Origin: a virus
Virus record (IMG/VR): IMGVR_UViG_3300035193_000026
Location: 1 to 58,434 of that record
Length of the DNA stretch: 58,434 bases
Strand: one strand, 5' to 3'
Shown here: positions 1 through 58,434 of the stretch, in pieces
Numbering within the stretch: position 1 is the stretch's first letter
How the letters are laid out: every line of letters starts with the position of its first letter
Notes under the pieces: generated by a model
Databases searched by the model: none
Told to the model about the DNA's origin: nothing
Seen by the model: only the letters and a program-made list of their open reading frames with translations
Program-made: the position numbers and the translations under genes

Positions 1-79
1 CTCATTTAGAGACTTTTTTCTGTGTATGAAAAAGGAATTTTAAATCAAAGGAAATCAAAATAATCAAAAAGGTATTGAA

Positions 80-1396
80 ATGATTATAGAAAATAGAAAG
101 GTCAAAGAATTAATTCCATATATAAAGAATATTAAAAAGCATCCCCCTAAGCAGGTTAATAAGATTGCTGAATCTATAAGGCAATTTGGTTTTAACATCC
201 CAATATTATTAACAAAGGAAAATGAGATAATTGCCGGTCATGGTCGGTTATTGGCTGCTAAAAAAATAAAACTTGAAGATGTTCCATGTATTTATTTGAA
301 TGATTTAACCCCTGAACAAATAAAAGCTTTTCGTATCGCTGATAATAAGGTCGCTGAGTCAGAATGGGAGGAAGGGTTTCTAAAGGAAGAATTAGAAGAT
401 TTATATGCGATGGACTATGATCTTGAATTTACAGGTTTTGATATTCCCGAATTTAAAGACATATTAGTGGAGATATTTCCACCTGAAATAAAACAAAGAG
501 ATTATGAAGGCACTGAGGATGATTGTTTTAGTGATGAAAAAGTAAAGCATGAGATATTATTACCAGAAGATGAATTAAAAATACCTTATTGGGAGTGGAT
601 GAACTCAATGGATGAAGTATATGTCCAGTTCTCGGGTGGTAAGGATAGTATGGCTTCACTGGCAATTTGTCTTGATAATTTACCTAAAGATAAAATAAAA
701 ATATTTCATAATGCGATACCTATGGACCCTCCTGGATTAACGGAATGGGTACAAGAATTTGCAAAAAGTCTTGATATAGAATTGATAATTCCTGGTAATG
801 TTATATCAGATGAGCAACTATTTAAGACACTTAGAAAGACAGGGCTTCCTTTAAATTTCGCGAAAAGATGGTGTTTAAGGGTTTGGAAAATTCTACCTAC
901 AAATAATTATATTAAAAAAAATGGCTTACATTTAAGATCTGATATAGTTTTTGTTGAGGGGCTTAGGCGTGAAGAAGGTGGAGTTAGGGCAACAACTGAT
1001 CCTAGAAGTTTAAGGAAAATTGATAATACTATGACAGTTAGAATGTCCAGACCTATTTTAGATATGACAGAAGATGAAGTTTTCAAAACAATAAAGGGAA
1101 AAGGTTGGAAAAGACATTGGGTTTATGATATAGGATTACCGAGATTGGGATGTATTTTTTGTTTTGCAACTAAAAGAAGAGACTGGCAGACATTAAGAGA
1201 AAATGCTCCAGAGATCTTTTTAAAATCGTTAAGAATTCTTGCTGAAGGAGCTTGTTCTAATAATGTTTCAGGTAGTGACGTTGTTTATTATTTGAGAAAA
1301 ATGTTAAGCTTAGATACGGTTGCAGGAGCCAGAAAAGATGACGGTCTCCCTCCCCGTAAACCTTGGACAGGAGACCGTAAAAGAACAGATGATTAA
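80..1396 (+). CDS. ParB-like N-terminal domain fused to a PAPS-reductase-like domain (IbrB-IbrA-like)
   Basis: This 438-residue protein has two recognisable parts. Residues about 1-110 resemble the ParB/Srx N-terminal fold, with the box IIAGHGRLLAAK (AGHGR at 52-56). Residues about 165-400 resemble the PP-loop ATPases of the PAPS reductase family, with FSGGKDS at 184-190 and a paired cysteine motif GCIFC near 356-360. In enterobacteria the two modules occur as separate proteins IbrB and IbrA, known as regulators of prophage-borne genes; here they are one chain. The biochemical role is unknown. A role in reading or chemically modifying DNA is inference only. The ATG follows AAAAAGG. The 3' end meets the convergent gene 1393-1719 with a 4-nt overlap. 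Domain calls are strong; function is open. Confidence 0.85.
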   Translation: MIIENRKVKELIPYIKNIKKHPPKQVNKIAESIRQFGFNIPILLTKENEIIAGHGRLLAAKKIKLEDVPCIYLNDLTPEQIKAFRIADNKVAESEWEEGFLKEELEDLYAMDYDLEFTGFDIPEFKDILVEIFPPEIKQRDYEGTEDDCFSDEKVKHEILLPEDELKIPYWEWMNSMDEVYVQFSGGKDSMASLAICLDNLPKDKIKIFHNAIPMDPPGLTEWVQEFAKSLDIELIIPGNVISDEQLFKTLRKTGLPLNFAKRWCLRVWKILPTNNYIKKNGLHLRSDIVFVEGLRREEGGVRATTDPRSLRKIDNTMTVRMSRPILDMTEDEVFKTIKGKGWKRHWVYDIGLPRLGCIFCFATKRRDWQTLRENAPEIFLKSLRILAEGACSNNVSGSDVVYYLRKMLSLDTVAGARKDDGLPPRKPWTGDRKRTDD

Positions 1397-1719
1397 TAAA
1401 CTTGATCTAAGAGGAAAAGGCTATTTGTTTTAGTGCGATATGAACTTTCAAAGAGGATTTTATCTATAATGCAAATAAAACAAATAGAATCAAGGCCATG
1501 TGTTTTTTTGAGGTACTTTTGTAAGCTTCGCGCCTGCCCTCTTGATTTATTGCACCATAAACCGCCTGGACCGTCCTTGCCTTTTTGTACTGGTTCGGCA
1601 GGATGATTCCATCGTTTGGGTTTATAGCTTATTATCTTACTATGTAAGAGGCCTGTACTTGTTAAATCGGGTAATAATACTACTTTATATCTGATTTTAT
1701 CCATAATTTTTTGAGGCAT
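1393..1719 (-). CDS. Hypothetical protein, 108 aa
   Basis: I do not recognise the family. The start is supported by AAGGAG seven nt upstream of the ATG on the minus strand. The protein is basic in the middle and contains single cysteines in WCNKS and ICFICI but no clear metal-binding pattern. It is the last gene of a leftward group (2454 to 1393) and converges on the ParB/PAPS-reductase fusion gene, which may suggest shared function but does not prove it. Confidence 0.6.
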   Translation of the reverse strand: MPQKIMDKIRYKVVLLPDLTSTGLLHSKIISYKPKRWNHPAEPVQKGKDGPGGLWCNKSRGQARSLQKYLKKTHGLDSICFICIIDKILFESSYRTKTNSLFLLDQVY

Positions 1720-1758
1720 AATAGTCTCCTTTGTTCTTTGACATATGATTTAATGATA

Positions 1759-1893
1759 TTATTTAGCAAGCTTTTCTTTAATGGCTTGCAAGATAAAGGC
1801 GTTGAACGATATCCCAAGATCAAAGACTTTGTGCATGATCTCAGCGTGAAGCTTTTTGGGTATCCTGATTGTTGTTGTTTTTTTGTCGTCCAT
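1759..1893 (-). CDS. Ribbon-helix-helix (Arc/CopG-like) mini-regulator, 44 aa
   Basis: A 44-codon frame preceded by GGAGGTAATT directly before the ATG. It starts with a run of threonines and TIRIPKKLHAEI, the typical beta-strand and first helix of Arc/CopG/MetJ proteins, followed by a second helix (SFNAFILQAIKEKL). Such proteins bind DNA as dimers and usually regulate their own promoter or neighbouring genes. Its leader is nearly duplicated upstream of the gene at 55192-55470, so both may be targets of one regulator. The assignment rests on motif and length only. Confidence 0.7.
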   Translation of the reverse strand: MDDKKTTTIRIPKKLHAEIMHKVFDLGISFNAFILQAIKEKLAK

Positions 1894-1975
1894 AATTACC
1901 TCCGATATTTAAAGTATAAATAAACTAAAACATCAATCAATACAGTGATTAAAGGTGTTGTTATTGACGTGGTTA
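1894..1975 (-). repeat. Leader/promoter block, duplicate of 55471-55553
   Basis: Reading leftward, this block carries GTCAATAACAACAC, an AT-rich stretch TTTTAGTTTATTTA and then CTTTAAATATCGGAGGTAATT before the RHH start. The block upstream of 55470 has the same elements in the same order with small indels. Both keep a TTGA element 17 nt before TTTAAA and end in an identical GGAGGTAATTATG. This is a duplicated promoter and ribosome-binding unit. Confidence 0.6.
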
Positions 1976-2230
1976 AACCTTTGCAAAATTAGACCAGCAA
2001 TAATCAACAATCTCTTTAGGCGCTTGAGTTGATGGAGTTGGAGCTGACCCCGACCAATAATTAGTATTGGGTAGACCTGCGGCTCTTATGGCTCTGGTAA
2101 AGCCAGCATTGCCAACTACGTCCCATCCTGTAGCCGGTCGTTTATTGCGGCAATCAGGGTCAGGATATGATTTATTGTTAAATTTAGATTTAAGTATATC
2201 AGCCATTTCGTTTATTGTGTATTTTTCCAT
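1973..2230 (-). CDS. Hypothetical protein, 85 aa
   Basis: The ATG is preceded by AAAGG with a nine-nt gap. The first residues (YTINEMADILKSKF) could form a helix; the middle is rich in Gly, Trp and Asn (TGWDVVGNAGFTRAIRAAGLP) and the C-terminus is a proline-rich linker followed by a short helix. I do not recognise the family. It belongs to the leftward group started by the promoter at 2489-2517. Confidence 0.6.
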   Translation of the reverse strand: MEKYTINEMADILKSKFNNKSYPDPDCRNKRPATGWDVVGNAGFTRAIRAAGLPNTNYWSGSAPTPSTQAPKEIVDYCWSNFAKV

Positions 2231-2277
2231 TTTATCAACCTTTCCAGCCTTTTAAAGACGTGCTGAGGTCGGAAGGG

Positions 2278-2454
2278 TTAGTTAATCTGAGTAAAAATAC
2301 CTTTATTGATCATCCATTCTAATTTAGGGCGGTTAAACTTAGTAATTTCACCTGTTTCAATGTTTTTAGTTGTTGCAACTTTTTTATTGCAAGTAGTTAT
2401 TTCAATTTTAAACCCTTTTTCATTGTGTTTGTATGTATTTGATATTAATTTCAT
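2278..2454 (-). CDS. Hypothetical protein, 58 aa
   Basis: First gene of the leftward group. The start is fixed by AAGGAG seven nt before the ATG. The product is basic, contains one cysteine, and has beta-rich spacing (FKIEITTCNKKVATTKN). No family recognised. It lies directly downstream of a strong sigma70-like promoter at 2489-2517 and is divergent from the terminase operon. Confidence 0.65.
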   Translation of the reverse strand: MKLISNTYKHNEKGFKIEITTCNKKVATTKNIETGEITKFNRPKLEWMINKGIFTQIN

Positions 2455-2488
2455 GGCTGACTCCTTATTAATCGTTAATGTTATATAT

Positions 2489-2517
2489 AATATACTATCA
2501 TTATATCATTGTGTCAA
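2489..2517 (-). promoter_or_regulatory. Sigma70-like promoter for the leftward group
   Basis: On the minus strand TTGACA (2512-2517) is followed after exactly 17 nt by TATATT (2489-2494). It faces the 58-aa gene at 2278-2454 and is the only clear leftward promoter between that gene and the terminase operon. Confidence 0.65.
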
Positions 2518-2595
2518 GTAAAAAAGTGATTATTTGTAATTTTTTTTTCAACATATTTAACTCAATTTAGCTAAATATAAACAAAAGGAGTAAAT

Positions 2596-3087
2596 GTGGC
2601 GCGTGGCGGATATAGACCTGGAGCAGGGCGAAAACCGGGAAAATCGAAAAAATCAAAAGAAAAAGATGAATTAAAACGTATCAAAAAGGAAGAGGCTGAA
2701 AAAATTAAGGAGATTTTGTCTTATGGAATAAAAGCTAAAACCAAAATATATAATGATTATCTTAAGCGTGTGCAAAACGGTGATAAATTAACTGCAACAG
2801 AAATCAAAACAATGGATAAGATAGAGGATGAATTAAAATCTACTATCCTGGATAAATCATTAGAAAAAAAAGAAACTGAAACACCTCTTGATTTTATGCT
2901 GAGGATAATGAACGATCCTAATCAGGAACAATCTACTCGCGAACGTATGGCTGTGGCCGCTGCTCCATATATCCATAGTAGAAAAAGTGAGGGTATAGGA
3001 AAAAAAGAAGATATAGCCCAAAAAGCAGAGGATGTCGCAAAGACTAAGTTTGGAACATGGGAAAGTCCTTTGAAGGTGGTTAAGTGA
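2596..3087 (+). CDS. terS: Terminase small subunit
   Basis: A 163-residue protein beginning with RGGYRPGAGRKPG, an N-terminal signature common in phage small terminases, followed by a lysine-rich helix and a long helical region. The start is GTG, chosen because AAAGGAG sits five nt upstream; an ATG two bases earlier is out of frame. Small terminase binds the packaging site and recruits the large subunit. It overlaps the large terminase gene by GTGA (3084-3087), indicating translational coupling. This is the first gene of the late operon. Confidence 0.85.
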   Translation: MARGGYRPGAGRKPGKSKKSKEKDELKRIKKEEAEKIKEILSYGIKAKTKIYNDYLKRVQNGDKLTATEIKTMDKIEDELKSTILDKSLEKKETETPLDFMLRIMNDPNQEQSTRERMAVAAAPYIHSRKSEGIGKKEDIAQKAEDVAKTKFGTWESPLKVVK

Positions 3088-4805
3088 TAGAATGGAATAC
3101 ATCTTGCCCTGACTGGGAGGATCGAATAATAAAAGGTGAGAGTTTAATTCCTTTTGATCCGTTATTCCCCGAGAGTGCGAAAAAAGCATTGGAGATATTC
3201 TGCTCCCTTAGAATAGTTGATCAACCCGGAAGGCCTACTTTTGGTGAAATAAGCCCTAAATGGGTTTTGGATTTCGTTGCGGCTGTATTTGGGGCATACG
3301 ACCAAAATACTGGTATACAGCATATTAAAGAATATTTTTTGATGATTGGAAAGAAAAACGGTAAGAGCACGCTGGCTTCAGGGGTAATGATGACTGCCCT
3401 TATATTGAATTTAAGGGAATCTGCTGAATTTATAGTATTGGCTCCAACTGTAAAAGTTGCTAATAACTCTTTTCAGCCTGCATATGATATGTGTCGTAAA
3501 GATGTCGATGAAGATTTAAATAGTTTGTTGCACGATCAAGCACATTTAAAAAAAATAACAAACAGGAATACGAAAGCATGGCTTAATGTTGTAGCTGCGG
3601 ATAGTGGCACGGTAGCGGGAATAAAAGGCTCCGGCCATTTTATTGATGAGCTTTGGGAGTTCGGAAGCGGTAATAATGCTAAAAATATGATCAGGGAAGC
3701 TACTGGAGGTATGGCATCCAGGCCGGAGGGCTTTATAATATGGGCTACAACCCAGAGTGACAATCCTCCCGCCGGTATATTCAAGGAAAAATTAGACTAT
3801 GCCCGAAAAGTTAGAGATGGTAAAATAAAAGATAATCAATTTTTACCTGTCATATACGAGTTTCCTGAAAAGATTATTAAAGAGAGCAGACACTTAAATC
3901 CAAAAATGTTTTACGTAACTAATCCAAATATGGGCGTTTCAGTTGATGAAGGTTTTCTTCAAAGAGAATTTAAAAAGGCACAAGAAGCAGGCAAGGATTC
4001 AATGCAAGGCTTTCTTGCAAAACATCTTAACATAGAAATAGATGTATCACTAAAAACTCAGAACTGGGCGGGTGCTGAATTTTGGGAGGATGCTAAAAAT
4101 ATTGTGGACCTTGATATTATTTTGCAGGAATCTGAGGTTATTGAGATCGGGATTGATGGCGGGGGGTTGGACGATCTTTTAGGTTTTGCTGTTATTGGCA
4201 GGGATGCTTCAACCGGAATATGGCGGCTATGGGTGAGGGCATGGGCCAATCTAATAGCACTGGAAAGACGTAAATCTGAAGCCGATCGTTACAGGGATTT
4301 TGAAAAAGACGGGGATTTAATTATTGTTGAGGAAATAGGTGAAGATATTAAGCAGTTGGGTGAACTCGTAAGGAAATGCGAAAAATCCGGTTTACTTGAC
4401 CGGATAGGAGTTGATCAGGCTGGAATAGGAACTATTGTTGATGAGCTTGAAGCAGGAGACGAAAACGAAGAATATGCAATAGATCATGACAGGATAATTG
4501 GGATCCCGCAGGGTTGGCGCCTAAATGGTGCCATAAAGACAGCTGGAATAAAGATAGCCGGTAAAGGTATGGTTCATGGGGGGCAAAGGCTGATGTCCTG
4601 GTGTGTAGGAAATGCGAAGGAAGAACAGAAAGGTAACGCTATTGCAATAACTAAACAGACATGCGGAACGGGCAAAATAGATCCGTTTATGGCTATGCTT
4701 AATGCGGTTACTCTTATGGCCATGAACCCAATAGCAAAGGCAGTTAAATCAGCATATAATGATATGACACCCGAAGAAATAGAAGATAGCACATTAACTT
4801 TTTAA
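3084..4805 (+). CDS. terL: Terminase large subunit
   Basis: A 573-residue packaging motor and headful/cos nuclease. The ATPase domain has a Walker-A-like GKKNGKST at 89-96, a following PT motif and a Walker B HFIDELWE at 185-192. The C-terminal RNase-H-like nuclease shows IGIDGGGLDD near 356, IGVDQAG near 442 and a late DPF before a helix. Length and order fit the HK97/P27 type of large terminase. It acts at the portal vertex to pump DNA into proheads. GTG start, coupled to the small terminase. Confidence 0.95.
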   Translation: MIEWNTSCPDWEDRIIKGESLIPFDPLFPESAKKALEIFCSLRIVDQPGRPTFGEISPKWVLDFVAAVFGAYDQNTGIQHIKEYFLMIGKKNGKSTLASGVMMTALILNLRESAEFIVLAPTVKVANNSFQPAYDMCRKDVDEDLNSLLHDQAHLKKITNRNTKAWLNVVAADSGTVAGIKGSGHFIDELWEFGSGNNAKNMIREATGGMASRPEGFIIWATTQSDNPPAGIFKEKLDYARKVRDGKIKDNQFLPVIYEFPEKIIKESRHLNPKMFYVTNPNMGVSVDEGFLQREFKKAQEAGKDSMQGFLAKHLNIEIDVSLKTQNWAGAEFWEDAKNIVDLDIILQESEVIEIGIDGGGLDDLLGFAVIGRDASTGIWRLWVRAWANLIALERRKSEADRYRDFEKDGDLIIVEEIGEDIKQLGELVRKCEKSGLLDRIGVDQAGIGTIVDELEAGDENEEYAIDHDRIIGIPQGWRLNGAIKTAGIKIAGKGMVHGGQRLMSWCVGNAKEEQKGNAIAITKQTCGTGKIDPFMAMLNAVTLMAMNPIAKAVKSAYNDMTPEEIEDSTLTF

Positions 4806-4814
4806 GGAGAAGAC

Positions 4815-5069
4815 ATGGCAAAGAGAGGACCAAAACCAAAAAATGAAGCTGGACGTAAGCCGCTGAATACAAAAGATTATCCTGATACGATACCAGATAA
4901 TAACTTACCCGATAAGGCTTTGTTTAATATCCAGGAAGTAGAGGTATATTTTGGAATAACACGGCCAACAGTTAATAGGTGGTGTTTGCACGGGATATTA
5001 ACTGCTATCGAAAAAGGTGGTAATATCTATATAACACGTGAGTCTATGTTGAAGTGCAAGCTGAAATAA
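4815..5069 (+). CDS. Helix-turn-helix, excisionase-like DNA-binding protein
   Basis: 84 residues. The N-terminus is a basic tail (KRGPKPKNEAGRKP); residues about 35-80 match the MerR/excisionase winged helix (FNIQEVEVYFGITRPTVNRWCLHG followed by a strand ending in ITRESM). It starts nine nt after the large terminase stop with GGAG upstream. Proteins like this between terminase and portal may be packaging accessory factors or small-terminase-like DNA binders; the exact role is not shown. Confidence 0.7.
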   Translation: MAKRGPKPKNEAGRKPLNTKDYPDTIPDNNLPDKALFNIQEVEVYFGITRPTVNRWCLHGILTAIEKGGNIYITRESMLKCKLK

Positions 5070-5241
5070 TTCTATCTAAATTATAAAAATAAGCATATAG
5101 CTTTTTAGAATGATATCCAAAATGTATATTATTTTTAATTAATGTATATTAATATTACAAGTAATTGATTTTACTATAAAAAAACCTTTACAATTCTCTC
5201 CTAAAATAAGAAAATAAGAAAAAACTAAACTGGGAGAACCT

Positions 5242-5448
5242 ATGAATTTAAAAAGACCTGCATGGGGCAAGGTTTTATCAGCCCCATTTAAATGGTTTTG
5301 GAAGTCTTTTGATATCCGGGATTTATTTTTATTTGGCGGTTTGGGTGCTGTAGGTTATGGGATATATCTAGAATGGGGTTTATCGTGGGCCATGCTTGTA
5401 CCCGGAGGGATGTTAATGTTAATCGGTTATTTAATGAAGGATAAATAG
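5242..5448 (+). CDS. Small membrane protein, two predicted TM segments, 68 aa
   Basis: The start follows GGGAG. After a basic amphipathic N-terminus with several tryptophans there are two hydrophobic stretches (DLFLFGGLGAVGYGIYL and AMLVPGGMLMLIGYLM) and a short charged tail. It lies between terminase and portal; its TAG overlaps the GTG of the portal gene. The function is unknown. The preceding 172 nt (5070-5241) are AT-rich with no gene or clear signal that I can support. Confidence 0.7.
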   Translation: MNLKRPAWGKVLSAPFKWFWKSFDIRDLFLFGGLGAVGYGIYLEWGLSWAMLVPGGMLMLIGYLMKDK

Positions 5449-6698
5449 TGGGTATAGTTTCACGCATGATAAGGCCGAGAGCTGAAGCATGGGGACCGGA
5501 TGACGATAGATGGTATAATCCCGGTGGTAGTTATTATGGTGGGGTTCCTTTGCCTGACATGGTCGGTGGCAGCGAGAATGCTATGCGGCTTATAACCGTT
5601 CAAAATTGTGTAAGGGTTCGTGCATATACTATATCTCAATTACCTTGCCATGTCATGGAAAAGAAGGGCAAGGAGCGCATTCAAGCCACAGATTTTTATC
5701 TTTATGAAAAACTGCATGATCAACCCAATGATTGGATGACTGCTTCTGAGTTTTGGGGTATGGCTGAAGCTCATGTATGTTTGCGTGGAAATTTTATAGC
5801 TTATAAATTAGGCATAGAAAACAGGCCTATTCAACAGTTAATACCACTAAAAACTGACGCTGTATCAAAAATAGAACAAAACGATGACTATTCATTGTCT
5901 TACCATATTCGATTTAAAAGTGGCGAAATAAGAGAAATACCGGGTAGTAAATTTTTACATTTAAGAGGCTTGACACTCGATGGTATAAATGGGGTTAATC
6001 CTATTGAGTACGCACGTGAGACAATAAGTAATGGAGCGTCAAGTAATACATTTTTAAGCAATTTTTTTAACAAAGGGTTACATCCTGGAGCGATATTCAA
6101 GCATAAATTACCTTTGAATGCCCCTGCTCATGCTAATAAGAAAGCCGAACTTAAAAAGAAATATCAAGGACTTGGCAAATCATGGGAAATGATGTTGATA
6201 GATGAGGGTATGGAAGTAGAATTTCCTACGGTAAAACTTGTTGACGCGCAATTCCTTGAACAGATGAAAATGAATGAGGCTCAAATTGCTGGTTTATTTC
6301 GTGTGCCTCTTATGCTTATACAATCAGGGTCTAATGTACCTACTTACGCGAGTTCGGAACAGTTTATGATATCTTATGCAATTTATGGGGTTACTCCAGA
6401 TTGTGTTAATTACGAAAAAGCTGTTAATCGGGATCTTATGACTAAGGATGAGCGTAAAAAATATTATACCAAATTTAATATTAATTCTTTGATGAGAGGA
6501 AGCATGGCTGAAAGGTCTAAATATTATCAGACTATGGTTAATACTGAAATATTATCGCCCGATGAATGCAGAGATTTAGAGGACCTCAGCCCTAGACCTG
6601 ATGGTAAAGGTGGCGAATACAGGACAAGGACGTCCACGGTTAAAGAGTCTGACTCTAGTAATGATGATAGTAAACAGGAGAATAAAGATGAAACTTAG
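5448..6698 (+). CDS. Portal protein (HK97 family)
   Basis: 416 residues with GTG start overlapping the preceding TAG. Recognisable portal features include NCVRVRAYTISQLPCHVM, the LYEKLHDQPNDWMTASEFW segment and the region around PLMLIQSG. The portal forms the dodecameric ring at the packaging vertex that docks terminase and later the connector. The C-terminal 40 residues are acidic, polar and probably disordered. It overlaps the protease gene by 11 nt. Confidence 0.92.
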   Translation: MGIVSRMIRPRAEAWGPDDDRWYNPGGSYYGGVPLPDMVGGSENAMRLITVQNCVRVRAYTISQLPCHVMEKKGKERIQATDFYLYEKLHDQPNDWMTASEFWGMAEAHVCLRGNFIAYKLGIENRPIQQLIPLKTDAVSKIEQNDDYSLSYHIRFKSGEIREIPGSKFLHLRGLTLDGINGVNPIEYARETISNGASSNTFLSNFFNKGLHPGAIFKHKLPLNAPAHANKKAELKKKYQGLGKSWEMMLIDEGMEVEFPTVKLVDAQFLEQMKMNEAQIAGLFRVPLMLIQSGSNVPTYASSEQFMISYAIYGVTPDCVNYEKAVNRDLMTKDERKKYYTKFNINSLMRGSMAERSKYYQTMVNTEILSPDECRDLEDLSPRPDGKGGEYRTRTSTVKESDSSNDDSKQENKDET

Positions 6699-7536
6699 AT
6701 ACCGGAATGAACGCAACGCAAAAATATTAAGCACATTATATGAAAAACCTCTTGATAAACCTGATTGGTTTAAAATCAATGATGAAGCTGAAGAGGTTGA
6801 GATCCTTGTGTACGATGTGATCGGCTGGCCCTGGTTAGATGCTAATATGCTTGTAAGTCAGATCAATGAATATAAAGGTAGACCGCTTAATTTTGCAATA
6901 AATTCTCCCGGTGGTGATGTTATCGACGCAATCGCCATATTGAACGCCATGAAAAGACATGATGCTAAAGTATCGGTTCGTATTGATTCATTGGCAGCAA
7001 GTAGCGCGACTATTATTTCTATGGGTGGTCAGGAAATAAGTGCATACAAAAATTCAACTTTCATGATTCATAATCCGTGGTCAATCGCTATCGGTAACGA
7101 GTTTGACATGGAAGAAATGCGGGATATTCTTAAACAGTTCGGTTCTCAGATACTTGATATTTACACTGAAAAAGCCACAATTGGAAAACGTGCCATAAAA
7201 AGTTTAATGGACGGTACGGATAAAAGAGATGGTACATGGATGACCGCAAAAGAGGCAAAAGAAAAAGGTTTTATCGATAATATTATCGAAAATGACAGCC
7301 AGGTGAAAGCTAATTTGAATATCCCCATTTTTTCAGGGATACCGGATAATATTATACAATCAAATAAAAATGAACCAACGATAAGGGATGCTGAAAAAGC
7401 CCTCCGAGACGTGGGCTTATCAAATAAAGAAGCCAAAGCAATTCTAGCGGGAGGCTGGAAAGGCAGAGGTGAGGGTCAACGAGAAGTTGAACAAATCAAT
7501 GAAATAAACGACTTAATAAAATCAATACCAATTTAA
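6688..7536 (+). CDS. ClpP-type head maturation protease
   Basis: 282 residues from the ATG at 6688, chosen over longer in-frame options because CAGGAG lies seven nt upstream and the family begins near this point. Serine protease motifs are visible: SPGGDV (oxyanion loop) near 73, the nucleophile in SLAASSATI near residue 105, and the histidine in FMIHNP at 128. It processes the capsid protein and its N-terminal scaffold region inside the prohead. It is followed by the capsid gene, as in HK97-like head modules. Confidence 0.92.
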   Translation: MKLRYRNERNAKILSTLYEKPLDKPDWFKINDEAEEVEILVYDVIGWPWLDANMLVSQINEYKGRPLNFAINSPGGDVIDAIAILNAMKRHDAKVSVRIDSLAASSATIISMGGQEISAYKNSTFMIHNPWSIAIGNEFDMEEMRDILKQFGSQILDIYTEKATIGKRAIKSLMDGTDKRDGTWMTAKEAKEKGFIDNIIENDSQVKANLNIPIFSGIPDNIIQSNKNEPTIRDAEKALRDVGLSNKEAKAILAGGWKGRGEGQREVEQINEINDLIKSIPI

Positions 7537-7548
7537 AGGAGAAAAACT

Positions 7549-8907
7549 ATGGATTATGAAGCTCTTAAGAAATCAATAGAGGATGTAAAAGACGCTATTG
7601 AAAGACGAAACAAGGCTTTTGAGGATTTCAAGGTTGAAAACGACACACGGTTGAAAGAAATCGAAGCCAAAGGACACGCTGACCCGCTTTTACAGGACAA
7701 AGTTGAAAAGATTGCTGCTGATATAGCCGATCTTGAGACAGTGCGCCAGCAGCTTGAATCTATTGAGAAATCAGTAGCCAACATGGAAGCTAAAGGCATA
7801 AATGGCAATGGTGGTGAATCGAATGCTATATACAAATCTATAGGCGAACAGCTTAAGGATGTTGTGACCCTTGGAATGCCGGATGCGAGTACATCAGCAA
7901 AAGCTGAAGCGATGGACAGGCTTAATAAAGTCAAGGCTGCTGCTTCCGGGGCAAACGAGTCTATACCAAGTGAAGGTGGATTTCTTGTTGAAAAGGATTC
8001 TGCTGATATGCTTGGCGATCAGGCTATAGCCACAGGCCTTCTTTCACAGGATTGTTTTGAAGTTCCTATCAGTTCAAATTCAAACGGGCTTAAGCTTAAA
8101 TTGATGGATGAAACAAGCCGTGCTAATGGATCAAGGTTCGGTGGAATACAGGTTTACTGGGAAGGTGAAGCCGATACAACCACAGCGACAAAGCCCAAAT
8201 TCAGGCAGGCAGAATGGCAGCTTAAAAAGCTTATGGGTATCATGTATGCTACTGAAGAGCTTATCAATGACGCTCCGGCACTTACCGCACTTGTAAACAG
8301 GTGGTTTCCGATGGAATTTGGATTCAAGGTTGACGATGGCATTGTAAATGGTACAGGGGCAGGTATGCCATTGGGTATCGTAAATGCTGGAAGTACGGTT
8401 TCTCAGGCAGTAAGAACAGGACAGGGAACAAGGGCCAACAATGACAATAAAGTTATTTATGAGAATATTGTTGACATGTATGCCCGGTTACTTAATTCGA
8501 GTGACCCACGCGCCAAGTGGTATATAAACAGGGCACTTCTTCCGAGCATTATGCTTATGTCTGTTCCTGTTGGAACTGGTGGTGCTCCGGTTTTCTTGCC
8601 TCCTAACGGTGCAGCTGGTCAGCCATATATGACATTACTCAATAAACCGATTATACCGATTGAGCAGTGTCAGGCCCCCGGAACAGCAGGCGATATCATT
8701 CTTTCAGATATGAATGAATACCTGCTTATTACAAAGGGCGGAATTAATGCAGCTGCATCAATCCATGTCAGGTTCCTTTATGATGAGATGACATTCAGAT
8801 GGACTTATCGACTGGATGGTGCACCATGGAGAAATTCAACCCTTACACCTTTTAAGGGTGGGGCGTCTGCGACTCAGGGACCGAATGTAGTTCTTGCAGC
8901 ATCGTAA
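7549..8907 (+). CDS. Major capsid protein (HK97 fold) with N-terminal delta domain
   Basis: 452 residues. The first 90 or so are a charged coiled coil, the delta/scaffold domain that the ClpP-like protease normally removes. The remainder matches the HK97 capsid fold: an ANESIPSEGGFLV entry, an RFGGIQVYW strand, an E-loop/spine region with ATEELINDAPAL, NGTGAGMPLGI, and a C-terminal DMNEYLLITKGG plus FRWTYRLDGAPW. AAAGGAG precedes the ATG. It is the most abundant virion protein. Confidence 0.95.
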   Translation: MDYEALKKSIEDVKDAIERRNKAFEDFKVENDTRLKEIEAKGHADPLLQDKVEKIAADIADLETVRQQLESIEKSVANMEAKGINGNGGESNAIYKSIGEQLKDVVTLGMPDASTSAKAEAMDRLNKVKAAASGANESIPSEGGFLVEKDSADMLGDQAIATGLLSQDCFEVPISSNSNGLKLKLMDETSRANGSRFGGIQVYWEGEADTTTATKPKFRQAEWQLKKLMGIMYATEELINDAPALTALVNRWFPMEFGFKVDDGIVNGTGAGMPLGIVNAGSTVSQAVRTGQGTRANNDNKVIYENIVDMYARLLNSSDPRAKWYINRALLPSIMLMSVPVGTGGAPVFLPPNGAAGQPYMTLLNKPIIPIEQCQAPGTAGDIILSDMNEYLLITKGGINAAASIHVRFLYDEMTFRWTYRLDGAPWRNSTLTPFKGGASATQGPNVVLAAS

Positions 8908-8950
8908 TAACAAGGGGGCGTAATGCCCCTATATAATAAAGGAGAAAAAT

Positions 8951-9433
8951 ATGTTTAATTTAGCTGAAGATGCAGAAGTTATAACCATACAGGCTGCGGC
9001 CACAGTTAGTAGTGTGGCAGCTACCGATATTATTAACATGAAGAATTATCACAAGGTATCATTTATCGTAACTACGGGTACAGTTACGGTAGGTGGCGGT
9101 ATATCAGTAAGACAGATGGACTCTGTTTCTGATACAGTTGCGAGTGAATCAAGGCTTGGAATTGACTGTTACTGGGAAAAAACTGCGGCTGCTTCCGGTG
9201 CCCATACAAAGACAGCGGCTGATTCTTTATCATCTTATGGCGGTATAACGGTGGCTAATGGAGATGACAGCAAACAGTATATATTCGAGGTCAGAGGTGA
9301 TCAGCTTGATTCAAGTAATAACTGTATTGCTTTGAGTTTTGATGATTCGACCTGGAATGCTGCTCTCGTATCTGTTACAGCAGTTTGTCATCCGAGATAT
9401 CATCAGGCACAGCCGGTAACGGCACTGGCATAA
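8951..9433 (+). CDS. Probable capsid-associated or decoration protein, 160 aa
   Basis: Placed directly after the capsid gene with a strong AAAGGAG site. The protein is rich in Ala, Val, Thr and Ser with alternating hydrophobic spacing, suggesting a beta sandwich. No cysteine pattern or catalytic motif is apparent. Head-decoration is inferred from position and composition; I do not recognise a named family. Confidence 0.6.
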   Translation: MFNLAEDAEVITIQAAATVSSVAATDIINMKNYHKVSFIVTTGTVTVGGGISVRQMDSVSDTVASESRLGIDCYWEKTAAASGAHTKTAADSLSSYGGITVANGDDSKQYIFEVRGDQLDSSNNCIALSFDDSTWNAALVSVTAVCHPRYHQAQPVTALA

Positions 9434-9459
9434 ACTTTAAAACCGGGAGATAAAATAAT

Positions 9460-10263
9460 ATGGCATTATATAACGAAATTGCGAGACGTGACATTTTAAT
9501 GATGTGTTTTGACCTTCTTAAACAGGGGGTTTTAAAACAAAGAGACGTTGACGGAAAGCTGGAATTTAATAATCCTGCTCCGGCATGGGATGTACCTTGG
9601 CATTTTACTGTACAAAAAGCTGATTTAAACTGTCAGCTTTGGAGTAAAGTAATGTTCAATGTTGTTTTTAAAAAGGTTCCTGTATCTATGCAAAATGGAA
9701 CGGTATGGGTTCCCTCCGGATGTCAGAATTGTTTTAAAATAGTAGCAAGGCCAAAGACAATAAAGCAGTTATTCGCCATTGTTAAGCTACAGAAAAGGCT
9801 CGATATCGCGTCTAAGTGTGGAATTGAACATAGAGCGCATGTTTTCGGAAATTACGGAGCATACTGGTATAATAGAGGACTTGAAGAGGGATTAAAGAAT
9901 TATAAAGTAGTAAGACAGGCGATAGACGAAGATCCTTTGCTCGGTCCTGATATCAAGGTAATATTAAAACGCTCATGTACTGAAATGGAAATGACAGCCG
10001 GACCATCTGACAAGTGGGCTATATCAAAAGAGCAGATGGAAATCGAAGCACTTGTATATTCAACGTTCAATATTGATAATGTTGAACGTAAGCAGTCACG
10101 TCAAGCAGTTGATTATGTACATGCCCGATGGATAGAATATGCCTATCAGTGGGGTGATGAAACAGTATTTGAATTTCTTGATCCTGAAAAACCGATTTAT
10201 AAACCATTGGTGACATATCATCATCAAATAGAAAAACCTGAAAAGGAGAACAATAATGAATAA
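9460..10263 (+). CDS. Hypothetical head-module protein, 267 aa
   Basis: No family recognised. It is more helical and charged than its neighbours, with several cysteines (NCQLW, SGCQNCF, SKCGI) and many aromatic residues, including a Tyr/Trp-rich stretch near GNYGAYWYNRGLEEGL. It overlaps the next gene by 8 nt, so the two are probably coupled. Position between capsid and connector genes suggests a structural or assembly role. Confidence 0.6.
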   Translation: MALYNEIARRDILMMCFDLLKQGVLKQRDVDGKLEFNNPAPAWDVPWHFTVQKADLNCQLWSKVMFNVVFKKVPVSMQNGTVWVPSGCQNCFKIVARPKTIKQLFAIVKLQKRLDIASKCGIEHRAHVFGNYGAYWYNRGLEEGLKNYKVVRQAIDEDPLLGPDIKVILKRSCTEMEMTAGPSDKWAISKEQMEIEALVYSTFNIDNVERKQSRQAVDYVHARWIEYAYQWGDETVFEFLDPEKPIYKPLVTYHHQIEKPEKENNNE

Positions 10264-10804
10264 TGTAAAATGTACAGAAAAGGGAGGATGGCAAATATTC
10301 TCCGGTGCGCCTCAAATGATAAGTGCTGGTGGTATATTGACTGGGGCTAATCAGCAAGTCGCAAATAGTGCTACTGAAACAGCCGTGGTGACTGAGACTG
10401 TGTATGGCTATACCCTTAATACTGTTGGTCAGACATTCCGGGTCACACTTGTAGGAGAGATATCTTCCAGTGGATCAGGTGATATAACTCTAACCCTCAG
10501 GTATGGAACTACTGATATCCTTGCAGTGGTCACAACCGCACTTGCAAATGAGGATGATAAGCCATTCAAACTTGAATATTTTGGAAGAGTTTTGACAGCC
10601 GGAGCAACCGGAAAAGTATTATGCACTGGACTTGGTTATTTTTTCCAGGGAACGCCTCTTACTTTTATGACTGATACGGCTAATACAGGGGCAACAGTTG
10701 ATTTAACAGCAGATGGCAGTCTAAATGTCACAGCACATTGGGATAACGCGAGTGCAGATGACGATATAATTGTGACTGCTGCTGCTATAGAGTTTTTCGA
10801 TTAA
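10256..10804 (+). CDS. Probable structural (decoration-like) beta protein, 182 aa
   Basis: Starts inside the end of the previous gene with AAGGAG eight nt upstream. The protein is Thr/Gly/Ala-rich with regular beta spacing and resembles phage decoration or carbohydrate-facing proteins in composition (ITLTLRYGTTDI, then LTADGSLNVTAHW). Its position before the structured RNA at 10821 suggests it ends one translational unit of the head module. Confidence 0.6.
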   Translation: MNNVKCTEKGGWQIFSGAPQMISAGGILTGANQQVANSATETAVVTETVYGYTLNTVGQTFRVTLVGEISSSGSGDITLTLRYGTTDILAVVTTALANEDDKPFKLEYFGRVLTAGATGKVLCTGLGYFFQGTPLTFMTDTANTGATVDLTADGSLNVTAHWDNASADDDIIVTAAAIEFFD

Positions 10805-10820
10805 TAATCGATAAATGCTC

Positions 10821-10881
10821 ACTCGGACAAACGGCTACCTCCCCGTTAAAGGCGCGACTCTCCCGGCGCGCCTGTCCGAGT
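10821..10881 (+). ncRNA. Candidate three-way-junction RNA element
   Basis: A GC-rich island between two late genes folds without mismatch into three stems. P1 is ACTCGGACA (10821-10829) with TGTCCGAGT (10873-10881). P2 is AACGG/CCGTT (10830-10834, 10843-10847). P3 is GGCGCG/CGCGCC (10851-10856, 10867-10872). Stems abut with only AAA joining P2 and P3. Loops CTACCTCC and ACTCTCCCGG are complementary to purine-rich ribosome sites; GGGAGA occurs twice downstream (10892-10897, 10902-10907). There is no adjacent U-run, so it does not look like a terminator. Confidence 0.6.
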
Positions 10882-10911
10882 TCCACTTTTCGGGAGAAAA
10901 CGGGAGATGTT

Positions 10912-11235
10912 ATGAAATTGTTTATTGCTGAAAGGGTAGCTTTATTAAATATACTACCAAAAGAAGGAAGTTTTTTAACTTATAAAGCCGTACAAGGTTT
11001 AAAGGATCAGCTATCGGCATCTGATGAAGAGACGTCAGAGCTTGGAATAAAAACTGATGAAGCTGGTCACATGTTTTGGAATAGTACCCTTGATAAGGGG
11101 AAAGAAATTGAAATATCCGAAACAGCAAATAACATTATCATTGAAGGACTTAGGAAATTTAATCCTGAAGATGAAAACATACCTTTCATATATTGGGATC
11201 TTAAAGAAAAATTTATCCCTGGAGATGGTGAGTAA
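10912..11235 (+). CDS. Hypothetical protein, 107 aa
   Basis: Starts with GGGAGA upstream, just after the structured RNA element. The protein is helical and acidic, with no cysteine or membrane segment. It ends immediately before the connector gene (TAA then ATG), which suggests a head-completion or assembly partner. No family recognised. Confidence 0.65.
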   Translation: MKLFIAERVALLNILPKEGSFLTYKAVQGLKDQLSASDEETSELGIKTDEAGHMFWNSTLDKGKEIEISETANNIIIEGLRKFNPEDENIPFIYWDLKEKFIPGDGE

Positions 11236-12192
11236 ATGCAAATAGAACTCATAACCGCCCCGAGTGTAGAACCAGTAACCTTGAGTGAACTAAAGTTGCA
11301 TTTGCGTTTAAATTCCGGGTCATTTGCTGATAATGTTGACGAAACTCAATCATTAGTGCCGGATAGTTACGCTATTGCGGATAACTACACTACGCATGTA
11401 GGCGATGGCGTTGATGTTTTGGGGTATTCTGCTGTTGTGGTTTTGAATTCCGGAGAAAATCAGGCAACCGGGACCGTAGATGTCAAAATACAGGAATCAG
11501 ACGATGATATAACTTATACTGATTGGACAGGCGGGGCATTTACACAGGTTACAACTGCCAATGATAATGCAATCCAGGAAAAGGCGTATACTGGCACAAA
11601 ACAATATATTCGGACAGTGGCAAAGGTTCTTTTGGCCTCTTGTGAGTTCGGGACAACGGTAATTAGACAGGCGGCTACGTCTATTGAGGATGATCTTTTA
11701 ACGGAAGATATAAAAACATCCAGACGTGACGTTGAGAATGACACGCGAAGAGCATTGATAACCCAAACATGGGACTATTTTTTAAATAAATTCCCATGTG
11801 ATGACTTTATCAAGATACCATTTGGCAATCTGCAAAGTGTTACATATATAAAATACACTAATTCAGCTGGAACTCAAACGACAATGACAGTAGGCACAGA
11901 TTATTTGGTTGAGACAAACGGTGATCAATGCGGCGGGGTAGTTTTGCCTTATGGTATTTCATGGCCTTCATTCACTGCATATCCATCAAAACCGATAGTG
12001 ATAAGGTTTATATGTGGGTATGGTGATCTAGGAAGTGATGTCCCAGCAACAGCTAAACAGGCAATAAAAAGACGTGCTGCTGTTTACTATGAATCCAGGG
12101 GAGAGGATGTTGTGGGTTTATCGGTTGTTGAGGATAAAGTTTACAACCGACTTATAAACAATGTGCCGATACTTTATGATGAGTTTGATTAA
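11236..12192 (+). CDS. Head-tail connector (gp6-like) with an inserted beta domain
   Basis: 318 residues. The N-terminal LITAPSVEPVTLSELKLHLR and the later DIKTSRRDVENDTRRALITQ match gp6-like adaptor proteins that bind under the portal. The C-terminal part with FICGYGDL and KQAIKRRAAVYYESRGED also fits. Between them, residues about 35-150 form an extra block with VDVKIQESDDDITYTDW and IRTVAKVLL, which looks like a separate beta domain of decoration type. The protein is therefore nearly twice the usual length. It links the portal to the head-closure protein. Confidence 0.8.
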   Translation: MQIELITAPSVEPVTLSELKLHLRLNSGSFADNVDETQSLVPDSYAIADNYTTHVGDGVDVLGYSAVVVLNSGENQATGTVDVKIQESDDDITYTDWTGGAFTQVTTANDNAIQEKAYTGTKQYIRTVAKVLLASCEFGTTVIRQAATSIEDDLLTEDIKTSRRDVENDTRRALITQTWDYFLNKFPCDDFIKIPFGNLQSVTYIKYTNSAGTQTTMTVGTDYLVETNGDQCGGVVLPYGISWPSFTAYPSKPIVIRFICGYGDLGSDVPATAKQAIKRRAAVYYESRGEDVVGLSVVEDKVYNRLINNVPILYDEFD

Positions 12193-12225
12193 GACAATAA
12201 GGAAGATAAAAAAGGAGATAGAAAG

Positions 12226-12570
12226 ATGTTTTATATTAAAATTATTGATCAGGAAGTAACAAAGGAAGAGAATGAAAACGGACATTGCATTGAGGACATT
12301 AAAAATTCAATTGTACATAATTATTCGGTGGACACATATTCTTTATTTCCAAGTCTACCGGTTGGGGGCACTGAAAAACCAGGGGATTACAAATTGTATG
12401 ATATTCGATCAAATTTTCCAATCAAAGAGATTAATATTGCTCTGAAAAAAAATGATGAAAAAAATGATTGGGATCAGGTATTGTCATTTCCTGTTGATTC
12501 GGATGATAGGGTAGTTGAAATATATGTAATGAATGAAAATGGCAAAACACTTAACAGGTTTATCTTTTAA
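12226..12570 (+). CDS. Hypothetical protein, 114 aa
   Basis: Follows AAAGGAG. The sequence alternates polar and hydrophobic residues and ends in strands (VVEIYVMNENGKTLNRFIF). No family recognised. It lies between the connector and head-closure genes and is probably a minor structural or regulatory protein of that module. Confidence 0.55.
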   Translation: MFYIKIIDQEVTKEENENGHCIEDIKNSIVHNYSVDTYSLFPSLPVGGTEKPGDYKLYDIRSNFPIKEINIALKKNDEKNDWDQVLSFPVDSDDRVVEIYVMNENGKTLNRFIF

Positions 12571-12613
12571 TTAACAATTTTACCCTTATTGTCTTAAAAA
12601 TGAAAGTTTGATT

Positions 12614-12940
12614 ATGCGTGCTGGAAGAATGGATAGGCTTATAACAATAAAAGCCAAAATGAAAACAACAAACGATTTTGGAGAGGAAATTATTGTTTAT
12701 TCAACCCTTGCTTCTAACGTATGGGCTGAACGACTTGAATTAAGGGGATCTGAGAGATGGAATGCTCAGCAGATCGTCCCTGAAATAACATGCAAATACC
12801 GGATACGATACCGAAATGATATAAATGCTCAGTGCATTGTTGTTGATGAAGCTGGCAGAGAATATGATATTCAACCTCCTCTTGAAATAGGTCGGAGGCA
12901 GGGTCTTGAGCTTTTTTGTTCAGTGAGGAGTGATAATTAG
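12614..12940 (+). CDS. Head closure / head-tail adaptor protein
   Basis: 108 residues from ATG 12614, the start used by relatives (MRAGRMDRLITI). A TTG two codons earlier is possible. The pattern of LITI, DFGEEIIVY, VWAERLELRG and late YDIQPPLEIGRRQGLELFC matches SPP1 gp16/HK97 gp7-like closure proteins. It plugs the portal after packaging and joins the tail. The ribosome site is weak (GAAAG). Confidence 0.82.
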   Translation: MRAGRMDRLITIKAKMKTTNDFGEEIIVYSTLASNVWAERLELRGSERWNAQQIVPEITCKYRIRYRNDINAQCIVVDEAGREYDIQPPLEIGRRQGLELFCSVRSDN

Positions 12941-12942
12941 CG

Positions 12943-13209
12943 ATGATCAATAAAAATAAACTTGAACACATTCATTGCCCTGATGACGGAAGGGGCAGAA
13001 GAAGGGTATTTATCAATAATAAAGAAATACATCGGTGCTTTTATGCAAATATAAAAAAGGGAACAGCTGATATTTATAGAACAGATAATAAGGGGTTAGT
13101 CATATTAGATAAGCACAAAAAAAGAATTTTATCAAAAAGGCTTTATGGAAAAATAGAAATAATTCCAATTGAGGAAAATAATAATGGCACAGCAGGCATT
13201 CAAATTTGA
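12943..13209 (+). CDS. Hypothetical protein, 88 aa
   Basis: The ATG follows the previous stop by two nt, with AGGAG inside the end of that gene. Small, basic and beta-rich, with RRRVFINNKEIHRCF. It overlaps the start of the gp10-like gene by 26 nt. No family recognised. Confidence 0.6.
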   Translation: MINKNKLEHIHCPDDGRGRRRVFINNKEIHRCFYANIKKGTADIYRTDNKGLVILDKHKKRILSKRLYGKIEIIPIEENNNGTAGIQI

Positions 13210-13708
13210 AATAAAAGGGATTAAAGAATTGCTTGACGCTTTTGATCAACTCCCAACTATGTCAATGAAAAAAAATGTCATAAGAAAGGCACTGAAAAAA
13301 GCGGCTGAGCCGGTCAAGGAATTAGCTCAAACAAATGCCAGAGGAGGTGTTTTGATTGATAACCCAGAGGTATTGGCTAATTCAATAAAAGTAACTTCAA
13401 ATTTAAAAAGGTCTCAGAGAAGCGGATTTGACAAGTCGAGAGTAACTATGTACGTCGGGTCGAGTTCTCCACTCGCGCATTTATTTGAATTTGGGACAGC
13501 AGAACGATACAAGAAAAGTGGGTCAGCTACAGGTTATATACCTGCCATGCCTTTTATGCGTCCAGCGTGGGATTCTAAAAAACGAGTCGCTCTGAAAATA
13601 TTTAAAGAAGAAATGTGGATTGCAATACAAAAAGCTGCAAGATTACTGGCTAAAAAGGCAGCTAAGGGAACATTAACAGCTAAACAAATAGCTGGGTTAA
13701 GAAGATGA
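13184..13708 (+). CDS. HK97 gp10-like neck/tail protein
   Basis: 174 residues from ATG 13184, preferred because GAGG precedes it and the family begins near FEIKGIKELLDAFDQLP. Other hallmarks are the helix KKAAEPVKELAQTNA, the strand VTMYVGSSSPLAHLFEFGTAER and the MPFMRPAWDSKK segment. These proteins form part of the neck or tail completion ring. It overlaps the next gene by ATGA. Confidence 0.88.
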   Translation: MAQQAFKFEIKGIKELLDAFDQLPTMSMKKNVIRKALKKAAEPVKELAQTNARGGVLIDNPEVLANSIKVTSNLKRSQRSGFDKSRVTMYVGSSSPLAHLFEFGTAERYKKSGSATGYIPAMPFMRPAWDSKKRVALKIFKEEMWIAIQKAARLLAKKAAKGTLTAKQIAGLRR

Positions 13709-14088
13709 TTGAATCAGGATTGAGAACAATATTGATAAATGATTCTACTATATCAGCCATAACTACACGCTGTTATCCAGTTATGATTCCTCAATCCCCT
13801 GTTTACCCCTTGATTCTTTATACTAAAATATCAGGTATGCGGGACCATGCATTGGAAGGTCCTTCCGGTATGGCGCATCCCAGATTTCAAATTGAAGCAT
13901 GGGCTGAAACATATGATGAAGCAAAGGGCTTATCAGAAGCAATCAGAAGTGCTCTTGATGGATATACAGGAACATCTGATAGCACCTATATAGGATCATG
14001 TTTACTCGATTCTGAAAGAGATATTTATGAGAGTGAAATCGATGTTTTCAGAATTTTACAGGATTATATTATTTGGCATAACGAATAA
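13705..14088 (+). CDS. DUF3168-like tail completion protein
   Basis: 127 residues. The N-terminal short helix (GLRTILINDSTISAIT), the PQSPVYPLILYTKISG strand and the FQIEAWAETYDEAKGLSEAI helix fit the tail-terminator/completion family that caps the tail tube. It is coupled to gp10 by ATGA and followed by the tail tube gene, as in many siphoviruses. Confidence 0.85.
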   Translation: MIESGLRTILINDSTISAITTRCYPVMIPQSPVYPLILYTKISGMRDHALEGPSGMAHPRFQIEAWAETYDEAKGLSEAIRSALDGYTGTSDSTYIGSCLLDSERDIYESEIDVFRILQDYIIWHNE

Positions 14089-14103
14089 AAAGGAGAAAAA
14101 TTT

Positions 14104-14742
14104 ATGGCTATAGAATCACAATCAACTACTGTAGAAATAGGCACTGGATCAGGAGGAGCTAAGACAATAACCGATATTTCTTTGGCTAATCCAACTATAT
14201 TAACTTCGGCAGCTCATGGTTTGAGTAATGGTGATGTAGTTACTGCCGCGCTATTTGCCGGGGCTGATGCTGCCAGTATAAATGCTTTATCGTGGGTTGT
14301 AAAGTATGTAACCACAGACACTTTTGCAATTGAGCTTGATAGTACGTCGTTGACAATTGATGACAATAGCAACACTGCAACGATGACACCTGTTACATGG
14401 ACTACAATAGGAGAGGTAACAGATTTTTCGGGGCCTGATGGTTCTGCGTCTGAGATTGATGTATCACATCTCACAAGTACATCAAAAGAATTTATTATGG
14501 GCCTTCCTGATGAAGGATCTTTGTCATTGTCTGTAAATTGGGATACTTCAGATAGTGGTCAAGATGCTTGTGCAACAGCCAGAGCGGCTCGAACAGAAGA
14601 GGATTTTAAAATAACCTATTCTGATGCGTCGACTGCTACATTTACAGGATATGTAACAGGTATGAGTTCATCTGGTGGCGTTGATGGGAAAGTCAGCGGA
14701 TCAATATCTATACGTATAACTGATTCTATTACATGGGCTTAA
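14104..14742 (+). CDS. Major tail tube protein with an inserted FCCH-like domain
   Basis: 212 residues. The tube fold is visible in the C-terminal two thirds: TTIGEVTDFSGPDGSASEID, HLTSTSKEFIMGLPDEGSL and a closing VDGKVSGSISIRITDSI. Residues about 18-85 look like an extra FCCH-like module known from other phage structural proteins (ISLANPTILTSAAHGLSNGD, then TDTFAIEL). The protein polymerises into the tail tube; the extra module would lie on the tube surface. The start follows AAAGGAG. Confidence 0.85.
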   Translation: MAIESQSTTVEIGTGSGGAKTITDISLANPTILTSAAHGLSNGDVVTAALFAGADAASINALSWVVKYVTTDTFAIELDSTSLTIDDNSNTATMTPVTWTTIGEVTDFSGPDGSASEIDVSHLTSTSKEFIMGLPDEGSLSLSVNWDTSDSGQDACATARAARTEEDFKITYSDASTATFTGYVTGMSSSGGVDGKVSGSISIRITDSITWA

Positions 14743-14743
14743 T

Positions 14744-15106
14744 ATGAGTGCAATAACGGGAGAAAAAGAGCTTAAGATAGCAGGTAAGAAGTATATTCTC
14801 AGGTTTACATGGAAAGCCTTATCTGAAATATCAGAAAAGTATGGAGACAGTCCAAATATATTTAAACCAGAGGTCGTATCAGATATAGCCTCAATGGGAT
14901 TGATTGACAAATATCCTGATATGACCCCTGATAAAATTATGGAAATTTCACCTCCGCTGATTCCATTTGCTAATGAAATTCAGCAGGCTATGACTTGGGC
15001 GTATTTTGGTGATAAAGATATACCTAAAATTGAAATTGATGAAAAAAAAAATCTGTCAAAAACTGGATTATTCAGTCGTATGAAAATGCTGTTCAGGCGG
15101 GAATAA
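14744..15106 (+). CDS. Tail assembly chaperone, short form (gpG-like)
   Basis: 120 residues, starting two nt after the tube gene stop. It shows KELKIAGKKYILRFTWKALSEI, a pattern seen in tail assembly chaperones. It ends in a lysine-rich tail after a run of ten A. The gene overlaps the frame of a downstream piece through a -1 slippery site, exactly as lambda gpG/gpGT. The protein folds onto the tape measure before tube assembly. Confidence 0.8.
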   Translation: MSAITGEKELKIAGKKYILRFTWKALSEISEKYGDSPNIFKPEVVSDIASMGLIDKYPDMTPDKIMEISPPLIPFANEIQQAMTWAYFGDKDIPKIEIDEKKNLSKTGLFSRMKMLFRRE

Positions 15107-15330
15107 ATCCTATTGAATTCTGGGATATGACTCCCTATTTAACAAGGTATGCTGTCAGAGCATTAAATAATAGATGTAGAATAAATGCTTGGATGATAGC
15201 AAGATTTTCAAGAGTAAAAAAGATACCTGAATTAGAAGATATTTTGATTGCGGATAAACCTGAAAGAGATCATAGCCAGATGGAAAAAGATATGAAGCGC
15301 GCTTTAAGAAATTACAGAGGTAAAAGATAA
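14744..15330 (+). CDS. Tail assembly chaperone, frameshifted long form (gpGT-like)
   Basis: The -1 frame is open from the A-run at 15042-15051 to the stop at 15328-15330. After slipping at A AAA AAA (15043-15049) the reading continues as SVKNWIIQSYENAVQAG, then INPIEFWDMTPYLTRYAVR, giving a product of about 195 residues. The internal ATG at 15127 could also give a 67-residue protein, but the absence of a ribosome site favours frameshift expression. The T part recruits tail tube subunits in lambda. Coordinates include both frames. Confidence 0.8.
15043..15049 (+). promoter_or_regulatory. -1 ribosomal frameshift site A AAA AAA
   Basis: Zero-frame codons read GAA AAA AAA AAT. The heptamer A AAA AAA allows both tRNAs to re-pair in the -1 frame. 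I saw no strong downstream stem, so stimulation, if any, is not obvious. Confidence 0.75.
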
Positions 15331-17312
15331 TGCCATCGGAACCCATTGGCGCACTCAGGGCTGAGCTTTCTGCTGGTCATGTTCAGTTCGCCAACGACAT
15401 GAAAAAGGCAAAAGATGCTGTCAAATCTAATGCTTCAGGCATGTCTATTGCAATGGATAAGGTAGGTAAAAAATTTACTGAAGCAACGACCGCCCTTAAT
15501 AAATATGCTGGTTATGCTGTTGCAGGGGCTATTGTTGCTACGACTGCTTTTATAAAGAAACAGATCAATATAGCTGATGAAATGGGGAAGCTTGCACAAG
15601 CCACAGGTACAACTTCTGAATATCTATCTTCTATGGCACTTGTTGCTTCCCAAGGAGGTACTACACTTGAAACTGTAGCAAAAGGTGTTAAAAGGCTTTC
15701 ACAAAATTTATATGACGCCAGGGATGGTCTCAAAACTTCTAAGCAATCTTTTGATGATTTAGGGATAACAGTAACAGATAGCAGTGGGGCACTCAAAAAA
15801 GCTGACCAAGTAATATTAGAGATAGCAGATAAATTTAAAAATCTAGAGGACGGTTCAGAAAAGACAGCTTATGCTATGAAGTTATTTGGTAAGGCCGGTA
15901 CGGATCTTATTCCTATTTTAAATGGAGGCAGCTCCGGGATAGAGGGTTTACAGCAAAAAGCCCAGGAGATGGGGCTTGTAATATCGACAGAAACGGCTCT
16001 TCAAGCCGCTTATCTCAATGACCAACTTGATTTACTAACCAAAAGCGCACAGGGTACAGGCCGGAGTCTAGCTTTGCAGCTTGTCCCATGGCTTAATGAT
16101 ACCTTCGCTATTCTTAAATACACAAAAGAAGAATCCGGGGCATTGATGGCGTCATGGGTAGCTCTTGGAGCTGTAGGTGATGCGATATTCGGTAGATCGA
16201 CCCAACAGAAAATAAATGAACTCAAAAAATCAATAGAAGCGCAAGAAAAAGCTATGGGGAAATTACTCCCTTATAACAGCCCTTCAGAACAAAAAAAAGT
16301 ATTAGAAAGTTTAAAACAACAACTTGCTGATCTAGAGACACAAAAACAGAAAGAAGATAACGCTGATAAAGCAAGGATGGAGGCATCACTAAAACGATCA
16401 AAGGAAGAAGCAGAGCAAAGGCGCAAAAACACAGAAGCGTTAATCAAGCAATCTGAGGCTAGATTTAAAGCCGCTGAAAAGGAAAGAATAATAGAGGAAG
16501 CTGAAAAGGAAAGAATAAGACTTATAGAATTAAAGAAGAAAGCACTTGAAGATGAGGGCCGTGTATTAACTGAATCAGTTATGACCCCTACAGAGATATA
16601 TGCAAAGACCATCGAAAATATAAATATGTTGCTTGATGAAGGGGTAATAAGTCAGGAAACTTATAATAGGGCTATTAATAAAGCTGGTGAAGAACTAAAT
16701 AAATTAGGCGAAGCAGGGGCAAATGTTTTTGAAGAACTTGGAAAGCAAATTGAAGGGTGGGGCAGAGATAGTGCAAGGGCAATAACCGACTTTGCATTAG
16801 AGGGCAAAGGTTCATTTTCTGACATGATTCAATCTATGATTGCTGAAATGCTTCAGATGATAATATATCAAAAAATGATGGCTCCTTTATTTAACGCTTT
16901 TGGAGGTTGGGTAAGTGGATTGGGTGGTGCAACTCCTAGTGCACATGGTAACGTATTTTCAAATGGCAAATTAATACCATTCGCATCTGGTGGTATAGTA
17001 AATAAGCCTACTATATTTCCAATGGCTCAAGGTGTTGGTTTAATGGGCGAAGCAGGGGCAGAGGCTATTATGCCATTAACTCGGGTTGGTGGTGATCTTG
17101 GAGTTAAAGCTGTGGGTGGGGGTATGGTTGTTAACATAATAAATAATACCGGGTCAGATGTGAAAACCTCTGAACGAAAAACAGCTAATGGCGTTGAACT
17201 TGATGTTTTAATTGATCAGGCTGTTGCTAAAAATATAGGTCAGATGGGGTCACAATCTAATAAGGCTATTCGACAGAGTTTCGGAGCTAAAAATCAATTG
17301 ACAAGGAGATAA
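15330..17312 (+). CDS. Tape measure protein
   Basis: 660 residues, starting on TAATG shared with the chaperone stop. The N-terminal part resembles lambda-type tape measures (LRAELSAGHVQFANDMKKAKDA), followed by a hydrophobic segment (YAGYAVAGAIVATTAFI), a long charged coiled coil (about 290-420) and a C-terminal domain with ASGGIVNKPTIFP and GEAGAEAIMPL, a tape-measure hallmark. At about 0.15 nm per residue the tail would be near 100 nm; this scaling is general knowledge, the length is inference. Confidence 0.92.
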   Translation: MPSEPIGALRAELSAGHVQFANDMKKAKDAVKSNASGMSIAMDKVGKKFTEATTALNKYAGYAVAGAIVATTAFIKKQINIADEMGKLAQATGTTSEYLSSMALVASQGGTTLETVAKGVKRLSQNLYDARDGLKTSKQSFDDLGITVTDSSGALKKADQVILEIADKFKNLEDGSEKTAYAMKLFGKAGTDLIPILNGGSSGIEGLQQKAQEMGLVISTETALQAAYLNDQLDLLTKSAQGTGRSLALQLVPWLNDTFAILKYTKEESGALMASWVALGAVGDAIFGRSTQQKINELKKSIEAQEKAMGKLLPYNSPSEQKKVLESLKQQLADLETQKQKEDNADKARMEASLKRSKEEAEQRRKNTEALIKQSEARFKAAEKERIIEEAEKERIRLIELKKKALEDEGRVLTESVMTPTEIYAKTIENINMLLDEGVISQETYNRAINKAGEELNKLGEAGANVFEELGKQIEGWGRDSARAITDFALEGKGSFSDMIQSMIAEMLQMIIYQKMMAPLFNAFGGWVSGLGGATPSAHGNVFSNGKLIPFASGGIVNKPTIFPMAQGVGLMGEAGAEAIMPLTRVGGDLGVKAVGGGMVVNIINNTGSDVKTSERKTANGVELDVLIDQAVAKNIGQMGSQSNKAIRQSFGAKNQLTRR

Positions 17313-17315
17313 GAT

Positions 17316-17672
17316 ATGGCTGTACCTGACTGGCATATTGACCTGCCTCAAGAATTATTAGTAGACGGTTATGGTGAATCTCCTGCGGATATCACTATAG
17401 AAAGTAATATGGACATAGGTCCTGCTAAAGTTAGGAGAAGGTTTACAGCTGGAGTACGGCCTGTGTCTGGATATATTTTATTAACCTCAGCTCAACTTGC
17501 AACATTCAAAACATTTTATAATGATACTATTCTTGGAGGATCATTGAGATTTAATTGGACTGAACCACCAGCACATACAACATCATGTGAAATGAGATTC
17601 ACTGATACACCAAATTGGACTAAAGTTGGAGATTATTTTAAAATAGCAATGAATTTGGAGATATTACCATGA
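17316..17672 (+). CDS. Minor tail protein (gpM-like position)
   Basis: 118 residues. The pattern DWHIDLPQELLVDGYGESPAD, RRRFTAGVRPVSGYILLT and FKTFYNDTILGGSLRFNW suggests a beta-sandwich minor tail protein. In lambda the same position is occupied by gpM, which joins tube and tip. The call comes mainly from position; the motif set is recognisable across phages but lacks an assigned reaction. Confidence 0.75.
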   Translation: MAVPDWHIDLPQELLVDGYGESPADITIESNMDIGPAKVRRRFTAGVRPVSGYILLTSAQLATFKTFYNDTILGGSLRFNWTEPPAHTTSCEMRFTDTPNWTKVGDYFKIAMNLEILP

Positions 17673-18178
17673 CTATATCTCTGAATTTTAAAGAGGCAGC
17701 GTTTGCACAAGAGACAGGCCGTGTCCCCATTGCACTTATAACCTTGTCGCATGATGATCTTTTAGATGATATAAGGATAAGCACTGATCCAACGCAAGAA
17801 TTATCAGGGCTTACGACTGACTTGGAGAAAGTGTATGGCACTACATCAAATGGGGATGATTATATATTTCTACCTGTCAGGATAAAATTGCCGGATGATA
17901 CAGAAGATGGTGCAGGAATGATGAAGCTTGAGATTGATAATATACATAGATCATATACTGAGTCTATAAGATCAATATTTACGCCTGTGTCTTGTCAAGT
18001 GGACATAGTTATGGATAATGATTTAGATACAATAGAGGCGAGTTGGCCGGAATTTTTATTAACAAGTATAACGTATGATGCATTCGTAATAACTGGTACA
18101 TTAATACTTGAGACGTTAATGACAGAGCCATTCCCATCGGGTACATTCATTCCGAGTCATTTTCCAGGAGTTTTTTAA
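17669..18178 (+). CDS. DUF1833-like minor tail protein (gpL-like)
   Basis: 169 residues. The start LNFKEAAFAQETGRVPIALITLSH and the end EPFPSGTFIPSHFPGVF are characteristic of the DUF1833 family of tail-tip proteins. Overlaps the previous gene by ATGA and the next by TAATG, so the tip genes form one translational unit. It probably contributes to the tail-tip hub like lambda gpL. Confidence 0.85.
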   Translation: MTISLNFKEAAFAQETGRVPIALITLSHDDLLDDIRISTDPTQELSGLTTDLEKVYGTTSNGDDYIFLPVRIKLPDDTEDGAGMMKLEIDNIHRSYTESIRSIFTPVSCQVDIVMDNDLDTIEASWPEFLLTSITYDAFVITGTLILETLMTEPFPSGTFIPSHFPGVF

Positions 18179-18573
18179 TGAATTTCGATGAATACATAGG
18201 TATCCCCTTTGTTTCATGCGGAACATCAAAAGAAGGTTGTGATTGCTGGAGATTAATATGCCTTGTTTATAGAGAGAGATTATCAATTAATTTGCCAGAA
18301 TTCACTCAATTTGATGCTCCTAAAACTAAAGCAGAATTGATAAAGGTGACCAGGGCATTTAAGGAGAATAAAGTAAAGTGGATTAAAGTTAACGACCCTA
18401 AACCGTATGATGTCATATTGCTGAGAACAGGGAGCATGTTATATCATTCAGGGCTTGTAATTGGCAGAGATAGAATGATTCATATCGATAGGGGTATAAA
18501 CTCTACGATAGAAAAATATACCTCTAGAATATGGAAAGATAAAATAGAAGGGTTTTATCGCTATGACAAATAA
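18178..18573 (+). CDS. NlpC/P60-like tail tip peptidase (gpK-like)
   Basis: 131 residues. The papain-like triad positions are visible: Cys23 in GCDCWRL, His90 in YHSGLVI, and a further polar residue around IHID (102-104). Lambda gpK has the same fold and position. Such proteins may open peptidoglycan during DNA entry. There is no signal peptide. It overlaps the gpJ-like gene by 11 nt. Confidence 0.88.
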   Translation: MNFDEYIGIPFVSCGTSKEGCDCWRLICLVYRERLSINLPEFTQFDAPKTKAELIKVTRAFKENKVKWIKVNDPKPYDVILLRTGSMLYHSGLVIGRDRMIHIDRGINSTIEKYTSRIWKDKIEGFYRYDK

Positions 18574-21500
18574 AGATATAATTATATCGCCTAGTTCATT
18601 TCATGCGCCCAGGGTAATTCAGGTAGGTGATGGTTTATCTATTAATGAGATAGTTAATCAGTGTCATCCAGAGTATGCTAATTCACTGATGATTGAAATT
18701 AATGGCATCCCAATAACTAAGGATAAATGGAATATCAAACCGGATATAAATGATCATGTCCTAATATATGCTCCGATTATGGGAGGTGGAGGAGGTAAGA
18801 AGAATCCTTTGAGGATAATATTAACCATTGCTATAATAGTTATAGCTGCATATACTCAGCAATGGTGGATAGCGAAAGGTTATTTAGGTGGTGCAGTAGG
18901 TGGAGCGGTAGCCGGGACTGCCGTAGCGACTGCGGGTATGTTATTAGTTAATGCTATAGCTCCGATTAATACTAATACATCTTTGCCGAATATATCGCAG
19001 GATTCCTATAGTGAATCTCCTACATACTCTATTTCAGGCGGGTCGAATAGAACTAATCCTTGGGGTACAGTTCCCTTTAATCTTGGAGTTAACAGGGCTT
19101 ATCCTCCACTGGGGTCAGGTAGTTATACTGAGATAATAGATACTGTAGAAACAAAACAAAAATATATCCAACCTGAATATTCAGGGTATAACCCGTATCC
19201 TCCATATATGGAAAGCGGGTATGTCACATACAATGAGATCGTAGGAAGTGATGAGTATTTTAGGATATTAGTTATATGGGGGTATGGTCCCCTTGACATT
19301 TCAGATATAAAAATAAGGGATACTCTATTATCCTCATACTCAGATTACGATATAGAGACTAAAGAGGGATGGTCAACTGATACTGCAATAACCTTGTTCC
19401 CTACTCAGGTTAATCAAGAAACTGTCGGAGTTATATTGACTCAATCCGGAGGGATAGTACAAAGAACTGCGCCTGAAACTGATTGCGATGAACTATCAGT
19501 TGATTTGGCATTCCCGAATGGGTTGGTAGAGATTGAGGATGATGGTACAAGGACAAGTCATTCTGTAACGGTATTAATTCAATATAGAGAGGTAGGGGCG
19601 GGATCATGGACGACTCATGAAACGAAGGTTTTTACTGATAGAACTACCTCAGCTATTCGATATGGTACATCGTGGACTGTCGATAATACTAAAGAATATG
19701 AGATAGGTATAACCAGACAAACTGCGGATAGTGTTGATGATCAGATTATAGATGACGTATACTGGGTTAATCTAAGATGCACGACATGTGGAAATCCGAT
19801 CCAATCACCTTATCCTGTTGCAGCTACAGCGATTAAAATAAAAGCTACAGATCAGTTAAATGGTCCTATTAATACCATAAATGCTATCGTATCGTCATAT
19901 GCTCCTGTCTGGGATGATATTGGAGGGTCATGGAGTGTCGGAGAAAGTAATTATGAGATAACTCAAAACCCTGCTGCATTATATAGACATGTTTTAACTT
20001 GTGAGGCTAATGCTAAAGCAAGGACATTTACTCAAGTGGATAATGATGCGTTAGGTGAATGGTATGAATTTTGCGATACAAATGGATACAAGTTTAATTA
20101 TTATAAAGATACCCAGTCATCAGTATGGGACATCTTATCTGATATAGCATCAGCAGGAAGGGCATCACCATCAATAGTCGAAGGATTATGGACTGTAGCT
20201 GTTGATACTGGGGATCAAGCATTAGTACAGCATATCACTCCACGTAATTCATGGGGATTTAGTTCTGAAAAAGTTCTATTTGATCCTCCGCATGCTTTTA
20301 GAATTAGATTCGTAAATGAAGATAACGATTACGCATGGGATGAAAGAATTGTATATGATGACGGATATAATTATGGAAATGCAACCTTATTTGAATCTAT
20401 TACTCTTACTGGAATAACTGACCCTGATTTAATATGGAAATTTGGTCGATTCCATATCGCTCAAGCACGATTACGACCTGAAGTTTATACACTTAATATG
20501 GACTTTGAGCATCTTGTTTGTAATAGAGGCAGTAAGGTAAGGGTGTCTCATGACGTACCATTGTGGGGTGTAGGGTCAGGACGTGTTAAAACATTGACAT
20601 TAAATGGTCCAGCTACACATATTACTCATGTCACACTCGATGAATATGTCACAATGGAATCCGGCAACACATATGTATGTAGATTCAGATTAGCATCCGG
20701 AGATACATTGATAGAAAGTATTGTCCTTGATGTAGGAGAAACCAATACTTTAGAGTTTACAACCCCCGTATTAATCGCATCCGGTCCTGAAACTGGCGAT
20801 TTAGCTATGTTTGGGATTACTGATCTTGAGACTGTTGAATTGTTAGTTACATCTATTACAAGATCAACAGACTTAACTGCTCAATTACAGTTAGTTGATT
20901 TTGCTGAAGATATCTATGATGCTGATACAGGGGAAATCCCTGCATTTAATCCCAGCATGACATTACCTACTAATGTTACCCTAATCCCTCCCGACCCTCC
21001 AACTATAGATGATGTTTCAACTGGACTTGATGTGTCAACGATAAGTGGAGGTGGTTCAGTATCAACTATAAATGTTTATTTAACTGCGCCTGAAAATGCC
21101 ATTAGAATACGAGGTTACAGGGTAAGATATAGACTCGTCGATGAAACTGTATGGACATACACACTGGAATCAAGATCCTTGACTATCCCAATTTATCCTG
21201 TATCTGATCAACAGTCCTATGAGATACAAGCTCAATCAATCTCGGTTTATGGGATAGAATCTCAGTGGACATCTGTTGAAACTGGATCATCTGATATGCC
21301 TCAAATAGTTCCCGACTCTGCAACGGGAATATCATCAGCTATGCTAGCACCTGGTGGAGCTTATGATTATGGTGCAATATTGGTTACATTTACGCCTCCC
21401 GATCCTCCGGGAGTTTATGCGTATTCGGAAATCTATGCCTGTAATGATGATAGTACATATAGATATGTAGGACGTGACAGTACAGGTTCTTTTGTAATTA

Positions 21501-24064
21501 ACAAATTAGGTTCTTTATATAAAGTAGGAGATACGTGTTATATAAAACTGAGGAGCGTATCAAAATATGAAATAAGGGAGCCTTTACCGGGTTCTGCTGA
21601 TACCTCAGTTGTAGTGCAAGCTACTATAAAAATAGCATCTTTTTATTTCGGATTATATGATCAATGGGCTGGGAATGCTTCAATCGGTCATGCTGATACT
21701 AAAATTGTTATTGGTAATCTTGATGGTACTCCTCAGGTTAAGTTAGGTCCGAGTGCAGATTCCATTACATTTGCAGGGACACAAACAGGAGCGTTTATTG
21801 ATGGTGACGGATATTTCAGAGTTGGAAGCTCTACTTATGGGATGTCTTTTAATGCCTCAACAGGGGTACTTCACGCGGATAAATTAAAAGTAGGGTCTGG
21901 AACTTATATCGATATTGATGGAGGAAATGCGCGTATACGCAGTTCTAATTATGTATCGGGATATTTTGGTGCAGGGTTTACGCTTGAACCCGACTTGCTT
22001 GAAGTAGGAAATGTCGCAGTACGTGGAATAATAAGAACATCTGTATTTCAGTATGATTCAATATCTGCTCATGGTGGATCAAGAGTTTTAGCTTATGGTG
22101 CAGATGTGTTAGCCGCTGATATGACAGCCCTGGATGCCTCAACATTAACTATTGAGGGAAATGAAACATGGTCAGTTGGGGATATCTTGCGAATCAAAGA
22201 GGACACAGACGATGAGTGGTTGACAATAACGAATACTGGCTCTGCGCCTACATACTCAGTTACAAGAGATGAGGCAGGAAACTATGGAGCTGATAGTAAC
22301 CCTGCATGGACGAAGGGAGCTGCGGTTGTTAATTATGGTCAATCAGGAGACGGAGGTATTTATGAGACTGCATCCGAAATAAACGCACCTTATCAGAGTA
22401 TTTATATTCATTCTGGATCGCCTTGGTCAAGCATAACAACATTAATCAGGGAAGGCAATTTAAACGGTTATGCAGGTTATACTTCTGATCTTTATGGATG
22501 GGCTGCATACATTGACGCTGATAATTACATAACAATTGATCCTACAAATGGGATCAGCATGTCTGGATCAATCTCGATATCTTCTTTTAATCAACTCCCT
22601 TCAGATGAAAACCTTGTCGCCGATTGGTCATTTGATGATGGATCAGGAACACTTGCAATAGATAACAGCGGCAATGGTATAAATGTTACATTATATAATG
22701 CGCCTACGTGGGTAAATGGAATATCAGGTAAAGCTCTTAGTTTTACCTCAGCTTCTAATCAATATGGTGTGGCTACTGATAATTTATCATTTATAAATTT
22801 TGACAGCTCAGATGAATTTTCCATTTCAGGATGGTTTAAAACGACATCGTTTGCATCTACTCAAACATTGATAAGTAGATTAGCTGCTGGTCCCGAATAT
22901 ACAGGGTATTATCTATCTATTAATACGTCTGGGCAATTGGTATTTGGATTAATATCCGATGATAGCGCCAGTGATAGGTTAGATGTGAGAACGGGGGCGT
23001 TACTTACAGATACCCTTTACAAGTATTTAATAACGTATGATGGCAGTTTAGACGCTTCAGGTGTACACATATACATAGATACTGTTGATCAACTTGGATT
23101 AACAGTATTAAATGATAATTTGACAGGAAGCATTACAAATGTTGCCTCATTATATATAGGCGCAAGATTTGATGGAGAATATTATAATGGAATATTAGAC
23201 GAAACTAAAATTTATAATAAAATAATATCAGACTCCGAAGAAAAAGCCCTATACCTCAACCCTTCCGGTAATCAGAGCGCCACTGTAGGTGGTTTTGGAT
23301 ACAGCGGAGGATGGCATAATATAATAACAGCAAGTGGATCGGCTATTTATAATAACACTACTCTAAGGGCATTGTACGGAACTGAAATAGAGTTGTATGA
23401 TTCAGGAGGCACAAAAAAGGTTGATTTAAGTACTTCTGCTTTATATTTAGGGGACCAATCAAATGAACATTTAAAAGCAAGTTCAACAGGCATTGAGATA
23501 AAAGATGGCTCAACTGTGAATGCTTTATTTGGAACAACATCATACCTGGGAATACAAACAGATAACCATTTAAAGCTATATTCGACTGCAATTGAATTAA
23601 AAAATTCATCTACAGTATTAGCCTATTTTGATCAATACGGGTTTCATTCAGCTACCCAACCATCTTTTTTAGTTCATAACGCTTCATCTATTACTAATGT
23701 AACAGGTGATGGAACAACATACGCAATAGTTTGGCCTAATGAAGAATATGATCAAGGGTCTAATATATCATCTGGTGTATTTACAGCTCCCACATCTGGA
23801 ATATATATTTTTACAGCGAAGGTTAGAGCCAGCAATTTAAGTGTGGGGAATAGTGGATGGATTAGAATAGTAACATCAAATAGAATATTTTTAATGGATC
23901 TACCAACAACATTGGGTTCTACGTCTACATCATCACCTGTATTGACAACATTAGCTTATATGGATGCCTCTGATACTGCATATGTTGATATTCAAGTATC
24001 AGGTGGGACAAAAACTGTATATATTTTTGCTGGATCGACTTTCTCAGGGCAATTAGTGGCATAG
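18563..24064 (+). CDS. Tail tip / host specificity protein (gpJ-like) with LamG-like and C1q-like C-terminal domains
   Basis: 1833 residues. The N-terminal 130 include a ubiquitin-like start and hydrophobic glycine-rich stretches typical of this family; NPWGTVPFNLGVNRAYPPLG marks the hub. The middle is gpJ-like, followed by fibronectin-III-like repeats (about 810-1030). Residues about 1347-1565 match a LamG/concanavalin-type lectin (VADWSFDDGSG, FSISGWFKT, LYIGARFDGEYYNGILDETK). Residues about 1700-1833 match a C1q/TNF-like jelly roll (GVFTAPTSGIYIFTAKVRA). Thus a central hub and a receptor-binding fibre are fused in one chain. It decides host binding. Confidence 0.9.
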   Translation: MTNKDIIISPSSFHAPRVIQVGDGLSINEIVNQCHPEYANSLMIEINGIPITKDKWNIKPDINDHVLIYAPIMGGGGGKKNPLRIILTIAIIVIAAYTQQWWIAKGYLGGAVGGAVAGTAVATAGMLLVNAIAPINTNTSLPNISQDSYSESPTYSISGGSNRTNPWGTVPFNLGVNRAYPPLGSGSYTEIIDTVETKQKYIQPEYSGYNPYPPYMESGYVTYNEIVGSDEYFRILVIWGYGPLDISDIKIRDTLLSSYSDYDIETKEGWSTDTAITLFPTQVNQETVGVILTQSGGIVQRTAPETDCDELSVDLAFPNGLVEIEDDGTRTSHSVTVLIQYREVGAGSWTTHETKVFTDRTTSAIRYGTSWTVDNTKEYEIGITRQTADSVDDQIIDDVYWVNLRCTTCGNPIQSPYPVAATAIKIKATDQLNGPINTINAIVSSYAPVWDDIGGSWSVGESNYEITQNPAALYRHVLTCEANAKARTFTQVDNDALGEWYEFCDTNGYKFNYYKDTQSSVWDILSDIASAGRASPSIVEGLWTVAVDTGDQALVQHITPRNSWGFSSEKVLFDPPHAFRIRFVNEDNDYAWDERIVYDDGYNYGNATLFESITLTGITDPDLIWKFGRFHIAQARLRPEVYTLNMDFEHLVCNRGSKVRVSHDVPLWGVGSGRVKTLTLNGPATHITHVTLDEYVTMESGNTYVCRFRLASGDTLIESIVLDVGETNTLEFTTPVLIASGPETGDLAMFGITDLETVELLVTSITRSTDLTAQLQLVDFAEDIYDADTGEIPAFNPSMTLPTNVTLIPPDPPTIDDVSTGLDVSTISGGGSVSTINVYLTAPENAIRIRGYRVRYRLVDETVWTYTLESRSLTIPIYPVSDQQSYEIQAQSISVYGIESQWTSVETGSSDMPQIVPDSATGISSAMLAPGGAYDYGAILVTFTPPDPPGVYAYSEIYACNDDSTYRYVGRDSTGSFVINKLGSLYKVGDTCYIKLRSVSKYEIREPLPGSADTSVVVQATIKIASFYFGLYDQWAGNASIGHADTKIVIGNLDGTPQVKLGPSADSITFAGTQTGAFIDGDGYFRVGSSTYGMSFNASTGVLHADKLKVGSGTYIDIDGGNARIRSSNYVSGYFGAGFTLEPDLLEVGNVAVRGIIRTSVFQYDSISAHGGSRVLAYGADVLAADMTALDASTLTIEGNETWSVGDILRIKEDTDDEWLTITNTGSAPTYSVTRDEAGNYGADSNPAWTKGAAVVNYGQSGDGGIYETASEINAPYQSIYIHSGSPWSSITTLIREGNLNGYAGYTSDLYGWAAYIDADNYITIDPTNGISMSGSISISSFNQLPSDENLVADWSFDDGSGTLAIDNSGNGINVTLYNAPTWVNGISGKALSFTSASNQYGVATDNLSFINFDSSDEFSISGWFKTTSFASTQTLISRLAAGPEYTGYYLSINTSGQLVFGLISDDSASDRLDVRTGALLTDTLYKYLITYDGSLDASGVHIYIDTVDQLGLTVLNDNLTGSITNVASLYIGARFDGEYYNGILDETKIYNKIISDSEEKALYLNPSGNQSATVGGFGYSGGWHNIITASGSAIYNNTTLRALYGTEIELYDSGGTKKVDLSTSALYLGDQSNEHLKASSTGIEIKDGSTVNALFGTTSYLGIQTDNHLKLYSTAIELKNSSTVLAYFDQYGFHSATQPSFLVHNASSITNVTGDGTTYAIVWPNEEYDQGSNISSGVFTAPTSGIYIFTAKVRASNLSVGNSGWIRIVTSNRIFLMDLPTTLGSTSTSSPVLTTLAYMDASDTAYVDIQVSGGTKTVYIFAGSTFSGQLVA

Positions 24065-24088
24065 ATAAAACTATGTTAGATGGTTCCA

Positions 24089-24427
24089 CTAAAAACGAAG
24101 TTTATAATCTAAATACCAATTTCGGCCTGCATTTAAAATCTGAATACCAGTAATGGTTTTTAATAATCCAGTGCGATATTTGGGAAAATGATCGGCAATA
24201 AGATAATATAGGTAAGTCGTTCCAATGAAATATGGGATCACAACATCTTCTTTATAGATAAGTGGATTTAGTTCATTATCTTCTTTAACTATTTGCCTTG
24301 TTTGGATGCAGTCAATAGTTTGGAGAGTGGCTACGGCCCCCATTAACATTTTATCTCTTTTATCCCAATTGGTGAAAGAGCATCCTGAAGATAAAAGAAG
24401 TATTAAAAATATAAGTATAGTTTTCAT
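24089..24427 (-). CDS. Small lipoprotein, 112 aa
   Basis: The N-terminus MKTILIFLILLLSSGC is a lipoprotein signal with the lipobox SSGC, giving a mature lipid-linked protein starting at Cys16. CGGGAG lies six nt before the ATG. It is the only leftward gene between tail and fibre cassettes and points against the late operon, so it may be expressed in lysogens. Superinfection exclusion or surface alteration is a reasonable guess from comparison with other phage lipoproteins, but no motif proves it. Confidence 0.75.
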   Translation of the reverse strand: MKTILIFLILLLSSGCSFTNWDKRDKMLMGAVATLQTIDCIQTRQIVKEDNELNPLIYKEDVVIPYFIGTTYLYYLIADHFPKYRTGLLKTITGIQILNAGRNWYLDYKLRF

Positions 24428-24503
24428 GATATTCTCCCGGATATCAAAAAGGTTAGTAATGAATAAATTTTAGAAAATTAGATCAATAAAGTCAACATAA
24501 TAA

Positions 24504-24533
24504 TTGACAAAATCGCTAATAAAATGATAAGAT
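24504..24533 (+). promoter_or_regulatory. Sigma70-like promoter before the exported cassette
   Basis: TTGACA (24504-24509) is followed after 18 nt by TAAGAT (24528-24533). A perfect TATAAT at 24550-24555 lacks a matching -35 at the normal distance but could be an alternative -10. Transcription would run into the hairpin at 24558-24590. Confidence 0.5.
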
Positions 24534-24557
24534 ATTTTCTAAAAAGTATTATAATTT

Positions 24558-24590
24558 AAGCGAACGGGAGATTGCTTCTGTTCGCTTTTT
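24558..24590 (+). terminator. Intrinsic terminator or attenuator before the exported cassette
   Basis: AAGCGAAC (24558-24565) pairs perfectly with GTTCGCTT (24580-24587), loop 14 nt, followed by a five-T run (24586-24590). The ribosome site AAAAGGAG and the gene at 24610 begin only some ten bases later, so this could end late transcription, attenuate the cassette promoter, or yield a short RNA of about 50 nt. Confidence 0.75.
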
Positions 24591-24609
24591 ATTAAAAGGA
24601 GATAGGAAT

Positions 24610-25092
24610 ATGAAAAAAATAGTATACGGATTGATCTTTTTAATAATTTTGGGATTTTCTGGCATGCTTTATGCTGCTGATGCAATGACGGTTACGCCTA
24701 TACATGATTCATCTTCAAATTTAATAGTAGTTAAGATAGATTGGACTGATTCACCAAATTTAACCCTTGAATCTCAATCGACCGGAATAAACAATTTATT
24801 GGCTGGGTGGTATTGTTATGGAGCAGAAACAGTTCCCGGAAGTGGGGCAGCTCAGCCGGATAATTTATATGATATTGTGGTAACAAATGCGGCAGGTACA
24901 GACATATTTGACACTGCATTAACAAATAGAAGCAATACTGGCAATGAGACAGCTTTGACAGTATTTAATTCAGCTAAAGGCCCATTCCCAATCAAACCTA
25001 GAGGATTAAGTGATGCACTTACAATAACCATTACTGGTCAGACTACGGCTGCGGGAACAGGAACTATTTATCTCTATTTTGCGAGGTATTAA
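24610..25092 (+). CDS. Exported protein of the fibre/lectin cassette, 160 aa
   Basis: AAAAGGAG precedes the ATG. Residues 1-22 form a Sec signal peptide (KKIVYGLIFLIILGFSGMLYA followed by AD). The mature part is beta-rich (Thr, Gly, Asn, Ser) with two tryptophans and no obvious catalytic motif. It is the first of four consecutive exported proteins. A virion or cell-surface structural role is inferred; I do not recognise the family. Confidence 0.7.
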   Translation: MKKIVYGLIFLIILGFSGMLYAADAMTVTPIHDSSSNLIVVKIDWTDSPNLTLESQSTGINNLLAGWYCYGAETVPGSGAAQPDNLYDIVVTNAAGTDIFDTALTNRSNTGNETALTVFNSAKGPFPIKPRGLSDALTITITGQTTAAGTGTIYLYFARY

Positions 25093-25093
25093 A

Positions 25094-26362
25094 ATGAAGA
25101 AAATATACTCTTTAATTATAATACTTTTATTTTCGGCAAATGTTTTTGCTGGGCCTTATTATCCTGACAGTGGGGGTAGTGGCAATATTGCCACAGACAC
25201 AATATGGGATGTAGCCGGAGATACAGTATATGGCACTGGCTCCAATACATCGGCAAGATTGGCAGCAGGTACGGCTTACCAACTATATATGATGAATTCA
25301 GGCGCAACAGCTCCAGCATGGACATCAACACTAGGGGTAACCGGGACAAGGCTTACAAAAATATGGACTACAGATATCGAATCAACTAATATGGTTACTG
25401 TTGGGGGCAATTCCCTTGCCACGATATTTCAGGGGCTTGATGCAGACCTTACAACATGGGCAGGGATAACACCATCGGCTAATGTCCAGACATTTTTAGG
25501 CTATGCAGATTTCGCAGCTATGAAAACAGGGCTTGGATATTACACTTCCGGTGATTCTCCTGTATGGGGTTCTTTAATGACTATGGCTAATGGTGCTGAT
25601 TTTAGAGTAGCCACTACAACTGATGGTCACAAGTTTACTATCCCTGTATACGACAATACTTCAGCAGGATGGCAGGATTGTTTATCCTTTGTAAATGGAA
25701 CAACTGGAAACTTTGGGGTATTACTTGAAAGTGGATGTTCTCTGCTTGGGTTGTCTTCACTGGATCTTCCAGAGAGTACCGGAGATATTCTAACCACAGG
25801 AACACTATCAGGACTGACAAATGTGGTCACAATAGCCAAGACATCAGGATTCACAGAGGATGGTGGATCTGATAGTAATACAGTGGCTACTGATTCAGGT
25901 GAATCGCTTGTATCTGATGCCTATATTGGAATGGAAATATATAATATTACTGATGGATCAAGTTGTACAGTAACAGATAATGACGGCACTACATGGACTT
26001 GTGACGGGCTTGCAGGGGGAAGTGATCAATTATTTCAGGATGGTGATGTAATTGGACTAGGACCAGGACCACGACAGTCAGGAACGATGTTTTTTGTTAG
26101 TGGAGCGACTACGATTTATCACCCTGCAACAGTTGGATACATGGCTGGATATTTTGCCAATGGAGCTAATGTAATAAAGGTTGATGTAGGTTCTGCGGCG
26201 ATGACACTCAATTTCTCTGACGATGGGACATACACAGATCCAACAGCCGGAGTAAGTGTGGATGGGGATGGAACAAATGGAGACTTTATAATATTTCTTA
26301 ATCAATCTGCAACAGAAGCTCAAAGCCTTGGAGTAAATGGCTCATGGGCAACAGGAAGTTAA
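25094..26362 (+). CDS. Exported tail-fibre-like protein, 422 aa
   Basis: Start ATG 25094 has GAGG upstream; the longer in-frame TTG start at 25079 lies inside the preceding gene. Residues 1-18 are a Sec signal (KKIYSLIIILLFSANVFA). The mature start contains DTIWDVAGDTVYGTGSNTSA and LAAGTAYQLYMMNSG, a repeat motif typical of phage tail fibres. The rest is Gly/Thr/Asp-rich beta structure. A fibre-like protein with a cleavable export signal is unusual, because fibres normally assemble in the cytoplasm. Confidence 0.75.
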   Translation: MKKIYSLIIILLFSANVFAGPYYPDSGGSGNIATDTIWDVAGDTVYGTGSNTSARLAAGTAYQLYMMNSGATAPAWTSTLGVTGTRLTKIWTTDIESTNMVTVGGNSLATIFQGLDADLTTWAGITPSANVQTFLGYADFAAMKTGLGYYTSGDSPVWGSLMTMANGADFRVATTTDGHKFTIPVYDNTSAGWQDCLSFVNGTTGNFGVLLESGCSLLGLSSLDLPESTGDILTTGTLSGLTNVVTIAKTSGFTEDGGSDSNTVATDSGESLVSDAYIGMEIYNITDGSSCTVTDNDGTTWTCDGLAGGSDQLFQDGDVIGLGPGPRQSGTMFFVSGATTIYHPATVGYMAGYFANGANVIKVDVGSAAMTLNFSDDGTYTDPTAGVSVDGDGTNGDFIIFLNQSATEAQSLGVNGSWATGS

Positions 26363-26364
26363 TT

Positions 26365-27141
26365 ATGAATAGGCGAGAATTTATTAAGAAAACTTATCAA
26401 ATTGGTGGATTAGCTGCATTATATTCATTAGGATTGTCTCATAGTGATATCTTAGCTCAAGGCATTGGCTTAATGGGCGGAGGCGGTGGTTTTCAGGAAA
26501 CTGGTGATACATATTCTGACATAACAATGTTTTGGACATGTGAAACTGCATCATTTGGATCTAGTGACTATCCTACGAGTGGTGTAACTGCAACGTTTGG
26601 GAGTTTATCTGATCTTACTGCAGACGCCGCCATAATAGGATCATATGGCCTAGATTGCCCAACGACATTTGATGCAGCAACTATAACAGTAACGAATGAA
26701 GATCTTGTAAACGGGACAGAATCTAGGATTGGATTCTATTACTATATAAATACATGGGCCGATGCTAATATGCTTTTTAGGGTAGAAGAAGCTGGTGATA
26801 CCTATGTGCAGGGTGAGCTTACTGGTGGGGACGAAATATTGATGCGCTGGAGAGCAGGTACTAATCTTACATATAGTTCATCAGCAGCTAATTTATCATC
26901 ATCACAAACGTACTACATTGAATATGCTTGGAATCAAACAGCACCTTACCGAAAAATCTACGTTGATGGTGTAGAAGTTATGTCTAATACAGATGCTTTT
27001 ACTGCTATAACTCCAATTAAAATACTTTTAGGAAATTACTCATCAGCCTCATCTGATACTTATCAGGATAATATCATAATCTCTAATGATGGAACAAGAG
27101 ATTTAAATGCTATTAAAGCATTGGAGAGTTCACCAAAATGA
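26365..27141 (+). CDS. LamG-like exported protein with a twin-arginine signal, 258 aa
   Basis: Start ATG 26365, with AGGAAG upstream and three nt after the previous stop. MNRREFIKKTYQIGGLAALY carries the RREFIKK twin-arginine motif followed by a hydrophobic segment, i.e. a Tat-type signal. A glycine run follows, then a concanavalin/LamG-like jelly roll with MFWTCETASFGSSDYPTSG, ESRIGFYYYINTW and RKIYVDGVEVMSNT. Tat export implies folding before export. A glycan-binding role is likely but unproven. Confidence 0.7.
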   Translation: MNRREFIKKTYQIGGLAALYSLGLSHSDILAQGIGLMGGGGGFQETGDTYSDITMFWTCETASFGSSDYPTSGVTATFGSLSDLTADAAIIGSYGLDCPTTFDAATITVTNEDLVNGTESRIGFYYYINTWADANMLFRVEEAGDTYVQGELTGGDEILMRWRAGTNLTYSSSAANLSSSQTYYIEYAWNQTAPYRKIYVDGVEVMSNTDAFTAITPIKILLGNYSSASSDTYQDNIIISNDGTRDLNAIKALESSPK

Positions 27142-28697
27142 AATATTTAAAAACAATAATATTATTAATATTCAGTATAAATATCTATGTTAATGCTACT
27201 CCAACTATATCGAGTACATCAGGGACACTCACAGATGGTGAAAGTCTGACAATATCTGGTACCTTTGAAAGTAAAAGCACTCCTGCCCCGATAAAGTGGG
27301 ATAATTTTGAGTGGGGCACTGATGGAACAACTCTTGACAATGACTCTGTATCCCCTGAATGGGAAGGGGATACTCCATCTCAGACTGATTTCCCTGAAAT
27401 AGATACATCCCAAAAACATAGTGGAACACGGTCAGCGTATGTTGATATGATAGCTAATAATGGCGATTGTGCTTTCTATGATGTTGGAATATACTTCACT
27501 GGTGGTACTGAGCTATATGCGTCTTACTGGATTAGATATGACACAGCTACTGGTTCGGATTTAGAGGGACCAAGAGCTGATTTTTTTAAATTTAACCGTA
27601 TTAATAGTGGGTCAGATATATATGGCGGTTCACCTAGTTTACTTATAAATCTATACCCAAATTATGATTTTCCTGAAACCGGTCGTATTGAGGTTCATAA
27701 TTATTGGAATGGAACATATGATGGGCATACTTCCAACATTGGGAGATATTATAATAATGATATGCGTAAACAAGTTTGGCACAGGGTTGAAATGTATTTA
27801 AAATTATCCAATCCTGGTGGAACATATACTGGTTATATCCAGTGGTTTCTTGATGGTGTTGAGGTGAATACATATTGGGCTGGTAATTATGTAGATAGAC
27901 AATGGAATGAAATAACTGGAGATTATGATTATATCACAAAGGCAGCAGACTCTTCTAATATAATAGATACTTTTTCTATGCTGTTCGGGGGGTGTGGGTA
28001 TACGGAAACAGAAAGACCGTATCTTTGGCAAGACGATGTTTATGTTGATAACACAAGAGCTAGGGTGGAAATTGGAGATAATAGCGTATTTGAAAATTGT
28101 ACCCATAGAGAAGTGCAGATTCCTTCCGCATGGGCTACGGATGAGATAACAGTAACTGTAAATGAAGGTTCTTTTGATTATGAAAATTCTACATTTTACT
28201 TATTTGTGGTCGATTCTGACGGGAATGCAAGTGACGGCTATGAAATAGATGGTACTGACACAACCGCCCCAACTCTTTCAAATTTCACAATAGGAACAGA
28301 CGGCCTTATATGGACCTTTGCTTACAGCGAAGTAGTAACTGCTACAGATGACGGTGATATGTGTGATGGATATGGAATTGAAATGTCCGCAGCCGGAGTA
28401 TTGACCTTTGCCTATGATGGTGGAACAAGGGGTTCAGGTAGCACTTTTACTTGTACTGGAAGCGCAACTGTTAATCAAGGTGATACTATTGTAGATGGGT
28501 TAAACTACACCCAGGGGTCAATTGAGGATATTGCTGATACCCCAAATGCCCTTGATACAATTGAAGATCAAACAACAGGATTTACCAATGGCAGTTTGCA
28601 GGGTGCAGGTGCCCCTGCTACACAGGGAAGCATGACCGGGGGCGGGACGGGTGTAGCTACAGGTGATGGTGGATTAGGTGGTTTTTATGCGGATTAA
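27138..28697 (+). CDS. Exported jelly-roll protein, lectin or polysaccharide-lyase-like, 519 aa
   Basis: Overlaps the previous gene by ATGA. Residues 1-21 are a Sec signal (KYLKTIILLIFSINIYVNA). The next part resembles a bacterial Ig-like domain (TPTISSTSGTLTDGESLTISG), residues about 50-330 look like a large beta jelly roll (LYASYWIRYDT, VWHRVEMYLKL, IQWFLDGVEVNTYW, RPYLWQDDVYVDNTRA), followed by another Ig-like region and a Gly/Thr-rich tail. The jelly roll is of the type found in lectins and alginate-type lyases; no catalytic set could be fixed by eye. Confidence 0.65.
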   Translation: MKYLKTIILLIFSINIYVNATPTISSTSGTLTDGESLTISGTFESKSTPAPIKWDNFEWGTDGTTLDNDSVSPEWEGDTPSQTDFPEIDTSQKHSGTRSAYVDMIANNGDCAFYDVGIYFTGGTELYASYWIRYDTATGSDLEGPRADFFKFNRINSGSDIYGGSPSLLINLYPNYDFPETGRIEVHNYWNGTYDGHTSNIGRYYNNDMRKQVWHRVEMYLKLSNPGGTYTGYIQWFLDGVEVNTYWAGNYVDRQWNEITGDYDYITKAADSSNIIDTFSMLFGGCGYTETERPYLWQDDVYVDNTRARVEIGDNSVFENCTHREVQIPSAWATDEITVTVNEGSFDYENSTFYLFVVDSDGNASDGYEIDGTDTTAPTLSNFTIGTDGLIWTFAYSEVVTATDDGDMCDGYGIEMSAAGVLTFAYDGGTRGSGSTFTCTGSATVNQGDTIVDGLNYTQGSIEDIADTPNALDTIEDQTTGFTNGSLQGAGAPATQGSMTGGGTGVATGDGGLGGFYAD

Positions 28698-28729
28698 CCT
28701 TTAACTAGAGGGTTGAAGAGAGGGATTGT

Positions 28730-29122
28730 ATGGGTACTGAATGCGGAGATAAAAAATGTCAGCAAAAGGCTGAAGACACACATGAAGAGGTATTTAACAA
28801 GCCGAGTGGATTAAAGGAGCGAATGATGAAGGTTGAAAGAAAGAAGATCCCATGGATAGCTTTAGTATGGATAGTTCCTGTGATTATTACTGTTTCAGGA
28901 ACTATATTCGGATTTATGTATACTTCGTATGCATCAAATGAAGGTAAACAGGACACTAAAATAGAGAAAATAGAAGGTGAAAATAGCTATCAAAAGATTG
29001 AAATAGCTGTTTTAAAAGATAGGACACAAAATATATTAACAGCTCAGAATGAAACAAATGAATTATTGAAACAACTTATTGAGCAAAACACTGAAACAAA
29101 AAAAGACAAGAAAGACAACTAA
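28730..29122 (+). CDS. Membrane-anchored coiled-coil protein (XhlA-like), 130 aa
   Basis: GAGAGG precedes the ATG. There is a charged N-terminal region with cysteines, one transmembrane helix (IALVWIVPVIITVSGTIFGFM), then a coiled coil (KIEKIEGENSYQKIEIAVLK onwards). The architecture resembles XhlA/hemolysin-like accessory lysis proteins or tail-associated membrane proteins. With the holin-like protein at 29653 it probably forms a lysis module. Confidence 0.65.
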   Translation: MGTECGDKKCQQKAEDTHEEVFNKPSGLKERMMKVERKKIPWIALVWIVPVIITVSGTIFGFMYTSYASNEGKQDTKIEKIEGENSYQKIEIAVLKDRTQNILTAQNETNELLKQLIEQNTETKKDKKDN

Positions 29123-29186
29123 TAACTTGTAATTCACAACATCGTGGAGTAGAATATAGTCAGATAGATTGATTTACCGTTTTATC

Positions 29187-29286
29187 GAATCTGAAACCAG
29201 GTAACCTGGCAAGTAGGATTCACCCGCCCGACAGGGGCTTAAAAAACAGGTGGGGTGAAATTCCCCACCACCTCTTAGCAGGAGGT
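29187..29286 (+). promoter_or_regulatory. Structured leader that can hide the ribosome site of the next gene
   Basis: Four hairpins follow one another: GAATC/GATTC enclosing CCAGG/CCTGG (29187-29221), GCCC/GGGC (29226-29238), GGTGGGG/CCCCACC (29249-29255, 29263-29269) and ACCTC/GAGGT (29270-29274, 29282-29286). The last hairpin covers GGAGGT of the gene starting at 29291. The third and fourth stems are adjacent and could stack. No U-run follows, so a terminator is unlikely. Confidence 0.5.
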
Positions 29287-29290
29287 AAAC

Positions 29291-29641
29291 ATGTCAAATA
29301 TAACCCACGACGAACAGCACAAAGGAAGAAACGCTGTAAGTTGCCTTCACGGTTTTTTACTATCCAAACTGATCAATCACAAAATATCTAAAAATGAGTA
29401 TGATTTAGTAAAAGTATGGCTTGCCAATATAGGTGATATCTTTGATAAATGCAATAAAGGAGCCGATGCCAATGCCAGATTGCTGGCTATCAGTCAATGT
29501 GGAGAATGCAAACATAGAAAAGCTGGCAAAGAATATTATTGCGGACATGATGATTTAAAAGATATTCCGATAAATGAAAAATTAGTGAGTTTTTACACAA
29601 TTATAGAGATATGCCCACTTGAAAAGGGTATAGCTCATTAA
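29291..29641 (+). CDS. Hypothetical zinc-binding-like protein, 116 aa
   Basis: GGAGGT precedes the ATG but lies in a predicted hairpin. The protein is helical at first and then has CGECKHRKAGKEYYCGH, a probable zinc cluster, followed by a cysteine in ICPLEK. No family recognised. It stands between the coiled-coil membrane protein and the holin-like protein, so a role in lysis timing is possible but unsupported. Confidence 0.65.
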   Translation: MSNITHDEQHKGRNAVSCLHGFLLSKLINHKISKNEYDLVKVWLANIGDIFDKCNKGADANARLLAISQCGECKHRKAGKEYYCGHDDLKDIPINEKLVSFYTIIEICPLEKGIAH

Positions 29642-29652
29642 GGAGAAATAAA

Positions 29653-29886
29653 ATGAAAGACAGGGAATTGAATCTATATGTATTGGCATGGACAATAATA
29701 ATAGGCTTTTTTACTTTATGTGGTATATTAATGTGGAAGCCATTACCTCAAGGCAGTAACGAGGTAGTTTTTATGCTTTTTGGTGCACTGTCAGCCGGAT
29801 TTGGGAGCGTGGTGGGCTATTTCTTTGGCTCGAGTAAATCTAGCTCAGATAAAACAAAAATGCTTTCTCAGAAGCCTACCGAATAA
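29653..29886 (+). CDS. Holin-like membrane protein, 77 aa
   Basis: AAGGAG precedes the ATG. Two hydrophobic segments are visible (LYVLAWTIIIGFFTLCGILMW and VVFMLFGALSAGFGSVVGYFFG), followed by a Ser/Lys-rich cytoplasmic tail. The pattern ending FGSSKSSSDKTKML is common in phage holins. Holins make the timed membrane lesion in lysis. No endolysin gene is adjacent. Confidence 0.75.
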   Translation: MKDRELNLYVLAWTIIIGFFTLCGILMWKPLPQGSNEVVFMLFGALSAGFGSVVGYFFGSSKSSSDKTKMLSQKPTE

Positions 29887-30023
29887 TGAAGCAAAAGAAC
29901 CCTCCAACAGTAAAACCATGCCCCATTTGCGGATATCCTGTTGAGATATGGCCGTGTCCTAAATGTGGTAAAACACGGCCACTGTGGAAGTATTGGGATG
30001 AAAAGAAATCCTGGCCGATATAA
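29886..30023 (+). CDS. Zinc-ribbon mini-protein, 45 aa
   Basis: Starts on TAATG shared with the holin stop. Two knuckles CPICG and CPKCG lie 11 residues apart, giving a compact four-cysteine zinc ribbon, followed by a Trp-rich tail. The last gene of the late rightward group; it converges on the leftward early operon. Function unknown. Confidence 0.65.
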   Translation: MKQKNPPTVKPCPICGYPVEIWPCPKCGKTRPLWKYWDEKKSWPI

Positions 30024-30031
30024 CAATTGAA

Positions 30032-30289
30032 CTAAGACGCAAGCGGGTTGCCACAGTTCGGACAGAATTTATATCGCTTATCACCGCAACCACTTCTGCA
30101 CACTTCGCAAGATTCCCGCTTGTCGGCCTTGAGTGGTGGGTCGCGAGGATTGCCTAATATTTTTACAAAGCGACTTTTTAAACAGTCTTTTTCATATTCT
30201 ATAATTGGGTCATCCTCTGCCAAATCAAAATGCAACTCATCAATAGCAGCTTGTACAAGATCGTCAATTAATTCCGATGTTATTCTCAT
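30032..30289 (-). CDS. Hypothetical protein with a C-terminal zinc ribbon, 85 aa
   Basis: The ATG at 30289 is preferred because GAGG precedes it; seven further codons upstream are possible. After two acidic helices comes a Cys-rich end with CEVCRSGCGDKRYKFCPNCG. This is the last gene of the long leftward early operon. Function unknown. Confidence 0.6.
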   Translation of the reverse strand: MRITSELIDDLVQAAIDELHFDLAEDDPIIEYEKDCLKSRFVKILGNPRDPPLKADKRESCEVCRSGCGDKRYKFCPNCGNPLAS

Positions 30290-30353
30290 AATATCCTCAT
30301 AATAAGTCATCTACCGTCTTTACCGGTAGGGGTTAAAGATTGGTCAGCTGATT

Positions 30354-30539
30354 TTAAGTTCCATTTTCTTCTGTAAATTCTGTTTTACATTTTGGGCATT
30401 TATAATGTTCAGTCCAAGTTTGATAATTTATATCTCCCGGAACTGCATCAACATTTGTAACTTTTCTGAGAACAGGACCGCCTATTTTATAATCTTCATC
30501 TCTGGAATATGGCGACCATCCACATTTAGGACAACTCAT
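30354..30539 (-). CDS. Zinc-ribbon protein, 61 aa
   Basis: Start ATG 30539, with GGAGGT upstream, fixes the N-terminus as SCPKCGWSP; longer versions lack a ribosome site. A second knuckle CPKC lies near the C-terminus, so the pair forms a zinc ribbon. Function unknown. Confidence 0.65.
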   Translation of the reverse strand: MSCPKCGWSPYSRDEDYKIGGPVLRKVTNVDAVPGDINYQTWTEHYKCPKCKTEFTEENGT

Positions 30540-30580
30540 TTTTACCTCCAATCTATAACTCTCCTGAATAACAGGGCAGG

Positions 30581-30874
30581 TTAACATTTACATCTTTTAC
30601 AATATAAGTTTTCATCCAATAATCCACCACAAAATCTGCATGGTAAGATACCCTCCTGCTCCTGTTGATTTGTGGGTTCTGGTGTAACACATAACACATC
30701 TCTATATTCCTCCAAATATTTAGATAATCTTTCTTCGGCATCATGTAGTTCATTTTTTGCCGTTTCAACTTTATCTTTTAATATTTCATAATTAAGTTGA
30801 ATCGCCTCAACCTGATCAGGGCAATATTCAATATTGCAATCACCACATGGTTTATCATTAAATTCACAAGTCAT
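30581..30874 (-). CDS. Coiled-coil protein with terminal cysteine clusters, 97 aa
   Basis: Begins with CEFNDKPCGDCNIEYC, continues as a charged helix of about 40 residues and ends with CRFCGG and CKRCKC. The start overlaps the previous gene by ATGA. The layout suggests a zinc-bound helical hairpin. Function unknown. Confidence 0.65.
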   Translation of the reverse strand: MTCEFNDKPCGDCNIEYCPDQVEAIQLNYEILKDKVETAKNELHDAEERLSKYLEEYRDVLCVTPEPTNQQEQEGILPCRFCGGLLDENLYCKRCKC

Positions 30875-31197
30875 ATTCCCTCAATTGTTTTATAGAGTGC
30901 CTCCGCTCTTTGGAGCGGGGAGGCGGTTACTATTTTAAAGGTTATGTAATAAATTGAGCAGTCATACGCTCGAGATAGTTTCCAGATATAAAGTTCCCTT
31001 TTCCCCTCTGGTATCTTTTCCTCACACATTGCCACCTGATCCCGGCTTTCTGAGGGATTCCAAACTTCGCAATCACATTCAGCATCTTCAGGATTAATCC
31101 AATAGCGGAGGCCATATTCGTCTGCCCAGTACCCTCCCATATCAGACCACCCCATAACCTTCTCAGCCAGCCATTTATTTAACTCTTCGTTTATCAT
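30871..31197 (-). CDS. Phage ABA-sandwich-like protein, 108 aa
   Basis: The start LNKWLAEKVMGWSDMGGYW, and later YWINPEDAECD, resembles the phage ABA sandwich domain, a common small early-gene fold of unknown role. AAGGAAATAAA precedes the ATG. Confidence 0.7.
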   Translation of the reverse strand: MINEELNKWLAEKVMGWSDMGGYWADEYGLRYWINPEDAECDCEVWNPSESRDQVAMCEEKIPEGKRELYIWKLSRAYDCSIYYITFKIVTASPLQRAEALYKTIEGI

Positions 31198-31222
31198 TTT
31201 ATTTCCTTATTGGATTAAGTAA

Positions 31223-31390
31223 TCACCAATCGATCGAATCAGCATGGTTACAAAACTTTTTAATAATCCGGGCTATCTTTTCCTTTTTTAATTGCAAACG
31301 TTTAGATAAAATAGGTTTTACTTTGTCATTAACAGTTTTGCAATCTTTTTGTTCTTTTTCTGTATTACATATTTTTATTATGTCTGCCAT
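31223..31390 (-). CDS. Hypothetical basic protein, 55 aa
   Basis: AGGATC precedes the ATG by four nt. Lysine-rich helical protein with three cysteines (ICNTEKEQKDCK, FCNH). No family recognised. It lies in a tightly packed leftward series of small genes with ribosome sites. Confidence 0.55.
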   Translation of the reverse strand: MADIIKICNTEKEQKDCKTVNDKVKPILSKRLQLKKEKIARIIKKFCNHADSIDW

Positions 31391-31391
31391 T

Positions 31392-31556
31392 TTAGATCCT
31401 ATGCCACTCCCCTACAGTATACCTGATCCACTTTTCAAATTCCAGCTTATATTCTTTATATCCCGGGCATTCTTCCTTTAGGTCGCATTTTTTAATGCAA
31501 ATCGGCAAAGGCATCCTGGGGTTATTCTTCTTTTTCTGACAGACTACGTATTTCAT
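31392..31556 (-). CDS. Cysteine-containing mini-protein, 54 aa
   Basis: GAGGGATAG precedes the ATG. Cysteines at VVCQKKK, ICIKKCDL and EECPGY suggest metal binding. The C-terminal helix contains FEKWIRYTVGEWH. Function unknown. Confidence 0.6.
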   Translation of the reverse strand: MKYVVCQKKKNNPRMPLPICIKKCDLKEECPGYKEYKLEFEKWIRYTVGEWHRI

Positions 31557-31568
31557 CTATCCCTCACT

Positions 31569-31754
31569 TTACATATCAGGTAAAGCGTCAATTTCTTTGT
31601 CTGACATTTCAACATATTCGATAGTAGCCGGTTCTTCTGGATAGTTACTTGCTTCATCAGCCCACATACCAACTAATTCCAACAATTCTGATTTGGTTTT
31701 AACTATCGTATTCATGAAACCATCGCCAAATTCTGGACTTAATCTAAATGCCAT
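31569..31754 (-). CDS. Hypothetical protein, 61 aa
   Basis: GGGAGGT precedes the ATG at 31754, which beats an upstream in-frame GTG at 31778. The product is acidic, with a helix (KSELLELVGMWADEA) and ends DALPDM. No family recognised. Confidence 0.6.
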   Translation of the reverse strand: MAFRLSPEFGDGFMNTIVKTKSELLELVGMWADEASNYPEEPATIEYVEMSDKEIDALPDM

Positions 31755-31774
31755 TATTATACCTCCCTGTGTGG

Positions 31775-32080
31775 TCACTTTATATTGTTCTCAAAAAGAT
31801 ATCTATTAAGTAAATCCAAAGCATATTCCATAGCCTGCCATTCATCAATATGAATAGCTCCATCATGAACTTTTCGATGTTCATCATTGGTAAGAGGTAT
31901 AACGTACACGTCTGAGCATTTAACACCTTTACCACTGCCCGGACCAAAGTGGTGTGGAATAGTCCTCTGTTCGCCCGTATTGGGATCATAGTCCATCTTA
32001 CCGGAAAAGAATGATAGTTGCCTTGATACAAAGTCAAGAAACTTTTTCGACCTCCATTTCACCGGCTTGGGAAATTGCAT
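31775..32080 (-). CDS. HNH-like nuclease of the DUF968/Ref type, 101 aa
   Basis: HHFGPGSGKGVKCSDVYVIPL followed by NDEHRKVHDGAI matches the HNH-like fold found in DUF968 and Ref-type phage nucleases, in which an HH pair and a later H..VH coordinate metal. AGAGGAC precedes the ATG, which follows the previous stop directly. Such proteins may help recombination with RecA-like ATPases; the nuclease activity is inferred. Confidence 0.65.
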   Translation of the reverse strand: MQFPKPVKWRSKKFLDFVSRQLSFFSGKMDYDPNTGEQRTIPHHFGPGSGKGVKCSDVYVIPLTNDEHRKVHDGAIHIDEWQAMEYALDLLNRYLFENNIK

Positions 32081-32467
32081 TTAGTCCTCTACCTTGAATC
32101 CTATATCAGATAATAAATTATTCATCTCAAAATTGCGCCTGCTAAAATGCTTAACGTATGTTCTTAGTTTACCATGATTATGTTTATCTAGGGCTATAAA
32201 ATTATTTGCTCCGTCAATGGTAAGGAAGAATTCTATATCTTGCCATACATAACCCACCTGAACTGATTCGGGATGGTGTTGCAATCTTTTCATACAATTA
32301 CCTCCACATTCTTCACAAGGATATTCAATATGTGTCTCACCATCACCAATTACGGAATATCCATCATCAAAAACTCCAACTGGTATAAGTTCTTGCACTG
32401 TAACGTATATAGGCCATCTTGTTCCGCGATTATCCTGTTTTGCATATTTATATTTCAGGCTTTCCAT
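32081..32467 (-). CDS. Hypothetical protein with CxxCxxxC motif, 128 aa
   Basis: GGAGGT precedes the ATG. Contains PCEECGGNCMKRLQHH, possibly zinc-binding, within a mixed alpha/beta sequence. No family recognised. Confidence 0.6.
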   Translation of the reverse strand: MESLKYKYAKQDNRGTRWPIYVTVQELIPVGVFDDGYSVIGDGETHIEYPCEECGGNCMKRLQHHPESVQVGYVWQDIEFFLTIDGANNFIALDKHNHGKLRTYVKHFSRRNFEMNNLLSDIGFKVED

Positions 32468-32468
32468 C

Positions 32469-32765
32469 TCACACCTCCTTTAAATATTCTTCCCATGCCC
32501 TTCTCAAATTACAATCAGGACAGTTAGGGTTTTTACAGTCTTCATCAATACTGTCCTTATAGAAACGGTCAACAGCGGCTATGAGTTTTTGTGTGGACTT
32601 AACCTTAAATGATTTCAAAATCTCAATTATCCGCAAGGCCTCACTTTCGTAATCATGTTTTGTGTTATCGGATAGGTTTTTATATTGCGTCCCGGGTGAG
32701 AATCTTCCTGCGCTCTGGTCAAATTTAAAACATGCCTCGGCTATTTGGGGTAGTTTTATTTTCAT
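32469..32765 (-). CDS. Hypothetical protein with C-terminal cysteine cluster, 98 aa
   Basis: Helical N-terminal part followed by DEDCKNPNCPDCNLRRAWEEYL. Overlaps the preceding gene by 4 nt (ATGA). The cysteine group suggests zinc binding. Function unknown. Confidence 0.6.
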   Translation of the reverse strand: MKIKLPQIAEACFKFDQSAGRFSPGTQYKNLSDNTKHDYESEALRIIEILKSFKVKSTQKLIAAVDRFYKDSIDEDCKNPNCPDCNLRRAWEEYLKEV

Positions 32766-33046
32766 GGTTTATCCTCATTAGGAATATCTTTTTTCATAAT
32801 GCTAAATTTTATGGTTTCAATGTCATATCCACGTTTTTCTAATTCATCAAAGAGGCTTATATCCCATGAATCATCAATAACATTATGCCTTTGACTCCCT
32901 AAAACAAGGTGTAATAAACTGGAATCACATCTTGGCACACCATTACCTCTTGAATAAATAATGTCAGGTGAATTATGTGGAAGCTTACCGTAGTATATTT
33001 TTAATTCTCCATCTTTTGTTTTTGGTGCTCGATATCTTTTTTTCAT
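32762..33046 (-). CDS. Hypothetical protein, 94 aa
   Basis: Basic start (KKRYRAPKTKDGELKIYYG), then a mixed fold. AGGTAG precedes the ATG. It sits between a zinc-cluster gene and the NinB-like gene. No family recognised. Confidence 0.6.
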   Translation of the reverse strand: MKKRYRAPKTKDGELKIYYGKLPHNSPDIIYSRGNGVPRCDSSLLHLVLGSQRHNVIDDSWDISLFDELEKRGYDIETIKFSIMKKDIPNEDKP

Positions 33047-33523
33047 TTAATCTACCTTTTTCGGATCTGGAATAAATACTCCATGTTCGATGCTTGCCCA
33101 CCTTCGTATTTTCTCAACATAACTGTTTTCATCATTGGAAAAAAATTCCTCAGTTGATAATTTAGTAGTGCTCCCACCTATCATCTTACCGGGATGTATT
33201 TTACTTTCTATTGGGTTAAACATTTCCTTAAGCTCTGTGTGCATCTCTTCCGGTTCATATCCGAAGTGCTCAGCGAGTATTCCGACTACCACAGGCCAAT
33301 AATATTTATTTTGCAGATCAGTACGTTCTTTCTTGTGTTTCCTGATAATAATATCAACACGGGTTCCAGGTTTAAAAGTATTATACCATATCTGCATTTC
33401 CTTTTTGACATTAGGGGCTACTTTTAAAGTATGATCGTTTAAAATATCGCCTTCAAATATTGGGGTTACTTTTTTTGCCACGCCTGAAAACACCTCCAAA
33501 ACAAGGTTTAACTTCCAGTTCAA
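33047..33523 (-). CDS. NinB-like recombination protein, 158 aa
   Basis: The central segment IIRKHKKERTDLQNKYYWPV, followed by VGILAEHFGYEPEEMHTELK, is typical of NinB-type proteins of lambdoid phages, which bind single-stranded DNA and assist recombination. It overlaps the nuclease gene by 4 nt and lies in one cluster with the Sak4-like ATPase. Function follows from family likeness. Confidence 0.75.
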   Translation of the reverse strand: MNWKLNLVLEVFSGVAKKVTPIFEGDILNDHTLKVAPNVKKEMQIWYNTFKPGTRVDIIIRKHKKERTDLQNKYYWPVVVGILAEHFGYEPEEMHTELKEMFNPIESKIHPGKMIGGSTTKLSTEEFFSNDENSYVEKIRRWASIEHGVFIPDPKKVD

Positions 33524-34116
33524 TTTAACTTCTCAGGAATAAAATCTTTTATGAAATCCACAAGATTTCTTATGCCTGATTCTAAATCGCTGACCATATC
33601 CGGGTATCGATACATCTTAACTGAAGATATATTGTCTATTGTGATAATGCCCTTTTTATCTTTGGCTGAATAAATATAATATTCAAAGGTATCTGCATTG
33701 AAAATATCCAGATACGCTCTCCATTGGTAACTATCAAAGTAAGTATCAATATTCTCCCTGAAAGTTAGCTTGTGGTCTTTCACTGTATTACCTGTTATTC
33801 CATCACATCCGCCAGTTAAAACAATATCTAATCCATCAACATTATAGGTCTTATTTGCACGGATTTCCCTTATCTGTGGCAAGTTGATTTCAGCCTCACA
33901 ATCCACTTTGAATTTAAATCCTGAATGTTCTACGGTATCTATTGAATCAGGCGGATTTTCAAGAATGGAATGCCATGCTGTACCCATAGCCATTTTATCG
34001 TTGGGAGCTTCGGTTCTTAATATTCTTGATCGCATATCTTCGACTGACATGTTATCAAGTTTATTATACCATATCAGGCTATCAAGGTCGGTTACGTGTA
34101 GAATTAGTTTATTCAT
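33520..34116 (-). CDS. PD-(D/E)XK exonuclease-like protein, 198 aa
   Basis: The start at 34116 is chosen for GGAGGG six nt upstream; the longer frame overlaps the HNH gene. Motifs include GTAWHSILE, then GGCDGITGNTVKDHKLT giving the D...DxK metal and catalytic set of RecB/Cas4-like nucleases, and YQWRAYL. Together with the ATPase and NinB-like protein it forms a recombination/repair cluster. It probably degrades DNA ends. Confidence 0.8.
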   Translation of the reverse strand: MNKLILHVTDLDSLIWYNKLDNMSVEDMRSRILRTEAPNDKMAMGTAWHSILENPPDSIDTVEHSGFKFKVDCEAEINLPQIREIRANKTYNVDGLDIVLTGGCDGITGNTVKDHKLTFRENIDTYFDSYQWRAYLDIFNADTFEYYIYSAKDKKGIITIDNISSVKMYRYPDMVSDLESGIRNLVDFIKDFIPEKLN

Positions 34117-34667
34117 AAGCCCTCCGATATACATATCCAACTCTTTCCGCTCACTATGTCGGCACTTTGCGTCCAAGATATTTCGAACCTACGCGATATT
34201 TCAGCCCTGCTCATGCCTCCGTTATAGAGATGCCGTATCATTAAAATATCTTTACTGGATAACTTGGCTCTTGGATTTTTTTCACCGTGCAAATTAGGTT
34301 TCTTGCGCAATCCAGTGCTATAAGCGTGGATGTTGTTCTCTGAAGAAGTAACCCATTCAAGGTTGCCTATATCATTAACGGATTTGTCTCCGTCCTTGTG
34401 GTTACACTCATGTCGTGGAGATGGCTTAGGGGGGCCGAAATGCTCAAGAACTAAGGTATGAATGTACTTCTGGTGGACAGCACCGTCTTTACATAGCGGG
34501 ACAAATAGATATCCATTCCCGTTGTCCTGCTGTTTCATAATTCGTCCAGCCTTGAAATAAGATCCGTATTGCCTCCGATGGATGGTTCTTGAGATGGACC
34601 TAACTTGTCCTGCACTAGAAACTTCATAGCACGGAAATCCGTATATGCTTTTCCACTCTTCTTTCAT
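34113..34667 (-). CDS. HNH homing endonuclease with NUMOD4 domain, 184 aa
   Basis: The start EEWKSIYGFPCYEVSSAGQVRS is a NUMOD4 DNA-binding motif; the HNH core is HECNHKDGDKSVNDIGNLEWV. A C-terminal helix-turn-helix (ILMIRHLYNGGMSRAEISRRF) completes the usual architecture. It overlaps both neighbours by 4 nt, as if inserted neatly between the ATPase and nuclease genes. Such enzymes cut sites lacking the insertion and spread themselves. Confidence 0.9.
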   Translation of the reverse strand: MKEEWKSIYGFPCYEVSSAGQVRSISRTIHRRQYGSYFKAGRIMKQQDNGNGYLFVPLCKDGAVHQKYIHTLVLEHFGPPKPSPRHECNHKDGDKSVNDIGNLEWVTSSENNIHAYSTGLRKKPNLHGEKNPRAKLSSKDILMIRHLYNGGMSRAEISRRFEISWTQSADIVSGKSWICISEGL

Positions 34668-35575
34668 TTCTGAACCTCATCTTTTTTTATATATCCATTT
34701 TTAACACTTTCATATGTTAGCCCAGCATCCGTAGCCTGTTTATGTAGCTCACCTTTGATAATTGCCAATATAGAATCATCAGCCTGTTTTACCTTTGTTA
34801 CCATTTTATTAAAATCTTCAGGTGTCTTGCATTCCTGTATTTTTGCAATCCAATCGGCTATCATAGATTGCCTTTTCTGTTGTTCCTCAGTAAGCTCATT
34901 AAGGTGAGTTTTAACTGTTGATATTATTTCAGATAAAGTATCTGGTTTAACCGAAACATCACTTACTTGGATAGGAGATAGATTACCTGGATTTTTACCG
35001 AAGGCTGTATCTGTTGGACTAAATGACAAAGTCCTTTTTCGGTTATCAAGGTATAACCTTCCCATAGCGTCAGCACTTTTGTATATCTCACCTTTTGACC
35101 CACCTTGTACGTCTAAACGTTCAATAATATCGTCCCCTTTGCTTTCCTCTGAGCTATGGGCAATAAGAACCACGTCTTTACCTATTACCTTAAGAGAACT
35201 TAGCCACGATGCAAATCTGCTCTTTAAAACACCATATCCTTGCAAGGTTAATGCGCCGCCATAGCCTTTCTTTGGGTCTTTGGCTATAATGTCGGCAGAT
35301 AGAAAATCCAATGCCCGGCCAGCCGTGTCAACAATGACTGTATTATAAGGTATAAGATCATCTGCGGTTATGTCTGTTACATCTTTCCATGATTCAATCT
35401 GTACAGAATCTTGCCTGTTTGCAGCCCGATAAGCCCCCTTGTCAAAATCAAGTAATATTGGCTTGTCTGCTGTAAATGCTAAAGTTGACTTCCCTAATCC
35501 CGGTGCACCATAAATTACTACAACAAGTTGGCTGACTTCTATCGGATCTTCTTTTCTCGTTATTTTTAATGCCAT
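34664..35575 (-). CDS. Sak4-like RecA-fold ATPase, 303 aa
   Basis: Walker A GAPGLGKS at 23-30, an aspartate-rich Walker B (YNTVIVDTAGRA), and a sensor region VVLIAHSSEESKGDD are visible. Size and order match phage Sak4-type single-strand annealing ATPases. They cooperate with SSB and an exonuclease in recombination. AAAGGAGAG precedes the ATG. Confidence 0.88.
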   Translation of the reverse strand: MALKITRKEDPIEVSQLVVVIYGAPGLGKSTLAFTADKPILLDFDKGAYRAANRQDSVQIESWKDVTDITADDLIPYNTVIVDTAGRALDFLSADIIAKDPKKGYGGALTLQGYGVLKSRFASWLSSLKVIGKDVVLIAHSSEESKGDDIIERLDVQGGSKGEIYKSADAMGRLYLDNRKRTLSFSPTDTAFGKNPGNLSPIQVSDVSVKPDTLSEIISTVKTHLNELTEEQQKRQSMIADWIAKIQECKTPEDFNKMVTKVKQADDSILAIIKGELHKQATDAGLTYESVKNGYIKKDEVQK

Positions 35576-35591
35576 GTCTTTTCTCTCCTTT

Positions 35592-35771
35592 TTATTTAGT
35601 CCAAATTAACCTAATACCACAATCAATACATATACCTAAAGCCCTTGTTATATTACCCTCTTTACAAGAAGGGCAGGTATAATATAAGGCTCCGGTATCG
35701 GTTATCTCGATAGCATCCCCATGTTTTATTTCATCTAAGGTTCTGTCTATTCTATCCCATGTTTCCCGCAT
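35592..35771 (-). CDS. Zinc-ribbon mini-protein, 59 aa
   Basis: AAGGAGG precedes the ATG. After a short acidic helix come TCPSCKEGN and ICIDCG, a four-cysteine ribbon. Lies between the methyltransferase and ATPase genes. Function unknown. Confidence 0.65.
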   Translation of the reverse strand: MRETWDRIDRTLDEIKHGDAIEITDTGALYYTCPSCKEGNITRALGICIDCGIRLIWTK

Positions 35772-35773
35772 GG

Positions 35774-36217
35774 TTAAGCCTCCTTATTTAAATTATTTTT
35801 AGACATCCTATCATAAAGAACTACATTGACGGTAGCAGCTAAATTCATGCATCCACTTGTAGGGATATAAATAATATCACGACACCATGACAATATTCTA
35901 TTTCCGAGGGTAGCATCTTCAGCCCCAAAAATATAAAATACTCTTTGTGGATGTTGGTATTCAGGTAATGGGATTGCTTCATCAATTAAATCAACAGCAA
36001 CAGGAACACAATCAAACGGAATTATACTATGTAAGTTATCTGATCTAATTAACGGAATATGGCGATAATGTTTCATTGTATCTGTTGGACCTGTCCCGAG
36101 TCGCTTTCCTGAATATGCCAAAAATGCAGCCCCAAAAACACCTACAGCCCTCATGGCTGATCCTACATTAACTGCTGATTTTGGATTATCTAAGCCTATG
36201 CAAGCATAGCCCCTCAT
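35774..36217 (-). CDS. SpoU/TrmH-type RNA methyltransferase-like protein, 147 aa
   Basis: ATG 36217 has GGAGGT upstream; a longer start adds 15 unlikely residues. Three SPOUT motifs are clear: NVGSAMRAVGVFGA, then GAEDATLGN, and IPTSGCMNLAATVNVVLYD. These form the knotted AdoMet-binding fold that 2'-O-methylates tRNA or rRNA. The protein is short and lacks an extra N-terminal RNA-binding domain. A phage copy could protect or alter tRNA, but the substrate is unknown. Confidence 0.82.
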   Translation of the reverse strand: MRGYACIGLDNPKSAVNVGSAMRAVGVFGAAFLAYSGKRLGTGPTDTMKHYRHIPLIRSDNLHSIIPFDCVPVAVDLIDEAIPLPEYQHPQRVFYIFGAEDATLGNRILSWCRDIIYIPTSGCMNLAATVNVVLYDRMSKNNLNKEA

Positions 36218-36322
36218 AATTACCTCCAATGGCCGCGCCCCACTTCCGATTGAAGTCGCCAATGACTTAATGGTTAGAGGAAGCAGGGCACGATAGGTTT
36301 ATGTTTGGATCTGTCATTGGCT
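36218..36322 (-). promoter_or_regulatory. Leader with mutually exclusive pairings before the RNA methyltransferase gene
   Basis: In the leftward transcript GCCAATGAC (36313-36321) can pair with GTCATTGGC (36258-36266) or, through GCCAATG, with CATTGGC-like sequence GCCATTGG (36226-36233) that touches the ribosome site GGAGGT. A small hairpin ACTTC/GAAGT lies between. This layout can switch translation on and off. No ligand motif was recognised. Confidence 0.45.
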
Positions 36323-36328
36323 GTAAAG

Positions 36329-36357
36329 ATATTACTAAAATACTCAGGTGTTGTCAA
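36329..36357 (-). promoter_or_regulatory. Sigma70-like promoter TTGACA-N17-TAATAT
   Basis: On the minus strand TTGACA (36352-36357) and TAATAT (36329-36334) are separated by 17 nt. It lies right after the stop of the gene at 36358 and gives the methyltransferase/ATPase/nuclease cluster its own promoter. Confidence 0.7.
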
Positions 36358-37113
36358 TTAAATTACGATACCCTCTTTCAGATTTTCAGATAGATATTCT
36401 CTGATATTAGCCATAGCCTCAATTTTCCACTGCCCCCCATCTGCTTCACGGAGATTGCAATAAATATCATCTCCAGACTTTTGAAGCCTGAACAGAAAAT
36501 CAGATTCTGGCTGCGCTACCTCAATAAATGTGCGATAAGGAACAAGTCTTACAGGGTTTGGAACTTTCATTTCACTAACCCTGATACCTGACTTCGCTGT
36601 TACCTGTTGGCCGATTCCGTCATCTTCACGTTTCAATGATGCCTCTGCTGTAATGTTGCTTACGAATCTTATAAGGTCGTCCCGGTCATTAGTTTTAACG
36701 AAAAGCGTTTGCAGGGCAATAATAAACTCTTCAATTTCCATGTTTCTGCCGAAGTTAAATGAAGGTGCTTCGTTTTCAGCACTTACATACCATGGCCTTT
36801 GAAGAAAATCCCCCTGGACAGGCCCGAATACGGTTACTGTATCGTATGATGCAACGGTTACCATAAGATCTGCCTTACGATCTATATCTGTTGTGTTGTT
36901 GATATACGCTACAAGACCATAAAGAGAATTAAGAGATAGTTTTTTTGCCATGGGCTCAAGGACAGGTGAATGGTCCTTGCGGAAATACGACCGGCCTTCA
37001 ATTTCAATGGTGGGATTGTCAGCTATGTATTTTTTAAGCTCATTATCGCTTGAATTATCCTTCAATTCAGCGATGTACTTTAAAGCGTCAACCTGGGTGT
37101 TTTCGTTATTCAT
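36358..37113 (-). CDS. Conserved phage early protein, 251 aa
   Basis: The pattern TIEIEGRSYFRKDHSPVLEP, FIIALQTLF, DDGIGQQVTAKSGI and VPNPVRLVPYRTF, followed by FRLQKSGDDIYCNLREADGG, is one I associate with a family in many phage early regions, usually next to a protein named replication terminator. Neither has a proven activity. It overlaps the previous gene by 8 nt. Confidence 0.7.
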   Translation of the reverse strand: MNNENTQVDALKYIAELKDNSSDNELKKYIADNPTIEIEGRSYFRKDHSPVLEPMAKKLSLNSLYGLVAYINNTTDIDRKADLMVTVASYDTVTVFGPVQGDFLQRPWYVSAENEAPSFNFGRNMEIEEFIIALQTLFVKTNDRDDLIRFVSNITAEASLKREDDGIGQQVTAKSGIRVSEMKVPNPVRLVPYRTFIEVAQPESDFLFRLQKSGDDIYCNLREADGGQWKIEAMANIREYLSENLKEGIVI

Positions 37114-37477
37114 TACTTAAACCTTCCTTTCTACCGGTTATTTCCGATACCTTATCAGATTTTTCTTTGTTTTTTATCCAGTTTTCCTGCAAGATTTCAC
37201 GGGCATCATTCTTGCCGTTATGCTTGCCGTGGACAAAAGTTGTTGTGAATGGGACCATCTTTTGAAGTTTAGAGTTTCCAAAGATTTCAATTTTACTGAA
37301 ACCCCTATCGGTGTCCGGCTTGATGCTTAAATGGATGGATATCTCCCTTACAGCATCGGCCTTTGTGTTTGGGTCAGCAATGTTATCCATTACTTTTTGC
37401 CATTCTTCCCTGAACACTTCTTCGGCGGCTCCATTTCCTACATTTGCCAATGTTACTTCATAATCGTTTGTGAACAT
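37106..37477 (-). CDS. Phage protein of the so-called replication-terminator type, 123 aa
   Basis: ANVGNGAAEEVFREEWQKVMDNIADPNTKADAVREI and IHLSIKPDTDRGFSKIEI resemble small phage proteins often labelled replication terminator protein; that name is not based on activity known to me. AAGGAG precedes the ATG. It pairs with the gene at 36358, which it overlaps. Confidence 0.65.
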   Translation of the reverse strand: MFTNDYEVTLANVGNGAAEEVFREEWQKVMDNIADPNTKADAVREISIHLSIKPDTDRGFSKIEIFGNSKLQKMVPFTTTFVHGKHNGKNDAREILQENWIKNKEKSDKVSEITGRKEGLSNE

Positions 37478-37507
37478 TCATTCTCCTTTCTTTATTGGTT
37501 GTTTTTG

Positions 37508-37678
37508 TTAATCATTCTTATGTAAAAAATCTGTCAAAAGTTCTTCCAGATCTCCGAACCTTTCCCGGCTAAGTTCTTCCTCCTTCTCTCCATCTTTGAT
37601 AAAAAACCTGTTGTATTCTATATCATCATAAATGGTTATATTCCCTATAAAGACTATGTTTGGTTTAGCTGCTCCCAT
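37508..37678 (-). CDS. Hypothetical acidic protein, 56 aa
   Basis: A 57-codon frame starting three nt after the stop of the gene at 37682. The ribosome site is weak (GAGAG), so coupling is likely. Acidic helix-rich (KEEELSRERFGDLEELLTDF). No family recognised. Confidence 0.5.
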   Translation of the reverse strand: MGAAKPNIVFIGNITIYDDIEYNRFFIKDGEKEEELSRERFGDLEELLTDFLHKND

Positions 37679-37681
37679 GAT

Positions 37682-38491
37682 TTAGCTCTCTATTTTATTT
37701 AATTTAGCTTCTAATTCGATCCTGTTTGCATTGTTTTTTTCTATTAGGCGTAGTAAAGACTCTTTTTTCTTTTTAATCCTTTCATTGTTTTTTTCTTCAT
37801 TGATCTCTATTGAATATTCCTTGCATATCTCATAGAGTTTATCAGATAGGTAATCTTCCGAGTCTATTATTTCCTTAACCTTGTTAATGGCTTCATTATA
37901 TGATTTACAAGGATAGAAGGTGTTCCAACTAGATCCACTTCCGTCCCGGTACTGGTTAACGAGCCAATTTAATTCAAGACGATTATCTCTGGGCCATCTT
38001 CCAAAAAGTGATACCAGTCTAATTCCATCAAAATGTCTACCTTCTCCATAACCCTTTTCACTGGAAAATAATTCTGCATTCCACTCTAATATCTCAGGAC
38101 CCCTGTAATCATCAAAAACAACGTGCGTATATTCCCCACAAACAATAGATTTAATATGGTCAAATATGTCCACTAGCTCAGGATCAGTAATACCCTCAAT
38201 CCATTTAATTTTGGATGCAGCAGCTTTTTGAGCAATCCTAAACCCACTTATTTCCTTTTCGATTTGCTTTTTAGTTTCCTTTAAATTCTGTACATCCTTT
38301 TCAAGATTTTTCTTTGTTCTTTCCTGATATGTTTCCGCTGGTGAATCAAGTAATGATTTTACAATAAAGTGTTCACCTGCTGGAAATTCTGTCCCGTCTT
38401 TAATAAATACTTCTTGAACTATCGTTTCCTTAGAATTTAATGATCCTATTACAACAACTTTTTTACCATCTGGTGTGTATTTATAATCCAT
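37682..38491 (-). CDS. Coiled-coil protein, 269 aa
   Basis: AAAGGAGAG precedes the ATG. A beta-like N-terminal segment is followed by a coiled coil (about 50-95), a middle region with aromatic residues (HVVFDDYRGPEILEWN, GRWPRDNRLELNW) and a second coiled coil at the C-terminus. No family recognised. Largest unknown of this cluster. Confidence 0.6.
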   Translation of the reverse strand: MDYKYTPDGKKVVVIGSLNSKETIVQEVFIKDGTEFPAGEHFIVKSLLDSPAETYQERTKKNLEKDVQNLKETKKQIEKEISGFRIAQKAAASKIKWIEGITDPELVDIFDHIKSIVCGEYTHVVFDDYRGPEILEWNAELFSSEKGYGEGRHFDGIRLVSLFGRWPRDNRLELNWLVNQYRDGSGSSWNTFYPCKSYNEAINKVKEIIDSEDYLSDKLYEICKEYSIEINEEKNNERIKKKKESLLRLIEKNNANRIELEAKLNKIES

Positions 38492-38521
38492 ATCCTCTCC
38501 TTTATATTTAATCTGCCCCGA

Positions 38522-38562
38522 CCCCCGCCAAGCTCAATAGTTTGATCCGGGGGCCTTTTTTT
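38522..38562 (+). terminator. Intrinsic terminator on the plus strand inside the leftward operon
   Basis: CCCCCG (38522-38527) pairs with CGGGGG (38548-38553) and is followed by CC and seven T (38556-38562) on the plus strand. On the minus strand the hairpin has no U-run, so it should block rightward antisense transcription rather than the operon itself. Confidence 0.6.
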
Positions 38563-38608
38563 CGGTTGCTTCAGTTTCCCTTCTACCGGGAGCAGGAATT
38601 ATCGTTTG

Positions 38609-39034
38609 CTATTCTCCTTCATCTTTTTTATCTGTCCATTCTCTATGTAATAAAAACTCAATGTTTTTTATTCGCTGTTTAAGATCTCCAAGCATTTCAA
38701 GGATAGCGTCGTGTAAATCTCTTCCTGCTAACAATTCCATTTCCTGCATATTCTTTTGATAATGAGTTCTGAGAGATTTCAAATATGTTAATCTATTCTG
38801 AATGTTGTTTTTATTCTTTATCAGAATAGTTCGCCTTTCATTGTGAGACCTTTTGCACAGAGGTTTGCCTGTATCATCTTCTAAAATTGGTTTTGAGAGC
38901 ATCAAATCAATATCTCTTTGCATCCGGGAAAGGGTCTCCCTTTCATGTACCCATTCGGAATAGGTTTTAGGGTCTGTATTTTCGCCCGAGTATAATTGAG
39001 TTGCTATCTTAGAACTTATGCCTTGTGGTCTCAT
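38609..39034 (-). CDS. Coiled-coil protein, 141 aa
   Basis: Helical throughout, with long basic coiled coil (RRTILIKNKNNIQNRLTYLK) and acidic end. GGAGG precedes the ATG. No family recognised. Confidence 0.6.
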   Translation of the reverse strand: MRPQGISSKIATQLYSGENTDPKTYSEWVHERETLSRMQRDIDLMLSKPILEDDTGKPLCKRSHNERRTILIKNKNNIQNRLTYLKSLRTHYQKNMQEMELLAGRDLHDAILEMLGDLKQRIKNIEFLLHREWTDKKDEGE

Positions 39035-39037
39035 CTG

Positions 39038-39250
39038 TTATCCTCCTTTGGCGAGGGTGTTGATTTTATTTATAGCTTTACTAACGGGCCAGATATCAGA
39101 TAGTGGTTCACATATCTCTGCTATCTCTGCTAACCTGGATTCAAGGTGGTCTATGTATTTGTCTTGAGCTTGGGAAAGTTCCATCCAACTGATAAATTCA
39201 CCTGAACCACCTCTGTTGTAAGTGTAATTATGTTCATCAGGTCTAATCAT
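39038..39250 (-). CDS. Hypothetical protein, 70 aa, paralogue of 39243-39506
   Basis: Shares with its upstream neighbour the pattern W-ELS, Y-D-L-S-R-LAEIAEI and a terminal IN-TLA-GG. GGAGGAATAA precedes the ATG. Probably a tandem duplication; function unknown. Confidence 0.6.
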   Translation of the reverse strand: MIRPDEHNYTYNRGGSGEFISWMELSQAQDKYIDHLESRLAEIAEICEPLSDIWPVSKAINKINTLAKGG

Positions 39251-39506
39251 TTATTCCTCCTCCTCTGGCAAGGGTGTACATTTTGTTTATACGTCTTATA
39301 ACTTCATCCCTTTGTGCAATTATTCCCTCACTTGTAGTTAAATCTTTTTGTGGAATATCTGCTTCTAGTATTTCCGCTATCTCTGACAATCTGGATTTAA
39401 AGTAGTCATAAACCCACTGGACCTTCTCATTGCAACTCAATTCGATCCATTGGTTATATTCGTCTGATTGTTCATTCCATAATTGGATTATTTGTTCAAG
39501 AGTCAT
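39243..39506 (-). CDS. Hypothetical protein, 87 aa, paralogue of 39038-39250
   Basis: Contains QWIELSCNEKVQWVYDYFKS, RLSEIAEIL and ends RINKMYTLARGGG. Overlaps the following copy by 8 nt and the previous gene by ATGA (39503-39506). Function unknown. Confidence 0.6.
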   Translation of the reverse strand: MTLEQIIQLWNEQSDEYNQWIELSCNEKVQWVYDYFKSRLSEIAEILEADIPQKDLTTSEGIIAQRDEVIRRINKMYTLARGGGIND

Positions 39507-39682
39507 TCTTGTTCATCCTGTAGTTCTTTCCAGTTATATCCGGTTTGGTTTGTTTCATCCAAGATACATTTTAAATCCTCTATAGGGATAGAAATATTGC
39601 TAGGTTCTTGGTTTGTTTCGACATAACACGGCCTATCTACTCCACAGCCTTCACATTTGTATTTTCTTTTTTCAGTTTCCAT
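39503..39682 (-). CDS. Cysteine-containing mini-protein, 59 aa
   Basis: GGAGGAATAA precedes the ATG. YKCEGCGVDRPC carries a metal-binding-like cluster, followed by an acidic tail with one more cysteine. Coupled to the next gene by ATGA. Confidence 0.6.
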   Translation of the reverse strand: METEKRKYKCEGCGVDRPCYVETNQEPSNISIPIEDLKCILDETNQTGYNWKELQDEQE

Positions 39683-39731
39683 TTATTCCTCCATGATGTA
39701 CTCTGTACAATTGAGGGCATCGGCAAGGGCC

Positions 39732-39926
39732 TTATTTATCCTCCAGCAAGATGGCATTATCTGTTAAAGAGTGTAGAGTAGAACAATTACCACATATTAT
39801 AAAAACCTCTGGTAGATATGCCTCTTCTTCTATTGTTATATCCCGACCTTTAGGGTCGATAATAAACGAAAACATGTCATTACACCCGCAATTCCCACAT
39901 ATAATATGCAATTTAGCCATAACCAT
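39732..39926 (-). CDS. Zinc-ribbon protein, 64 aa
   Basis: IICGNCGCND near the N-terminus and IICGNCSTLH near the C-terminus form two CxxC knuckles about 35 residues apart. GGGGGAG precedes the start; a second ATG two codons on is also possible. Lies just downstream of the XRE regulator gene. Confidence 0.65.
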   Translation of the reverse strand: MVMAKLHIICGNCGCNDMFSFIIDPKGRDITIEEEAYLPEVFIICGNCSTLHSLTDNAILLEDK

Positions 39927-39927
39927 C

Positions 39928-40134
39928 TTACTCCCCCTTTAACTCCTCAACCTTAACCCTTAATGCATCTGCTAAACACTTAAGAGTCGTTTCATTGGGA
40001 TAACAATTTGTTCCTTTTTCAAGGCTTATAATGGTTCCACGAGACACACCTGAACGAACAGCCAACTCATTTTGATCTAATCCGGCCCGTCTACGATAAA
40101 TCATTATTTTTTCACCTAAAGTTAATTTTTCCAT
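39928..40134 (-). CDS. XRE-type helix-turn-helix regulator, 68 aa
   Basis: Start ATG 40134 has AAGGAT upstream; six more codons are possible. The HTH is standard: KIMIYRRRAGLDQNELAVRS and GVSRGTIISLEKG, then ETTLKCLADALRVKVEEL. It is the first gene from a divergent promoter and probably represses it through the palindrome at 40157-40166. The likely early-operon regulator. Confidence 0.85.
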   Translation of the reverse strand: MEKLTLGEKIMIYRRRAGLDQNELAVRSGVSRGTIISLEKGTNCYPNETTLKCLADALRVKVEELKGE

Positions 40135-40145
40135 ATGTTTTATCC

Positions 40146-40188
40146 TTGACATATATTTAATATTAATCTATGATCCAGTTATTGTCAA
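40146..40188. promoter_or_regulatory. Overlapping divergent promoters with a palindromic operator
   Basis: Leftward: TTGACA (40183-40188) 17 nt before TAATAT (40160-40165). Rightward: TTGACA (40146-40151) 17 nt before TATGAT (40169-40174). The palindrome TTAATATTAA (40157-40166) covers the leftward -10 element. Rightward transcripts would be antisense to 40185-40445. Overlap means only one promoter can fire at a time. Confidence 0.65.
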
Positions 40189-40445
40189 ACAAAATCGTAA
40201 ATTATTTTCATCTCAGGCCCGTAAACCCCTAACGTGGTAAGTCTGAGAATAAACCGTAAACCTTTAAATAAAGCTTTTGTCGCAAGCCTTAACATGCTTG
40301 TTCCGTAATCCCGGCGGTCAGATTCCCTTCCCTTGCCAGAGTAGAATGGGTAACTGAATAACGTAAGACAAGATTTAAATCGAAACTGCAAAAGCTGAAA
40401 AGCCTGGCATGGGGTCTTAGAGGGTGATCTGTGTCTTTTACCCAT
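40185..40445 (-). CDS. Doubtful ORF, 86 aa
   Basis: GGAGGAATAAAG precedes the ATG, which supports translation, but the composition (many Arg, Ser, Phe, Leu, and isolated Tyr) is unlike its neighbours. Its end overlaps the promoter region of the XRE gene. The same DNA has two CCGTAAACC copies and short hairpins, so it may carry an RNA or operators instead. I keep it as a low-confidence gene. Confidence 0.3.
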   Translation of the reverse strand: MGKRHRSPSKTPCQAFQLLQFRFKSCLTLFSYPFYSGKGRESDRRDYGTSMLRLATKALFKGLRFILRLTTLGVYGPEMKIIYDFV

Positions 40446-40447
40446 CT

Positions 40448-40594
40448 TTATTCCTCCTCCAATACAAGATTTTCATGTCCACAAATAGGGCAAGGATAAT
40501 AATCTCCATTTGCATATGTAGCTGAAAATTCCACTACAACGTCATTACCTTCGTATCCACAATCGTCACAATAATAATATTCGACTTTATCCAT
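40448..40594 (-). CDS. Zinc-ribbon protein, 48 aa
   Basis: ATG 40594 has AGGA upstream. YYYCDDCGYEG and YPCPICGHEN are two CxxC knuckles. An alternative start at 40630, overlapping the previous stop, would add a basic tail of 12 residues. Confidence 0.65.
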   Translation of the reverse strand: MDKVEYYYCDDCGYEGNDVVVEFSATYANGDYYPCPICGHENLVLEEE

Positions 40595-40622
40595 CTTTAT
40601 TTTCCTACCCTTTTTTCTTGAT

Positions 40623-40754
40623 TTACTCATATTCTTCAACAACCCATGTTACGAAAATCAATAAACCGACTAAATAAACTGCATCAGGCTTGGAATTTAA
40701 AATAAGCATAGATATACAAATGAAAATTCCGATAATTTTACAGGTTAAAGACAT
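40623..40754 (-). CDS. Small membrane protein, 43 aa
   Basis: GGGAG precedes the ATG by 7 nt. Two hydrophobic stretches (IIGIFICISMLIL and YLVGLLIFVTWVV) separated by a short polar turn. Function unknown. Confidence 0.55.
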   Translation of the reverse strand: MSLTCKIIGIFICISMLILNSKPDAVYLVGLLIFVTWVVEEYE

Positions 40755-40784
40755 TATTTCGCTCCCATATTTCTTAATGCTTAG

Positions 40785-41030
40785 TTAGTCCAATTCAGGC
40801 ACTATAAAATCATCAAATGCCTTAAGAGTTACCCTCTTAAATTCATCTAATGGAACACCCTGATTACAATAATTATAAGAATGATCTATTATCAGCCCTA
40901 TCGCACTTTTTATAAATTCTAAATTTTCACCTGAGAGTTTAGAATTGTTCAAAAGATAAACATTGAGCGTGAAGGATAATAAAAAGACGACTGGCAATAT
41001 TTTATCACAAAACTTTTTATATCTATTCAT
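40785..41030 (-). CDS. Single-pass membrane protein, 81 aa
   Basis: An N-terminal TM helix (ILPVVFLLSFTLNVYLL) follows a short basic start; the rest is a soluble helical domain. Overlaps the next upstream gene by 8 nt. The pair with 41023 resembles a spanin pair only in layout (a signal-anchored protein plus a lipoprotein-like one); I do not assign that role. Confidence 0.6.
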   Translation of the reverse strand: MNRYKKFCDKILPVVFLLSFTLNVYLLNNSKLSGENLEFIKSAIGLIIDHSYNYCNQGVPLDEFKRVTLKAFDDFIVPELD

Positions 41031-41244
41031 ATTGTTCTCCCATATTTCTTAAAGTTCTTTCAACACAGTCTGAATAAGGGCTATCTTCACACGCCCTCTC
41101 TGCTCTTTCTAATGGTGTCATGAGCTCCATATTTGGCTCTGGGACGTCTTTTTCACTACAGCCTTTACTTGGTATTAGACAAGCAATTAAAAGCAGTGTG
41201 ATGAGGATTCCGGTTGTTATCAGGTCTTTATGTATTGGTTTCAT
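41023..41244 (-). CDS. Membrane or lipoprotein-like small protein, 73 aa
   Basis: Hydrophobic ITTGILITLLLIAC could be a TM anchor or a signal with lipobox LIAC at Cys22. A soluble acidic part with paired cysteines follows. Function unknown. Confidence 0.55.
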   Translation of the reverse strand: MKPIHKDLITTGILITLLLIACLIPSKGCSEKDVPEPNMELMTPLERAERACEDSPYSDCVERTLRNMGEQYE

Positions 41245-41256
41245 CCCATCCTCCTT

Positions 41257-41457
41257 TTAGGCGGGTGACCTAGAGGCATCCTTAAAACGTCTAGGGAACC
41301 AGTCACAATAAGTATCTTCTGGCTTATGACCAAACATAGCACAGCATTTTTTAGTGTGATAACAATCTCCACAGGTCTTACCATTTGGCAATTCCATACA
41401 TGTCTCAGGAGTGCATGATTTATCAACACAACAGCCATGAGTCCAATTACTTGACAT
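41257..41457 (-). CDS. Cysteine-rich mini-protein, 66 aa
   Basis: GGAGATAAGG precedes the ATG. Nine cysteines including GCCVDKSC, CGDCYHTKKCC and YCDWF; probable zinc protein. An overlapping ORF in another frame (41241-41438) has no such pattern and no ribosome site. Confidence 0.7.
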   Translation of the reverse strand: MSSNWTHGCCVDKSCTPETCMELPNGKTCGDCYHTKKCCAMFGHKPEDTYCDWFPRRFKDASRSPA

Positions 41458-41537
41458 TCCTTATCTCCTTTAATTTAGGCGGGCAACCCAATGTCACCCG
41501 CCCTACCTGTCCACTATAGGCAATGGTACAGGGTTAA

Positions 41538-41861
41538 TTAAAGATCAAGGTCACCTTTGGCCATTAAAAATGCCTCTTTAACTGCATCGATAATACGATT
41601 TAAACATTTTCTGTCAGCAACCTTTATTCTTGGGGGTGCAATATTATCAATAAGATAATCATTATCAACATCCAAAAAAAATTGATGGATTTTTCTATCT
41701 CCCATCGCGTTCCAATATGCGCCCCAAAATTGGCCGTAACATTCAATTATTACTCTACCTTTGCCATCTGCAATATCCTCAAGGTATACATTGATAAGGC
41801 CTAAAGCTGGAGCATCCTTTATTTTAAGTTGTTTTATTTTATAAGATGTTGTTATTTCCAT
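41538..41861 (-). CDS. Conserved phage protein, 107 aa
   Basis: ATG 41861 has GAGG upstream; the longer form would start within a hairpin at 41879. ITTSYKIKQLKIKDAPALG, then RVIIECYGQFWGAYWNAMGD, is a pattern shared by small proteins from several phages; activity unknown. Confidence 0.7.
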   Translation of the reverse strand: MEITTSYKIKQLKIKDAPALGLINVYLEDIADGKGRVIIECYGQFWGAYWNAMGDRKIHQFFLDVDNDYLIDNIAPPRIKVADRKCLNRIIDAVKEAFLMAKGDLDL

Positions 41862-41878
41862 TTTATCCTCTTTAATTG

Positions 41879-41904
41879 GCCGGGAGTCATAATAACCTCC
41901 CGGC
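41879..41904. promoter_or_regulatory. GC-rich hairpin in the leader of 41538-41861
   Basis: GCCGGGAG (41879-41886) and CTCCCGGC (41897-41904) form a perfect 8-bp stem with a ten-nt loop in otherwise AT-rich DNA. There is no U-run on either side. Its GGGAG could be a hidden ribosome site for a longer N-terminus. From 41907 to 42065 there is no gene that I can support, only further short GC-rich inverted repeats. Confidence 0.4.
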
Positions 41905-42065
41905 ATTTAGCAGGGCCTAAGCCCGCGCCCTCGGTCGAAACCAGAGGGGGAATTGCCCCTTTGTGCCTACATTATCTCCTACGCACTAAGCGTAAGGCTT
42001 CAGCACTCAGGGGCTTTTACTGGCAGCTTGTATCTTTACAAAAAGGAAGCCTGCCAGCAAATTTA

Positions 42066-42215
42066 CTACCTATGCTTCCACGCAAGTCCCTTTTTATTCC
42101 GGTACTTGCTTGCTTGTCTTGATGTGGGCCTTATTTCGATACCACATTTCTTCTTTACCCCATAACAAGCTCTTCTAAATTCTTCGTTTTTTTCTGAAAA
42201 CTCTTTATTTGTCAT
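42066..42215 (-). CDS. Small basic phage protein, 49 aa
   Basis: AGGAGGT lies 13 nt before the ATG. NEEFRRACYGVKKKCGIEIR and PTSRQASKYRNKKGLAWK resemble a common phage mini-protein pattern (motif S-R-Q-A-S-K-Y-R-N-K-G-L-A). Function unknown. Confidence 0.55.
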   Translation of the reverse strand: MTNKEFSEKNEEFRRACYGVKKKCGIEIRPTSRQASKYRNKKGLAWKHR

Positions 42216-42271
42216 CTGTGGGTTATTTACCTCCTGTATGAGTTTAACATGCCCATTACCTGTATCAAGGC

Positions 42272-42353
42272 CGTTAGTAGTGGGTAACCAGGTCGCTCAG
42301 GTAGGTGGTATAATTAACCTGTTTACCTGCCCTCATTGTACCCACTGTTAACG
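42272..42353. ncRNA. Long intergenic hairpin
   Basis: CGTTA (42272-42276) and AGTGGGTA (42279-42286) pair with TACCCACT (42339-42346) and TAACG (42349-42353), separated by a symmetric GT/GT internal loop. A second stem CAGGTA/TACCTG lies inside. No U-run and no tRNA layout, so a regulatory or processing element is the best guess. Strand of activity unknown. Confidence 0.4.
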
Positions 42354-42368
42354 ACCCTGATGTTACCC

Positions 42369-42506
42369 TTATGCCGTCCGTCTTATCTCCCAAGCTCTCT
42401 TGGCTTTTTGCCTTTTTAGTGGAACAGGTGAGGTAAGAGATGTCACGGTATCCGCAGTCGAAACCGCAGTTAAGGGATAAAGCTTAAACTTATGAATCTG
42501 GCCCAT
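42369..42506 (-). CDS. Possible small protein, 45 aa
   Basis: Starts inside the end of 42490-42687 with GGTGGG upstream. The product (KFKLYPLTAVSTADTVTS, then basic PLKRQKAKRAWEI) has plausible protein composition but no known family. The overlap by 17 nt would allow coupling. Low confidence. Confidence 0.35.
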   Translation of the reverse strand: MGQIHKFKLYPLTAVSTADTVTSLTSPVPLKRQKAKRAWEIRRTA

Positions 42507-42687
42507 CAACCCACCAGACATTTGCGCATTCGTTACACCTGTAATAATAATCAGTATAACCACCACATGATGAATCCCATTCTTTATAATATACATTAGT
42601 TGAATTACACACTTTACAGTTAGTGTATTTTGTCTTTTTCCATTTTGAAAAAACACCATCACTATCTTTCATTGGTTTTGTGTGCAT
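42490..42687 (-). CDS. Zinc-ribbon protein, 65 aa
   Basis: AAGGAG precedes the ATG. NCKVCNSTN and YYRCNECANVWW form a two-knuckle zinc ribbon of the kind that contacts nucleic acid. The stretch between it and 42830 has no gene; it contains the hairpin CACATG/CATGTG near 42798-42813. Confidence 0.65.
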   Translation of the reverse strand: MHTKPMKDSDGVFSKWKKTKYTNCKVCNSTNVYYKEWDSSCGGYTDYYYRCNECANVWWVDGPDS

Positions 42688-42829
42688 TTATTCTCCTTAA
42701 GCCGACAACCAAGTAACTGACTACGCGCATTACTTAGTGATCTGTTTGGTAAAGCTAAGTGGGTGAAGCGTGCTATCTCGCGCATTTAAAGCTGTAACAC
42801 ATGTTACCATGTGAACCACCCCCCGTCAA

Positions 42830-42967
42830 TTATATTTCAATTGATAGGGCTTCAGCCTTACTTACCCTGTCCCATGTGATCTTACCATTTACCGTATAAA
42901 GTACATGCCAAAGCATGTCCCATTTCATTTTTCTTACTCCTATTATTTCGTGATTTTTATATGACAT
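42830..42967 (-). CDS. Hypothetical protein, 45 aa
   Basis: GGAGAGGG precedes the ATG at 42967. A second ATG at codon 14, with AGGAGTAAG just before it, could give a 32-residue form (KWDMLWHVLYTVNGKITWD). Function unknown. Confidence 0.5.
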   Translation of the reverse strand: MSYKNHEIIGVRKMKWDMLWHVLYTVNGKITWDRVSKAEALSIEI

Positions 42968-43001
42968 TTTAATTCCCTCTCCTTAGTGAGTGCCGGGGCG
43001 T

Positions 43002-43142
43002 TTAAGCACCCCATATAAGTAATACCCCTAATATGGCCCAACCTATTCCTGTAGTACCATTTGAGATATACATACAAAATGCACCCATAGCACATACCCC
43101 AATCGTTGCCAACCCCTTACCTATATATGATTTGTTTTCCAA
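43002..43142 (-). CDS. Small membrane protein, 46 aa, TTG start
   Basis: The longer in-frame ATG at 43202 lies inside the spacer of the leftward promoter, so it cannot be transcribed from it. TTG 43142 has GGAG seven nt upstream. The product has two hydrophobic segments (GLATIGVCAMGAFCMYI and GIGWAILGVLLIWG). It is divergent from the CI/Cro-like regulator gene; a role in exclusion or toxicity is conceivable but unsupported. Confidence 0.5.
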   Translation of the reverse strand: MENKSYIGKGLATIGVCAMGAFCMYISNGTTGIGWAILGVLLIWGA

Positions 43143-43189
43143 TTTGTTTCTCCATTCGGTAAAATAGGAATTATCTAAGCTTCGGGTAT

Positions 43190-43218
43190 AAGATACTCCC
43201 ATTGATTTTGTTTGTCAA
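43190..43218 (-). promoter_or_regulatory. Leftward promoter TTGACA-N17-TATCTT
   Basis: TTGACA (43213-43218) and TATCTT (43190-43195) on the minus strand. The -35 element lies within the inverted repeat at 43211-43232, so a regulator bound there would block it. Confidence 0.55.
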
Positions 43219-43232
43219 GAAATATCGACAAA
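43211..43232. promoter_or_regulatory. Operator-like inverted repeat
   Basis: TTTGTC (43211-43216) and GACAAA (43227-43232), ten-nt spacer AAGAAATATC. The repeated AAATATC motif occurs again near 43260. Position between divergent promoters makes it a candidate binding site for the HTH protein at 43282. Confidence 0.55.
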
Positions 43233-43246
43233 AAAAATAAAAAAGA

Positions 43247-43274
43247 TTGACTTTTCTGAAAATATCTATAAAAT
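43247..43274 (+). promoter_or_regulatory. Rightward promoter TTGACT-N16-TAAAAT
   Basis: TTGACT (43247-43252), 16 nt, TAAAAT (43269-43274). The predicted start of transcription would be about 43281, next to the ATG at 43282, so transcripts may be leaderless like cI mRNA from PRM in lambda. AGGAG at 43275-43279 would then be outside the mRNA. Confidence 0.5.
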
Positions 43275-43281
43275 AGGAGCC

Positions 43282-43482
43282 ATGAAAATAGATAAAGAAC
43301 TTATAGAAAATGCAATGCAAGCTGATAGATGGACAGTTCCTTTACTTGCTAAGGAATTAGGAATACACAGGCAATCTCTTTATAATTGGCTTGGGAATGA
43401 AGATATACCAAAGGCAGAACATATTTTTAAGCTTTCAAAAATATTAAAACTCCCTGTTAGCCAAATTGCTATTGAGCCCTAA
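43282..43482 (+). CDS. CI/Cro-like helix-turn-helix regulator, 66 aa
   Basis: The fold is an XRE-type HTH: ADRWTVPLLAKELGIHRQSLYNWLG, then ILKLPVSQIA. It lacks a peptidase or oligomerisation domain, so it is Cro-like in size. It stands beside a divergent promoter/operator region and is probably the switch regulator for the rightward early genes. Confidence 0.8.
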   Translation: MKIDKELIENAMQADRWTVPLLAKELGIHRQSLYNWLGNEDIPKAEHIFKLSKILKLPVSQIAIEP

Positions 43483-43520
43483 CCGTAAACCCTAAAAGCA
43501 TTATAAAGTGAGGTGATTAG

Positions 43521-43682
43521 ATGGACAACAATTTAAGAGAACTCTTAAAGCAACTTATAATTATGATTTGTTATCATCCTGATTTTCCACAATCAGCTAA
43601 AAATGGGCTACTCAATAAAGCATCCGAATGTGGTATAACTTTTCATGATCCGGACTATAAAGGGGAATTAGATGAAACTTAA
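43521..43682 (+). CDS. Hypothetical protein, 53 aa
   Basis: AGGTG precedes the ATG. Helical (NNLRELLKQLIIMICYH), with two cysteines and an acidic end. It overlaps the next gene by 11 nt. Function unknown. Confidence 0.6.
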   Translation: MDNNLRELLKQLIIMICYHPDFPQSAKNGLLNKASECGITFHDPDYKGELDET

Positions 43683-43878
43683 AGACGGATATATCATCAC
43701 AGAAGGAATAGAGGGATATTGGCATTATCATATAAGTCATGAAAAGTCTTTTACTAAATCCCTTTGTGGAAAGCAAACCATGAAATGCAATTTACCAGAA
43801 AAAGGGTGGGGCGTTAAGTCTCACTTAAGGGAAAGATATTGTTCTGATTGTATTAATATTATGAGTTGTGCCGAGTAA
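43672..43878 (+). CDS. Zinc-binding mini-protein, 68 aa
   Basis: GGGG precedes the ATG. HISHEKSFTKSLCGKQTMKC followed by RYCSDC suggests a His/Cys zinc site; the pattern is common in phage proteins of unknown role. Confidence 0.65.
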   Translation: MKLKDGYIITEGIEGYWHYHISHEKSFTKSLCGKQTMKCNLPEKGWGVKSHLRERYCSDCINIMSCAE

Positions 43879-43897
43879 AATAACAAAGGGGGATTAG

Positions 43898-44077
43898 ATG
43901 AAAGCGACAAAAAAGGCCAAAACATCGAAAGTTACATGGAGAGAAATTCCAGCAATAAGACGTGAGAGCGAATTTCAATGTCCTGCTTGTAAGATAAATT
44001 ACAGAAATACTCTTGACTATCACTCTAAAATAACTCGCTTCAAATGTGATTGCGGTCAAGAAATAATAGTAAAGTAA
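43898..44077 (+). CDS. Zinc-ribbon protein, 59 aa
   Basis: AGGGGGA precedes the ATG. A basic N-terminal tail is followed by FQCPACKINYRN and FKCDCGQE, a four-cysteine ribbon. Likely nucleic-acid binding. Confidence 0.65.
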   Translation: MKATKKAKTSKVTWREIPAIRRESEFQCPACKINYRNTLDYHSKITRFKCDCGQEIIVK

Positions 44078-44095
44078 CAAAGGGGGAGAGATAAG

Positions 44096-44269
44096 ATGTT
44101 AAATATATCAGTTGTAAGATATGAAGCGGCTAAACCAATATATGAACATATAGAATGTGAAAGACTCTTATGGGCAGATAAATATATAATTTTTGAAGGC
44201 AATCAGGGGAGCAAATTAATTCCTGTTGCACCCATAATATCAATAAGTATAACTGGCGAAGATAGTTGA
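44096..44269 (+). CDS. Hypothetical protein, 57 aa
   Basis: GGGGGAG precedes the ATG. Mixed alpha/beta, no cysteine cluster. Member of the small-gene series 43521-46336. Confidence 0.55.
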   Translation: MLNISVVRYEAAKPIYEHIECERLLWADKYIIFEGNQGSKLIPVAPIISISITGEDS

Positions 44270-44305
44270 CGCCATGATCAACACAGAGGAGATGTAAGAT
44301 GTAAG

Positions 44306-44557
44306 ATGGAAGAAGGATCAGTCGTAGATTACATGAAATATTGTTCGGATTTTTATTCTCATAACTTTAACCATGAAAAATGCAGCGAGTGTGGAGGCAC
44401 AGGAATTATACCAATGATGTGTTGTAATGGTCATGAATGTAATTGTATGGGTTATCCTGTAGACTTTAAAACACAATGTGGATACTGTGGAAAACAACAT
44501 ATCCTTCCTGAACGATTAGTGCCATACAAAAGCTCTTGCGCCCAAGGAGGTAAGTAG
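44306..44557 (+). CDS. DnaJ-type zinc-finger-like protein, 83 aa
   Basis: CSECGGTGIIPMMCC, then ECNCMGYP and QCGYCGKQH follow the CxxCxGxG spacing of DnaJ cysteine-rich domains. The leader has a stutter GATGTAAGATGTAAG before the ATG. Function unknown; could bind unfolded protein or RNA. Confidence 0.65.
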   Translation: MEEGSVVDYMKYCSDFYSHNFNHEKCSECGGTGIIPMMCCNGHECNCMGYPVDFKTQCGYCGKQHILPERLVPYKSSCAQGGK

Positions 44558-44827
44558 ATGAAAGATCAATATATTTTAATGCCTAAAGAATTGACCGCAG
44601 AGAATGGAGCTAAGGGGCTATTGATTGGGGAATTTTCAGAAAGATTTGAATTTAATTGTCCTGATTGTCTTGGTGAAGCTGGCTTTGATTGTGAACTATG
44701 TGATGGTGAAGGAGTTTATTATCATACTTTCACAGTCTCATGGACTACTATCAAAGATATATACAAGATGGCTGTAAAACACTTATCTCAACCTCTCCCG
44801 CCAAAGGAAAAGGAGACAGTGAGATGA
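44558..44827 (+). CDS. DnaJ-type zinc-finger-like protein, 89 aa
   Basis: FNCPDCLGEAGFDCELCDGEGVYY has the CxxCxG pattern in two copies. Ends with the boundary segment PLPPKEKE. AGGAGG precedes the start. The start of the next gene overlaps by ATGA. Confidence 0.65.
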   Translation: MKDQYILMPKELTAENGAKGLLIGEFSERFEFNCPDCLGEAGFDCELCDGEGVYYHTFTVSWTTIKDIYKMAVKHLSQPLPPKEKETVR

Positions 44828-44994
44828 AAATTAATATAGAAACAGGTCACTATTGTGTTAATTGCAGTGGATTAAAATATTTAGGCGATGATAAGCCATA
44901 CTGCAAGAAATACAAAAGAAGAATATTTTCATCTGTATTTTGGGAAAGAGCATCATTTTGTATTGAACCTCTCCCACCAAAGGAAAAGGAATGA
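44824..44994 (+). CDS. Cysteine-rich mini-protein, 56 aa
   Basis: ATG 44824 overlaps the previous stop and has AGGAG upstream. YCVNCSGLKYLGDDKPYCKK and a late SFCIEP suggest zinc binding. It ends PLPPKEKE, the same end as the gene before, because both share the boundary sequence. Confidence 0.6.
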   Translation: MKINIETGHYCVNCSGLKYLGDDKPYCKKYKRRIFSSVFWERASFCIEPLPPKEKE

Positions 44995-45407
44995 AAATAA
45001 ACCGGGAACAAGTTTATAATAAGTATGGTGGCTTGTGTGGGTATTCAGGAACGCCTCTTGAGGATGACTGGCAAGTTGATCATATTGTTCCTCAAAGGGT
45101 GGCGCATTTTTTTAATATTGAAAGGTATAGAGAAAAATACGGGATTAATAGTGTTGACGATATTGAAAACCTTATACCTTGTCAAAAGATAATCAACCAT
45201 TACAAAAGATCTTTAAGCTTAGAAGAGTTTAGGACTTTATGGCTTGGTGGTTTACATAAACGGCTAGATAAGCCTAAAAATCCAAGGACTGAAAAGAGTA
45301 GGAAAACTAAAGAATACAGATTAAAAGTGGCCTCATATTTCGGGATAACACCTGATAAACCATTTTCAGGAGTGTTTTATTTTGAGACCCTTAAAGAAAA
45401 GGAATAG
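44991..45407 (+). CDS. HNH endonuclease-like protein, 138 aa
   Basis: YNKYGGLCGYSGTPL, WQVDHIVPQR, ENLIPCQKIINHYKRS and LSLEEFR are typical of small HNH nucleases. Overlaps the previous gene by 4 nt. Role may be host DNA degradation or homing. Confidence 0.75.
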   Translation: MKINREQVYNKYGGLCGYSGTPLEDDWQVDHIVPQRVAHFFNIERYREKYGINSVDDIENLIPCQKIINHYKRSLSLEEFRTLWLGGLHKRLDKPKNPRTEKSRKTKEYRLKVASYFGITPDKPFSGVFYFETLKEKE

Positions 45408-45409
45408 AT

Positions 45410-45661
45410 ATGGCAATGAGTTTAACGGGAGCCAAACAAGTTCCTGAAATAGCTTTTGAATATTGGGGGTGGGTTGACACTATGATTAATAACCCTGGAA
45501 TGTATGGATTAGATATGCGGCGGTCAGAGTGTCATGATAGATTATGCAGTCAATATAAAATAGAAAAAGAGACGTCAAGGAAGGTTACGGACCACTTGGA
45601 TAAGTATTCTGATGTGGTTGAAATGCACTACGCCTTGATAGCTTTACAGAAAAAGGAATAA
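45410..45661 (+). CDS. Hypothetical protein, 83 aa
   Basis: GGAATAG precedes the ATG. Helical with an aromatic start (FEYWGWVDTM). Ends in LQKKE, another copy of the boundary pattern. No family recognised. Confidence 0.55.
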   Translation: MAMSLTGAKQVPEIAFEYWGWVDTMINNPGMYGLDMRRSECHDRLCSQYKIEKETSRKVTDHLDKYSDVVEMHYALIALQKKE

Positions 45662-45664
45662 ACT

Positions 45665-45847
45665 ATGAGTTGTGACAGAAGATGTTTTGATGAAACAGAT
45701 AAATGGTATGATCATGGAAACTGCTCAACTTGTCCCGGACAGGATTCAGGTCCATCGAGAGATGGTAAATCATATTGTGCTAGATGTAAAAGATGGCACT
45801 CTTTTAATAAATGGCCCCATAAACCAGAACCCGAGGAAAAGGAATGA
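45665..45847 (+). CDS. Zinc-binding mini-protein, 60 aa
   Basis: CDRRCFDETDKWYDHGNCSTC and YCARCKRWHSF give paired cysteine knuckles. An overlapping ORF in another frame (45672) lacks them. Ends EPEEKE. The 7-codon frame at 45851-45874 (MQPKNKE) that follows, with its own ribosome site downstream, looks like the stub of a lost gene. Confidence 0.65.
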   Translation: MSCDRRCFDETDKWYDHGNCSTCPGQDSGPSRDGKSYCARCKRWHSFNKWPHKPEPEEKE

Positions 45848-45878
45848 ACTATGCAACCCAAAAATAAGGAGTGAGTAA

Positions 45879-46064
45879 ATGAAAAGGATAAAAGAATTAA
45901 TAGAAAAATGGAGAAATGGTGAGGCAGATTATAATAAGATTGAAACGTGTCGCAGGGAGTTTGATGGAGTAGTGGCCGACGCTACTTTTAATTATTGTGC
46001 AGATGAGATTGAATATATATTGAATACTATAGAAGCTGAAGAAGCTCTTAAGGAACTCAAATGA
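45879..46064 (+). CDS. Hypothetical helical protein, 61 aa
   Basis: GGAGTGAGTAA precedes the ATG. Helical with two cysteines. Overlaps the following gene by 4 nt. No family recognised. Confidence 0.55.
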   Translation: MKRIKELIEKWRNGEADYNKIETCRREFDGVVADATFNYCADEIEYILNTIEAEEALKELK

Positions 46065-46336
46065 AAAAATATCAATCATACTTAACAGTTAATTTATCAC
46101 CTAAAAGAGCAAAGAAGATCCAGGGGCAATGTGATGAGGAACGCCCTTTGTTCAGTAAACCTTATAACGCTGAAACGGTAGGAGAAGTAGTAAGAATAGC
46201 AGCAGAAAGAGCTATACAAGCCCTTATTCCGTCGGCCACAGTCGAATTAACCGGGGAAGGGCTGGTTGATATACAAAAGGAAGAACCAGAAGTAAGTGAA
46301 TCGATTAAAGCTGTTGTTAAATCCATAAGATCATGA
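46061..46336 (+). CDS. Hypothetical protein, 91 aa
   Basis: Coupled by ATGA to the previous gene. YLTVNLSPKRAKKIQGQCDE and TVGEVVRIAAERAIQALI suggest an alpha/beta fold; last solid gene before the RNA element. Function unknown. Confidence 0.6.
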   Translation: MKKYQSYLTVNLSPKRAKKIQGQCDEERPLFSKPYNAETVGEVVRIAAERAIQALIPSATVELTGEGLVDIQKEEPEVSESIKAVVKSIRS

Positions 46337-46349
46337 GGACATAAAAGAG

Positions 46350-46406
46350 TTGGAAGAGACGCATAAGCCGTGGTGGAAACGTTTATTTGAAAGGAGACAA
46401 TTATGA
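46350..46406 (+). CDS. Possible micro-ORF, 18 aa
   Basis: A TTG-started frame ending in KPWWKRLFERRQL, overlapping the next ATG by ATGA. GAGG lies about ten nt upstream. Too short for certainty, but the Trp/Arg-rich end resembles other phage micro-proteins. Confidence 0.3.
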   Translation: MEETHKPWWKRLFERRQL

Positions 46407-46555
46407 AACTAATAATTGATCAAATACATGGTTGAGAGGTTGAAGTTACATCGCTTACCGTGGGTGAGTATAATAATTTTATGACTATGCAAATTCCTAT
46501 GAGCCTGGAAGAGCTCAAGGATGAAATTGATAAGGCTATTAAAAAAAAGAGATAG
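46403..46555 (+). pseudogene. Small gene interrupted by an in-frame TGA
   Basis: AAGGAG precedes the ATG. The frame reads LIIDQIHG, then TGA (46433-46435), then EVEVTSLTVGEYNNFMTMQI to TAG at 46553-46555. The downstream reading has good protein composition, so TGG (Trp) to TGA is the simplest explanation. A restart at GTG or ATG downstream is possible. Confidence 0.5.
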
Positions 46556-46578
46556 CTTTGTCCAACCATTCAACCCCC

Positions 46579-46607
46579 TTGACATTTAACAGGAAGTAAA
46601 ATAGAAT
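46579..46607 (+). promoter_or_regulatory. Sigma70-like promoter TTGACA-N17-TAGAAT
   Basis: TTGACA (46579-46584), 17 nt, TAGAAT (46602-46607). Transcription would start near 46614 and enter the structured element before the HNH/primase genes. Confidence 0.7.
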
Positions 46608-46613
46608 AGGCAA

Positions 46614-46732
46614 ATGCGAAGATATAGGACCAAGATGAATACTTTAAAATTAGAAAACGGCTTATCAGGGGCAGTTCACTTCTTGTGTTCTGTCTTCGCA
46701 GACTCGCTCCTGGTAAGTCGTTTTGTGTTTTT
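46614..46732 (+). ncRNA. Candidate small RNA or attenuator upstream of the primase-helicase
   Basis: The region between a strong promoter and the HNH gene is non-coding. AAAACGGCTTATCAGG (46654-46669) pairs over 16 positions, two of them G-U, with CCTGGTAAGTCGTTTT (46709-46724). An inner hairpin GTCT/AGAC lies in the loop. The T-rich tract TTTTGTGTTTTT (46721-46732) follows, so the RNA of about 119 nt may end here as a terminator-tailed transcript. Its position before replication genes recalls phage P4 CI RNA and antisense replication controls, by analogy only. Confidence 0.6.
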
Positions 46733-46743
46733 GAGGTGATATA

Positions 46744-47061
46744 ACGACAGATTATTCAGAAAGATTAAAGGACCCACGCTGGCAAAAGAAGCGTTGTTTG
46801 ATTATGTATCGAGATGGATATGTATGTCAAAATTGTGGAGATGAAACAATTTTGTTATGTGTTCATCATTTAGCTTATTATCCTGGCAGGGACCCATGGG
46901 ATTATGATGACGATGAATTAGTAACATGGTGTATCGATTGCCATAATGGGAAACATAATGAAATGAATTTTCAAGAAGCTACTGAAAAAATAATCGAAAA
47001 ACCTTTTACTACTGACCGAAGCCTTTTCGTTGACAGGATGATTATTAAATATGGAATCTAA
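46744..47061 (+). CDS. HNH endonuclease-like protein, probable ACG start, 105 aa
   Basis: The usual start of this family (TDYSERLKDPRWQKK) is encoded upstream of the first ATG, but no ATG, GTG or TTG precedes it in frame after the TGA at 46732-46734. GAGGT lies about six nt before ACG 46744, which fits initiation there. The nuclease motif is MYRDGYVCQNCGDET, CVHHLAYYP and CIDCHNGKH. If ACG fails, a shorter form starts at 46798 or 46804. Confidence 0.6.
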   Translation, partial: TTDYSERLKDPRWQKKRCLIMYRDGYVCQNCGDETILLCVHHLAYYPGRDPWDYDDDELVTWCIDCHNGKHNEMNFQEATEKIIEKPFTTDRSLFVDRMIIKYGI

Positions 47062-48736
47062 AATTAACATGCTTGAATATGCTTTAAGATACAAGAATGA
47101 GTTCGGATTTTCTGTTATTCCTGTGAAAGGTAAATCTGGTCATTTAGTACAATGGAGTGAATATCAACATGAAAAGCCATCTGAAGATCAAATTAAAGAA
47201 TGGTGGAATAAATGGCCTGATTCTAATATTGGAATAATAACAGGTGCAATATCGGGTATAACGGTTATTGATATAGATTCGTATAAGCTTAGTGATGAAG
47301 ATTTTGAAGCAGTTAATAAAGCCTTTCCTGATGATTTTGCAACGGCAACAGCATTATCCGGTTCTGGTGGGCAGCATAGGTATTTTGCTTATGATCCAGA
47401 CGTTCCGACTCGAAATGATATAATGAAGGGAGTAGATATTAAAAATGATGGAGGAGTAATCATTGCCCCTCCATCTAAAAATGAAAATGGAACTTATCAA
47501 TGGCTTAAATCAAAAAAAATATCAGTGGTTCCACCTCGCGCCTTTCCAGATTTTTATAAAGAAAGCATTAATAATAGTATTAATTCATTATCTTTATATA
47601 TAGGTGCGCAAGAATCTAACTCACATGAACTAACAAACCTAACAAAAACTAACATTTATTATAAGCCAGGCCGAAGGGATGATGATTTATTTCATGCAGC
47701 AAATTGCCTGATTAAAGGTGGGTCTGACCCTCAGTTTGCTAGACAAACCCTTGAATTAATTGCTAATAATCTTGGAAAAGAATTTACCCCAAAGGTTGTA
47801 AATGATAAAATAAACAGCGTTTTAAAGAGAGTTGGACGCCAAGATATAAATATTGCTGATGAATTCCGGACGTGGGTTGAACTAACAGAAGGTAACTTTA
47901 ACCTAACACAATGCTCACATGAACTAACATTAACTAACAAAAACCAAAAACAAGCTTTATATATGGCTTGTAAGCGTCTTTGCGATGAGGGAATAATTGA
48001 AAAATATGGAGATAAAAGAGGTGTTTATAGGAGAGTAGAACAAACTGTATATGAAGATTGGATAAATGCCGATTATGATGCAATTAAATTAAACCTCCCA
48101 TTTGGCTTAGGTCAATATGTAGATATATTTCCCGGTGATCTCATTGTTATAGCTGGAGTTAAAAATGCTGGCAAAACTGCGTTTGCTTTAAACTTTATAA
48201 AATTGAATATGAATGAATGGGATAGTTATTATCATTCTTCAGAATTGGTAAAACAGACGTTTAAGTTAAGGGTATCTAAGGATGAGGACAATAATCTTCA
48301 GGATTGGTCTAAAGTAAAAATGACTCAAGGATTAAATATGTCAAATGCGAAGGACAGAGTTGTGAAAGATGCATTAAATGTATTTGATTATATAGAGGGT
48401 GACGATGGTGAATTTTATAAAATTCCGGCAGCAATGGCTAGAATACATAGGGCGTTGGGTGATGGAATAGGGGTTGTATGTTTACAAAAACCATCTACTA
48501 GAGATTTTGCCAGAGGAGGCGAAGGGACCAAAGATAAAGCTGCCCTTTATTTAACCATTGATAAAGAATATCCATATCATGTTTGCAGAGTGAACGAGTG
48601 TAAAACATTTAAGGAAAAAGTAGGCAATCCAACAGGTTATATAATCAGATATAAGGTAAAGGATGGTATAAATTTATATTCAGAAGGTGTTTTAATGCCT
48701 GAGATTGATAAAAAATATCAAGGATTAGTGAAATGA
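47051..48736 (+). CDS. Primase-polymerase fused to a RecA-fold helicase-like domain, 561 aa
   Basis: Residues about 10-190 resemble bifunctional primase-polymerases: GFSVIPVKGKSGHLVQWSEY, GIITGAISGITVIDIDSYKL, SGSGGQHRYFAY and DIKNDGGVIIAPPS. Residues about 270-345 look like a winged helix. The C-terminal RecA-like part has Walker A AGVKNAGKTAF near 368-378. It should prime and possibly unwind phage DNA at replication forks. The start ATG overlaps the HNH gene by 11 nt. Confidence 0.85.
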   Translation: MESKINMLEYALRYKNEFGFSVIPVKGKSGHLVQWSEYQHEKPSEDQIKEWWNKWPDSNIGIITGAISGITVIDIDSYKLSDEDFEAVNKAFPDDFATATALSGSGGQHRYFAYDPDVPTRNDIMKGVDIKNDGGVIIAPPSKNENGTYQWLKSKKISVVPPRAFPDFYKESINNSINSLSLYIGAQESNSHELTNLTKTNIYYKPGRRDDDLFHAANCLIKGGSDPQFARQTLELIANNLGKEFTPKVVNDKINSVLKRVGRQDINIADEFRTWVELTEGNFNLTQCSHELTLTNKNQKQALYMACKRLCDEGIIEKYGDKRGVYRRVEQTVYEDWINADYDAIKLNLPFGLGQYVDIFPGDLIVIAGVKNAGKTAFALNFIKLNMNEWDSYYHSSELVKQTFKLRVSKDEDNNLQDWSKVKMTQGLNMSNAKDRVVKDALNVFDYIEGDDGEFYKIPAAMARIHRALGDGIGVVCLQKPSTRDFARGGEGTKDKAALYLTIDKEYPYHVCRVNECKTFKEKVGNPTGYIIRYKVKDGINLYSEGVLMPEIDKKYQGLVK

Positions 48737-48984
48737 TAAAATATAATCACGACAAAAAGGAATGGGAAGGTTTAACAGTCGAATATATTAAATCACTTGA
48801 ATCTGCATATCCTATGGTAGATGTAGTGAGAGAATTACAATATAGAATGCCATTATGGATAAATAATGCTGGAAAAAAAGGTAAAAAGAAAAAATGGGAG
48901 AGGTTTATAACTAATTGGTTATCCCGACAACAGGCCAGAAAAGAAGAAGTTAATCAATTGGGTTTAGATTTCAGACGATCTTAA
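48733..48984 (+). CDS. Phage replication-accessory protein, 83 aa
   Basis: Overlaps the primase-helicase by ATGA. The segment YPMVDVVRELQYRMPLWI, then KWERFITNWLSRQQA, resembles the C-terminal part of phage replication-initiator proteins. Possibly a helicase partner or a split remnant of such a protein. Confidence 0.6.
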   Translation: MIKYNHDKKEWEGLTVEYIKSLESAYPMVDVVRELQYRMPLWINNAGKKGKKKKWERFITNWLSRQQARKEEVNQLGLDFRRS

Positions 48985-49006
48985 CATGAATATAGGGAGA
49001 TAAAAT

Positions 49007-49567
49007 ATGAAAACCGGAACAAAAAGCCTGTTATTTGGAGTTCATCAATTTATATGGCATCCTATCACTGTATATATTGCATGGATATGGATTAATAAAT
49101 CACTTCCCAACTGGAAGGAAACAGTATGTATTATTATCCATGACTGGGGATATTGGGGAAAGGACAATATGGACGATGAAGAAGGTGAAAAACATCCCGA
49201 GTGGGCAGCAAACTGGGCAAGGAAACATCTTGATATACATATCAAGAATTGGTTTTATCCAAAACAAAATGAATACTATGAATTGTGTCTTTTCCATTCC
49301 AGACACCTTGCAAGATATTACAATGCTAAACCATCTAGGCTATGTTGGCCTGATAAATTAAGCATAATATTTGAACCTTGGTGGCTATATCTTCCGAGAG
49401 CATGGGCAACCGGTGAACTTTATGAGTACAGAGAGCAGGCAAAAGCTTTTATTCCGTTATCTGCAAGTCATAGAGAGTGGTTTAAGTGGGTAAAAAATAG
49501 ACTAGCCACACTTGGTATAGAAAAACGTGGCGATGTTGTACCATATGTAAACAAAATTCATGATTAA
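49007..49567 (+). CDS. HD-domain phosphohydrolase-like protein, 186 aa
   Basis: GGGAGA precedes the ATG. The metal set of HD proteins can be traced as His13/His18 (GVHQFIWHP), His45-Asp46 (IIHDWGYWG), His97/His100 (FHSRHLAR) and Asp116 (WPDKLS). Such proteins can act on nucleotides. Next to SSB and primase, it may adjust nucleotide pools; substrate unknown. Confidence 0.7.
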   Translation: MKTGTKSLLFGVHQFIWHPITVYIAWIWINKSLPNWKETVCIIIHDWGYWGKDNMDDEEGEKHPEWAANWARKHLDIHIKNWFYPKQNEYYELCLFHSRHLARYYNAKPSRLCWPDKLSIIFEPWWLYLPRAWATGELYEYREQAKAFIPLSASHREWFKWVKNRLATLGIEKRGDVVPYVNKIHD

Positions 49568-49607
49568 AATAAATATAACATGTGTATAAAACAAAAGGAG
49601 ATATAAA

Positions 49608-49997
49608 ATGATAAACAAGGCCATATTACTCGGAAACCTCGGAGCAGACCCAGAAGTCAGGTATGCCCCATCGGGAACTGCTATTGTAAATTTTACTGTT
49701 GCAACTACAGAAACTTACAAAGATAAAAAAGAAACAAGTTGGCATAAAGTAAAAGCATTCGGCAAACTGGCAGAAATATGTGAAAAATATTTGCATAAAG
49801 GAAAACAGGTATACATTGAAGGCCGGATACAATATGGATCATATGAAGATAGGCAGGGAATAAAACGATACACCACTGATATTATAGCAAGTACAATGCA
49901 GATGTTGGGATCGAAAAATGACACTTCTGGCCGCATGAATGAACGCCCGCCTATTGAAGAGCCTTTATCTATTCCTGACGAACAAATTCCTTTTTAA
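49608..49997 (+). CDS. ssb: Single-stranded DNA-binding protein
   Basis: 129 residues. Classic SSB OB-fold: INKAILLGNLGADPEVRYAP, TAIVNFTVATTETYKDK, WHKVKAFGKLAEICEKYLHK and GKQVYIEGRIQYGSYEDRQG, with the acidic tip ending PDEQIPF. AAAGGAG precedes the ATG. It protects single strands at replication and recombines with the Sak4-like system. Confidence 0.95.
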   Translation: MINKAILLGNLGADPEVRYAPSGTAIVNFTVATTETYKDKKETSWHKVKAFGKLAEICEKYLHKGKQVYIEGRIQYGSYEDRQGIKRYTTDIIASTMQMLGSKNDTSGRMNERPPIEEPLSIPDEQIPF

Positions 49998-50011
49998 AAT
50001 GGGATATAACC

Positions 50012-50040
50012 TTGACAGTTCCTTTTTAAATTGCTAATAT
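50012..50040 (+). promoter_or_regulatory. Sigma70-like promoter TTGACA-N17-TAATAT
   Basis: TTGACA (50012-50017), 17 nt, TAATAT (50035-50040), upstream of the HNH gene at 50068. The sequence class equals that of leftward promoters at 36329 and 40160. Confidence 0.7.
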
Positions 50041-50067
50041 ATTGAAATAAATTAGAAAGGGGTTGTT

Positions 50068-50550
50068 ATGGATAAAAAAGTATGTTTCAAATGTGGTGAA
50101 GAGAAGAGCTTATCTGAATTTTATAAACACAAAGAGATGGCAGATGGATATCTAAATAAATGCAAGGAATGTAACAAAAAAGATGTCCAAAAAAATTATA
50201 GGGAAAATATAGATCATTACAAGGCGTACGAACAAAATAGGGCTATGTTACCACATAGGGTCAAAGCTCGTGAGAAATACAGAAAAACAAAAGAGGGAAA
50301 AGATGCTATCCAAAGGGCTCGTAAAAAATATAAGAATAATAATCAAATTAAATACCATGCAACATGTATATTAAATAATGCAGTCAGAGATGGGAAAATC
50401 AAAAAGCAACCCTGTGAGATATGTGGTTCTACTTATAGAATACATGGACACCATGATGATTATTACAAGCCTTTAGAAGTTAAATGGCTATGCTCAAAGC
50501 ATCATAGGAAAATTCATAAAGATAGCAAGGATAATATATGCCTAAATTAA
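50068..50550 (+). CDS. HNH/zinc-finger endonuclease-like protein, 160 aa
   Basis: Two zinc knuckles at the start (CFKCGEEKSLSEFY, CKECNKKD), a basic helical linker, and an HNH-like end with CEICGSTYRIHGHHDDYYKP, then WLCSKHHRKIH. The fold resembles mobile or recombination-linked nucleases. Confidence 0.8.
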   Translation: MDKKVCFKCGEEKSLSEFYKHKEMADGYLNKCKECNKKDVQKNYRENIDHYKAYEQNRAMLPHRVKAREKYRKTKEGKDAIQRARKKYKNNNQIKYHATCILNNAVRDGKIKKQPCEICGSTYRIHGHHDDYYKPLEVKWLCSKHHRKIHKDSKDNICLN

Positions 50551-51005
50551 AATACAGAGCATGGACGGATGAAGAGAAGCAGATTGTAATAGATAACGCC
50601 AGATATACCCCTGAAAATATCCAAAGGAAATTAAAAAAGAAGGGATATAGGAGGGGTTTAAGCTATATCAGGGCACAATTATACAGACTGAGGGCTCGAA
50701 AAAACATGAAAGGCCAGACAGCCCGACAATTAGCTGAATGTTTTGGTGTAGATGAAACCACTATAACCAGATGGATCAGAAATGGATATTTAGAGGCAAA
50801 AAGAAGGGAAACAGCTGTATCTCCATGGTATATTATAAACCGAAATATAATAGACTTTGTAAAATCATATCCTCATCTTATTAATTTGAAAAAGGTTGAT
50901 CCTGATTGGTTTATTGATTTAGCCTTTGGTGGGAAGGAAGGTTTAGGGGCTCTGGAAACAGGAGATTCAGTCGGTGAAGGTGACGATTTTATGGAGTATA
51001 TTTAA
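50538..51005 (+). CDS. DNA-binding protein with helix-turn-helix domains, 155 aa
   Basis: The N-terminal SANT-like segment (WTDEEKQIVIDNARYTPENI) is followed by a second HTH of excisionase type (TARQLAECFGVDETTITRWIRNGYLEAKRRE). The architecture is common in phages and may act as regulator. Overlaps the HNH gene by 13 nt. Confidence 0.75.
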   Translation: MPKLKYRAWTDEEKQIVIDNARYTPENIQRKLKKKGYRRGLSYIRAQLYRLRARKNMKGQTARQLAECFGVDETTITRWIRNGYLEAKRRETAVSPWYIINRNIIDFVKSYPHLINLKKVDPDWFIDLAFGGKEGLGALETGDSVGEGDDFMEYI

Positions 51006-51017
51006 GGGAGGTAAACC

Positions 51018-51230
51018 ATGAAAGAGATAAAAGAAGGAATAACAATCCCGGAAGAACTGAGGGAAATATTTTTGAAATATGCTGAATATCTATTGTATGA
51101 AACAGGATTTAATAAGCATGATAGGCTAATATATGATATATTTAAGGATATATCACATACAAGGGAAATAACCGACAAAGAAAAAGAACTCTTTAATCTA
51201 TTAGAAACAATTACAAAGGAGAAACCATGA
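51018..51230 (+). CDS. Hypothetical helical protein, 70 aa
   Basis: GGAGGT precedes the ATG. All-helical, acidic/basic alternation, no motif. Coupled to the next gene by ATGA. Confidence 0.6.
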   Translation: MKEIKEGITIPEELREIFLKYAEYLLYETGFNKHDRLIYDIFKDISHTREITDKEKELFNLLETITKEKP

Positions 51231-52006
51231 AATACATATGTGATAAAGCAAGGGAGTGTAAAGCGATAGATTTTTGGTGTAAAACCCCGTTTGAAACAAA
51301 ACATAAAGAGTCATTTACATGGAAAGCTTGTGATAATCATAATGTCAACCCAATATATTGGCAAGTAAAAGCCATACCCTGTGAGGAGATAGAATATAAT
51401 AATAAATCATTTGAATTATGTCCTCATGGTATGCGAACACCCGATGGATATACAAATATAACCCTTGATGGTTGTTATTGTGGTAACATGGGTAAAGAAG
51501 AAAATTGCAAATACTGCTATGGACATGACAAAGAAAATAAAAAGATTTATTGCACATACAAACATTTTAATCCGGAGGTAAAAATGGAATACAAGATAAA
51601 AAAAATAGCAACCATGGTAAATATGGAAGAAAAAAGACCATGCAGGGATGATTTTAGAGGTGCCTGCCAGGAATGGCTTGATATGGATTATAGATTAAAT
51701 GATCCTATTGATTTAGGTGATCTAATATTGGTTGCCGAAAAATACAATGGGATACAATGGCTTATAGACCACGGTTTTATTGAAAAAGTAGAAGAAGAGT
51801 TTTATAGTAGAGGAGATAGGTTTGAAGAAAGCACTGGATGGAAATATATTTTATGTGAGGTTACACACCATAAAATGATGCTTTTTAATGTAAAAACAGG
51901 ATGCAGATGGAACGAAAAAATGCTTAATGTAAGACTAGTTAAAAAAATCCCAGCCTCTGACTTCCACGCCCGTTTCGGAGATAACTTTAAGAAAATAAAG
52001 GAGTAG
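51227..52006 (+). CDS. Two-part protein, 259 aa, possible gene fusion
   Basis: Residues 1-115 are rich in cysteine (CDKARECKAIDFWC, GCYCGNMGKEENCKYCYGHD). From Met120 on the sequence is different and soluble (IKKIATMVNMEEKRPCRDDF). ATG 51584 has GGAGGT at 51574-51579 and could be an independent start. Either two genes fused by loss of a stop codon or one gene with an internal start. Function unknown. Confidence 0.6.
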   Translation: MKYICDKARECKAIDFWCKTPFETKHKESFTWKACDNHNVNPIYWQVKAIPCEEIEYNNKSFELCPHGMRTPDGYTNITLDGCYCGNMGKEENCKYCYGHDKENKKIYCTYKHFNPEVKMEYKIKKIATMVNMEEKRPCRDDFRGACQEWLDMDYRLNDPIDLGDLILVAEKYNGIQWLIDHGFIEKVEEEFYSRGDRFEESTGWKYILCEVTHHKMMLFNVKTGCRWNEKMLNVRLVKKIPASDFHARFGDNFKKIKE

Positions 52007-52008
52007 CT

Positions 52009-52482
52009 ATGATATTTGCAATAGACCCAGGAAATGAACAATCTGCTTTTGTTGCTTGGAATGGTCAAATTATAGCAAAAGGGATCGAATACAACAGGGA
52101 GTTATTAAGAAAAATAAAATCAAAGGATATTTTGTCATCGGATTACACTTTAGTAATTGAAATGATAGCATCTTACGGTATGCCTGTAGGCGCAACGGTA
52201 TTTGACACCTGTGTTTGGATAGGAAGATTTTTAGAGGCATGGGATAACAGAGGATTAAGATTTTTAAGTGAATTAATATATCGAAAAGATGTAAAAATGC
52301 ACCTGTGCCAAAGCATGAAGGCCAAAGACAGTAATATCCGCCAGGCATTAATTGATCGATTCGGAAAACCTGGAACTAAAAAACATCCCAATATTATATA
52401 TGACGATGCAAAGATTAAAATGAAAAAGGACTTATGGGCAGCTCTGGCGGTAGCTGTAACATTTGAGGATTTATCGAAATAA
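52009..52482 (+). CDS. RuvC-like Holliday junction nuclease, 157 aa
   Basis: The RNase-H-like catalytic positions are Asp6 (AIDPGNEQSAF), Glu51 (LVIEMIASYGMPVG) and Asp132/Asp141 (YDDAKIKMKKDLWAALAVAV). Such phage resolvases trim branched DNA before packaging. AAGGAG precedes the ATG. Confidence 0.85.
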   Translation: MIFAIDPGNEQSAFVAWNGQIIAKGIEYNRELLRKIKSKDILSSDYTLVIEMIASYGMPVGATVFDTCVWIGRFLEAWDNRGLRFLSELIYRKDVKMHLCQSMKAKDSNIRQALIDRFGKPGTKKHPNIIYDDAKIKMKKDLWAALAVAVTFEDLSK

Positions 52483-52494
52483 TGGAGGGATGAA

Positions 52495-52668
52495 ATGGAT
52501 TTAGATTATAAAGATTATATTAGCAGAAAATCTTTTATAGAACAAACCGCTAAAGATTACGATCTGGATTATGACGTGGTTAATCATATTTATGTTTTAT
52601 ACTGGCCTGAAAGGTTTTATAAAAAATTAGAGGAAATAATAGAAAACGGTGGTTATATACACGCTTAA
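52495..52668 (+). CDS. Hypothetical protein, 57 aa
   Basis: GGAGGGATGAA precedes the ATG. Acidic/aromatic (DYKDYISRKSFIEQ, then VLYWPERFYKKLEEII). No family recognised. Confidence 0.6.
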   Translation: MDLDYKDYISRKSFIEQTAKDYDLDYDVVNHIYVLYWPERFYKKLEEIIENGGYIHA

Positions 52669-52687
52669 AAACTATTCAAAATAATGT

Positions 52688-52717
52688 TTGACAATAAAAT
52701 ATAAAATATGATAGACT
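52688..52717 (+). promoter_or_regulatory. Sigma70-like promoter
   Basis: TTGACA (52688-52693) followed after 18 nt by TAGACT (52712-52717). It drives the two basic small genes at 52778 and 53090. Confidence 0.5.
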
Positions 52718-52777
52718 ATGCACGTTTAACAACTTAACTCTAGATACCCCGAGAACGGGAAGAGATCAGGAGCGTAA

Positions 52778-53020
52778 TTGAGTACCAGCAATCAGCGCCG
52801 GAAAAGGCGCCAATTTGTTATTAAAGCGCATGAAAAAGCATCACGTCAAGCTCTTTTAGACATGCAGCCGGAAGAAACTACATGGAAAATAGTCAATAAT
52901 ATCTTACGGTTTGGCCCTAGATATGTCGGAGATACTATCATGTATAAACCTGAAGCAATGTCAATTAAATGGGCGCTAATATTTGAACAGCACTCTAAAA
53001 ACCCATATCCAAAGAAATGA
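52778..53020 (+). CDS. Small basic protein, 80 aa, TTG start
   Basis: TTG is preceded by AGGAG at the correct spacing. RRKRRQFVIKAHEKASRQA and FGPRYVGDTI are recognisable blocks; the rest is helical. Probably nucleic-acid binding. Confidence 0.6.
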   Translation: MSTSNQRRKRRQFVIKAHEKASRQALLDMQPEETTWKIVNNILRFGPRYVGDTIMYKPEAMSIKWALIFEQHSKNPYPKK

Positions 53021-53089
53021 GGTAAAATGTAATGAATAAAAAAGGAGACATGCCATGACGAAATAACTTAATGAAAGGAGTTATAAGTA

Positions 53090-53269
53090 ATGGCAAGAAG
53101 TAGGCGAGGTAAAAACGGTACTAAAAAATATGGGCGTATGGCAAGAAAACCAGCTCATAAAAAGTATAACGCTGAAAAAAGGTGGATTAAAAACAAAGAA
53201 AAACGCCTTAAAAAAGAGCTTAAGAGACAAGAGAGACTTAAAGCTCGAAAACCACTCCAGAACCCTTGA
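53090..53269 (+). CDS. Very basic mini-protein, 59 aa
   Basis: AAGGAG precedes the ATG. Arg/Lys-rich throughout (ARSRRGKNGTKKYGRMARKP), the kind of small basic protein found in many phage genomes. The 70-nt stretch before it holds two further very short start-stop frames with ribosome sites (near 53031 and 53055) that may be stubs. Confidence 0.6.
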   Translation: MARSRRGKNGTKKYGRMARKPAHKKYNAEKRWIKNKEKRLKKELKRQERLKARKPLQNP

Positions 53270-53306
53270 ACACCTAAATGATACAATTGCAAGCGGTAAG
53301 GAGTGT

Positions 53307-53362
53307 ACCCCTCCCCTGGTGTATTTACGCTATGCGTTGTATGACTGGGGGAAGGGGTTTTT
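53307..53362 (+). terminator. Intrinsic terminator at the end of the rightward early operon
   Basis: ACCCCTCCCC (53307-53316) pairs with GGGGGAAGGGGT (53347-53358), followed by five T (53358-53362). The loop contains a small ACGC/GCGT stem. It separates the rightward operon from the convergent leftward genes. Confidence 0.85.
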
Positions 53363-53365
53363 AAT

Positions 53366-53731
53366 TTAAGATAATTGATCAATATTATCAGCCATTTTAT
53401 AAAGACATTTATTAAAACCATCATTAAAATGTACAATCACTTGAGTTATTAGGCCGGTTTTATTGCCCTCCAGGTCTATTTCGGCTATATTGTAAATATC
53501 TTTATGATTAAGATAATTATCTAACACAATGTAATATCTATTATCACAACTCGGAAACATTCCATGTGATTGAAATGATATGACATTACCTTTTATGGGG
53601 TAATCAGATAATTGTTCTGGGCAGAATAAAGTAACATTGTGTTTTGTGCCATTAAACTTTTTTAAAAATCTGTTTGTTTCTTTTTCGATATCTGGATTTA
53701 TCGATTCATTATATGTTTTATTTGTACTCAA
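53366..53731 (-). CDS. Hypothetical protein, 121 aa, TTG start
   Basis: GGAGGTAAATT precedes TTG. Mixed alpha/beta with no clear motif. Last gene of the second leftward operon; its stop lies four nt from the opposite terminator. Confidence 0.55.
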   Translation of the reverse strand: MSTNKTYNESINPDIEKETNRFLKKFNGTKHNVTLFCPEQLSDYPIKGNVISFQSHGMFPSCDNRYYIVLDNYLNHKDIYNIAEIDLEGNKTGLITQVIVHFNDGFNKCLYKMADNIDQLS

Positions 53732-53773
53732 AATTTACCTCCAAAGGTTAAAGGGTTATTAGTTTAGGATATG

Positions 53774-54124
53774 TTAAATAATAATTTGCTTAACTTCTGT
53801 TTGATAATTTTTACAATCCATAAAATTTTTACCTGCGGATTTTAGTAACGCAATTTTCTCAGCGAATTTATCTTTGCTCATGACATACCCAGTCCTAAAA
53901 TAATCAGTTCCACCAAAAAACGCTGAAGTGTAAATCTCTATTTTATAAAGTGTTCCATATGAATCTCTGAAACCTAAATAATAAGGATATCGTGATCTAT
54001 ACGACCTTAATATTTCTTCCCCGAATTCTTTTTCTATTTCGTCAAGAGTGGCGGCAAAGTCAATTTTTGTGATTTTAATTTTACCATCGATTGTGTTTTT
54101 ATATTCTATAATTGTTCTTTTCAT
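53774..54124 (-). CDS. Hypothetical protein, 116 aa
   Basis: GGAG precedes the ATG. Aromatic-rich middle (RSRYPYYLGFRDSYGTLYKI) and a helical end. No family recognised. Confidence 0.55.
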   Translation of the reverse strand: MKRTIIEYKNTIDGKIKITKIDFAATLDEIEKEFGEEILRSYRSRYPYYLGFRDSYGTLYKIEIYTSAFFGGTDYFRTGYVMSKDKFAEKIALLKSAGKNFMDCKNYQTEVKQIII

Positions 54125-54142
54125 GATAATTTTCTCCTATAA

Positions 54143-54427
54143 TTAAAGGGTTAACGATTCAGCAATTTTGCTGTTAATTTCATCTTTGTGAATATCTCCG
54201 CACTTATCACAGTAAGCATTTGGCCGTTCAATTGGTGATAAGGTAATAAATATTTCACAGAACTTGCAGTAAACCGGATATCCAGTTCTTTCATGGTATT
54301 CTGTTCGGCCTTGTTCTTCTTGAGAGATAATAAGTTTTGCCATATCTCCCAGGGAAAAGTTTGTAACGTTTTGAATAGCACAATCTTTACGGTTATTTGG
54401 ATTGTAGAATATTGCTTCTGTTATCAT
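54143..54427 (-). CDS. Zinc-ribbon protein, 94 aa
   Basis: GGGAGGTATAAACC precedes the ATG, a leader shared with the gene at 54450. YCKFCEIF and YCDKCGDIH form a four-cysteine ribbon in the second half. Confidence 0.65.
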   Translation of the reverse strand: MITEAIFYNPNNRKDCAIQNVTNFSLGDMAKLIISQEEQGRTEYHERTGYPVYCKFCEIFITLSPIERPNAYCDKCGDIHKDEINSKIAESLTL

Positions 54428-54449
54428 GGTTTATACCTCCCAGATAGGT

Positions 54450-54527
54450 CTAAATAATTAACGGTAATAAGGCCATAAACGCGAACCCTATTAAAAAGAA
54501 CAATAAGTTTATTGATTTTCTATACAT
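54450..54527 (-). CDS. Membrane micro-protein, 25 aa
   Basis: GGAGGTATAAACC precedes the ATG. After a basic start (YRKSI) follows one hydrophobic helix to the end (NLLFFLIGFAFMALLPLII). The size and ribosome site support translation. Function unknown. Confidence 0.55.
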   Translation of the reverse strand: MYRKSINLLFFLIGFAFMALLPLII

Positions 54528-54530
54528 GGT

Positions 54531-54746
54531 TTATACCTCCGTTGCTTTATTGATAGCGTTAATAGCTTTATCATAGCAAGGCCATCCAGGTTTAGTTCCA
54601 TCGGTTTCGAGTTGTTTAACGCATTCTTTTAACGCTTCTAATAAATCAGAATTTATTTGGCATATCTGGCAATGTTGCCTAATTTGTTTAGGTTTAGTTT
54701 TTTTGCTCGATCTGATCGTTTCTTGCGTTCTTCTTTGGTTAAGCAT
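54531..54746 (-). CDS. Hypothetical protein, up to 71 aa, start disturbed by HNH gene
   Basis: The C-terminal half (SDLLEALKECVKQLETDGTK, then KAINAINKA) resembles small phage proteins with an alanine/lysine helix. The upstream part overlaps the end of the HNH gene in another frame. A start at 54746 has AAGGG upstream, but the family normally begins near the DLLEAL stretch, so the original start may have been lost by insertion of the HNH gene. Confidence 0.5.
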   Translation of the reverse strand: MLNQRRTQETIRSSKKTKPKQIRQHCQICQINSDLLEALKECVKQLETDGTKPGWPCYDKAINAINKATEV

Positions 54747-55147
54747 AGTTTATACCCTTTCTTATAAAGTTTGTTATTATTTGTTACGGTAGTATGTTTC
54801 CCATGTTTAATTAATTGGAGATTTTCAATCCTATTATCTTGTTTGTCACCATTAATGTGGTGAACATCATAATCTTTTGAAATTGGATGGCCTAAATGTT
54901 GTTCCATAATCCAACGATGTAGTTTTTTATAAACTTTTTTACCATTAATTGTAACTCTACCTTCTATGTAACCTTTGGAGTTTATCCACCATGATTCTTG
55001 TTTTTTATTGTGGCCTCCATTGTTTTTCCACGCACATTGACGTGAACAATATTTTGATGATTTTCGCAATGGCCTAAATTGTTTGCCGCATTCATGGCAA
55101 TAACGGTCAGCAAGTTTTCTGTTTTCTCTACCTAATGTGTCTTTCAT
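54653..55147 (-). CDS. HNH homing endonuclease, 164 aa
   Basis: CHECGKQFRPLRKSSKYCSRQC is a zinc finger; LHRWIMEQHLGHPISKDYDV, then HHINGDKQDNRIENLQLI, is the HNH motif. GGAG precedes the ATG. The gene has its own promoter (55177-55205) and overlaps the start region of 54531, as expected from a mobile free-standing endonuclease. Confidence 0.88.
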   Translation of the reverse strand: MKDTLGRENRKLADRYCHECGKQFRPLRKSSKYCSRQCAWKNNGGHNKKQESWWINSKGYIEGRVTINGKKVYKKLHRWIMEQHLGHPISKDYDVHHINGDKQDNRIENLQLIKHGKHTTVTNNNKLYKKGYKLCLTKEERKKRSDRAKKLNLNKLGNIARYAK

Positions 55148-55176
55148 TTTTTATTCTCCTGTTATGGTTTTATCCA

Positions 55177-55205
55177 ATAGTAACAGGATTGTTACAATAA
55201 GTCAA
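55177..55205 (-). promoter_or_regulatory. Promoter with internal palindrome for the HNH gene
   Basis: TTGACT (55200-55205), 17 nt, TACTAT (55177-55182) on the minus strand. GTAACA/TGTTAC (55180-55195), a perfect inverted repeat with a four-base centre, lies between the elements. A repressor bound there could shut the endonuclease gene off. Confidence 0.5.
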
Positions 55206-55470
55206 GAGTCTCAAGAAGATTTTTTGCTTTTAAATCACCTTTTTTTGCTTTAGTTAAAATAAATTCATACATTGTCGGGGCAGCGGCTATTAATTTTGCA
55301 TTGGCTTCGCATTCTTTTTGACTATGATGCCCTGTGTTTGTATCGCAAATGAAATTCTCAAAGGCAGCTCTGGTCAAAGGTTGGTTACTGCCCGTCCAAT
55401 TTGTTATAACTACTGTAGACGCTTTTTTATTATCAGTTAATATTGTCCATGGTCCTTTGGTATATGACAT
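55192..55470 (-). CDS. Conserved small phage protein, 92 aa
   Basis: YTKGPWTI at the start and ECEANAKLIAAAPTMYEFIL towards the end mark a widespread family of unknown function. GGAGGTAATT precedes the ATG. Its leader is duplicated at 1894-1975. Confidence 0.75.
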   Translation of the reverse strand: MSYTKGPWTILTDNKKASTVVITNWTGSNQPLTRAAFENFICDTNTGHHSQKECEANAKLIAAAPTMYEFILTKAKKGDLKAKNLLETLDLL

Positions 55471-55553
55471 AATTACCTCCGAGTTTTAAAGTAAATAAAA
55501 ACTAAAATCTCAATTACCGCAAAATGATTAGTGTTGTTGTTGACATGATTTAC
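55471..55553 (-). repeat. Leader/promoter block, duplicate of 1894-1975
   Basis: Shares CATAATTACCTCCGA, the AAAGTA and ACTAAAA elements and the GTTGTT-TTGAC end (plus-strand reading) with the block before the RHH gene, with a few small indels. Confidence 0.6.
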
Positions 55554-55831
55554 TTCTTATTGTTTAAAGGTTTATCGGATTCTCTTTCTGCTGTTAACTG
55601 TCGTCTACGCCAGAGCGGTAAATTAGAATTTAACAGATCGTTGATAAATTCTTGGCTCATGTAGTATGGTAAAGTACTAATAAAATCTTTTGCTTTATGA
55701 AGATCGTCAAAAACCTGTATATTTTTACCTGAGTCATCGTCTACAAAGTATTCTATTTTATGACATCCAGGTGTTTGCGGGATAGATACTCTGTCTATTT
55801 TGTAGCCTTTGCGTTTATAAATAATAGTCAT
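55550..55831 (-). CDS. Hypothetical protein, 93 aa
   Basis: The leader CTTATAAAGGAGATAAAATC precedes the ATG and is repeated before 56140-56448. Beta-rich start (TIIYKRKGYKIDRVSIP) and a basic end. No family recognised. Confidence 0.6.
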   Translation of the reverse strand: MTIIYKRKGYKIDRVSIPQTPGCHKIEYFVDDDSGKNIQVFDDLHKAKDFISTLPYYMSQEFINDLLNSNLPLWRRRQLTAERESDKPLNNKK

Positions 55832-55861
55832 GATTTTATCTCCTTTATAAGGTCTGAGAGA

Positions 55862-56062
55862 TTAGTTATCATGTTCGTCGGGATGAATACAATAAATAAT
55901 GTTAGAATGATCATTAATGCAAGGAAAACATAATTCCCCGGGGTCTAACCAATGTAGTTGAGATCCGCATTTGGGACAATTTGTCATATTGTCAGGATAA
56001 ATTAATTCCGTCTCACAAAATTGGCATAGGTTACGCTTTTTAGTGTTGGGATGCTGCAACAT
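55862..56062 (-). CDS. Zinc-ribbon protein, 66 aa
   Basis: CTTATAAAGGAGTAAATCA precedes the ATG. CQFCETELIYPDNMTNCPKC gives two knuckles, and later CFPCINDH could bind a second ion. Confidence 0.65.
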   Translation of the reverse strand: MLQHPNTKKRNLCQFCETELIYPDNMTNCPKCGSQLHWLDPGELCFPCINDHSNIIYCIHPDEHDN

Positions 56063-56139
56063 TGATTTACTCCTTTATAAGAGGTTAATAGATTAATCCT
56101 TCCATAAAGCCCCTGAATGGTCAGGAGCTTTAGCAGGGA

Positions 56140-56448
56140 TTAAAGACCGGTATAATCCAAGGTATATTTATTGTCATCAATATTAATATTGCGCAGTGCA
56201 TCAATAGGTATAAGTTGACCTTCGCCCCATGGTAGCCAGACACAATCGTCGCATACGTCAATACCTTGCAGGCTATTACGTCCATTATGATAAGCGTTAT
56301 TAACGGCTGACATTACAAGCCCTAATTCATGGCCTGTTAATCTGTCAAATAATTCTGACGGTATTTGAGATTGCACATGTTTAATTGTTTGATGCCCGTC
56401 AAAACCATCGTAAGCGTCATACATTCTTTTTATTTTGTCTGATCTCAT
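56140..56448 (-). CDS. Hypothetical protein, 102 aa
   Basis: CTTATAAAGGAGATAAAATC precedes the ATG. Helical N-terminus and a CDDC pair (VCDDCVWLPWGEGQ). No family recognised. Confidence 0.6.
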   Translation of the reverse strand: MRSDKIKRMYDAYDGFDGHQTIKHVQSQIPSELFDRLTGHELGLVMSAVNNAYHNGRNSLQGIDVCDDCVWLPWGEGQLIPIDALRNINIDDNKYTLDYTGL

Positions 56449-56468
56449 GATTTTATCTCCTTTATAAG

Positions 56469-56630
56469 TTAAGCATTGTTGGATAGTACTTCATTTATTG
56501 ATTGTTCACATTGATTATCAAAGAATTCATCGGCACAAATATTACAGTATTTCTTATTATCAATAGTAGGCATATTATCAATATAATCTAATTCTTTACA
56601 ATTTGAGCATTCTTTTATGCGTGTTTCCAT
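56469..56630 (-). CDS. Zinc-binding mini-protein, 53 aa
   Basis: CTTATAAGGAGAAAAATC precedes the ATG. CSNCKELDYI and YCNICADEF form a four-cysteine site. First gene of the leftward operon. Confidence 0.6.
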   Translation of the reverse strand: METRIKECSNCKELDYIDNMPTIDNKKYCNICADEFFDNQCEQSINEVLSNNA

Positions 56631-56719
56631 GATTTTTCTCCTTATAAGAGGTTATTGTCTCGATCTACTAGTCATAGATGCAACATAGATGCCAAACTAT
56701 ATTAAAAAAACGTAAGTAC

Positions 56720-56747
56720 ATGATATCACAAGGGATAAAAAAATCAA
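56720..56747 (-). promoter_or_regulatory. Sigma70-like promoter for the second leftward operon
   Basis: TTGATT (56742-56747), 16 nt, TATCAT (56720-56725) on the minus strand, upstream of the gene at 56469-56630. Confidence 0.45.
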
Positions 56748-56779
56748 GGTATAAATACAGGATATGTTTAGCCCTTAAA

Positions 56780-56911
56780 TGAAGGAGAAAACATACACAT
56801 TCAAAAATGGAATAACAGACAGTCATCAAATAATAAGTAAAAACATAATAAAATCAATTATATAATATGAAGGAAAAACTGTACACCAACTTGAAGGGAA
56901 TAACAGACAGT
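56780..56911. repeat. Two 44-bp direct repeats plus a third partial copy (iteron-like)
   Basis: Copies at 56780-56823 and 56868-56911 match at 33 of 44 positions and end with an identical GAATAACAGACAGT. A third GAATAACAG is at 56932-56940. They lie in the only long gene-free region (56631-57073), between divergent operons and in AT-rich DNA. This fits an origin of replication, partition site or packaging site; which one cannot be decided by eye. Confidence 0.6.
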
Positions 56912-57038
56912 ATTTTAAGCGGTAGTCAAAAGAATAACAGTACATAAACAAGACAAAAGTTAAAATGCCGAACCACCTACCTAAACTCCTACCTGTATTA
57001 AAACAATAAAAAAAGTTAATTAATTTGTATTTTTTATA

Positions 57039-57067
57039 TTTACAAATCGTTTATAATATAATATGCT
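57039..57067 (+). promoter_or_regulatory. Promoter for the rightmost genes
   Basis: TTTACA (57039-57044), 17 nt, TATGCT (57062-57067). The expected transcript start (about 57074) coincides with the ATG of the HNH gene, which also lacks a ribosome site, so a leaderless mRNA is possible. Confidence 0.45.
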
Positions 57068-57073
57068 TTAATA

Positions 57074-57403
57074 ATGGGAGATAAAAGAAAACTCAACAAA
57101 CTACCTCCAAGATTAAACACTCTTTCAACAAAAATAGGAAGTGATATATCTACAAAACGAATCACCGGATCAGCATTGCAGAAAATTAATGACCGGATAG
57201 CTGCCCGTGATAATTATATATGTCAAATATGCCACAGATTTGTAACAACTTATGAAATTGATCATAAAATTCCCTTATTCATGGGAGGTCAGGAGGTAGA
57301 CGAAAATCGTCAACTTTTATGTATCTCCTGCCACAAAAATAAAACAGCGAAAGAAGAAAGTGAGCGACAAGGATGGGTTAATAGACCTGAATGTTTCAAA
57401 TAA
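57074..57403 (+). CDS. HNH endonuclease of the packaging-associated type, 109 aa
   Basis: The start GDKRKLNKLPPRLNTLSTKI, the core LQKINDRIAARDNYICQICH and EIDHKIPLFMGGQEVDENRQ, then LLCISCHKNKTAKEE, is typical of HNH proteins encoded beside terminases. Such proteins assist DNA cleavage in packaging. If the genome is circular it lies about 4 kb upstream of the terminase genes. No ribosome site was seen. Confidence 0.85.
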   Translation: MGDKRKLNKLPPRLNTLSTKIGSDISTKRITGSALQKINDRIAARDNYICQICHRFVTTYEIDHKIPLFMGGQEVDENRQLLCISCHKNKTAKEESERQGWVNRPECFK

Positions 57404-57434
57404 TACAATAACAATTTAACCGGGAGATGATAAA

Positions 57435-58145
57435 ATGAAAATGATAAAAAGATATAATCAATCAGATGAAGGTATACAAGGCAATTTTCCTTTGCATATG
57501 GCACTAAATAAGAATGGAGCCTGGGTAAAATGGGAAGATGTAGAACCCATAATCAAGCGACATCGTGAGGTATTAAGTAGGTTATGGACAGATGATTACG
57601 GTATATATATTGATGACAATCCTCAAATAATAGATGGAATCAGCATACCAAAGAAACCGGATGGAAGCATTAAGTGTAATTTTTGTTACAAGTCAAGTAT
57701 AGATACCTCTGCTATGTTTACGAATGGTGGTCATACCTATATTTGCAAAGAATGTGTTGATATGTACTGGGATAAATATAATAAGAATAATAAGCCACAG
57801 CATAATTCTCCGGAAAAGTTAAGGGAAATAATAAGAGAAATAAAAAAAATATGTTCAGCTACTTACGTTAATTACAAAAAGTCATTCAATGACATTTGCA
57901 ATATAATGGGAATCGATACATCAAGGGGGGCAATACCATCAGAAGAAAATCCTGTTATATTTAAATATGATTTCCCTGATATAGAAGGATACCAAGGAGA
58001 AGTAATTGAATTAAAATGTAATTGTCAAGAAGAAGTTGAACGGATTAATAATGGAAGTAGTATAAATAAAGTTCCAGGCGGTTATGTGATAAATGAAATC
58101 AAAGACTGGTGGATATGCCCTGCCCACGGATATAAGAAGAGGTAA
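57435..58145 (+). CDS. Protein with a ClpX-type zinc-binding domain, 236 aa
   Basis: GGGAG precedes the ATG. Residues about 78-110 (IKCNFCYKSSIDTSAMFTNG followed by YICKECVDMYW) match the C4 zinc-binding domain at the N-terminus of ClpX. There is no AAA+ domain. A further CNCQEE and CPAHGY near the C-terminus may form another metal site. The ClpX-like domain normally binds adaptors and substrates, so interference with ClpX is an idea, not a demonstrated role. Confidence 0.7.
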   Translation: MKMIKRYNQSDEGIQGNFPLHMALNKNGAWVKWEDVEPIIKRHREVLSRLWTDDYGIYIDDNPQIIDGISIPKKPDGSIKCNFCYKSSIDTSAMFTNGGHTYICKECVDMYWDKYNKNNKPQHNSPEKLREIIREIKKICSATYVNYKKSFNDICNIMGIDTSRGAIPSEENPVIFKYDFPDIEGYQGEVIELKCNCQEEVERINNGSSINKVPGGYVINEIKDWWICPAHGYKKR

Positions 58146-58158
58146 GAAAAACATAGAA

Positions 58159-58341
58159 ATGGGACAAGTTATTAAAGAAAAAAATATTGATCAATGGTGT
58201 AATTGTTTTGTTGAATTAGGAAGTTACATAAGGATATTAAACACAGATGATTTTACCTGTTTAGATTGTAGCTTATATTATACCGGAGAATGCCCTTATG
58301 TCGAGGTAGATAATAAAAATATTGCAACTAACAGCAACTAA
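58159..58341 (+). CDS. Cysteine-containing protein, 60 aa
   Basis: ATG 58159 has GAGGTAAG upstream; a longer reading overlaps the previous gene. QWCNCFVELG, then FTCLDCSLYYTGECPY, indicates zinc or disulfide binding. Function unknown. The remaining 93 nt to the end of the window contain no gene that I can support. Confidence 0.55.
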   Translation: MGQVIKEKNIDQWCNCFVELGSYIRILNTDDFTCLDCSLYYTGECPYVEVDNKNIATNSN

Positions 58342-58434
58342 TGATAAAATAAATAACTATGTTAAGTAATATAATAATTTCAACCACATACAGGGGGCAT
58401 CAAAATCTTTACAGCTTTTCAATATCTGGAAATA

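Follow-up and report, generated by a model that had tools for sequence, protein, structure and literature searches.

A gene near one end of a 58,434-nucleotide tailed-phage DNA (IMG/VR record IMGVR_UViG_3300035193_000026, analysed whole and called the window below) joins a ParB N-terminal (ParB_N) domain to a PAPS-reductase-like PP-loop domain in one chain. On balance, we favour its product being a phage DNA-modification enzyme in which a methyltransferase was swapped for an ATP-pyrophosphatase of PP-loop type with the APS/PAPS-reductase fold. The reading frame encodes 438 amino acids from an ATG start, with no internal stops.

66-72, plus strand: AAAAAGG, likely ribosome-binding site 7 nt 5' of the ATG (sequence)
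80-1396, plus strand: fused gene, ParB_N and PAPS-reductase-like PP-loop domain (profile searches, predicted structure)
80-469, plus strand: ParB_N/CTPase-type domain and short helices, residues 1-130 (phrog_620, E = 1.7e-48; VIA-align Z 15 to ParB/Noc)
236-247, plus strand: ParB box GHGR, residues 53-56 (motif)
470-553, plus strand: linker, residues 131-158, of which the model shows 137-154 as disordered (pLDDT < 50)
554-1309, plus strand: APS/PAPS-reductase-fold PP-loop domain, about residues 159-410 (PF01507, E = 6.5e-16; VIA-align Z 16.2 to 7lhs/7lhr)
629-649, plus strand: PP-loop FSGGKDS, residues 184-190 (FSGG[KR]DS in nine of nine fused proteins)
872-874, plus strand: Cys265 in RWC, a candidate ligand of an Fe-S cluster (present in all 25 aligned PAPS-like domains, fused and stand-alone)
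1151-1162, plus strand: CIFC, residues 358-361, with Cys358 and Cys361 as candidate Fe-S ligands (invariant in 25 of 25)

Profile searches matched each half of this intact frame, which confirms the single-chain fusion of ParB-like and PAPS-reductase-like domains proposed in the initial annotation. The Pfam family PAPS_reduct covers residues 180-361 with a score above its cut-off, and phrog_424 matches the same half (E = 3.6e-33). The ParB half, with its AGHGR box at residues 52-56, is matched by the PHROG ParB families phrog_620 and phrog_498 (E = 4.3e-44); in Pfam, ParB_N reaches E = 1.5e-4, under the cut-off.

An AlphaFold model, computed from an alignment of the window protein and viral loci, has a mean pLDDT of 86.5 and a pTM of 0.62, a value at which we do not rely on the mutual placement of the two halves. 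With VIA-align, residues 1-94 superpose on ParB/Noc CTPase domains (Z about 15, rmsd 1.5-2.0, about 91 residues) and residues 159-370 on APS/PAPS reductases (Z 16.2 for 7lhs, rmsd 2.9, 192 residues); the next matches of the latter half are FAD synthase, ATP sulfurylase, GMP synthetase and the [4Fe-4S] thiolase TtuA. Of the features of a ParB partition protein, the ParB N fold and the GxxR box are present. Partition proteins also have a parS-binding HTH, a dimerisation domain and a ParA partner; after the N domain the model has short helices only, at residues 98-128. Since residues 137-154 are disordered in the model, a flexible linker appears to join the two halves.

Downstream, the fused gene is followed by three small reading frames and the terminase genes:

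1393-1719, minus strand: small ORF between the fused gene and terS
1759-1893, minus strand: RHH-like ORF (by eye), 44 amino acids, between the fused gene and terS
1973-2230, minus strand: small ORF between the fused gene and terS
2596-3087, plus strand: terminase small subunit, terS (phrog_641, E = 6.7e-15)
3084-4805, plus strand: terminase large subunit, terL (phrog_9, E = 1.8e-118)

The small ORFs had been taken, with the RHH regulator, as partners of the fused gene in an accessory cassette. They do exist, those at 1393-1719 and 1973-2230 without a match in Pfam, PHROGs or PADLOC, but because they lie on the opposite strand, convergent with the fused gene, the pairing is unsupported and a common operon is ruled out. 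Elsewhere in the window, positions 47051-48736 encode a primase-polymerase of the Prim-Pol type whose C-terminal part may be helicase-like (DnaB_C, under the cut-off), and a NUMOD4-HNH homing-type endonuclease (34113-34667, minus strand) adjoins a Sak4-like gene, with a NinB-like gene nearby.

The same architecture occurs in eight further viral proteins, seven on IMG/VR contigs and one in an archaeal virus, nine with that of the window (identities are to the window protein):

L003, 3820-5121: fused relative, 51% identity
L086, 3850-5112: fused relative, 34% identity
L087, 4194-5501: fused relative, 34% identity
L088, 883-2103: fused relative, 33% identity
L179, L171 and L180: fused relatives, 22, 23 and 18% identity, respectively
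Methanoculleus virus Blf4/L4768, gp05, L001:1242-2486 (NC_074642.1): fused relative, 25% identity

The domain make-up of L003, L086, L087, L088 and gp05 was confirmed with PHROGs; for L171, L179 and L180, the assignment comes from BLASTP matches to the ParB set together with the PP-loop motif. Since nine separate viral records carry the fusion, an assembly artefact is ruled out. In all nine, terL lies within about 4 kb of the fused gene. DNA-pattern scans linking the ParB box to the PP-loop returned one true fused relative, L003; the candidates L004-L006 from these scans were chance matches or stand-alone genes. Peptide patterns yielded no relatives of the single window sequence in viral contigs, and two scans of a genome collection found no relative, so that a frequency in prophages of sequenced hosts is not inferable from them.

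Residues of catalytic type are conserved. F184-S-G-G-x-D-S, C265, G294, P325, R355, C358 and C361 are invariant in the nine fused proteins, and the 25-sequence alignment, which adds 16 stand-alone phage PAPS-like domains, shows no exception for the three cysteines. Conservation of the motifs named in the initial annotation thus holds for the PP-loop and the cysteines, but not for AGHGR, the ParB boxes reading GHGR, GHGR, GHQR, GNQR, GEAR, GHTT, GHGR, GHQR and GHQR; a G[HNE]xR form with the final arginine is retained in eight of them. The PAPS halves of the window, L003, L086, L087 and L088 form one clade (support 99/98) and those of Blf4, L171 and L180 another (100/97). A single origin of the nine fusions is a candidate that the AU test does not reject (p = 0.375).

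Like the window gene, gp05 of Blf4/L4768 lies upstream of terL and retains the PP-loop and the three cysteines; unlike it, gp05 has the ParB box GHTT and belongs to the second subgroup (with L171 and L180), in which CxxC reads CWCC. It is annotated as a 'DNA modification methylase', yet its catalytic half is PAPS-reductase-like. A radical-SAM-like ORF (L180:419-1150, NGCPYGCRYCY) directly precedes the fusion gene in L180. In L011, the gene at 3048-4205, which follows a ParB_N gene, encodes an ABC-ATPase-like N-terminus and has a weak match to GNAT (phrog_11143). The ORF at 3153-4319 of L171 looks similar and likewise follows a ParB gene; behind it lie a formyltransferase-like ORF and then the ParB-PAPS fusion.

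Judged from its profile matches, the ParB half is a member of a phage ParB_N family typically fused to DNA methyltransferases. Both phrog_498 ('DNA methyltransferase', 633 positions) and the PADLOC profile MTase_II match it by their N-terminal parts, the latter over residues 1-143, and no methyltransferase match was found in the C-terminal half of the window protein with Pfam or PHROGs. The ParB_N fusions to N4/N6-methyltransferases represented by these profiles share with the window protein the N-terminal ParB family, a length of about 400-450 residues and a C-terminal catalytic module; where they have a DPPY methyltransferase, it has the PP-loop/CxxC domain instead. Among 80 viral ParB_N sequences, most with a GHxR box, 43 are methyltransferase fusions (assigned by the motif PP[YFW]), 28 stand alone and six are PAPS fusions. 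Partner types interleave on the ParB tree (24 changes against a minimum of three), so the partner appears to have been swapped often; the tree has long branches and its resolution is too poor to place the branch on which the fusion arose.

Stand-alone ParB genes of this family are directly followed by:

L021, L057, L064: C5-cytosine methylase
L069: N4/N6 methylase
L034, L060, L079: TET-associated glycosyltransferase (TAGT); also L077, under the cut-off
L062, L073: queuine-TGT-like gene
L078: Mom
L070, L081: radical SAM gene
L026: gene with a weak 5-hmdU-kinase match
L020, L028, L063: PAPS_reduct-type gene

At loci chosen by similarity to the window ParB, a canonical DNA-modification family lies directly downstream in 11 of 21 cases, against one of 60 upstream genes (Fisher p = 3e-7), with two of the 11 seen with PHROGs only and the upstream control made with Pfam; the single upstream gene is a generic methyltransferase. 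In an annotated Psychrobacter phage (L111), a ParB gene of this kind is immediately followed by Mom, with terS behind. In one locus (L020:1880-5217), a ParB and a CxxC PAPS-like gene, here separate, precede a ParB-methyltransferase fusion. The variety of modifiers that follow stand-alone ParB_N (TAGT, TGT-like, Mom, C5-methyltransferase) suggests a general accessory role and could be mined for new modifications.

ParBc proteins have been described next to phage CmoX cytosine modifiers (cytosine carboxymethyltransferases) and as often fused to DNA methyltransferases, with a function given as unknown (2025, PMC12783734). The association with phage DNA modifiers is therefore partly known already, and a PAPS-reductase-fold partner in the same chain extends it; in the literature searched we found no description of such a single-chain enzyme. 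Because this ParB family usually partners phage DNA-modification enzymes, a reader or loader coupled to a modifier and acting on DNA, as first suggested for this gene, is the best inference.

Descent of the two halves from IbrB and IbrA, the pair named for comparison in the initial annotation, is not supported. As reference we used an E. coli plasmid pair (L117), annotated as a PAPS reductase and a ParB N-terminal protein and taken to be IbrA/IbrB-type from gene order and family. Such pairs (phrog_2302/phrog_2159) resemble the window gene in placing a PAPS-reductase-like and a ParB-like protein on phage or plasmid DNA, but they are separate genes with a ParB of another lineage, and CxxC is absent from all four IbrA-type proteins that were examined (from the E. 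coli plasmid L117 and from L028, L063 and L121). Against the IbrB-type protein of L117 the window ParB half scores E = 0.7, whereas the additional ParB encoded upstream in phage IbrAB-like loci gives E = 1e-35 to 1e-41. Similarity of the PAPS half to the IbrA-type protein is confined to the surroundings of the PP-loop (E = 0.02); we therefore regard the lineages as different. An hhalign comparison with the E. coli pair covered only 68 columns. The phage versions examined are three-gene cassettes with overlapping or abutting ends (L063:6001-8182; L028:4773-7348; L121:4592-6891), consisting of a phrog_620-type ParB, kin of the window ParB half, an IbrA-type PAPS gene and an IbrB-type ParB; terminase-like genes follow in L063 and L121.

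These systems bear on an alternative in which ParB would be an NTP-regulated DNase or nickase, controlled or activated by the PP-loop domain, and the protein would act against DNA of the host or of competitors, or in host gene regulation, leaving no lasting modification. Nicking or NTPase activity is described for isolated ParB domains, one of them in fusion with an adenine methylase (PMC5512222), and IbrA-type PAPS genes adjoin ParB genes in many phage loci. However, the window halves fall outside the IbrB and IbrA lineages, their ParB family accompanies modification enzymes, and a separate nuclease domain is absent; we consider such a conflict factor unlikely. A role in sulphur assimilation, as an auxiliary metabolic PAPS/APS reductase, is the common annotation of such phage genes and agrees with the Pfam match (E = 6.5e-16) and with the best solved folds. 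CysH-type PAPS/APS reductases carry a C-terminal catalytic cysteine in an ECGLH-like motif. Among the fused proteins no cysteine C-terminal to C361 is conserved as a candidate for it (Cys392 is not), and a canonical reductase was rejected although the fold fits; the ParB domain fused in front and the terminase-edge position also argue against a metabolic role, which we find very improbable.

A canonical Dnd or Ssp protein was also rejected. The DndC profile TIGR03183 scores 20 bits against an NCBIfam cut-off of 290, and searches of the available records, several of them fragments, found no cysteine desulfurase, DndB, DndD or DndE, the DndE search having no positive control; IscS may be supplied by the host. 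SspD (E = 2e-14) and BrxP (E = 2e-17) matched with profiles that have no curated cut-offs. Sulphur as the added atom is favoured by the fold matches to APS reductase and TtuA and, less strongly, by the profile hits to SspD and DndC. These phosphorothioation proteins do share the PP-loop, the cysteine cluster and the fold with the window protein, and a ParB-superfamily partner, DndB, exists; in the window, by contrast, one chain includes the ParB as well. For DndC, a 4Fe-4S centre with three cysteine ligands has been described (PMC10853773). With its three cysteines in a PP-loop fold, the window protein recalls DndC and also TtuA.

The [4Fe-4S] tRNA thiolases TtuA and TtcA share the PP-loop fold and a likely three-cysteine cluster with the window protein, which differs in its ParB fusion and phage terminase-edge context; the cysteine layout of TtcA differs from that of the PAPS half. 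A TtcA/TtuA-like sulfurtransferase acting on RNA (tRNA), with ParB as an accessory NTPase, would accord with the fold matches to TtuA, TilS and GMP synthetase, and TGT-like and radical-SAM neighbours are found in RNA modification too. Yet ParB is by its fold a module for DNA and CTP, the gene sits at the terminase edge, and most neighbours and fusions are DNA-specific (methyltransferases, Mom, TAGT), so that tRNA modification seems improbable.

Neither domain depends strictly on the other as partner: the CxxC PAPS-like gene stands alone in 22 loci (L089-L110), none of which has such a ParB within the fetched flanks. For this reason, and because the steps of the mechanism are inferred, we place DNA modification just on the probable side and sulphur as the added atom somewhat below even.

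More tentatively still, we propose a single-chain, ParB-loaded DNA sulphurtransferase that would borrow the host cysteine desulfurase and mark the phage genome just before packaging. From its position at the terminase edge, the gene may be expressed near packaging time. The ParB_N domain, of CTPase/NTPase-type fold in the model, would load on or scan DNA, and the flexible linker would let it bring the catalytic domain there. The PP-loop domain, with the fold and motif described above, could then adenylate a DNA group with ATP. A putative [4Fe-4S] cluster on the triad Cys265, Cys358 and Cys361 would pass sulphur from the desulfurase to the activated group, and the product would be thiolated DNA, phosphorothioate or thio-base, resistant to host nucleases.

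That the same ParB is joined to an enzyme of PP-loop/Fe-S type points to a phage DNA modification not yet described, in which sulphur may be involved. With the whole system in one gene, the contribution of ParB is testable by domain removal. The fusion also suggests that the names 'PAPS reductase' and 'DNA modification methylase' are wrong for some of the phage genes that now bear them.

Follow-up and report, generated by a model that had tools for sequence, protein, structure and literature searches.

We describe a covarying family of predicted three-way-junction (3WJ) RNAs in phages, which is previously uncatalogued and absent from Rfam 15, and of which an element from an uncultivated phage is probably a divergent member or else a convergent copy. 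The junction, the family, the covariation of its stems, and the specificity of one loop for a site just downstream and, in most members, for the Shine-Dalgarno sequence (SD) of the next gene, emerge directly from the computation. With moderate confidence, we interpret the element as a cis-acting leader RNA that would lower or insulate initiation of the next gene, through pairing of the loop of stem P3 (L3) with the SD in competition with pairing of L3 with the nearer downstream site.

The window, by which we mean the whole 58,434-nt stretch of DNA analysed, includes a head region comprising genes for the portal (5448), a ClpP-type protease (6601) and an HK97-type major capsid protein (7549), followed by three ORFs without families, by g7 (10912), and by the genes of a head-tail adaptor (11236) and of a head-completion protein (12608). 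The last of these three ORFs, g6 (10256-10804, plus strand; 182 aa), has no match in PHROG or Pfam; g7 (10912-11235, plus strand; 107 aa) belongs to no named family and has homologues in other phages. The element is intergenic: it sits in the 107 nt that separate g6 from g7, its first stem 16 nt past the TAA stop codon of g6. A late virion gene thus precedes it, and the SD of the gene that comes next follows.

Folding of the sequence yields a mismatch-free 3WJ at 10821-10881 in which all pairs are standard. Stem P1 (9 bp) joins ACTCGGACA (10821-10829) to TGTCCGAGT (10873-10881); the P2 hairpin, AACGG-CTACCTCC-CCGTT (10830-10847), carries its loop at 10835-10842; and the P3 hairpin, GGCGCG-ACTCTCCCGG-CGCGCC (10851-10872, loop at 10857-10866), adjoins P1 without a linker, as in the family. 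All of these lie on the plus strand, and P3 and the 5' strand of P1 were also recovered by descriptor scan. A preliminary description had singled out a compact, mismatch-free junction of three stems, conspicuous in its GC content, and our figures agree: the three stems are perfect, GC content is 66% in the element vs. 37% in the window, and the minimum free energy of 10821-10907 is -36.3 kcal/mol (dinucleotide-shuffle z = -2.65; 2 of 200 shuffles equally good), and the element ranks among the most stable 62-nt stretches on both strands of the window.

That description also proposed that both loops pair with GGGAGA copies downstream, including the ribosome site of the next gene, and the case for this is strong for L3, the ribosome site included, but weak for the P2 loop. 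The L3 segment TCTCCCG (10859-10865, plus strand) matches two CGGGAGA copies perfectly, with a duplex energy of -11.3 kcal/mol, whereas the P2 loop forms about 5 bp with the downstream sites at best (-5.2 kcal/mol). Site 1 (10891-10897, plus strand) begins 9 nt past P1, within the 4-10 nt seen in the family, and is the predicted pseudoknot partner of L3; site 2 (10901-10907, plus strand) is the SD of g7 and the alternative partner. In nested folding, sites 1 and 2 are partly paired elsewhere, g7 coding sequence included. A mini-ORF, ATG TTA TGA (10906-10914), lies about 9 nt past site 1 and overlaps the start ATG of g7. A descriptor combining a 3WJ with a loop complementary to two downstream sites recovers the element; in 300 shuffled windows it made 20 looser matches, none with as many stem pairs.

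Neither blastn of the element nor distant blastn of the surrounding region returned a homologue, and matches to a palindrome pattern (CTCGGACA...TGTCCGAG) were all chance or coding. Relatives were reached by way of capsid protein homologues, and from these to g7 homologues, the leaders of which were inspected. Loci L186-L188 and L192 present the same architecture before g7 in a sequence different from that of the window. In L186 the loop is CCTCACCTC, with CGAGGTGAGAAAACGAGGTGG downstream before the ATG, as compared with the window loop given above and its downstream sequence CGGGAGAAAACGGGAGA; the loop and both downstream copies are altered together. Two patterns derived from L186 and L192 were scanned over viral contigs and the candidates folded, leaving ten distinct members (L186, L192, L232, L233, L236, L240, L245, L254, L262, and L272), several of which occur in two to four contigs each. 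Many pattern matches with folds unlike the family were dropped (e.g., L234, L235, L244, L249, L253, L255-L259, L261, L263-L268, L270, L271, and L273), and L038, a weak match to covariance model R1, lacks P1. Models R1 and R2 were both built from the family without the window. Rfam 15 returned no match for the window element or for the regions of the seven members searched (all but L254, L262, and L272). R1, run without a positive control, gave no match in 301 genomes of the phylum Chloroflexota, to which belongs a Dehalococcoidia MAG with a g7 homologue.

Two further structured regions of the window are recorded here. A DUF3800-VIII RNA (RF03075) at 41952-42017 on the minus strand scores 41.3 bits, above gathering, and lies within a strongly structured stretch at about 41850-42080. 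Two adjacent strong hairpins, GGTGGGGTGAAATTCCCCACC and ACCTCTTAGCAGGAGGT, occupy 29225-29286, and the second spans GGAGG.

The preliminary description had named a covariance search across related phages as the means of checking the structure, and the outcome was positive for the architecture. In alignment A6 standard pairs fill 96.3% of pair cells, double-change cells number 46 vs. 14.3 in shuffles, and the covariation score is 0.738 vs. 0.237 in shuffled alignments; when partners were slid by one to three columns as a control, all values were far lower and the signal was gone. Strong compensatory changes occur in all three stems of the family. As GGGATA, GATAARG, and CTTTCCC were fixed by the search patterns they cannot be counted as conservation, and the covariation is located in the columns that the patterns left free.

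The loops are likewise specific for their own sites. The P3 loop of each member shows complementarity, over four to eight pairs, to a segment beginning 4-10 nt past P1, so that a pseudoknot between the loop and the 3' tail is predicted to be common to the family; the weakest site 1 pairing is that of L192 (CCAG/CUGG), the best loop match of which is the SD. When each loop was scored against the downstream sequence of all members, none of 20,000 permutations matched loops to site 1 as well as the true arrangement, with or without the window. The same test on the SD region gave p = 0.0003 (a one-base error in the start index used for L262 and L272 did not materially move the SD region), while a control stretch past the start codon, in the five members with enough sequence, gave p = 0.74. 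Complementarity between SD and loop is clear in the window, L186, L192, L232, L236, L240, L245, and L254; since it is weak in L262 and missing from L233 and L272, the loops of which match site 1, SD pairing is not universal. Site 2 of L240 is a poor SD, and in L186 a GTG inside site 2 is in frame with g7.

The contexts in which members occur bear on what the structure might do. In L186, L192, and L232, as in the window, the element precedes g7 homologues. In L245 and L254 it lies between the major tail protein and tail-assembly chaperone (phrog_313) genes; elsewhere it is flanked by a head protease gene and an HNH-like gene (L233), by a portal protein gene and a NUMOD4 gene (L240), by an ORF without assignment and an endonuclease-VII type gene (L272), or by a tail sheath gene and an ORF with weak domain matches (L262). 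The downstream endonuclease genes resemble homing endonucleases. Placement before such unrelated genes (g7 homologues, tail-assembly chaperones, NUMOD4/HNH, and endonuclease-VII) is how a gene-independent control of expression would sit. The earlier suggestion that the element sets the ratio of head proteins fits these contexts to the extent that a structural gene is followed by a different downstream gene; a role in packaging is unsupported, as members are also found before tail chaperone and endonuclease genes. In relatives of the window phage without g7, no unusual structure precedes the adaptor gene, and the element therefore goes with the downstream gene.

Elsewhere, g7 homologues follow either the same RNA family, a candidate H-type pseudoknot (in many cases), a plain hairpin, or, in some cases, no structure. 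In the H-type candidates, assigned by eye and with a simple script, a 5' GGC.. pairs with ..GCC in a hairpin loop, with the variants AGGC/GCCU, GGGC/GCCC, CGGC/GCCG, and AGCC/GGCT. This candidate class (L170, L174-L177, L181, L183/L184, L185, L189, L196, L197, L226, and L229) combines a GGC..GCC S1, the pairs of which appear to covary, with a GC-rich S2 and an A-rich last loop. Such alternative folds before g7 support the view that this junction has a functional requirement which more than one fold can satisfy. L222 and L225 carry a long, near-perfect palindrome about 30-70 nt before g7; it overlaps a consensus promoter (TTGACA/TTGACT-17-TATAAT) and is followed by TTTTT.

On the reading we prefer, the element would act as a cis-acting leader embedded in late phage mRNA, its three stems displaying the P3 loop. 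Pairing of L3 with site 1 would close the 3WJ pseudoknot, leaving the SD free while a compact fold stayed in place where the ribosome footprint begins upstream; alternatively, L3 would pair with the near-identical g7 SD and block 30S binding. The net effect would be to lower g7 initiation, or insulate it, relative to the upstream head genes. We infer the folding in the cell, the competition between two states and the lowering of translation from sequence. Structures that sequester ribosome-binding sites are established in T4, for late genes as well as for homing endonucleases (PMC2988022), and in seg43(25) a hairpin abuts the ribosome-binding site (PMC3014915). Like the leaders of T4 soc, e, I-TevI, and segB, and of Aeh1 mobE, the family has structure ahead of SDs that belong to late or homing-endonuclease genes, and several members precede endonuclease genes of that sort; in those leaders, however, a plain hairpin stem holds the SD, whereas here the loop of a separate 3WJ and a decoy-like second site would be involved. 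The T4 gene 32 leader pseudoknot, and with it the rpsO pseudoknot operator, resembles the family in having a pseudoknot before the ribosome-binding site and a translational role, which for the family is proposed here. The gene 32 pseudoknot is H-type and bound by its own product, whereas the family is a 3WJ that precedes unrelated genes, which makes product-specific feedback unlikely.

A different function, the main rival to this reading and the one of widest consequence, is suggested by the exoribonuclease-resistant RNAs (xrRNAs) of flaviviruses, in which a 3WJ is reported to have its L3 paired just 3' of P1; one such RNA blocks bacterial RNase J1 in vitro (PMC5760640). The phage family shares this core topology in a viral RNA, as judged by complementarity and permutation; site 1 pairing is its most general feature, and gene-independent placement is compatible with such a role. 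If the junction and the pairing of L3 with the 3' tail mechanically blocked a 5'-3' exonuclease such as RNase J, then the downstream part of a processed late mRNA would be stabilised. We nonetheless consider this rather unlikely, as there is no Rfam match of any kind; the 5' flanks of members, inspected by eye, show no conserved stretch able to pair with the junction and so complete a ring; and complementarity between loop and SD is left unexplained. The phage element further differs in that it lies within a polycistronic mRNA made by a DNA phage, immediately ahead of an SD that the loop often matches. Our literature search found no report of a phage xrRNA. That tailed phages carry their own ring-like, exonuclease-blocking pseudoknotted RNA in late polycistronic mRNAs, its loop doubling as an SD switch, is a reading that we regard as improbable.

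Nor do we favour, at a similarly low likelihood, an intercistronic structure of the REP type, which would protect the mRNA of a highly expressed upstream gene from 3'-5' decay or insulate terminating ribosomes, its loop complementarity being secondary. P1 begins about 16-17 nt past the stop codon in the window as well as in L236 and L254, a second stable hairpin, AGGGGGCGTAATGCCCCT, lies directly past the major capsid protein stop codon (8913-8930), and plain hairpins or candidate H-type pseudoknots occupy the same place in other phages. However, the spacing is longer in L232, L233, L240, and L262, the specificity of loops for their sites would go unexplained, and the lack of structure at this junction in relatives without g7 ties the element to the downstream gene. 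Protection of mRNA ends by the element, as the preliminary description suggested, is possible.

Kinship between the window element and the family was considered separately. R1 and R2 align the window across all 19 pairs, exactly at 10821-10881, but the scores are low: 10.3 bits for R1, at rank 4 and E = 2.5 over the 58 kb, and 8.3 bits for R2, at E = 0.037 over a 301-nt stretch, where members reach 54-67 bits. The junction bases of the family, GGGAUAG..GAUAARG..CUUUCCC (partly imposed by the search patterns), are GGACAAACGG..CCGUUAAAGG.. in the window. Architecture, pseudoknot, and position agree with the family, whereas the junction bases differ and the scores are weak; we regard the element as a probable divergent member, although convergence is conceivable. 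These disparities, and the absence of a blastn homologue, might be taken to indicate a chance or convergent structure with no kinship to the family, yet we think this quite improbable: only about 0.04 architectures combining 3WJ, pseudoknot, SD, and start codon are expected per window by chance, as estimated from shuffled sequence, and the element lies exactly before a g7 homologue, as do L186, L192, and L232. A descriptor that ignores sequence and requires a 3WJ with P3 on P1, a pseudoknot of the loop, an SD, and a start recovers four of the ten members as well as the window, with one further match bearing an SD and start, probably by chance, in 2.35 Mb. Finally, a leaky transcription terminator or attenuator is very improbable, for although ACTTTT follows hairpins in some relatives and TTTTTT follows P1 in L262, most members lack a U-tract directly past P1 and no terminator was called at 10821-10881 when terminators were scanned for.

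The recurrence of a compact, covarying fold in divergent phages, before chaperone, endonuclease, and head-region genes, raises the question of whether phages share with RNA viruses the use of pseudoknotted junctions as mechanical blocks. If the ring-like reading were true, then the family would be a DNA-phage counterpart of the flaviviral xrRNA, protecting or separating mRNA segments from RNase J-type decay. As a leader that may limit the gene it precedes, the family offers a testable account of how phages obtain very different output from adjacent cistrons on a single late mRNA.

Follow-up and report, generated by a model that had tools for sequence, protein, structure and literature searches.

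We analysed a window of 58,434 bases, an IMG/VR virus record whose genes have a lambda-like siphovirus layout (TerL, portal, protease, HK97-type MCP, tape measure and an 1833-aa gpJ). Four genes, P1 to P4, are all present as ORFs and lie collinear 3′ of gpJ. The features of this region are as follows.

18563-24064, + strand: gpJ-like tail-tip protein, 1833 aa, the upstream neighbour of the cassette (phrog_31, E 1e-110)
24089-24427, − strand: small lipoprotein (MKTILIFLILLLSSGC), antisense, between gpJ and the cassette
24504-24533, + strand: promoter-like site TTGACA-18-TAAGAT, no commoner than in shuffled sequence
24558-24587, + strand: strong terminator-like hairpin just 5′ of the P1 ribosome site (−18.8 kcal/mol, z −3.95)
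24610-25092, + strand: P1, 160 aa; predicted Sec signal 24610-24675, mature small jelly-roll protein 24676-25092
25094-26362, + strand: P2, 422 aa; predicted Sec signal 25094-25150
25214-25327, + strand: tail-fibre-like segment of P2, aa 41-78
25766-26356, + strand: C-terminal domain of P2, aa 225-421, common to an exported 997-aa protein of loci L024/L025
26365-27141, + strand: P3, 258 aa; predicted Tat signal 26365-26457 (NRREFIK)
26686-27042, + strand: LamG-like region of P3, aa 108-226 (Pfam Laminin_G_3, E 0.0013, under the curated cut-off)
27138-28697, + strand: P4, 519 aa; predicted Sec signal 27138-27197
28239-28604, + strand: C-terminal Ig-like domain of P4, aa 368-489, with an invariant Cys pair; present in exported proteins of two otherwise unrelated phages
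28730-29122, + strand: single-TM protein immediately 3′ of P4, weakly holin/spanin-like (E 0.006-0.02)

The start of P3 was placed at 26365 rather than 26344 because of an AGGAAG ribosome site. With this start, the P2/P3 junction is +2 nt and the P1/P2 junction +1 nt; only P3 and P4 overlap, by the 4-nt ATGA at 27138-27141, and the ATGA coupling described in an earlier note on this DNA is thus confined to the last junction. That note had also given the cassette its own promoter and terminator element and placed it between tail and lysis genes. The promoter-like site is one of 23 such sites against 23.7 expected, which is not above chance. The hairpin is a real fold, but it lies upstream of the cassette. 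gpJ does precede the cassette; the lysis label of the gene that follows P4 depends on the weak matches listed above.

Export signals were called by a rule-based script (basic n-region, hydrophobic core and A-x-A-like site; RRxFxK-type motif for Tat). Sec-type signals were predicted for P1 (MKKIVYGLIFLIILGFSGMLYA, cleaved before ADA), P2 (MKKIYSLIIILLFSANVFA, before GPY) and P4 (MKYLKTIILLIFSINIYVNA, before TPT). P3 begins with MNRREFIKK and then a weak hydrophobic stretch; its predicted Tat signal is MNRREFIKKTYQIGGLAALYSLGLSHSDILA, cleaved before QG, with the motif NRREFIK. By this prediction all four products have the N-termini of Sec- or Tat-exported proteins, and the earlier description of four consecutive genes with export signals, three Sec-type and one Tat, was confirmed; the run is more than chance would give. 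Applied to seven classical, mostly enterobacterial, phages (lambda, N15, T7, HK97, D3, T1 and Mu), the same predictor gave 5 positives among 260 genes of at least 120 aa. Identified by position, the five positives were lom, Rz-type spanins and a SAR endolysin, the longest run being two; lambda lom was recovered as expected. At least three of the four cassette products are very probably exported. None of P1-P4 has a lipobox, and no Pfam, PHROGs or NCBIfam match pointed to an outer-membrane anchor, autotransporter, sorting domain or barrel. In a two-membrane host the soluble products should therefore get no further than the periplasm, unless a type II system of the host carries them on, and from the periplasm they would act at or after lysis. 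For want of such anchors, a surface coat on the infected cell, as first proposed, is now less well supported.

P1 had been taken for a fibre-like protein; its AlphaFold model (pLDDT 78.8) is all-beta and jelly-roll-like. The best PDB match of the model is weak (cyanophage Pam1 capsid chain, E 1.1e-3, probability 1.0, TM 0.45), and the KHP30 phage capsid was also among the matches. Against predicted viral structures E values went down to 6e-8, the matches being mostly unnamed phage proteins. The LamG domain assigned earlier to P3 corresponds to a match that scores 19.4 bits, below the Pfam gathering threshold of 27.6. P4 gave weak CBM matches, and its AlphaFold model has a pLDDT of 38.8, too low to confirm the jelly roll read there earlier. 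PDB sequence searches with P3 and with the N-terminal part of P4 returned no match. The Ig-like domain weakly matched T-cell receptors in the PDB, a likeness that is fold-level at best and was not used. No catalytic family of Pfam, PHROGs or NCBIfam matched any of P1-P4, and the polysaccharide remodelling once suggested for the cassette has no enzymatic domain behind it. PHROGs and NCBIfam searches of the cassette gave nothing meaningful. Because its proteins match almost nothing in these two collections and Pfam, current annotation would miss them.

P2-P4 begin with signals, where a tail fibre would have an N-terminal attachment region and no export signal. The fibre-like segment of P2 starts about 20 residues past the cleavage site. 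In an exported 574-aa fibre of another locus (L018), a shaft motif that also occurs in annotated tail proteins begins directly after the signal, whereas in the cultured Pseudomonas phage ZRG1 the same motif is preceded by about 165 residues, in an annotated tail protein that has no signal. The exported version therefore seems to lack the tail-attachment region.

The Ig-like domain of P4 was found in two other IMG/VR phages (G001 and G002) at 52-66% identity, and its Cys pair is invariant. Their TerL, portal and MCP families are different from those of the window or not alignable with them; the sole backbone match is the connector (E 8e-8). In G001 five consecutive exported genes (44767 down to 32651) are flanked by TerL on one side and by TM genes and portal on the other. 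The five consecutive ones of G002 (24887-28686), of which one encodes a lipoprotein and one a product of 60 aa, have tail-like genes and glycosyltransferases as their neighbours on the two sides. Outside these runs the two genomes hold almost no exported genes. The N-terminal part of P4 and the last protein of G002 gave no significant alignment, and no homology is therefore claimed for them. P2-P4 have very few relatives. The Ig-like domain had no match in GTDB genomes; P1, P2, P3 and gpJ as single queries found no close relatives in IMG/VR; and tblastn of P1-P4 against 50,697 cultured-phage records gave no match. The window MCP reached a best identity of 49% in Desulfobacterota genomes, and a comparable cassette was absent from the Desulfobacterota prophage fragments examined.

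When P1 was aligned with the first cassette gene of G001 and the alignment used as query, 16 further loci were obtained; wider scans added P1-family members, including two on GTDB MAG contigs. P1 belongs to a YDIT/NRSAT phage family with a conserved P..YDI motif, and homology extends over most of the mature chain (34.8% identity to the L027 member, E 1e-11; 42% to that of L016, E 2e-11). Among the collected members 13 have a signal and 12 start directly at the mature sequence, typically with MAGSxTVT. In four exported members (L026, L030, L049 and L061) cleavage at the predicted site would leave AGS or AGT, the N-terminus of the cytosolic form after Met removal. The slot between the MCP and connector genes holds exported P1 in L016, L026, L030 and L049 and non-exported P1 in L034, L051 and L054; the L049 and L034 proteins are 60% identical. 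The best P1 tree requires about eight changes of signal state, with many branches weak, and its well-supported branches force at least two. Signal state clusters on the tree no more than shuffled labels do. A Cys excess in exported forms is suggestive only and not significant (p 0.07-0.08). Through non-exported relatives the family extends to Methanosarcina virus MetMV in the cultured-phage records; none of the exported forms collected came from a cultured phage. As judged from these comparisons, the predicted signal has repeatedly been gained or lost on an otherwise conserved P1-type protein. With this fold of P1 and the frequent MCP-connector position, a decoration-like role is plausible for the non-exported form.

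In L022 and in the near-identical pair L024/L025, the gene immediately 3′ of exported P1 codes for an exported P2-like protein, the order also found in the window. P2 is 63% identical over 38 aa (segment 41-78) to the exported fibre-like protein of L022 and 37% identical over 199 aa to the exported protein of L024/L025. L016, which resembles the window in MCP, connector, tape-measure and gpJ, has exported P1 in the head module, and the remainder of the cassette is absent. Exported genes made up 14 of 84 genes near exported P1 and 4 of 118 near non-exported P1 (p 0.002, genes not being independent). Counted by locus, exported neighbours were found around 7 of 10 exported and 3 of 12 non-exported P1 genes (p 0.08).

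Sequence comparison establishes the predicted signals, the tight operon, the recurrence of exported runs in unrelated phages and the repeated gain or loss of the signal on P1-type proteins. There is good support for the earlier idea of exported fibre- or virion-type proteins, encoded here in a late cassette, and the relatives add to it. Given the signals, their gain and loss and the recurrence, the products resemble adhesion modules of the virion type that have been given the envelope as their new address. These findings suggest that phages have on repeated occasions sent particle-type proteins of their own to the outside of the infected cell.

The most likely role, to which we give a probability of about 0.4, is that of a late operon whose virion-type adhesion modules leave the cytoplasm and mask glycans or receptors of the dying host cell and of the debris it leaves. 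Host Sec would export P1, P2 and P4, and host Tat P3; the modules would be a decoration-like jelly roll, a fibre segment, a LamG-like domain and an Ig-like domain. Late in infection the products would gather in the periplasm, where disulfides can form, or exit by a host type II system. The least certain steps are the last: the products may bind host-surface glycans or receptors, and once bound may keep superinfecting phages and the phage's own progeny from capture by the cell or debris, an end that Cor- or Llp-type proteins reach by other means. Masking fits the apparent lack of tail-attachment regions and the slot after gpJ, which is occupied by lom in lambda and by Cor in N15 and T1; the cassette likewise combines a position directly after the gpJ gene with export signals. 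On the other side, the fold of P1 and the place of many relatives in the head module suggest the virion more than the host surface, and with no outer-membrane anchor the products may not reach the outer surface before lysis.

The main rival is post-lysis virion decoration, in which the proteins, above all P1, would wait, fold and oxidise in the periplasm and join capsids or tails when lysis mixes the compartments. The jelly-roll model of P1 with its Pam1 and KHP30 capsid matches, the MCP-to-connector slot shared by exported and non-exported P1 genes and the regenerated N-terminus fit this explanation better than they fit masking. However, the fold likeness to capsids is weak, a tail-attachment region seems to be missing from P2-like exported fibres, P1 of the window sits after gpJ and away from the head genes, and the open-access papers searched hold no precedent. 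We consider post-lysis decoration unlikely on the whole, though well ahead of the other rivals.

A lysogenic-conversion moron, altering the lysogen surface and having no role in the lytic cycle, would suit the same post-J slot as lambda lom and N15 Cor, and promoter-like and hairpin elements do precede the genes. However, the promoter-like site is at chance level, no integrase was found among the window genes scanned, and P1 belongs to a phage family and is not a host gene. P1-P4 have the same GC3 (0.23-0.27) as gpJ (0.24) and therefore show no sign of recent acquisition. Such a moron is improbable. A secreted set of depolymerases or matrix-loosening proteins, by which progeny would get out of a biofilm or capsule, would explain the lectin-like and beta-helix domains of the cassettes (Beta_helix and PKD in G001, the weak CBM matches in P4) and for the two TM genes that follow the G001 cassette; with no catalytic family in P1-P4 and empty PDB searches for P3 and the N-terminal part of P4, it is about as improbable. 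Least probable is that the N-terminal segments are hydrophobic tails without export, because, although the signals are script predictions, canonical n, h and c regions with AxA-like sites stand in four adjacent genes together with a Tat twin-arginine pair, and four P1 relatives regenerate the exact cytosolic N-terminus.

The usual view is that tailed phages make and assemble their virion proteins in the cytoplasm. A broader proposal is that tailed phages complete the virion partly outside it: Sec- or Tat-exported decoration and adhesin proteins would mature and oxidise in the periplasm and dock onto virions only at lysis, with the signal repeatedly switched. We regard this as rather unlikely. 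No paper on exported structural proteins of tailed phages was found in the open-access literature, and an extracytoplasmic assembly stage, if true, is not described for tailed phages in the open-access papers searched. Half of the collected P1 family has a clean, apparently removable signal, in runs with other exported adhesins. This would imply either a hidden extracytoplasmic step of virion maturation or widespread management of the host surface by recycled virion domains. Both readings could be tested directly on pairs of P1 proteins whose main difference is the signal.

Several known systems resemble the cassette in part. Phage tail fibres share with it the P2 segment, through the fibre-like L022 protein, and the shaft motif of the exported L018 protein; the cassette differs in having a signal peptide in place of the N-terminal attachment region and in forming a separate late unit. 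Jelly-roll capsid or cement proteins of Pam1 and of Helicobacter phage KHP30 match P1 weakly in fold, and many P1 relatives lie in the head-gene slot of such decoration or cement proteins. To our knowledge, the known jelly-roll head decoration and cement proteins are cytosolic, whereas P1 and about half of its collected relatives have a cleavable signal, and no sequence relationship was demonstrated. Cor inactivates the FhuA receptor (PMC11436027). Lambda Lom and the Cor proteins of N15, phi80 and T1 are exported phage proteins from the post-J slot, but each is a single small outer-membrane protein or lipoprotein; the cassette encodes four soluble multi-domain proteins with virion-like domains in one operon, none with a lipobox or barrel family and one (P3) Tat-targeted. 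Receptor-blocking lipoproteins of the T5 Llp type mask receptors before lysis and so protect progeny from debris. The cassette proteins differ from Llp in the lack of a lipobox and in size and sequence; what they would share with it, in the function proposed here, is the logic of masking before lysis.

A relative of P1, the small jelly-roll protein of the cassette, was found in non-exported form in the archaeal Methanosarcina virus MetMV (AZF89954.1; locus L032, 7983-8408), where its gene is flanked by a giant gene and a gene for a 522-aa adhesin-like protein. The same order of giant gene, P1 relative and adhesin-like gene recurs in IMG/VR locus L027. Signal-bearing proteins of 216-290 aa were also present in the head modules of several phages, some of these being ones that have a non-exported P1:

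L019, 4655-5305: signal-bearing head-module protein, near the portal gene
L022, 10279-11013: signal-bearing head-module protein, near the portal gene
L023, 12748-13620: signal-bearing head-module protein, near the portal gene

In G002 (locus L003), an IMG/VR phage sharing the Ig-like domain of P4, the exported genes are preceded by a gene for a 1674-aa protein consisting mostly of SISxS/SPSxS repeats (19413-24437) and followed by a run of genes resembling those for glycosyltransferases and methyltransferases (about 28800-35000).

Elsewhere in the window, one gene (80-1396, + strand) fuses a ParB-like nuclease region with a PAPS-reductase-like region (phrog_620 and phrog_424), and 41952-42017 (- strand) matched the Rfam DUF3800-VIII RNA (RF03075), for which the gathering score is 40.2, at 41.3 bits. 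Two further features lie around the cassette, the hairpin being placed between the single-TM gene downstream of P4 and the next ORF:

29249-29269, terminator-like on the - strand: perfect GC-rich hairpin, GGTGGGG...CCCCACC
24089-24427, - strand: small lipoprotein gene, antisense, immediately after the tail-tip gene gpJ

The lipoprotein could be a superinfection-exclusion protein or an outer spanin protein; in phage T1, the Cor gene is likewise antisense and lies in the same region.
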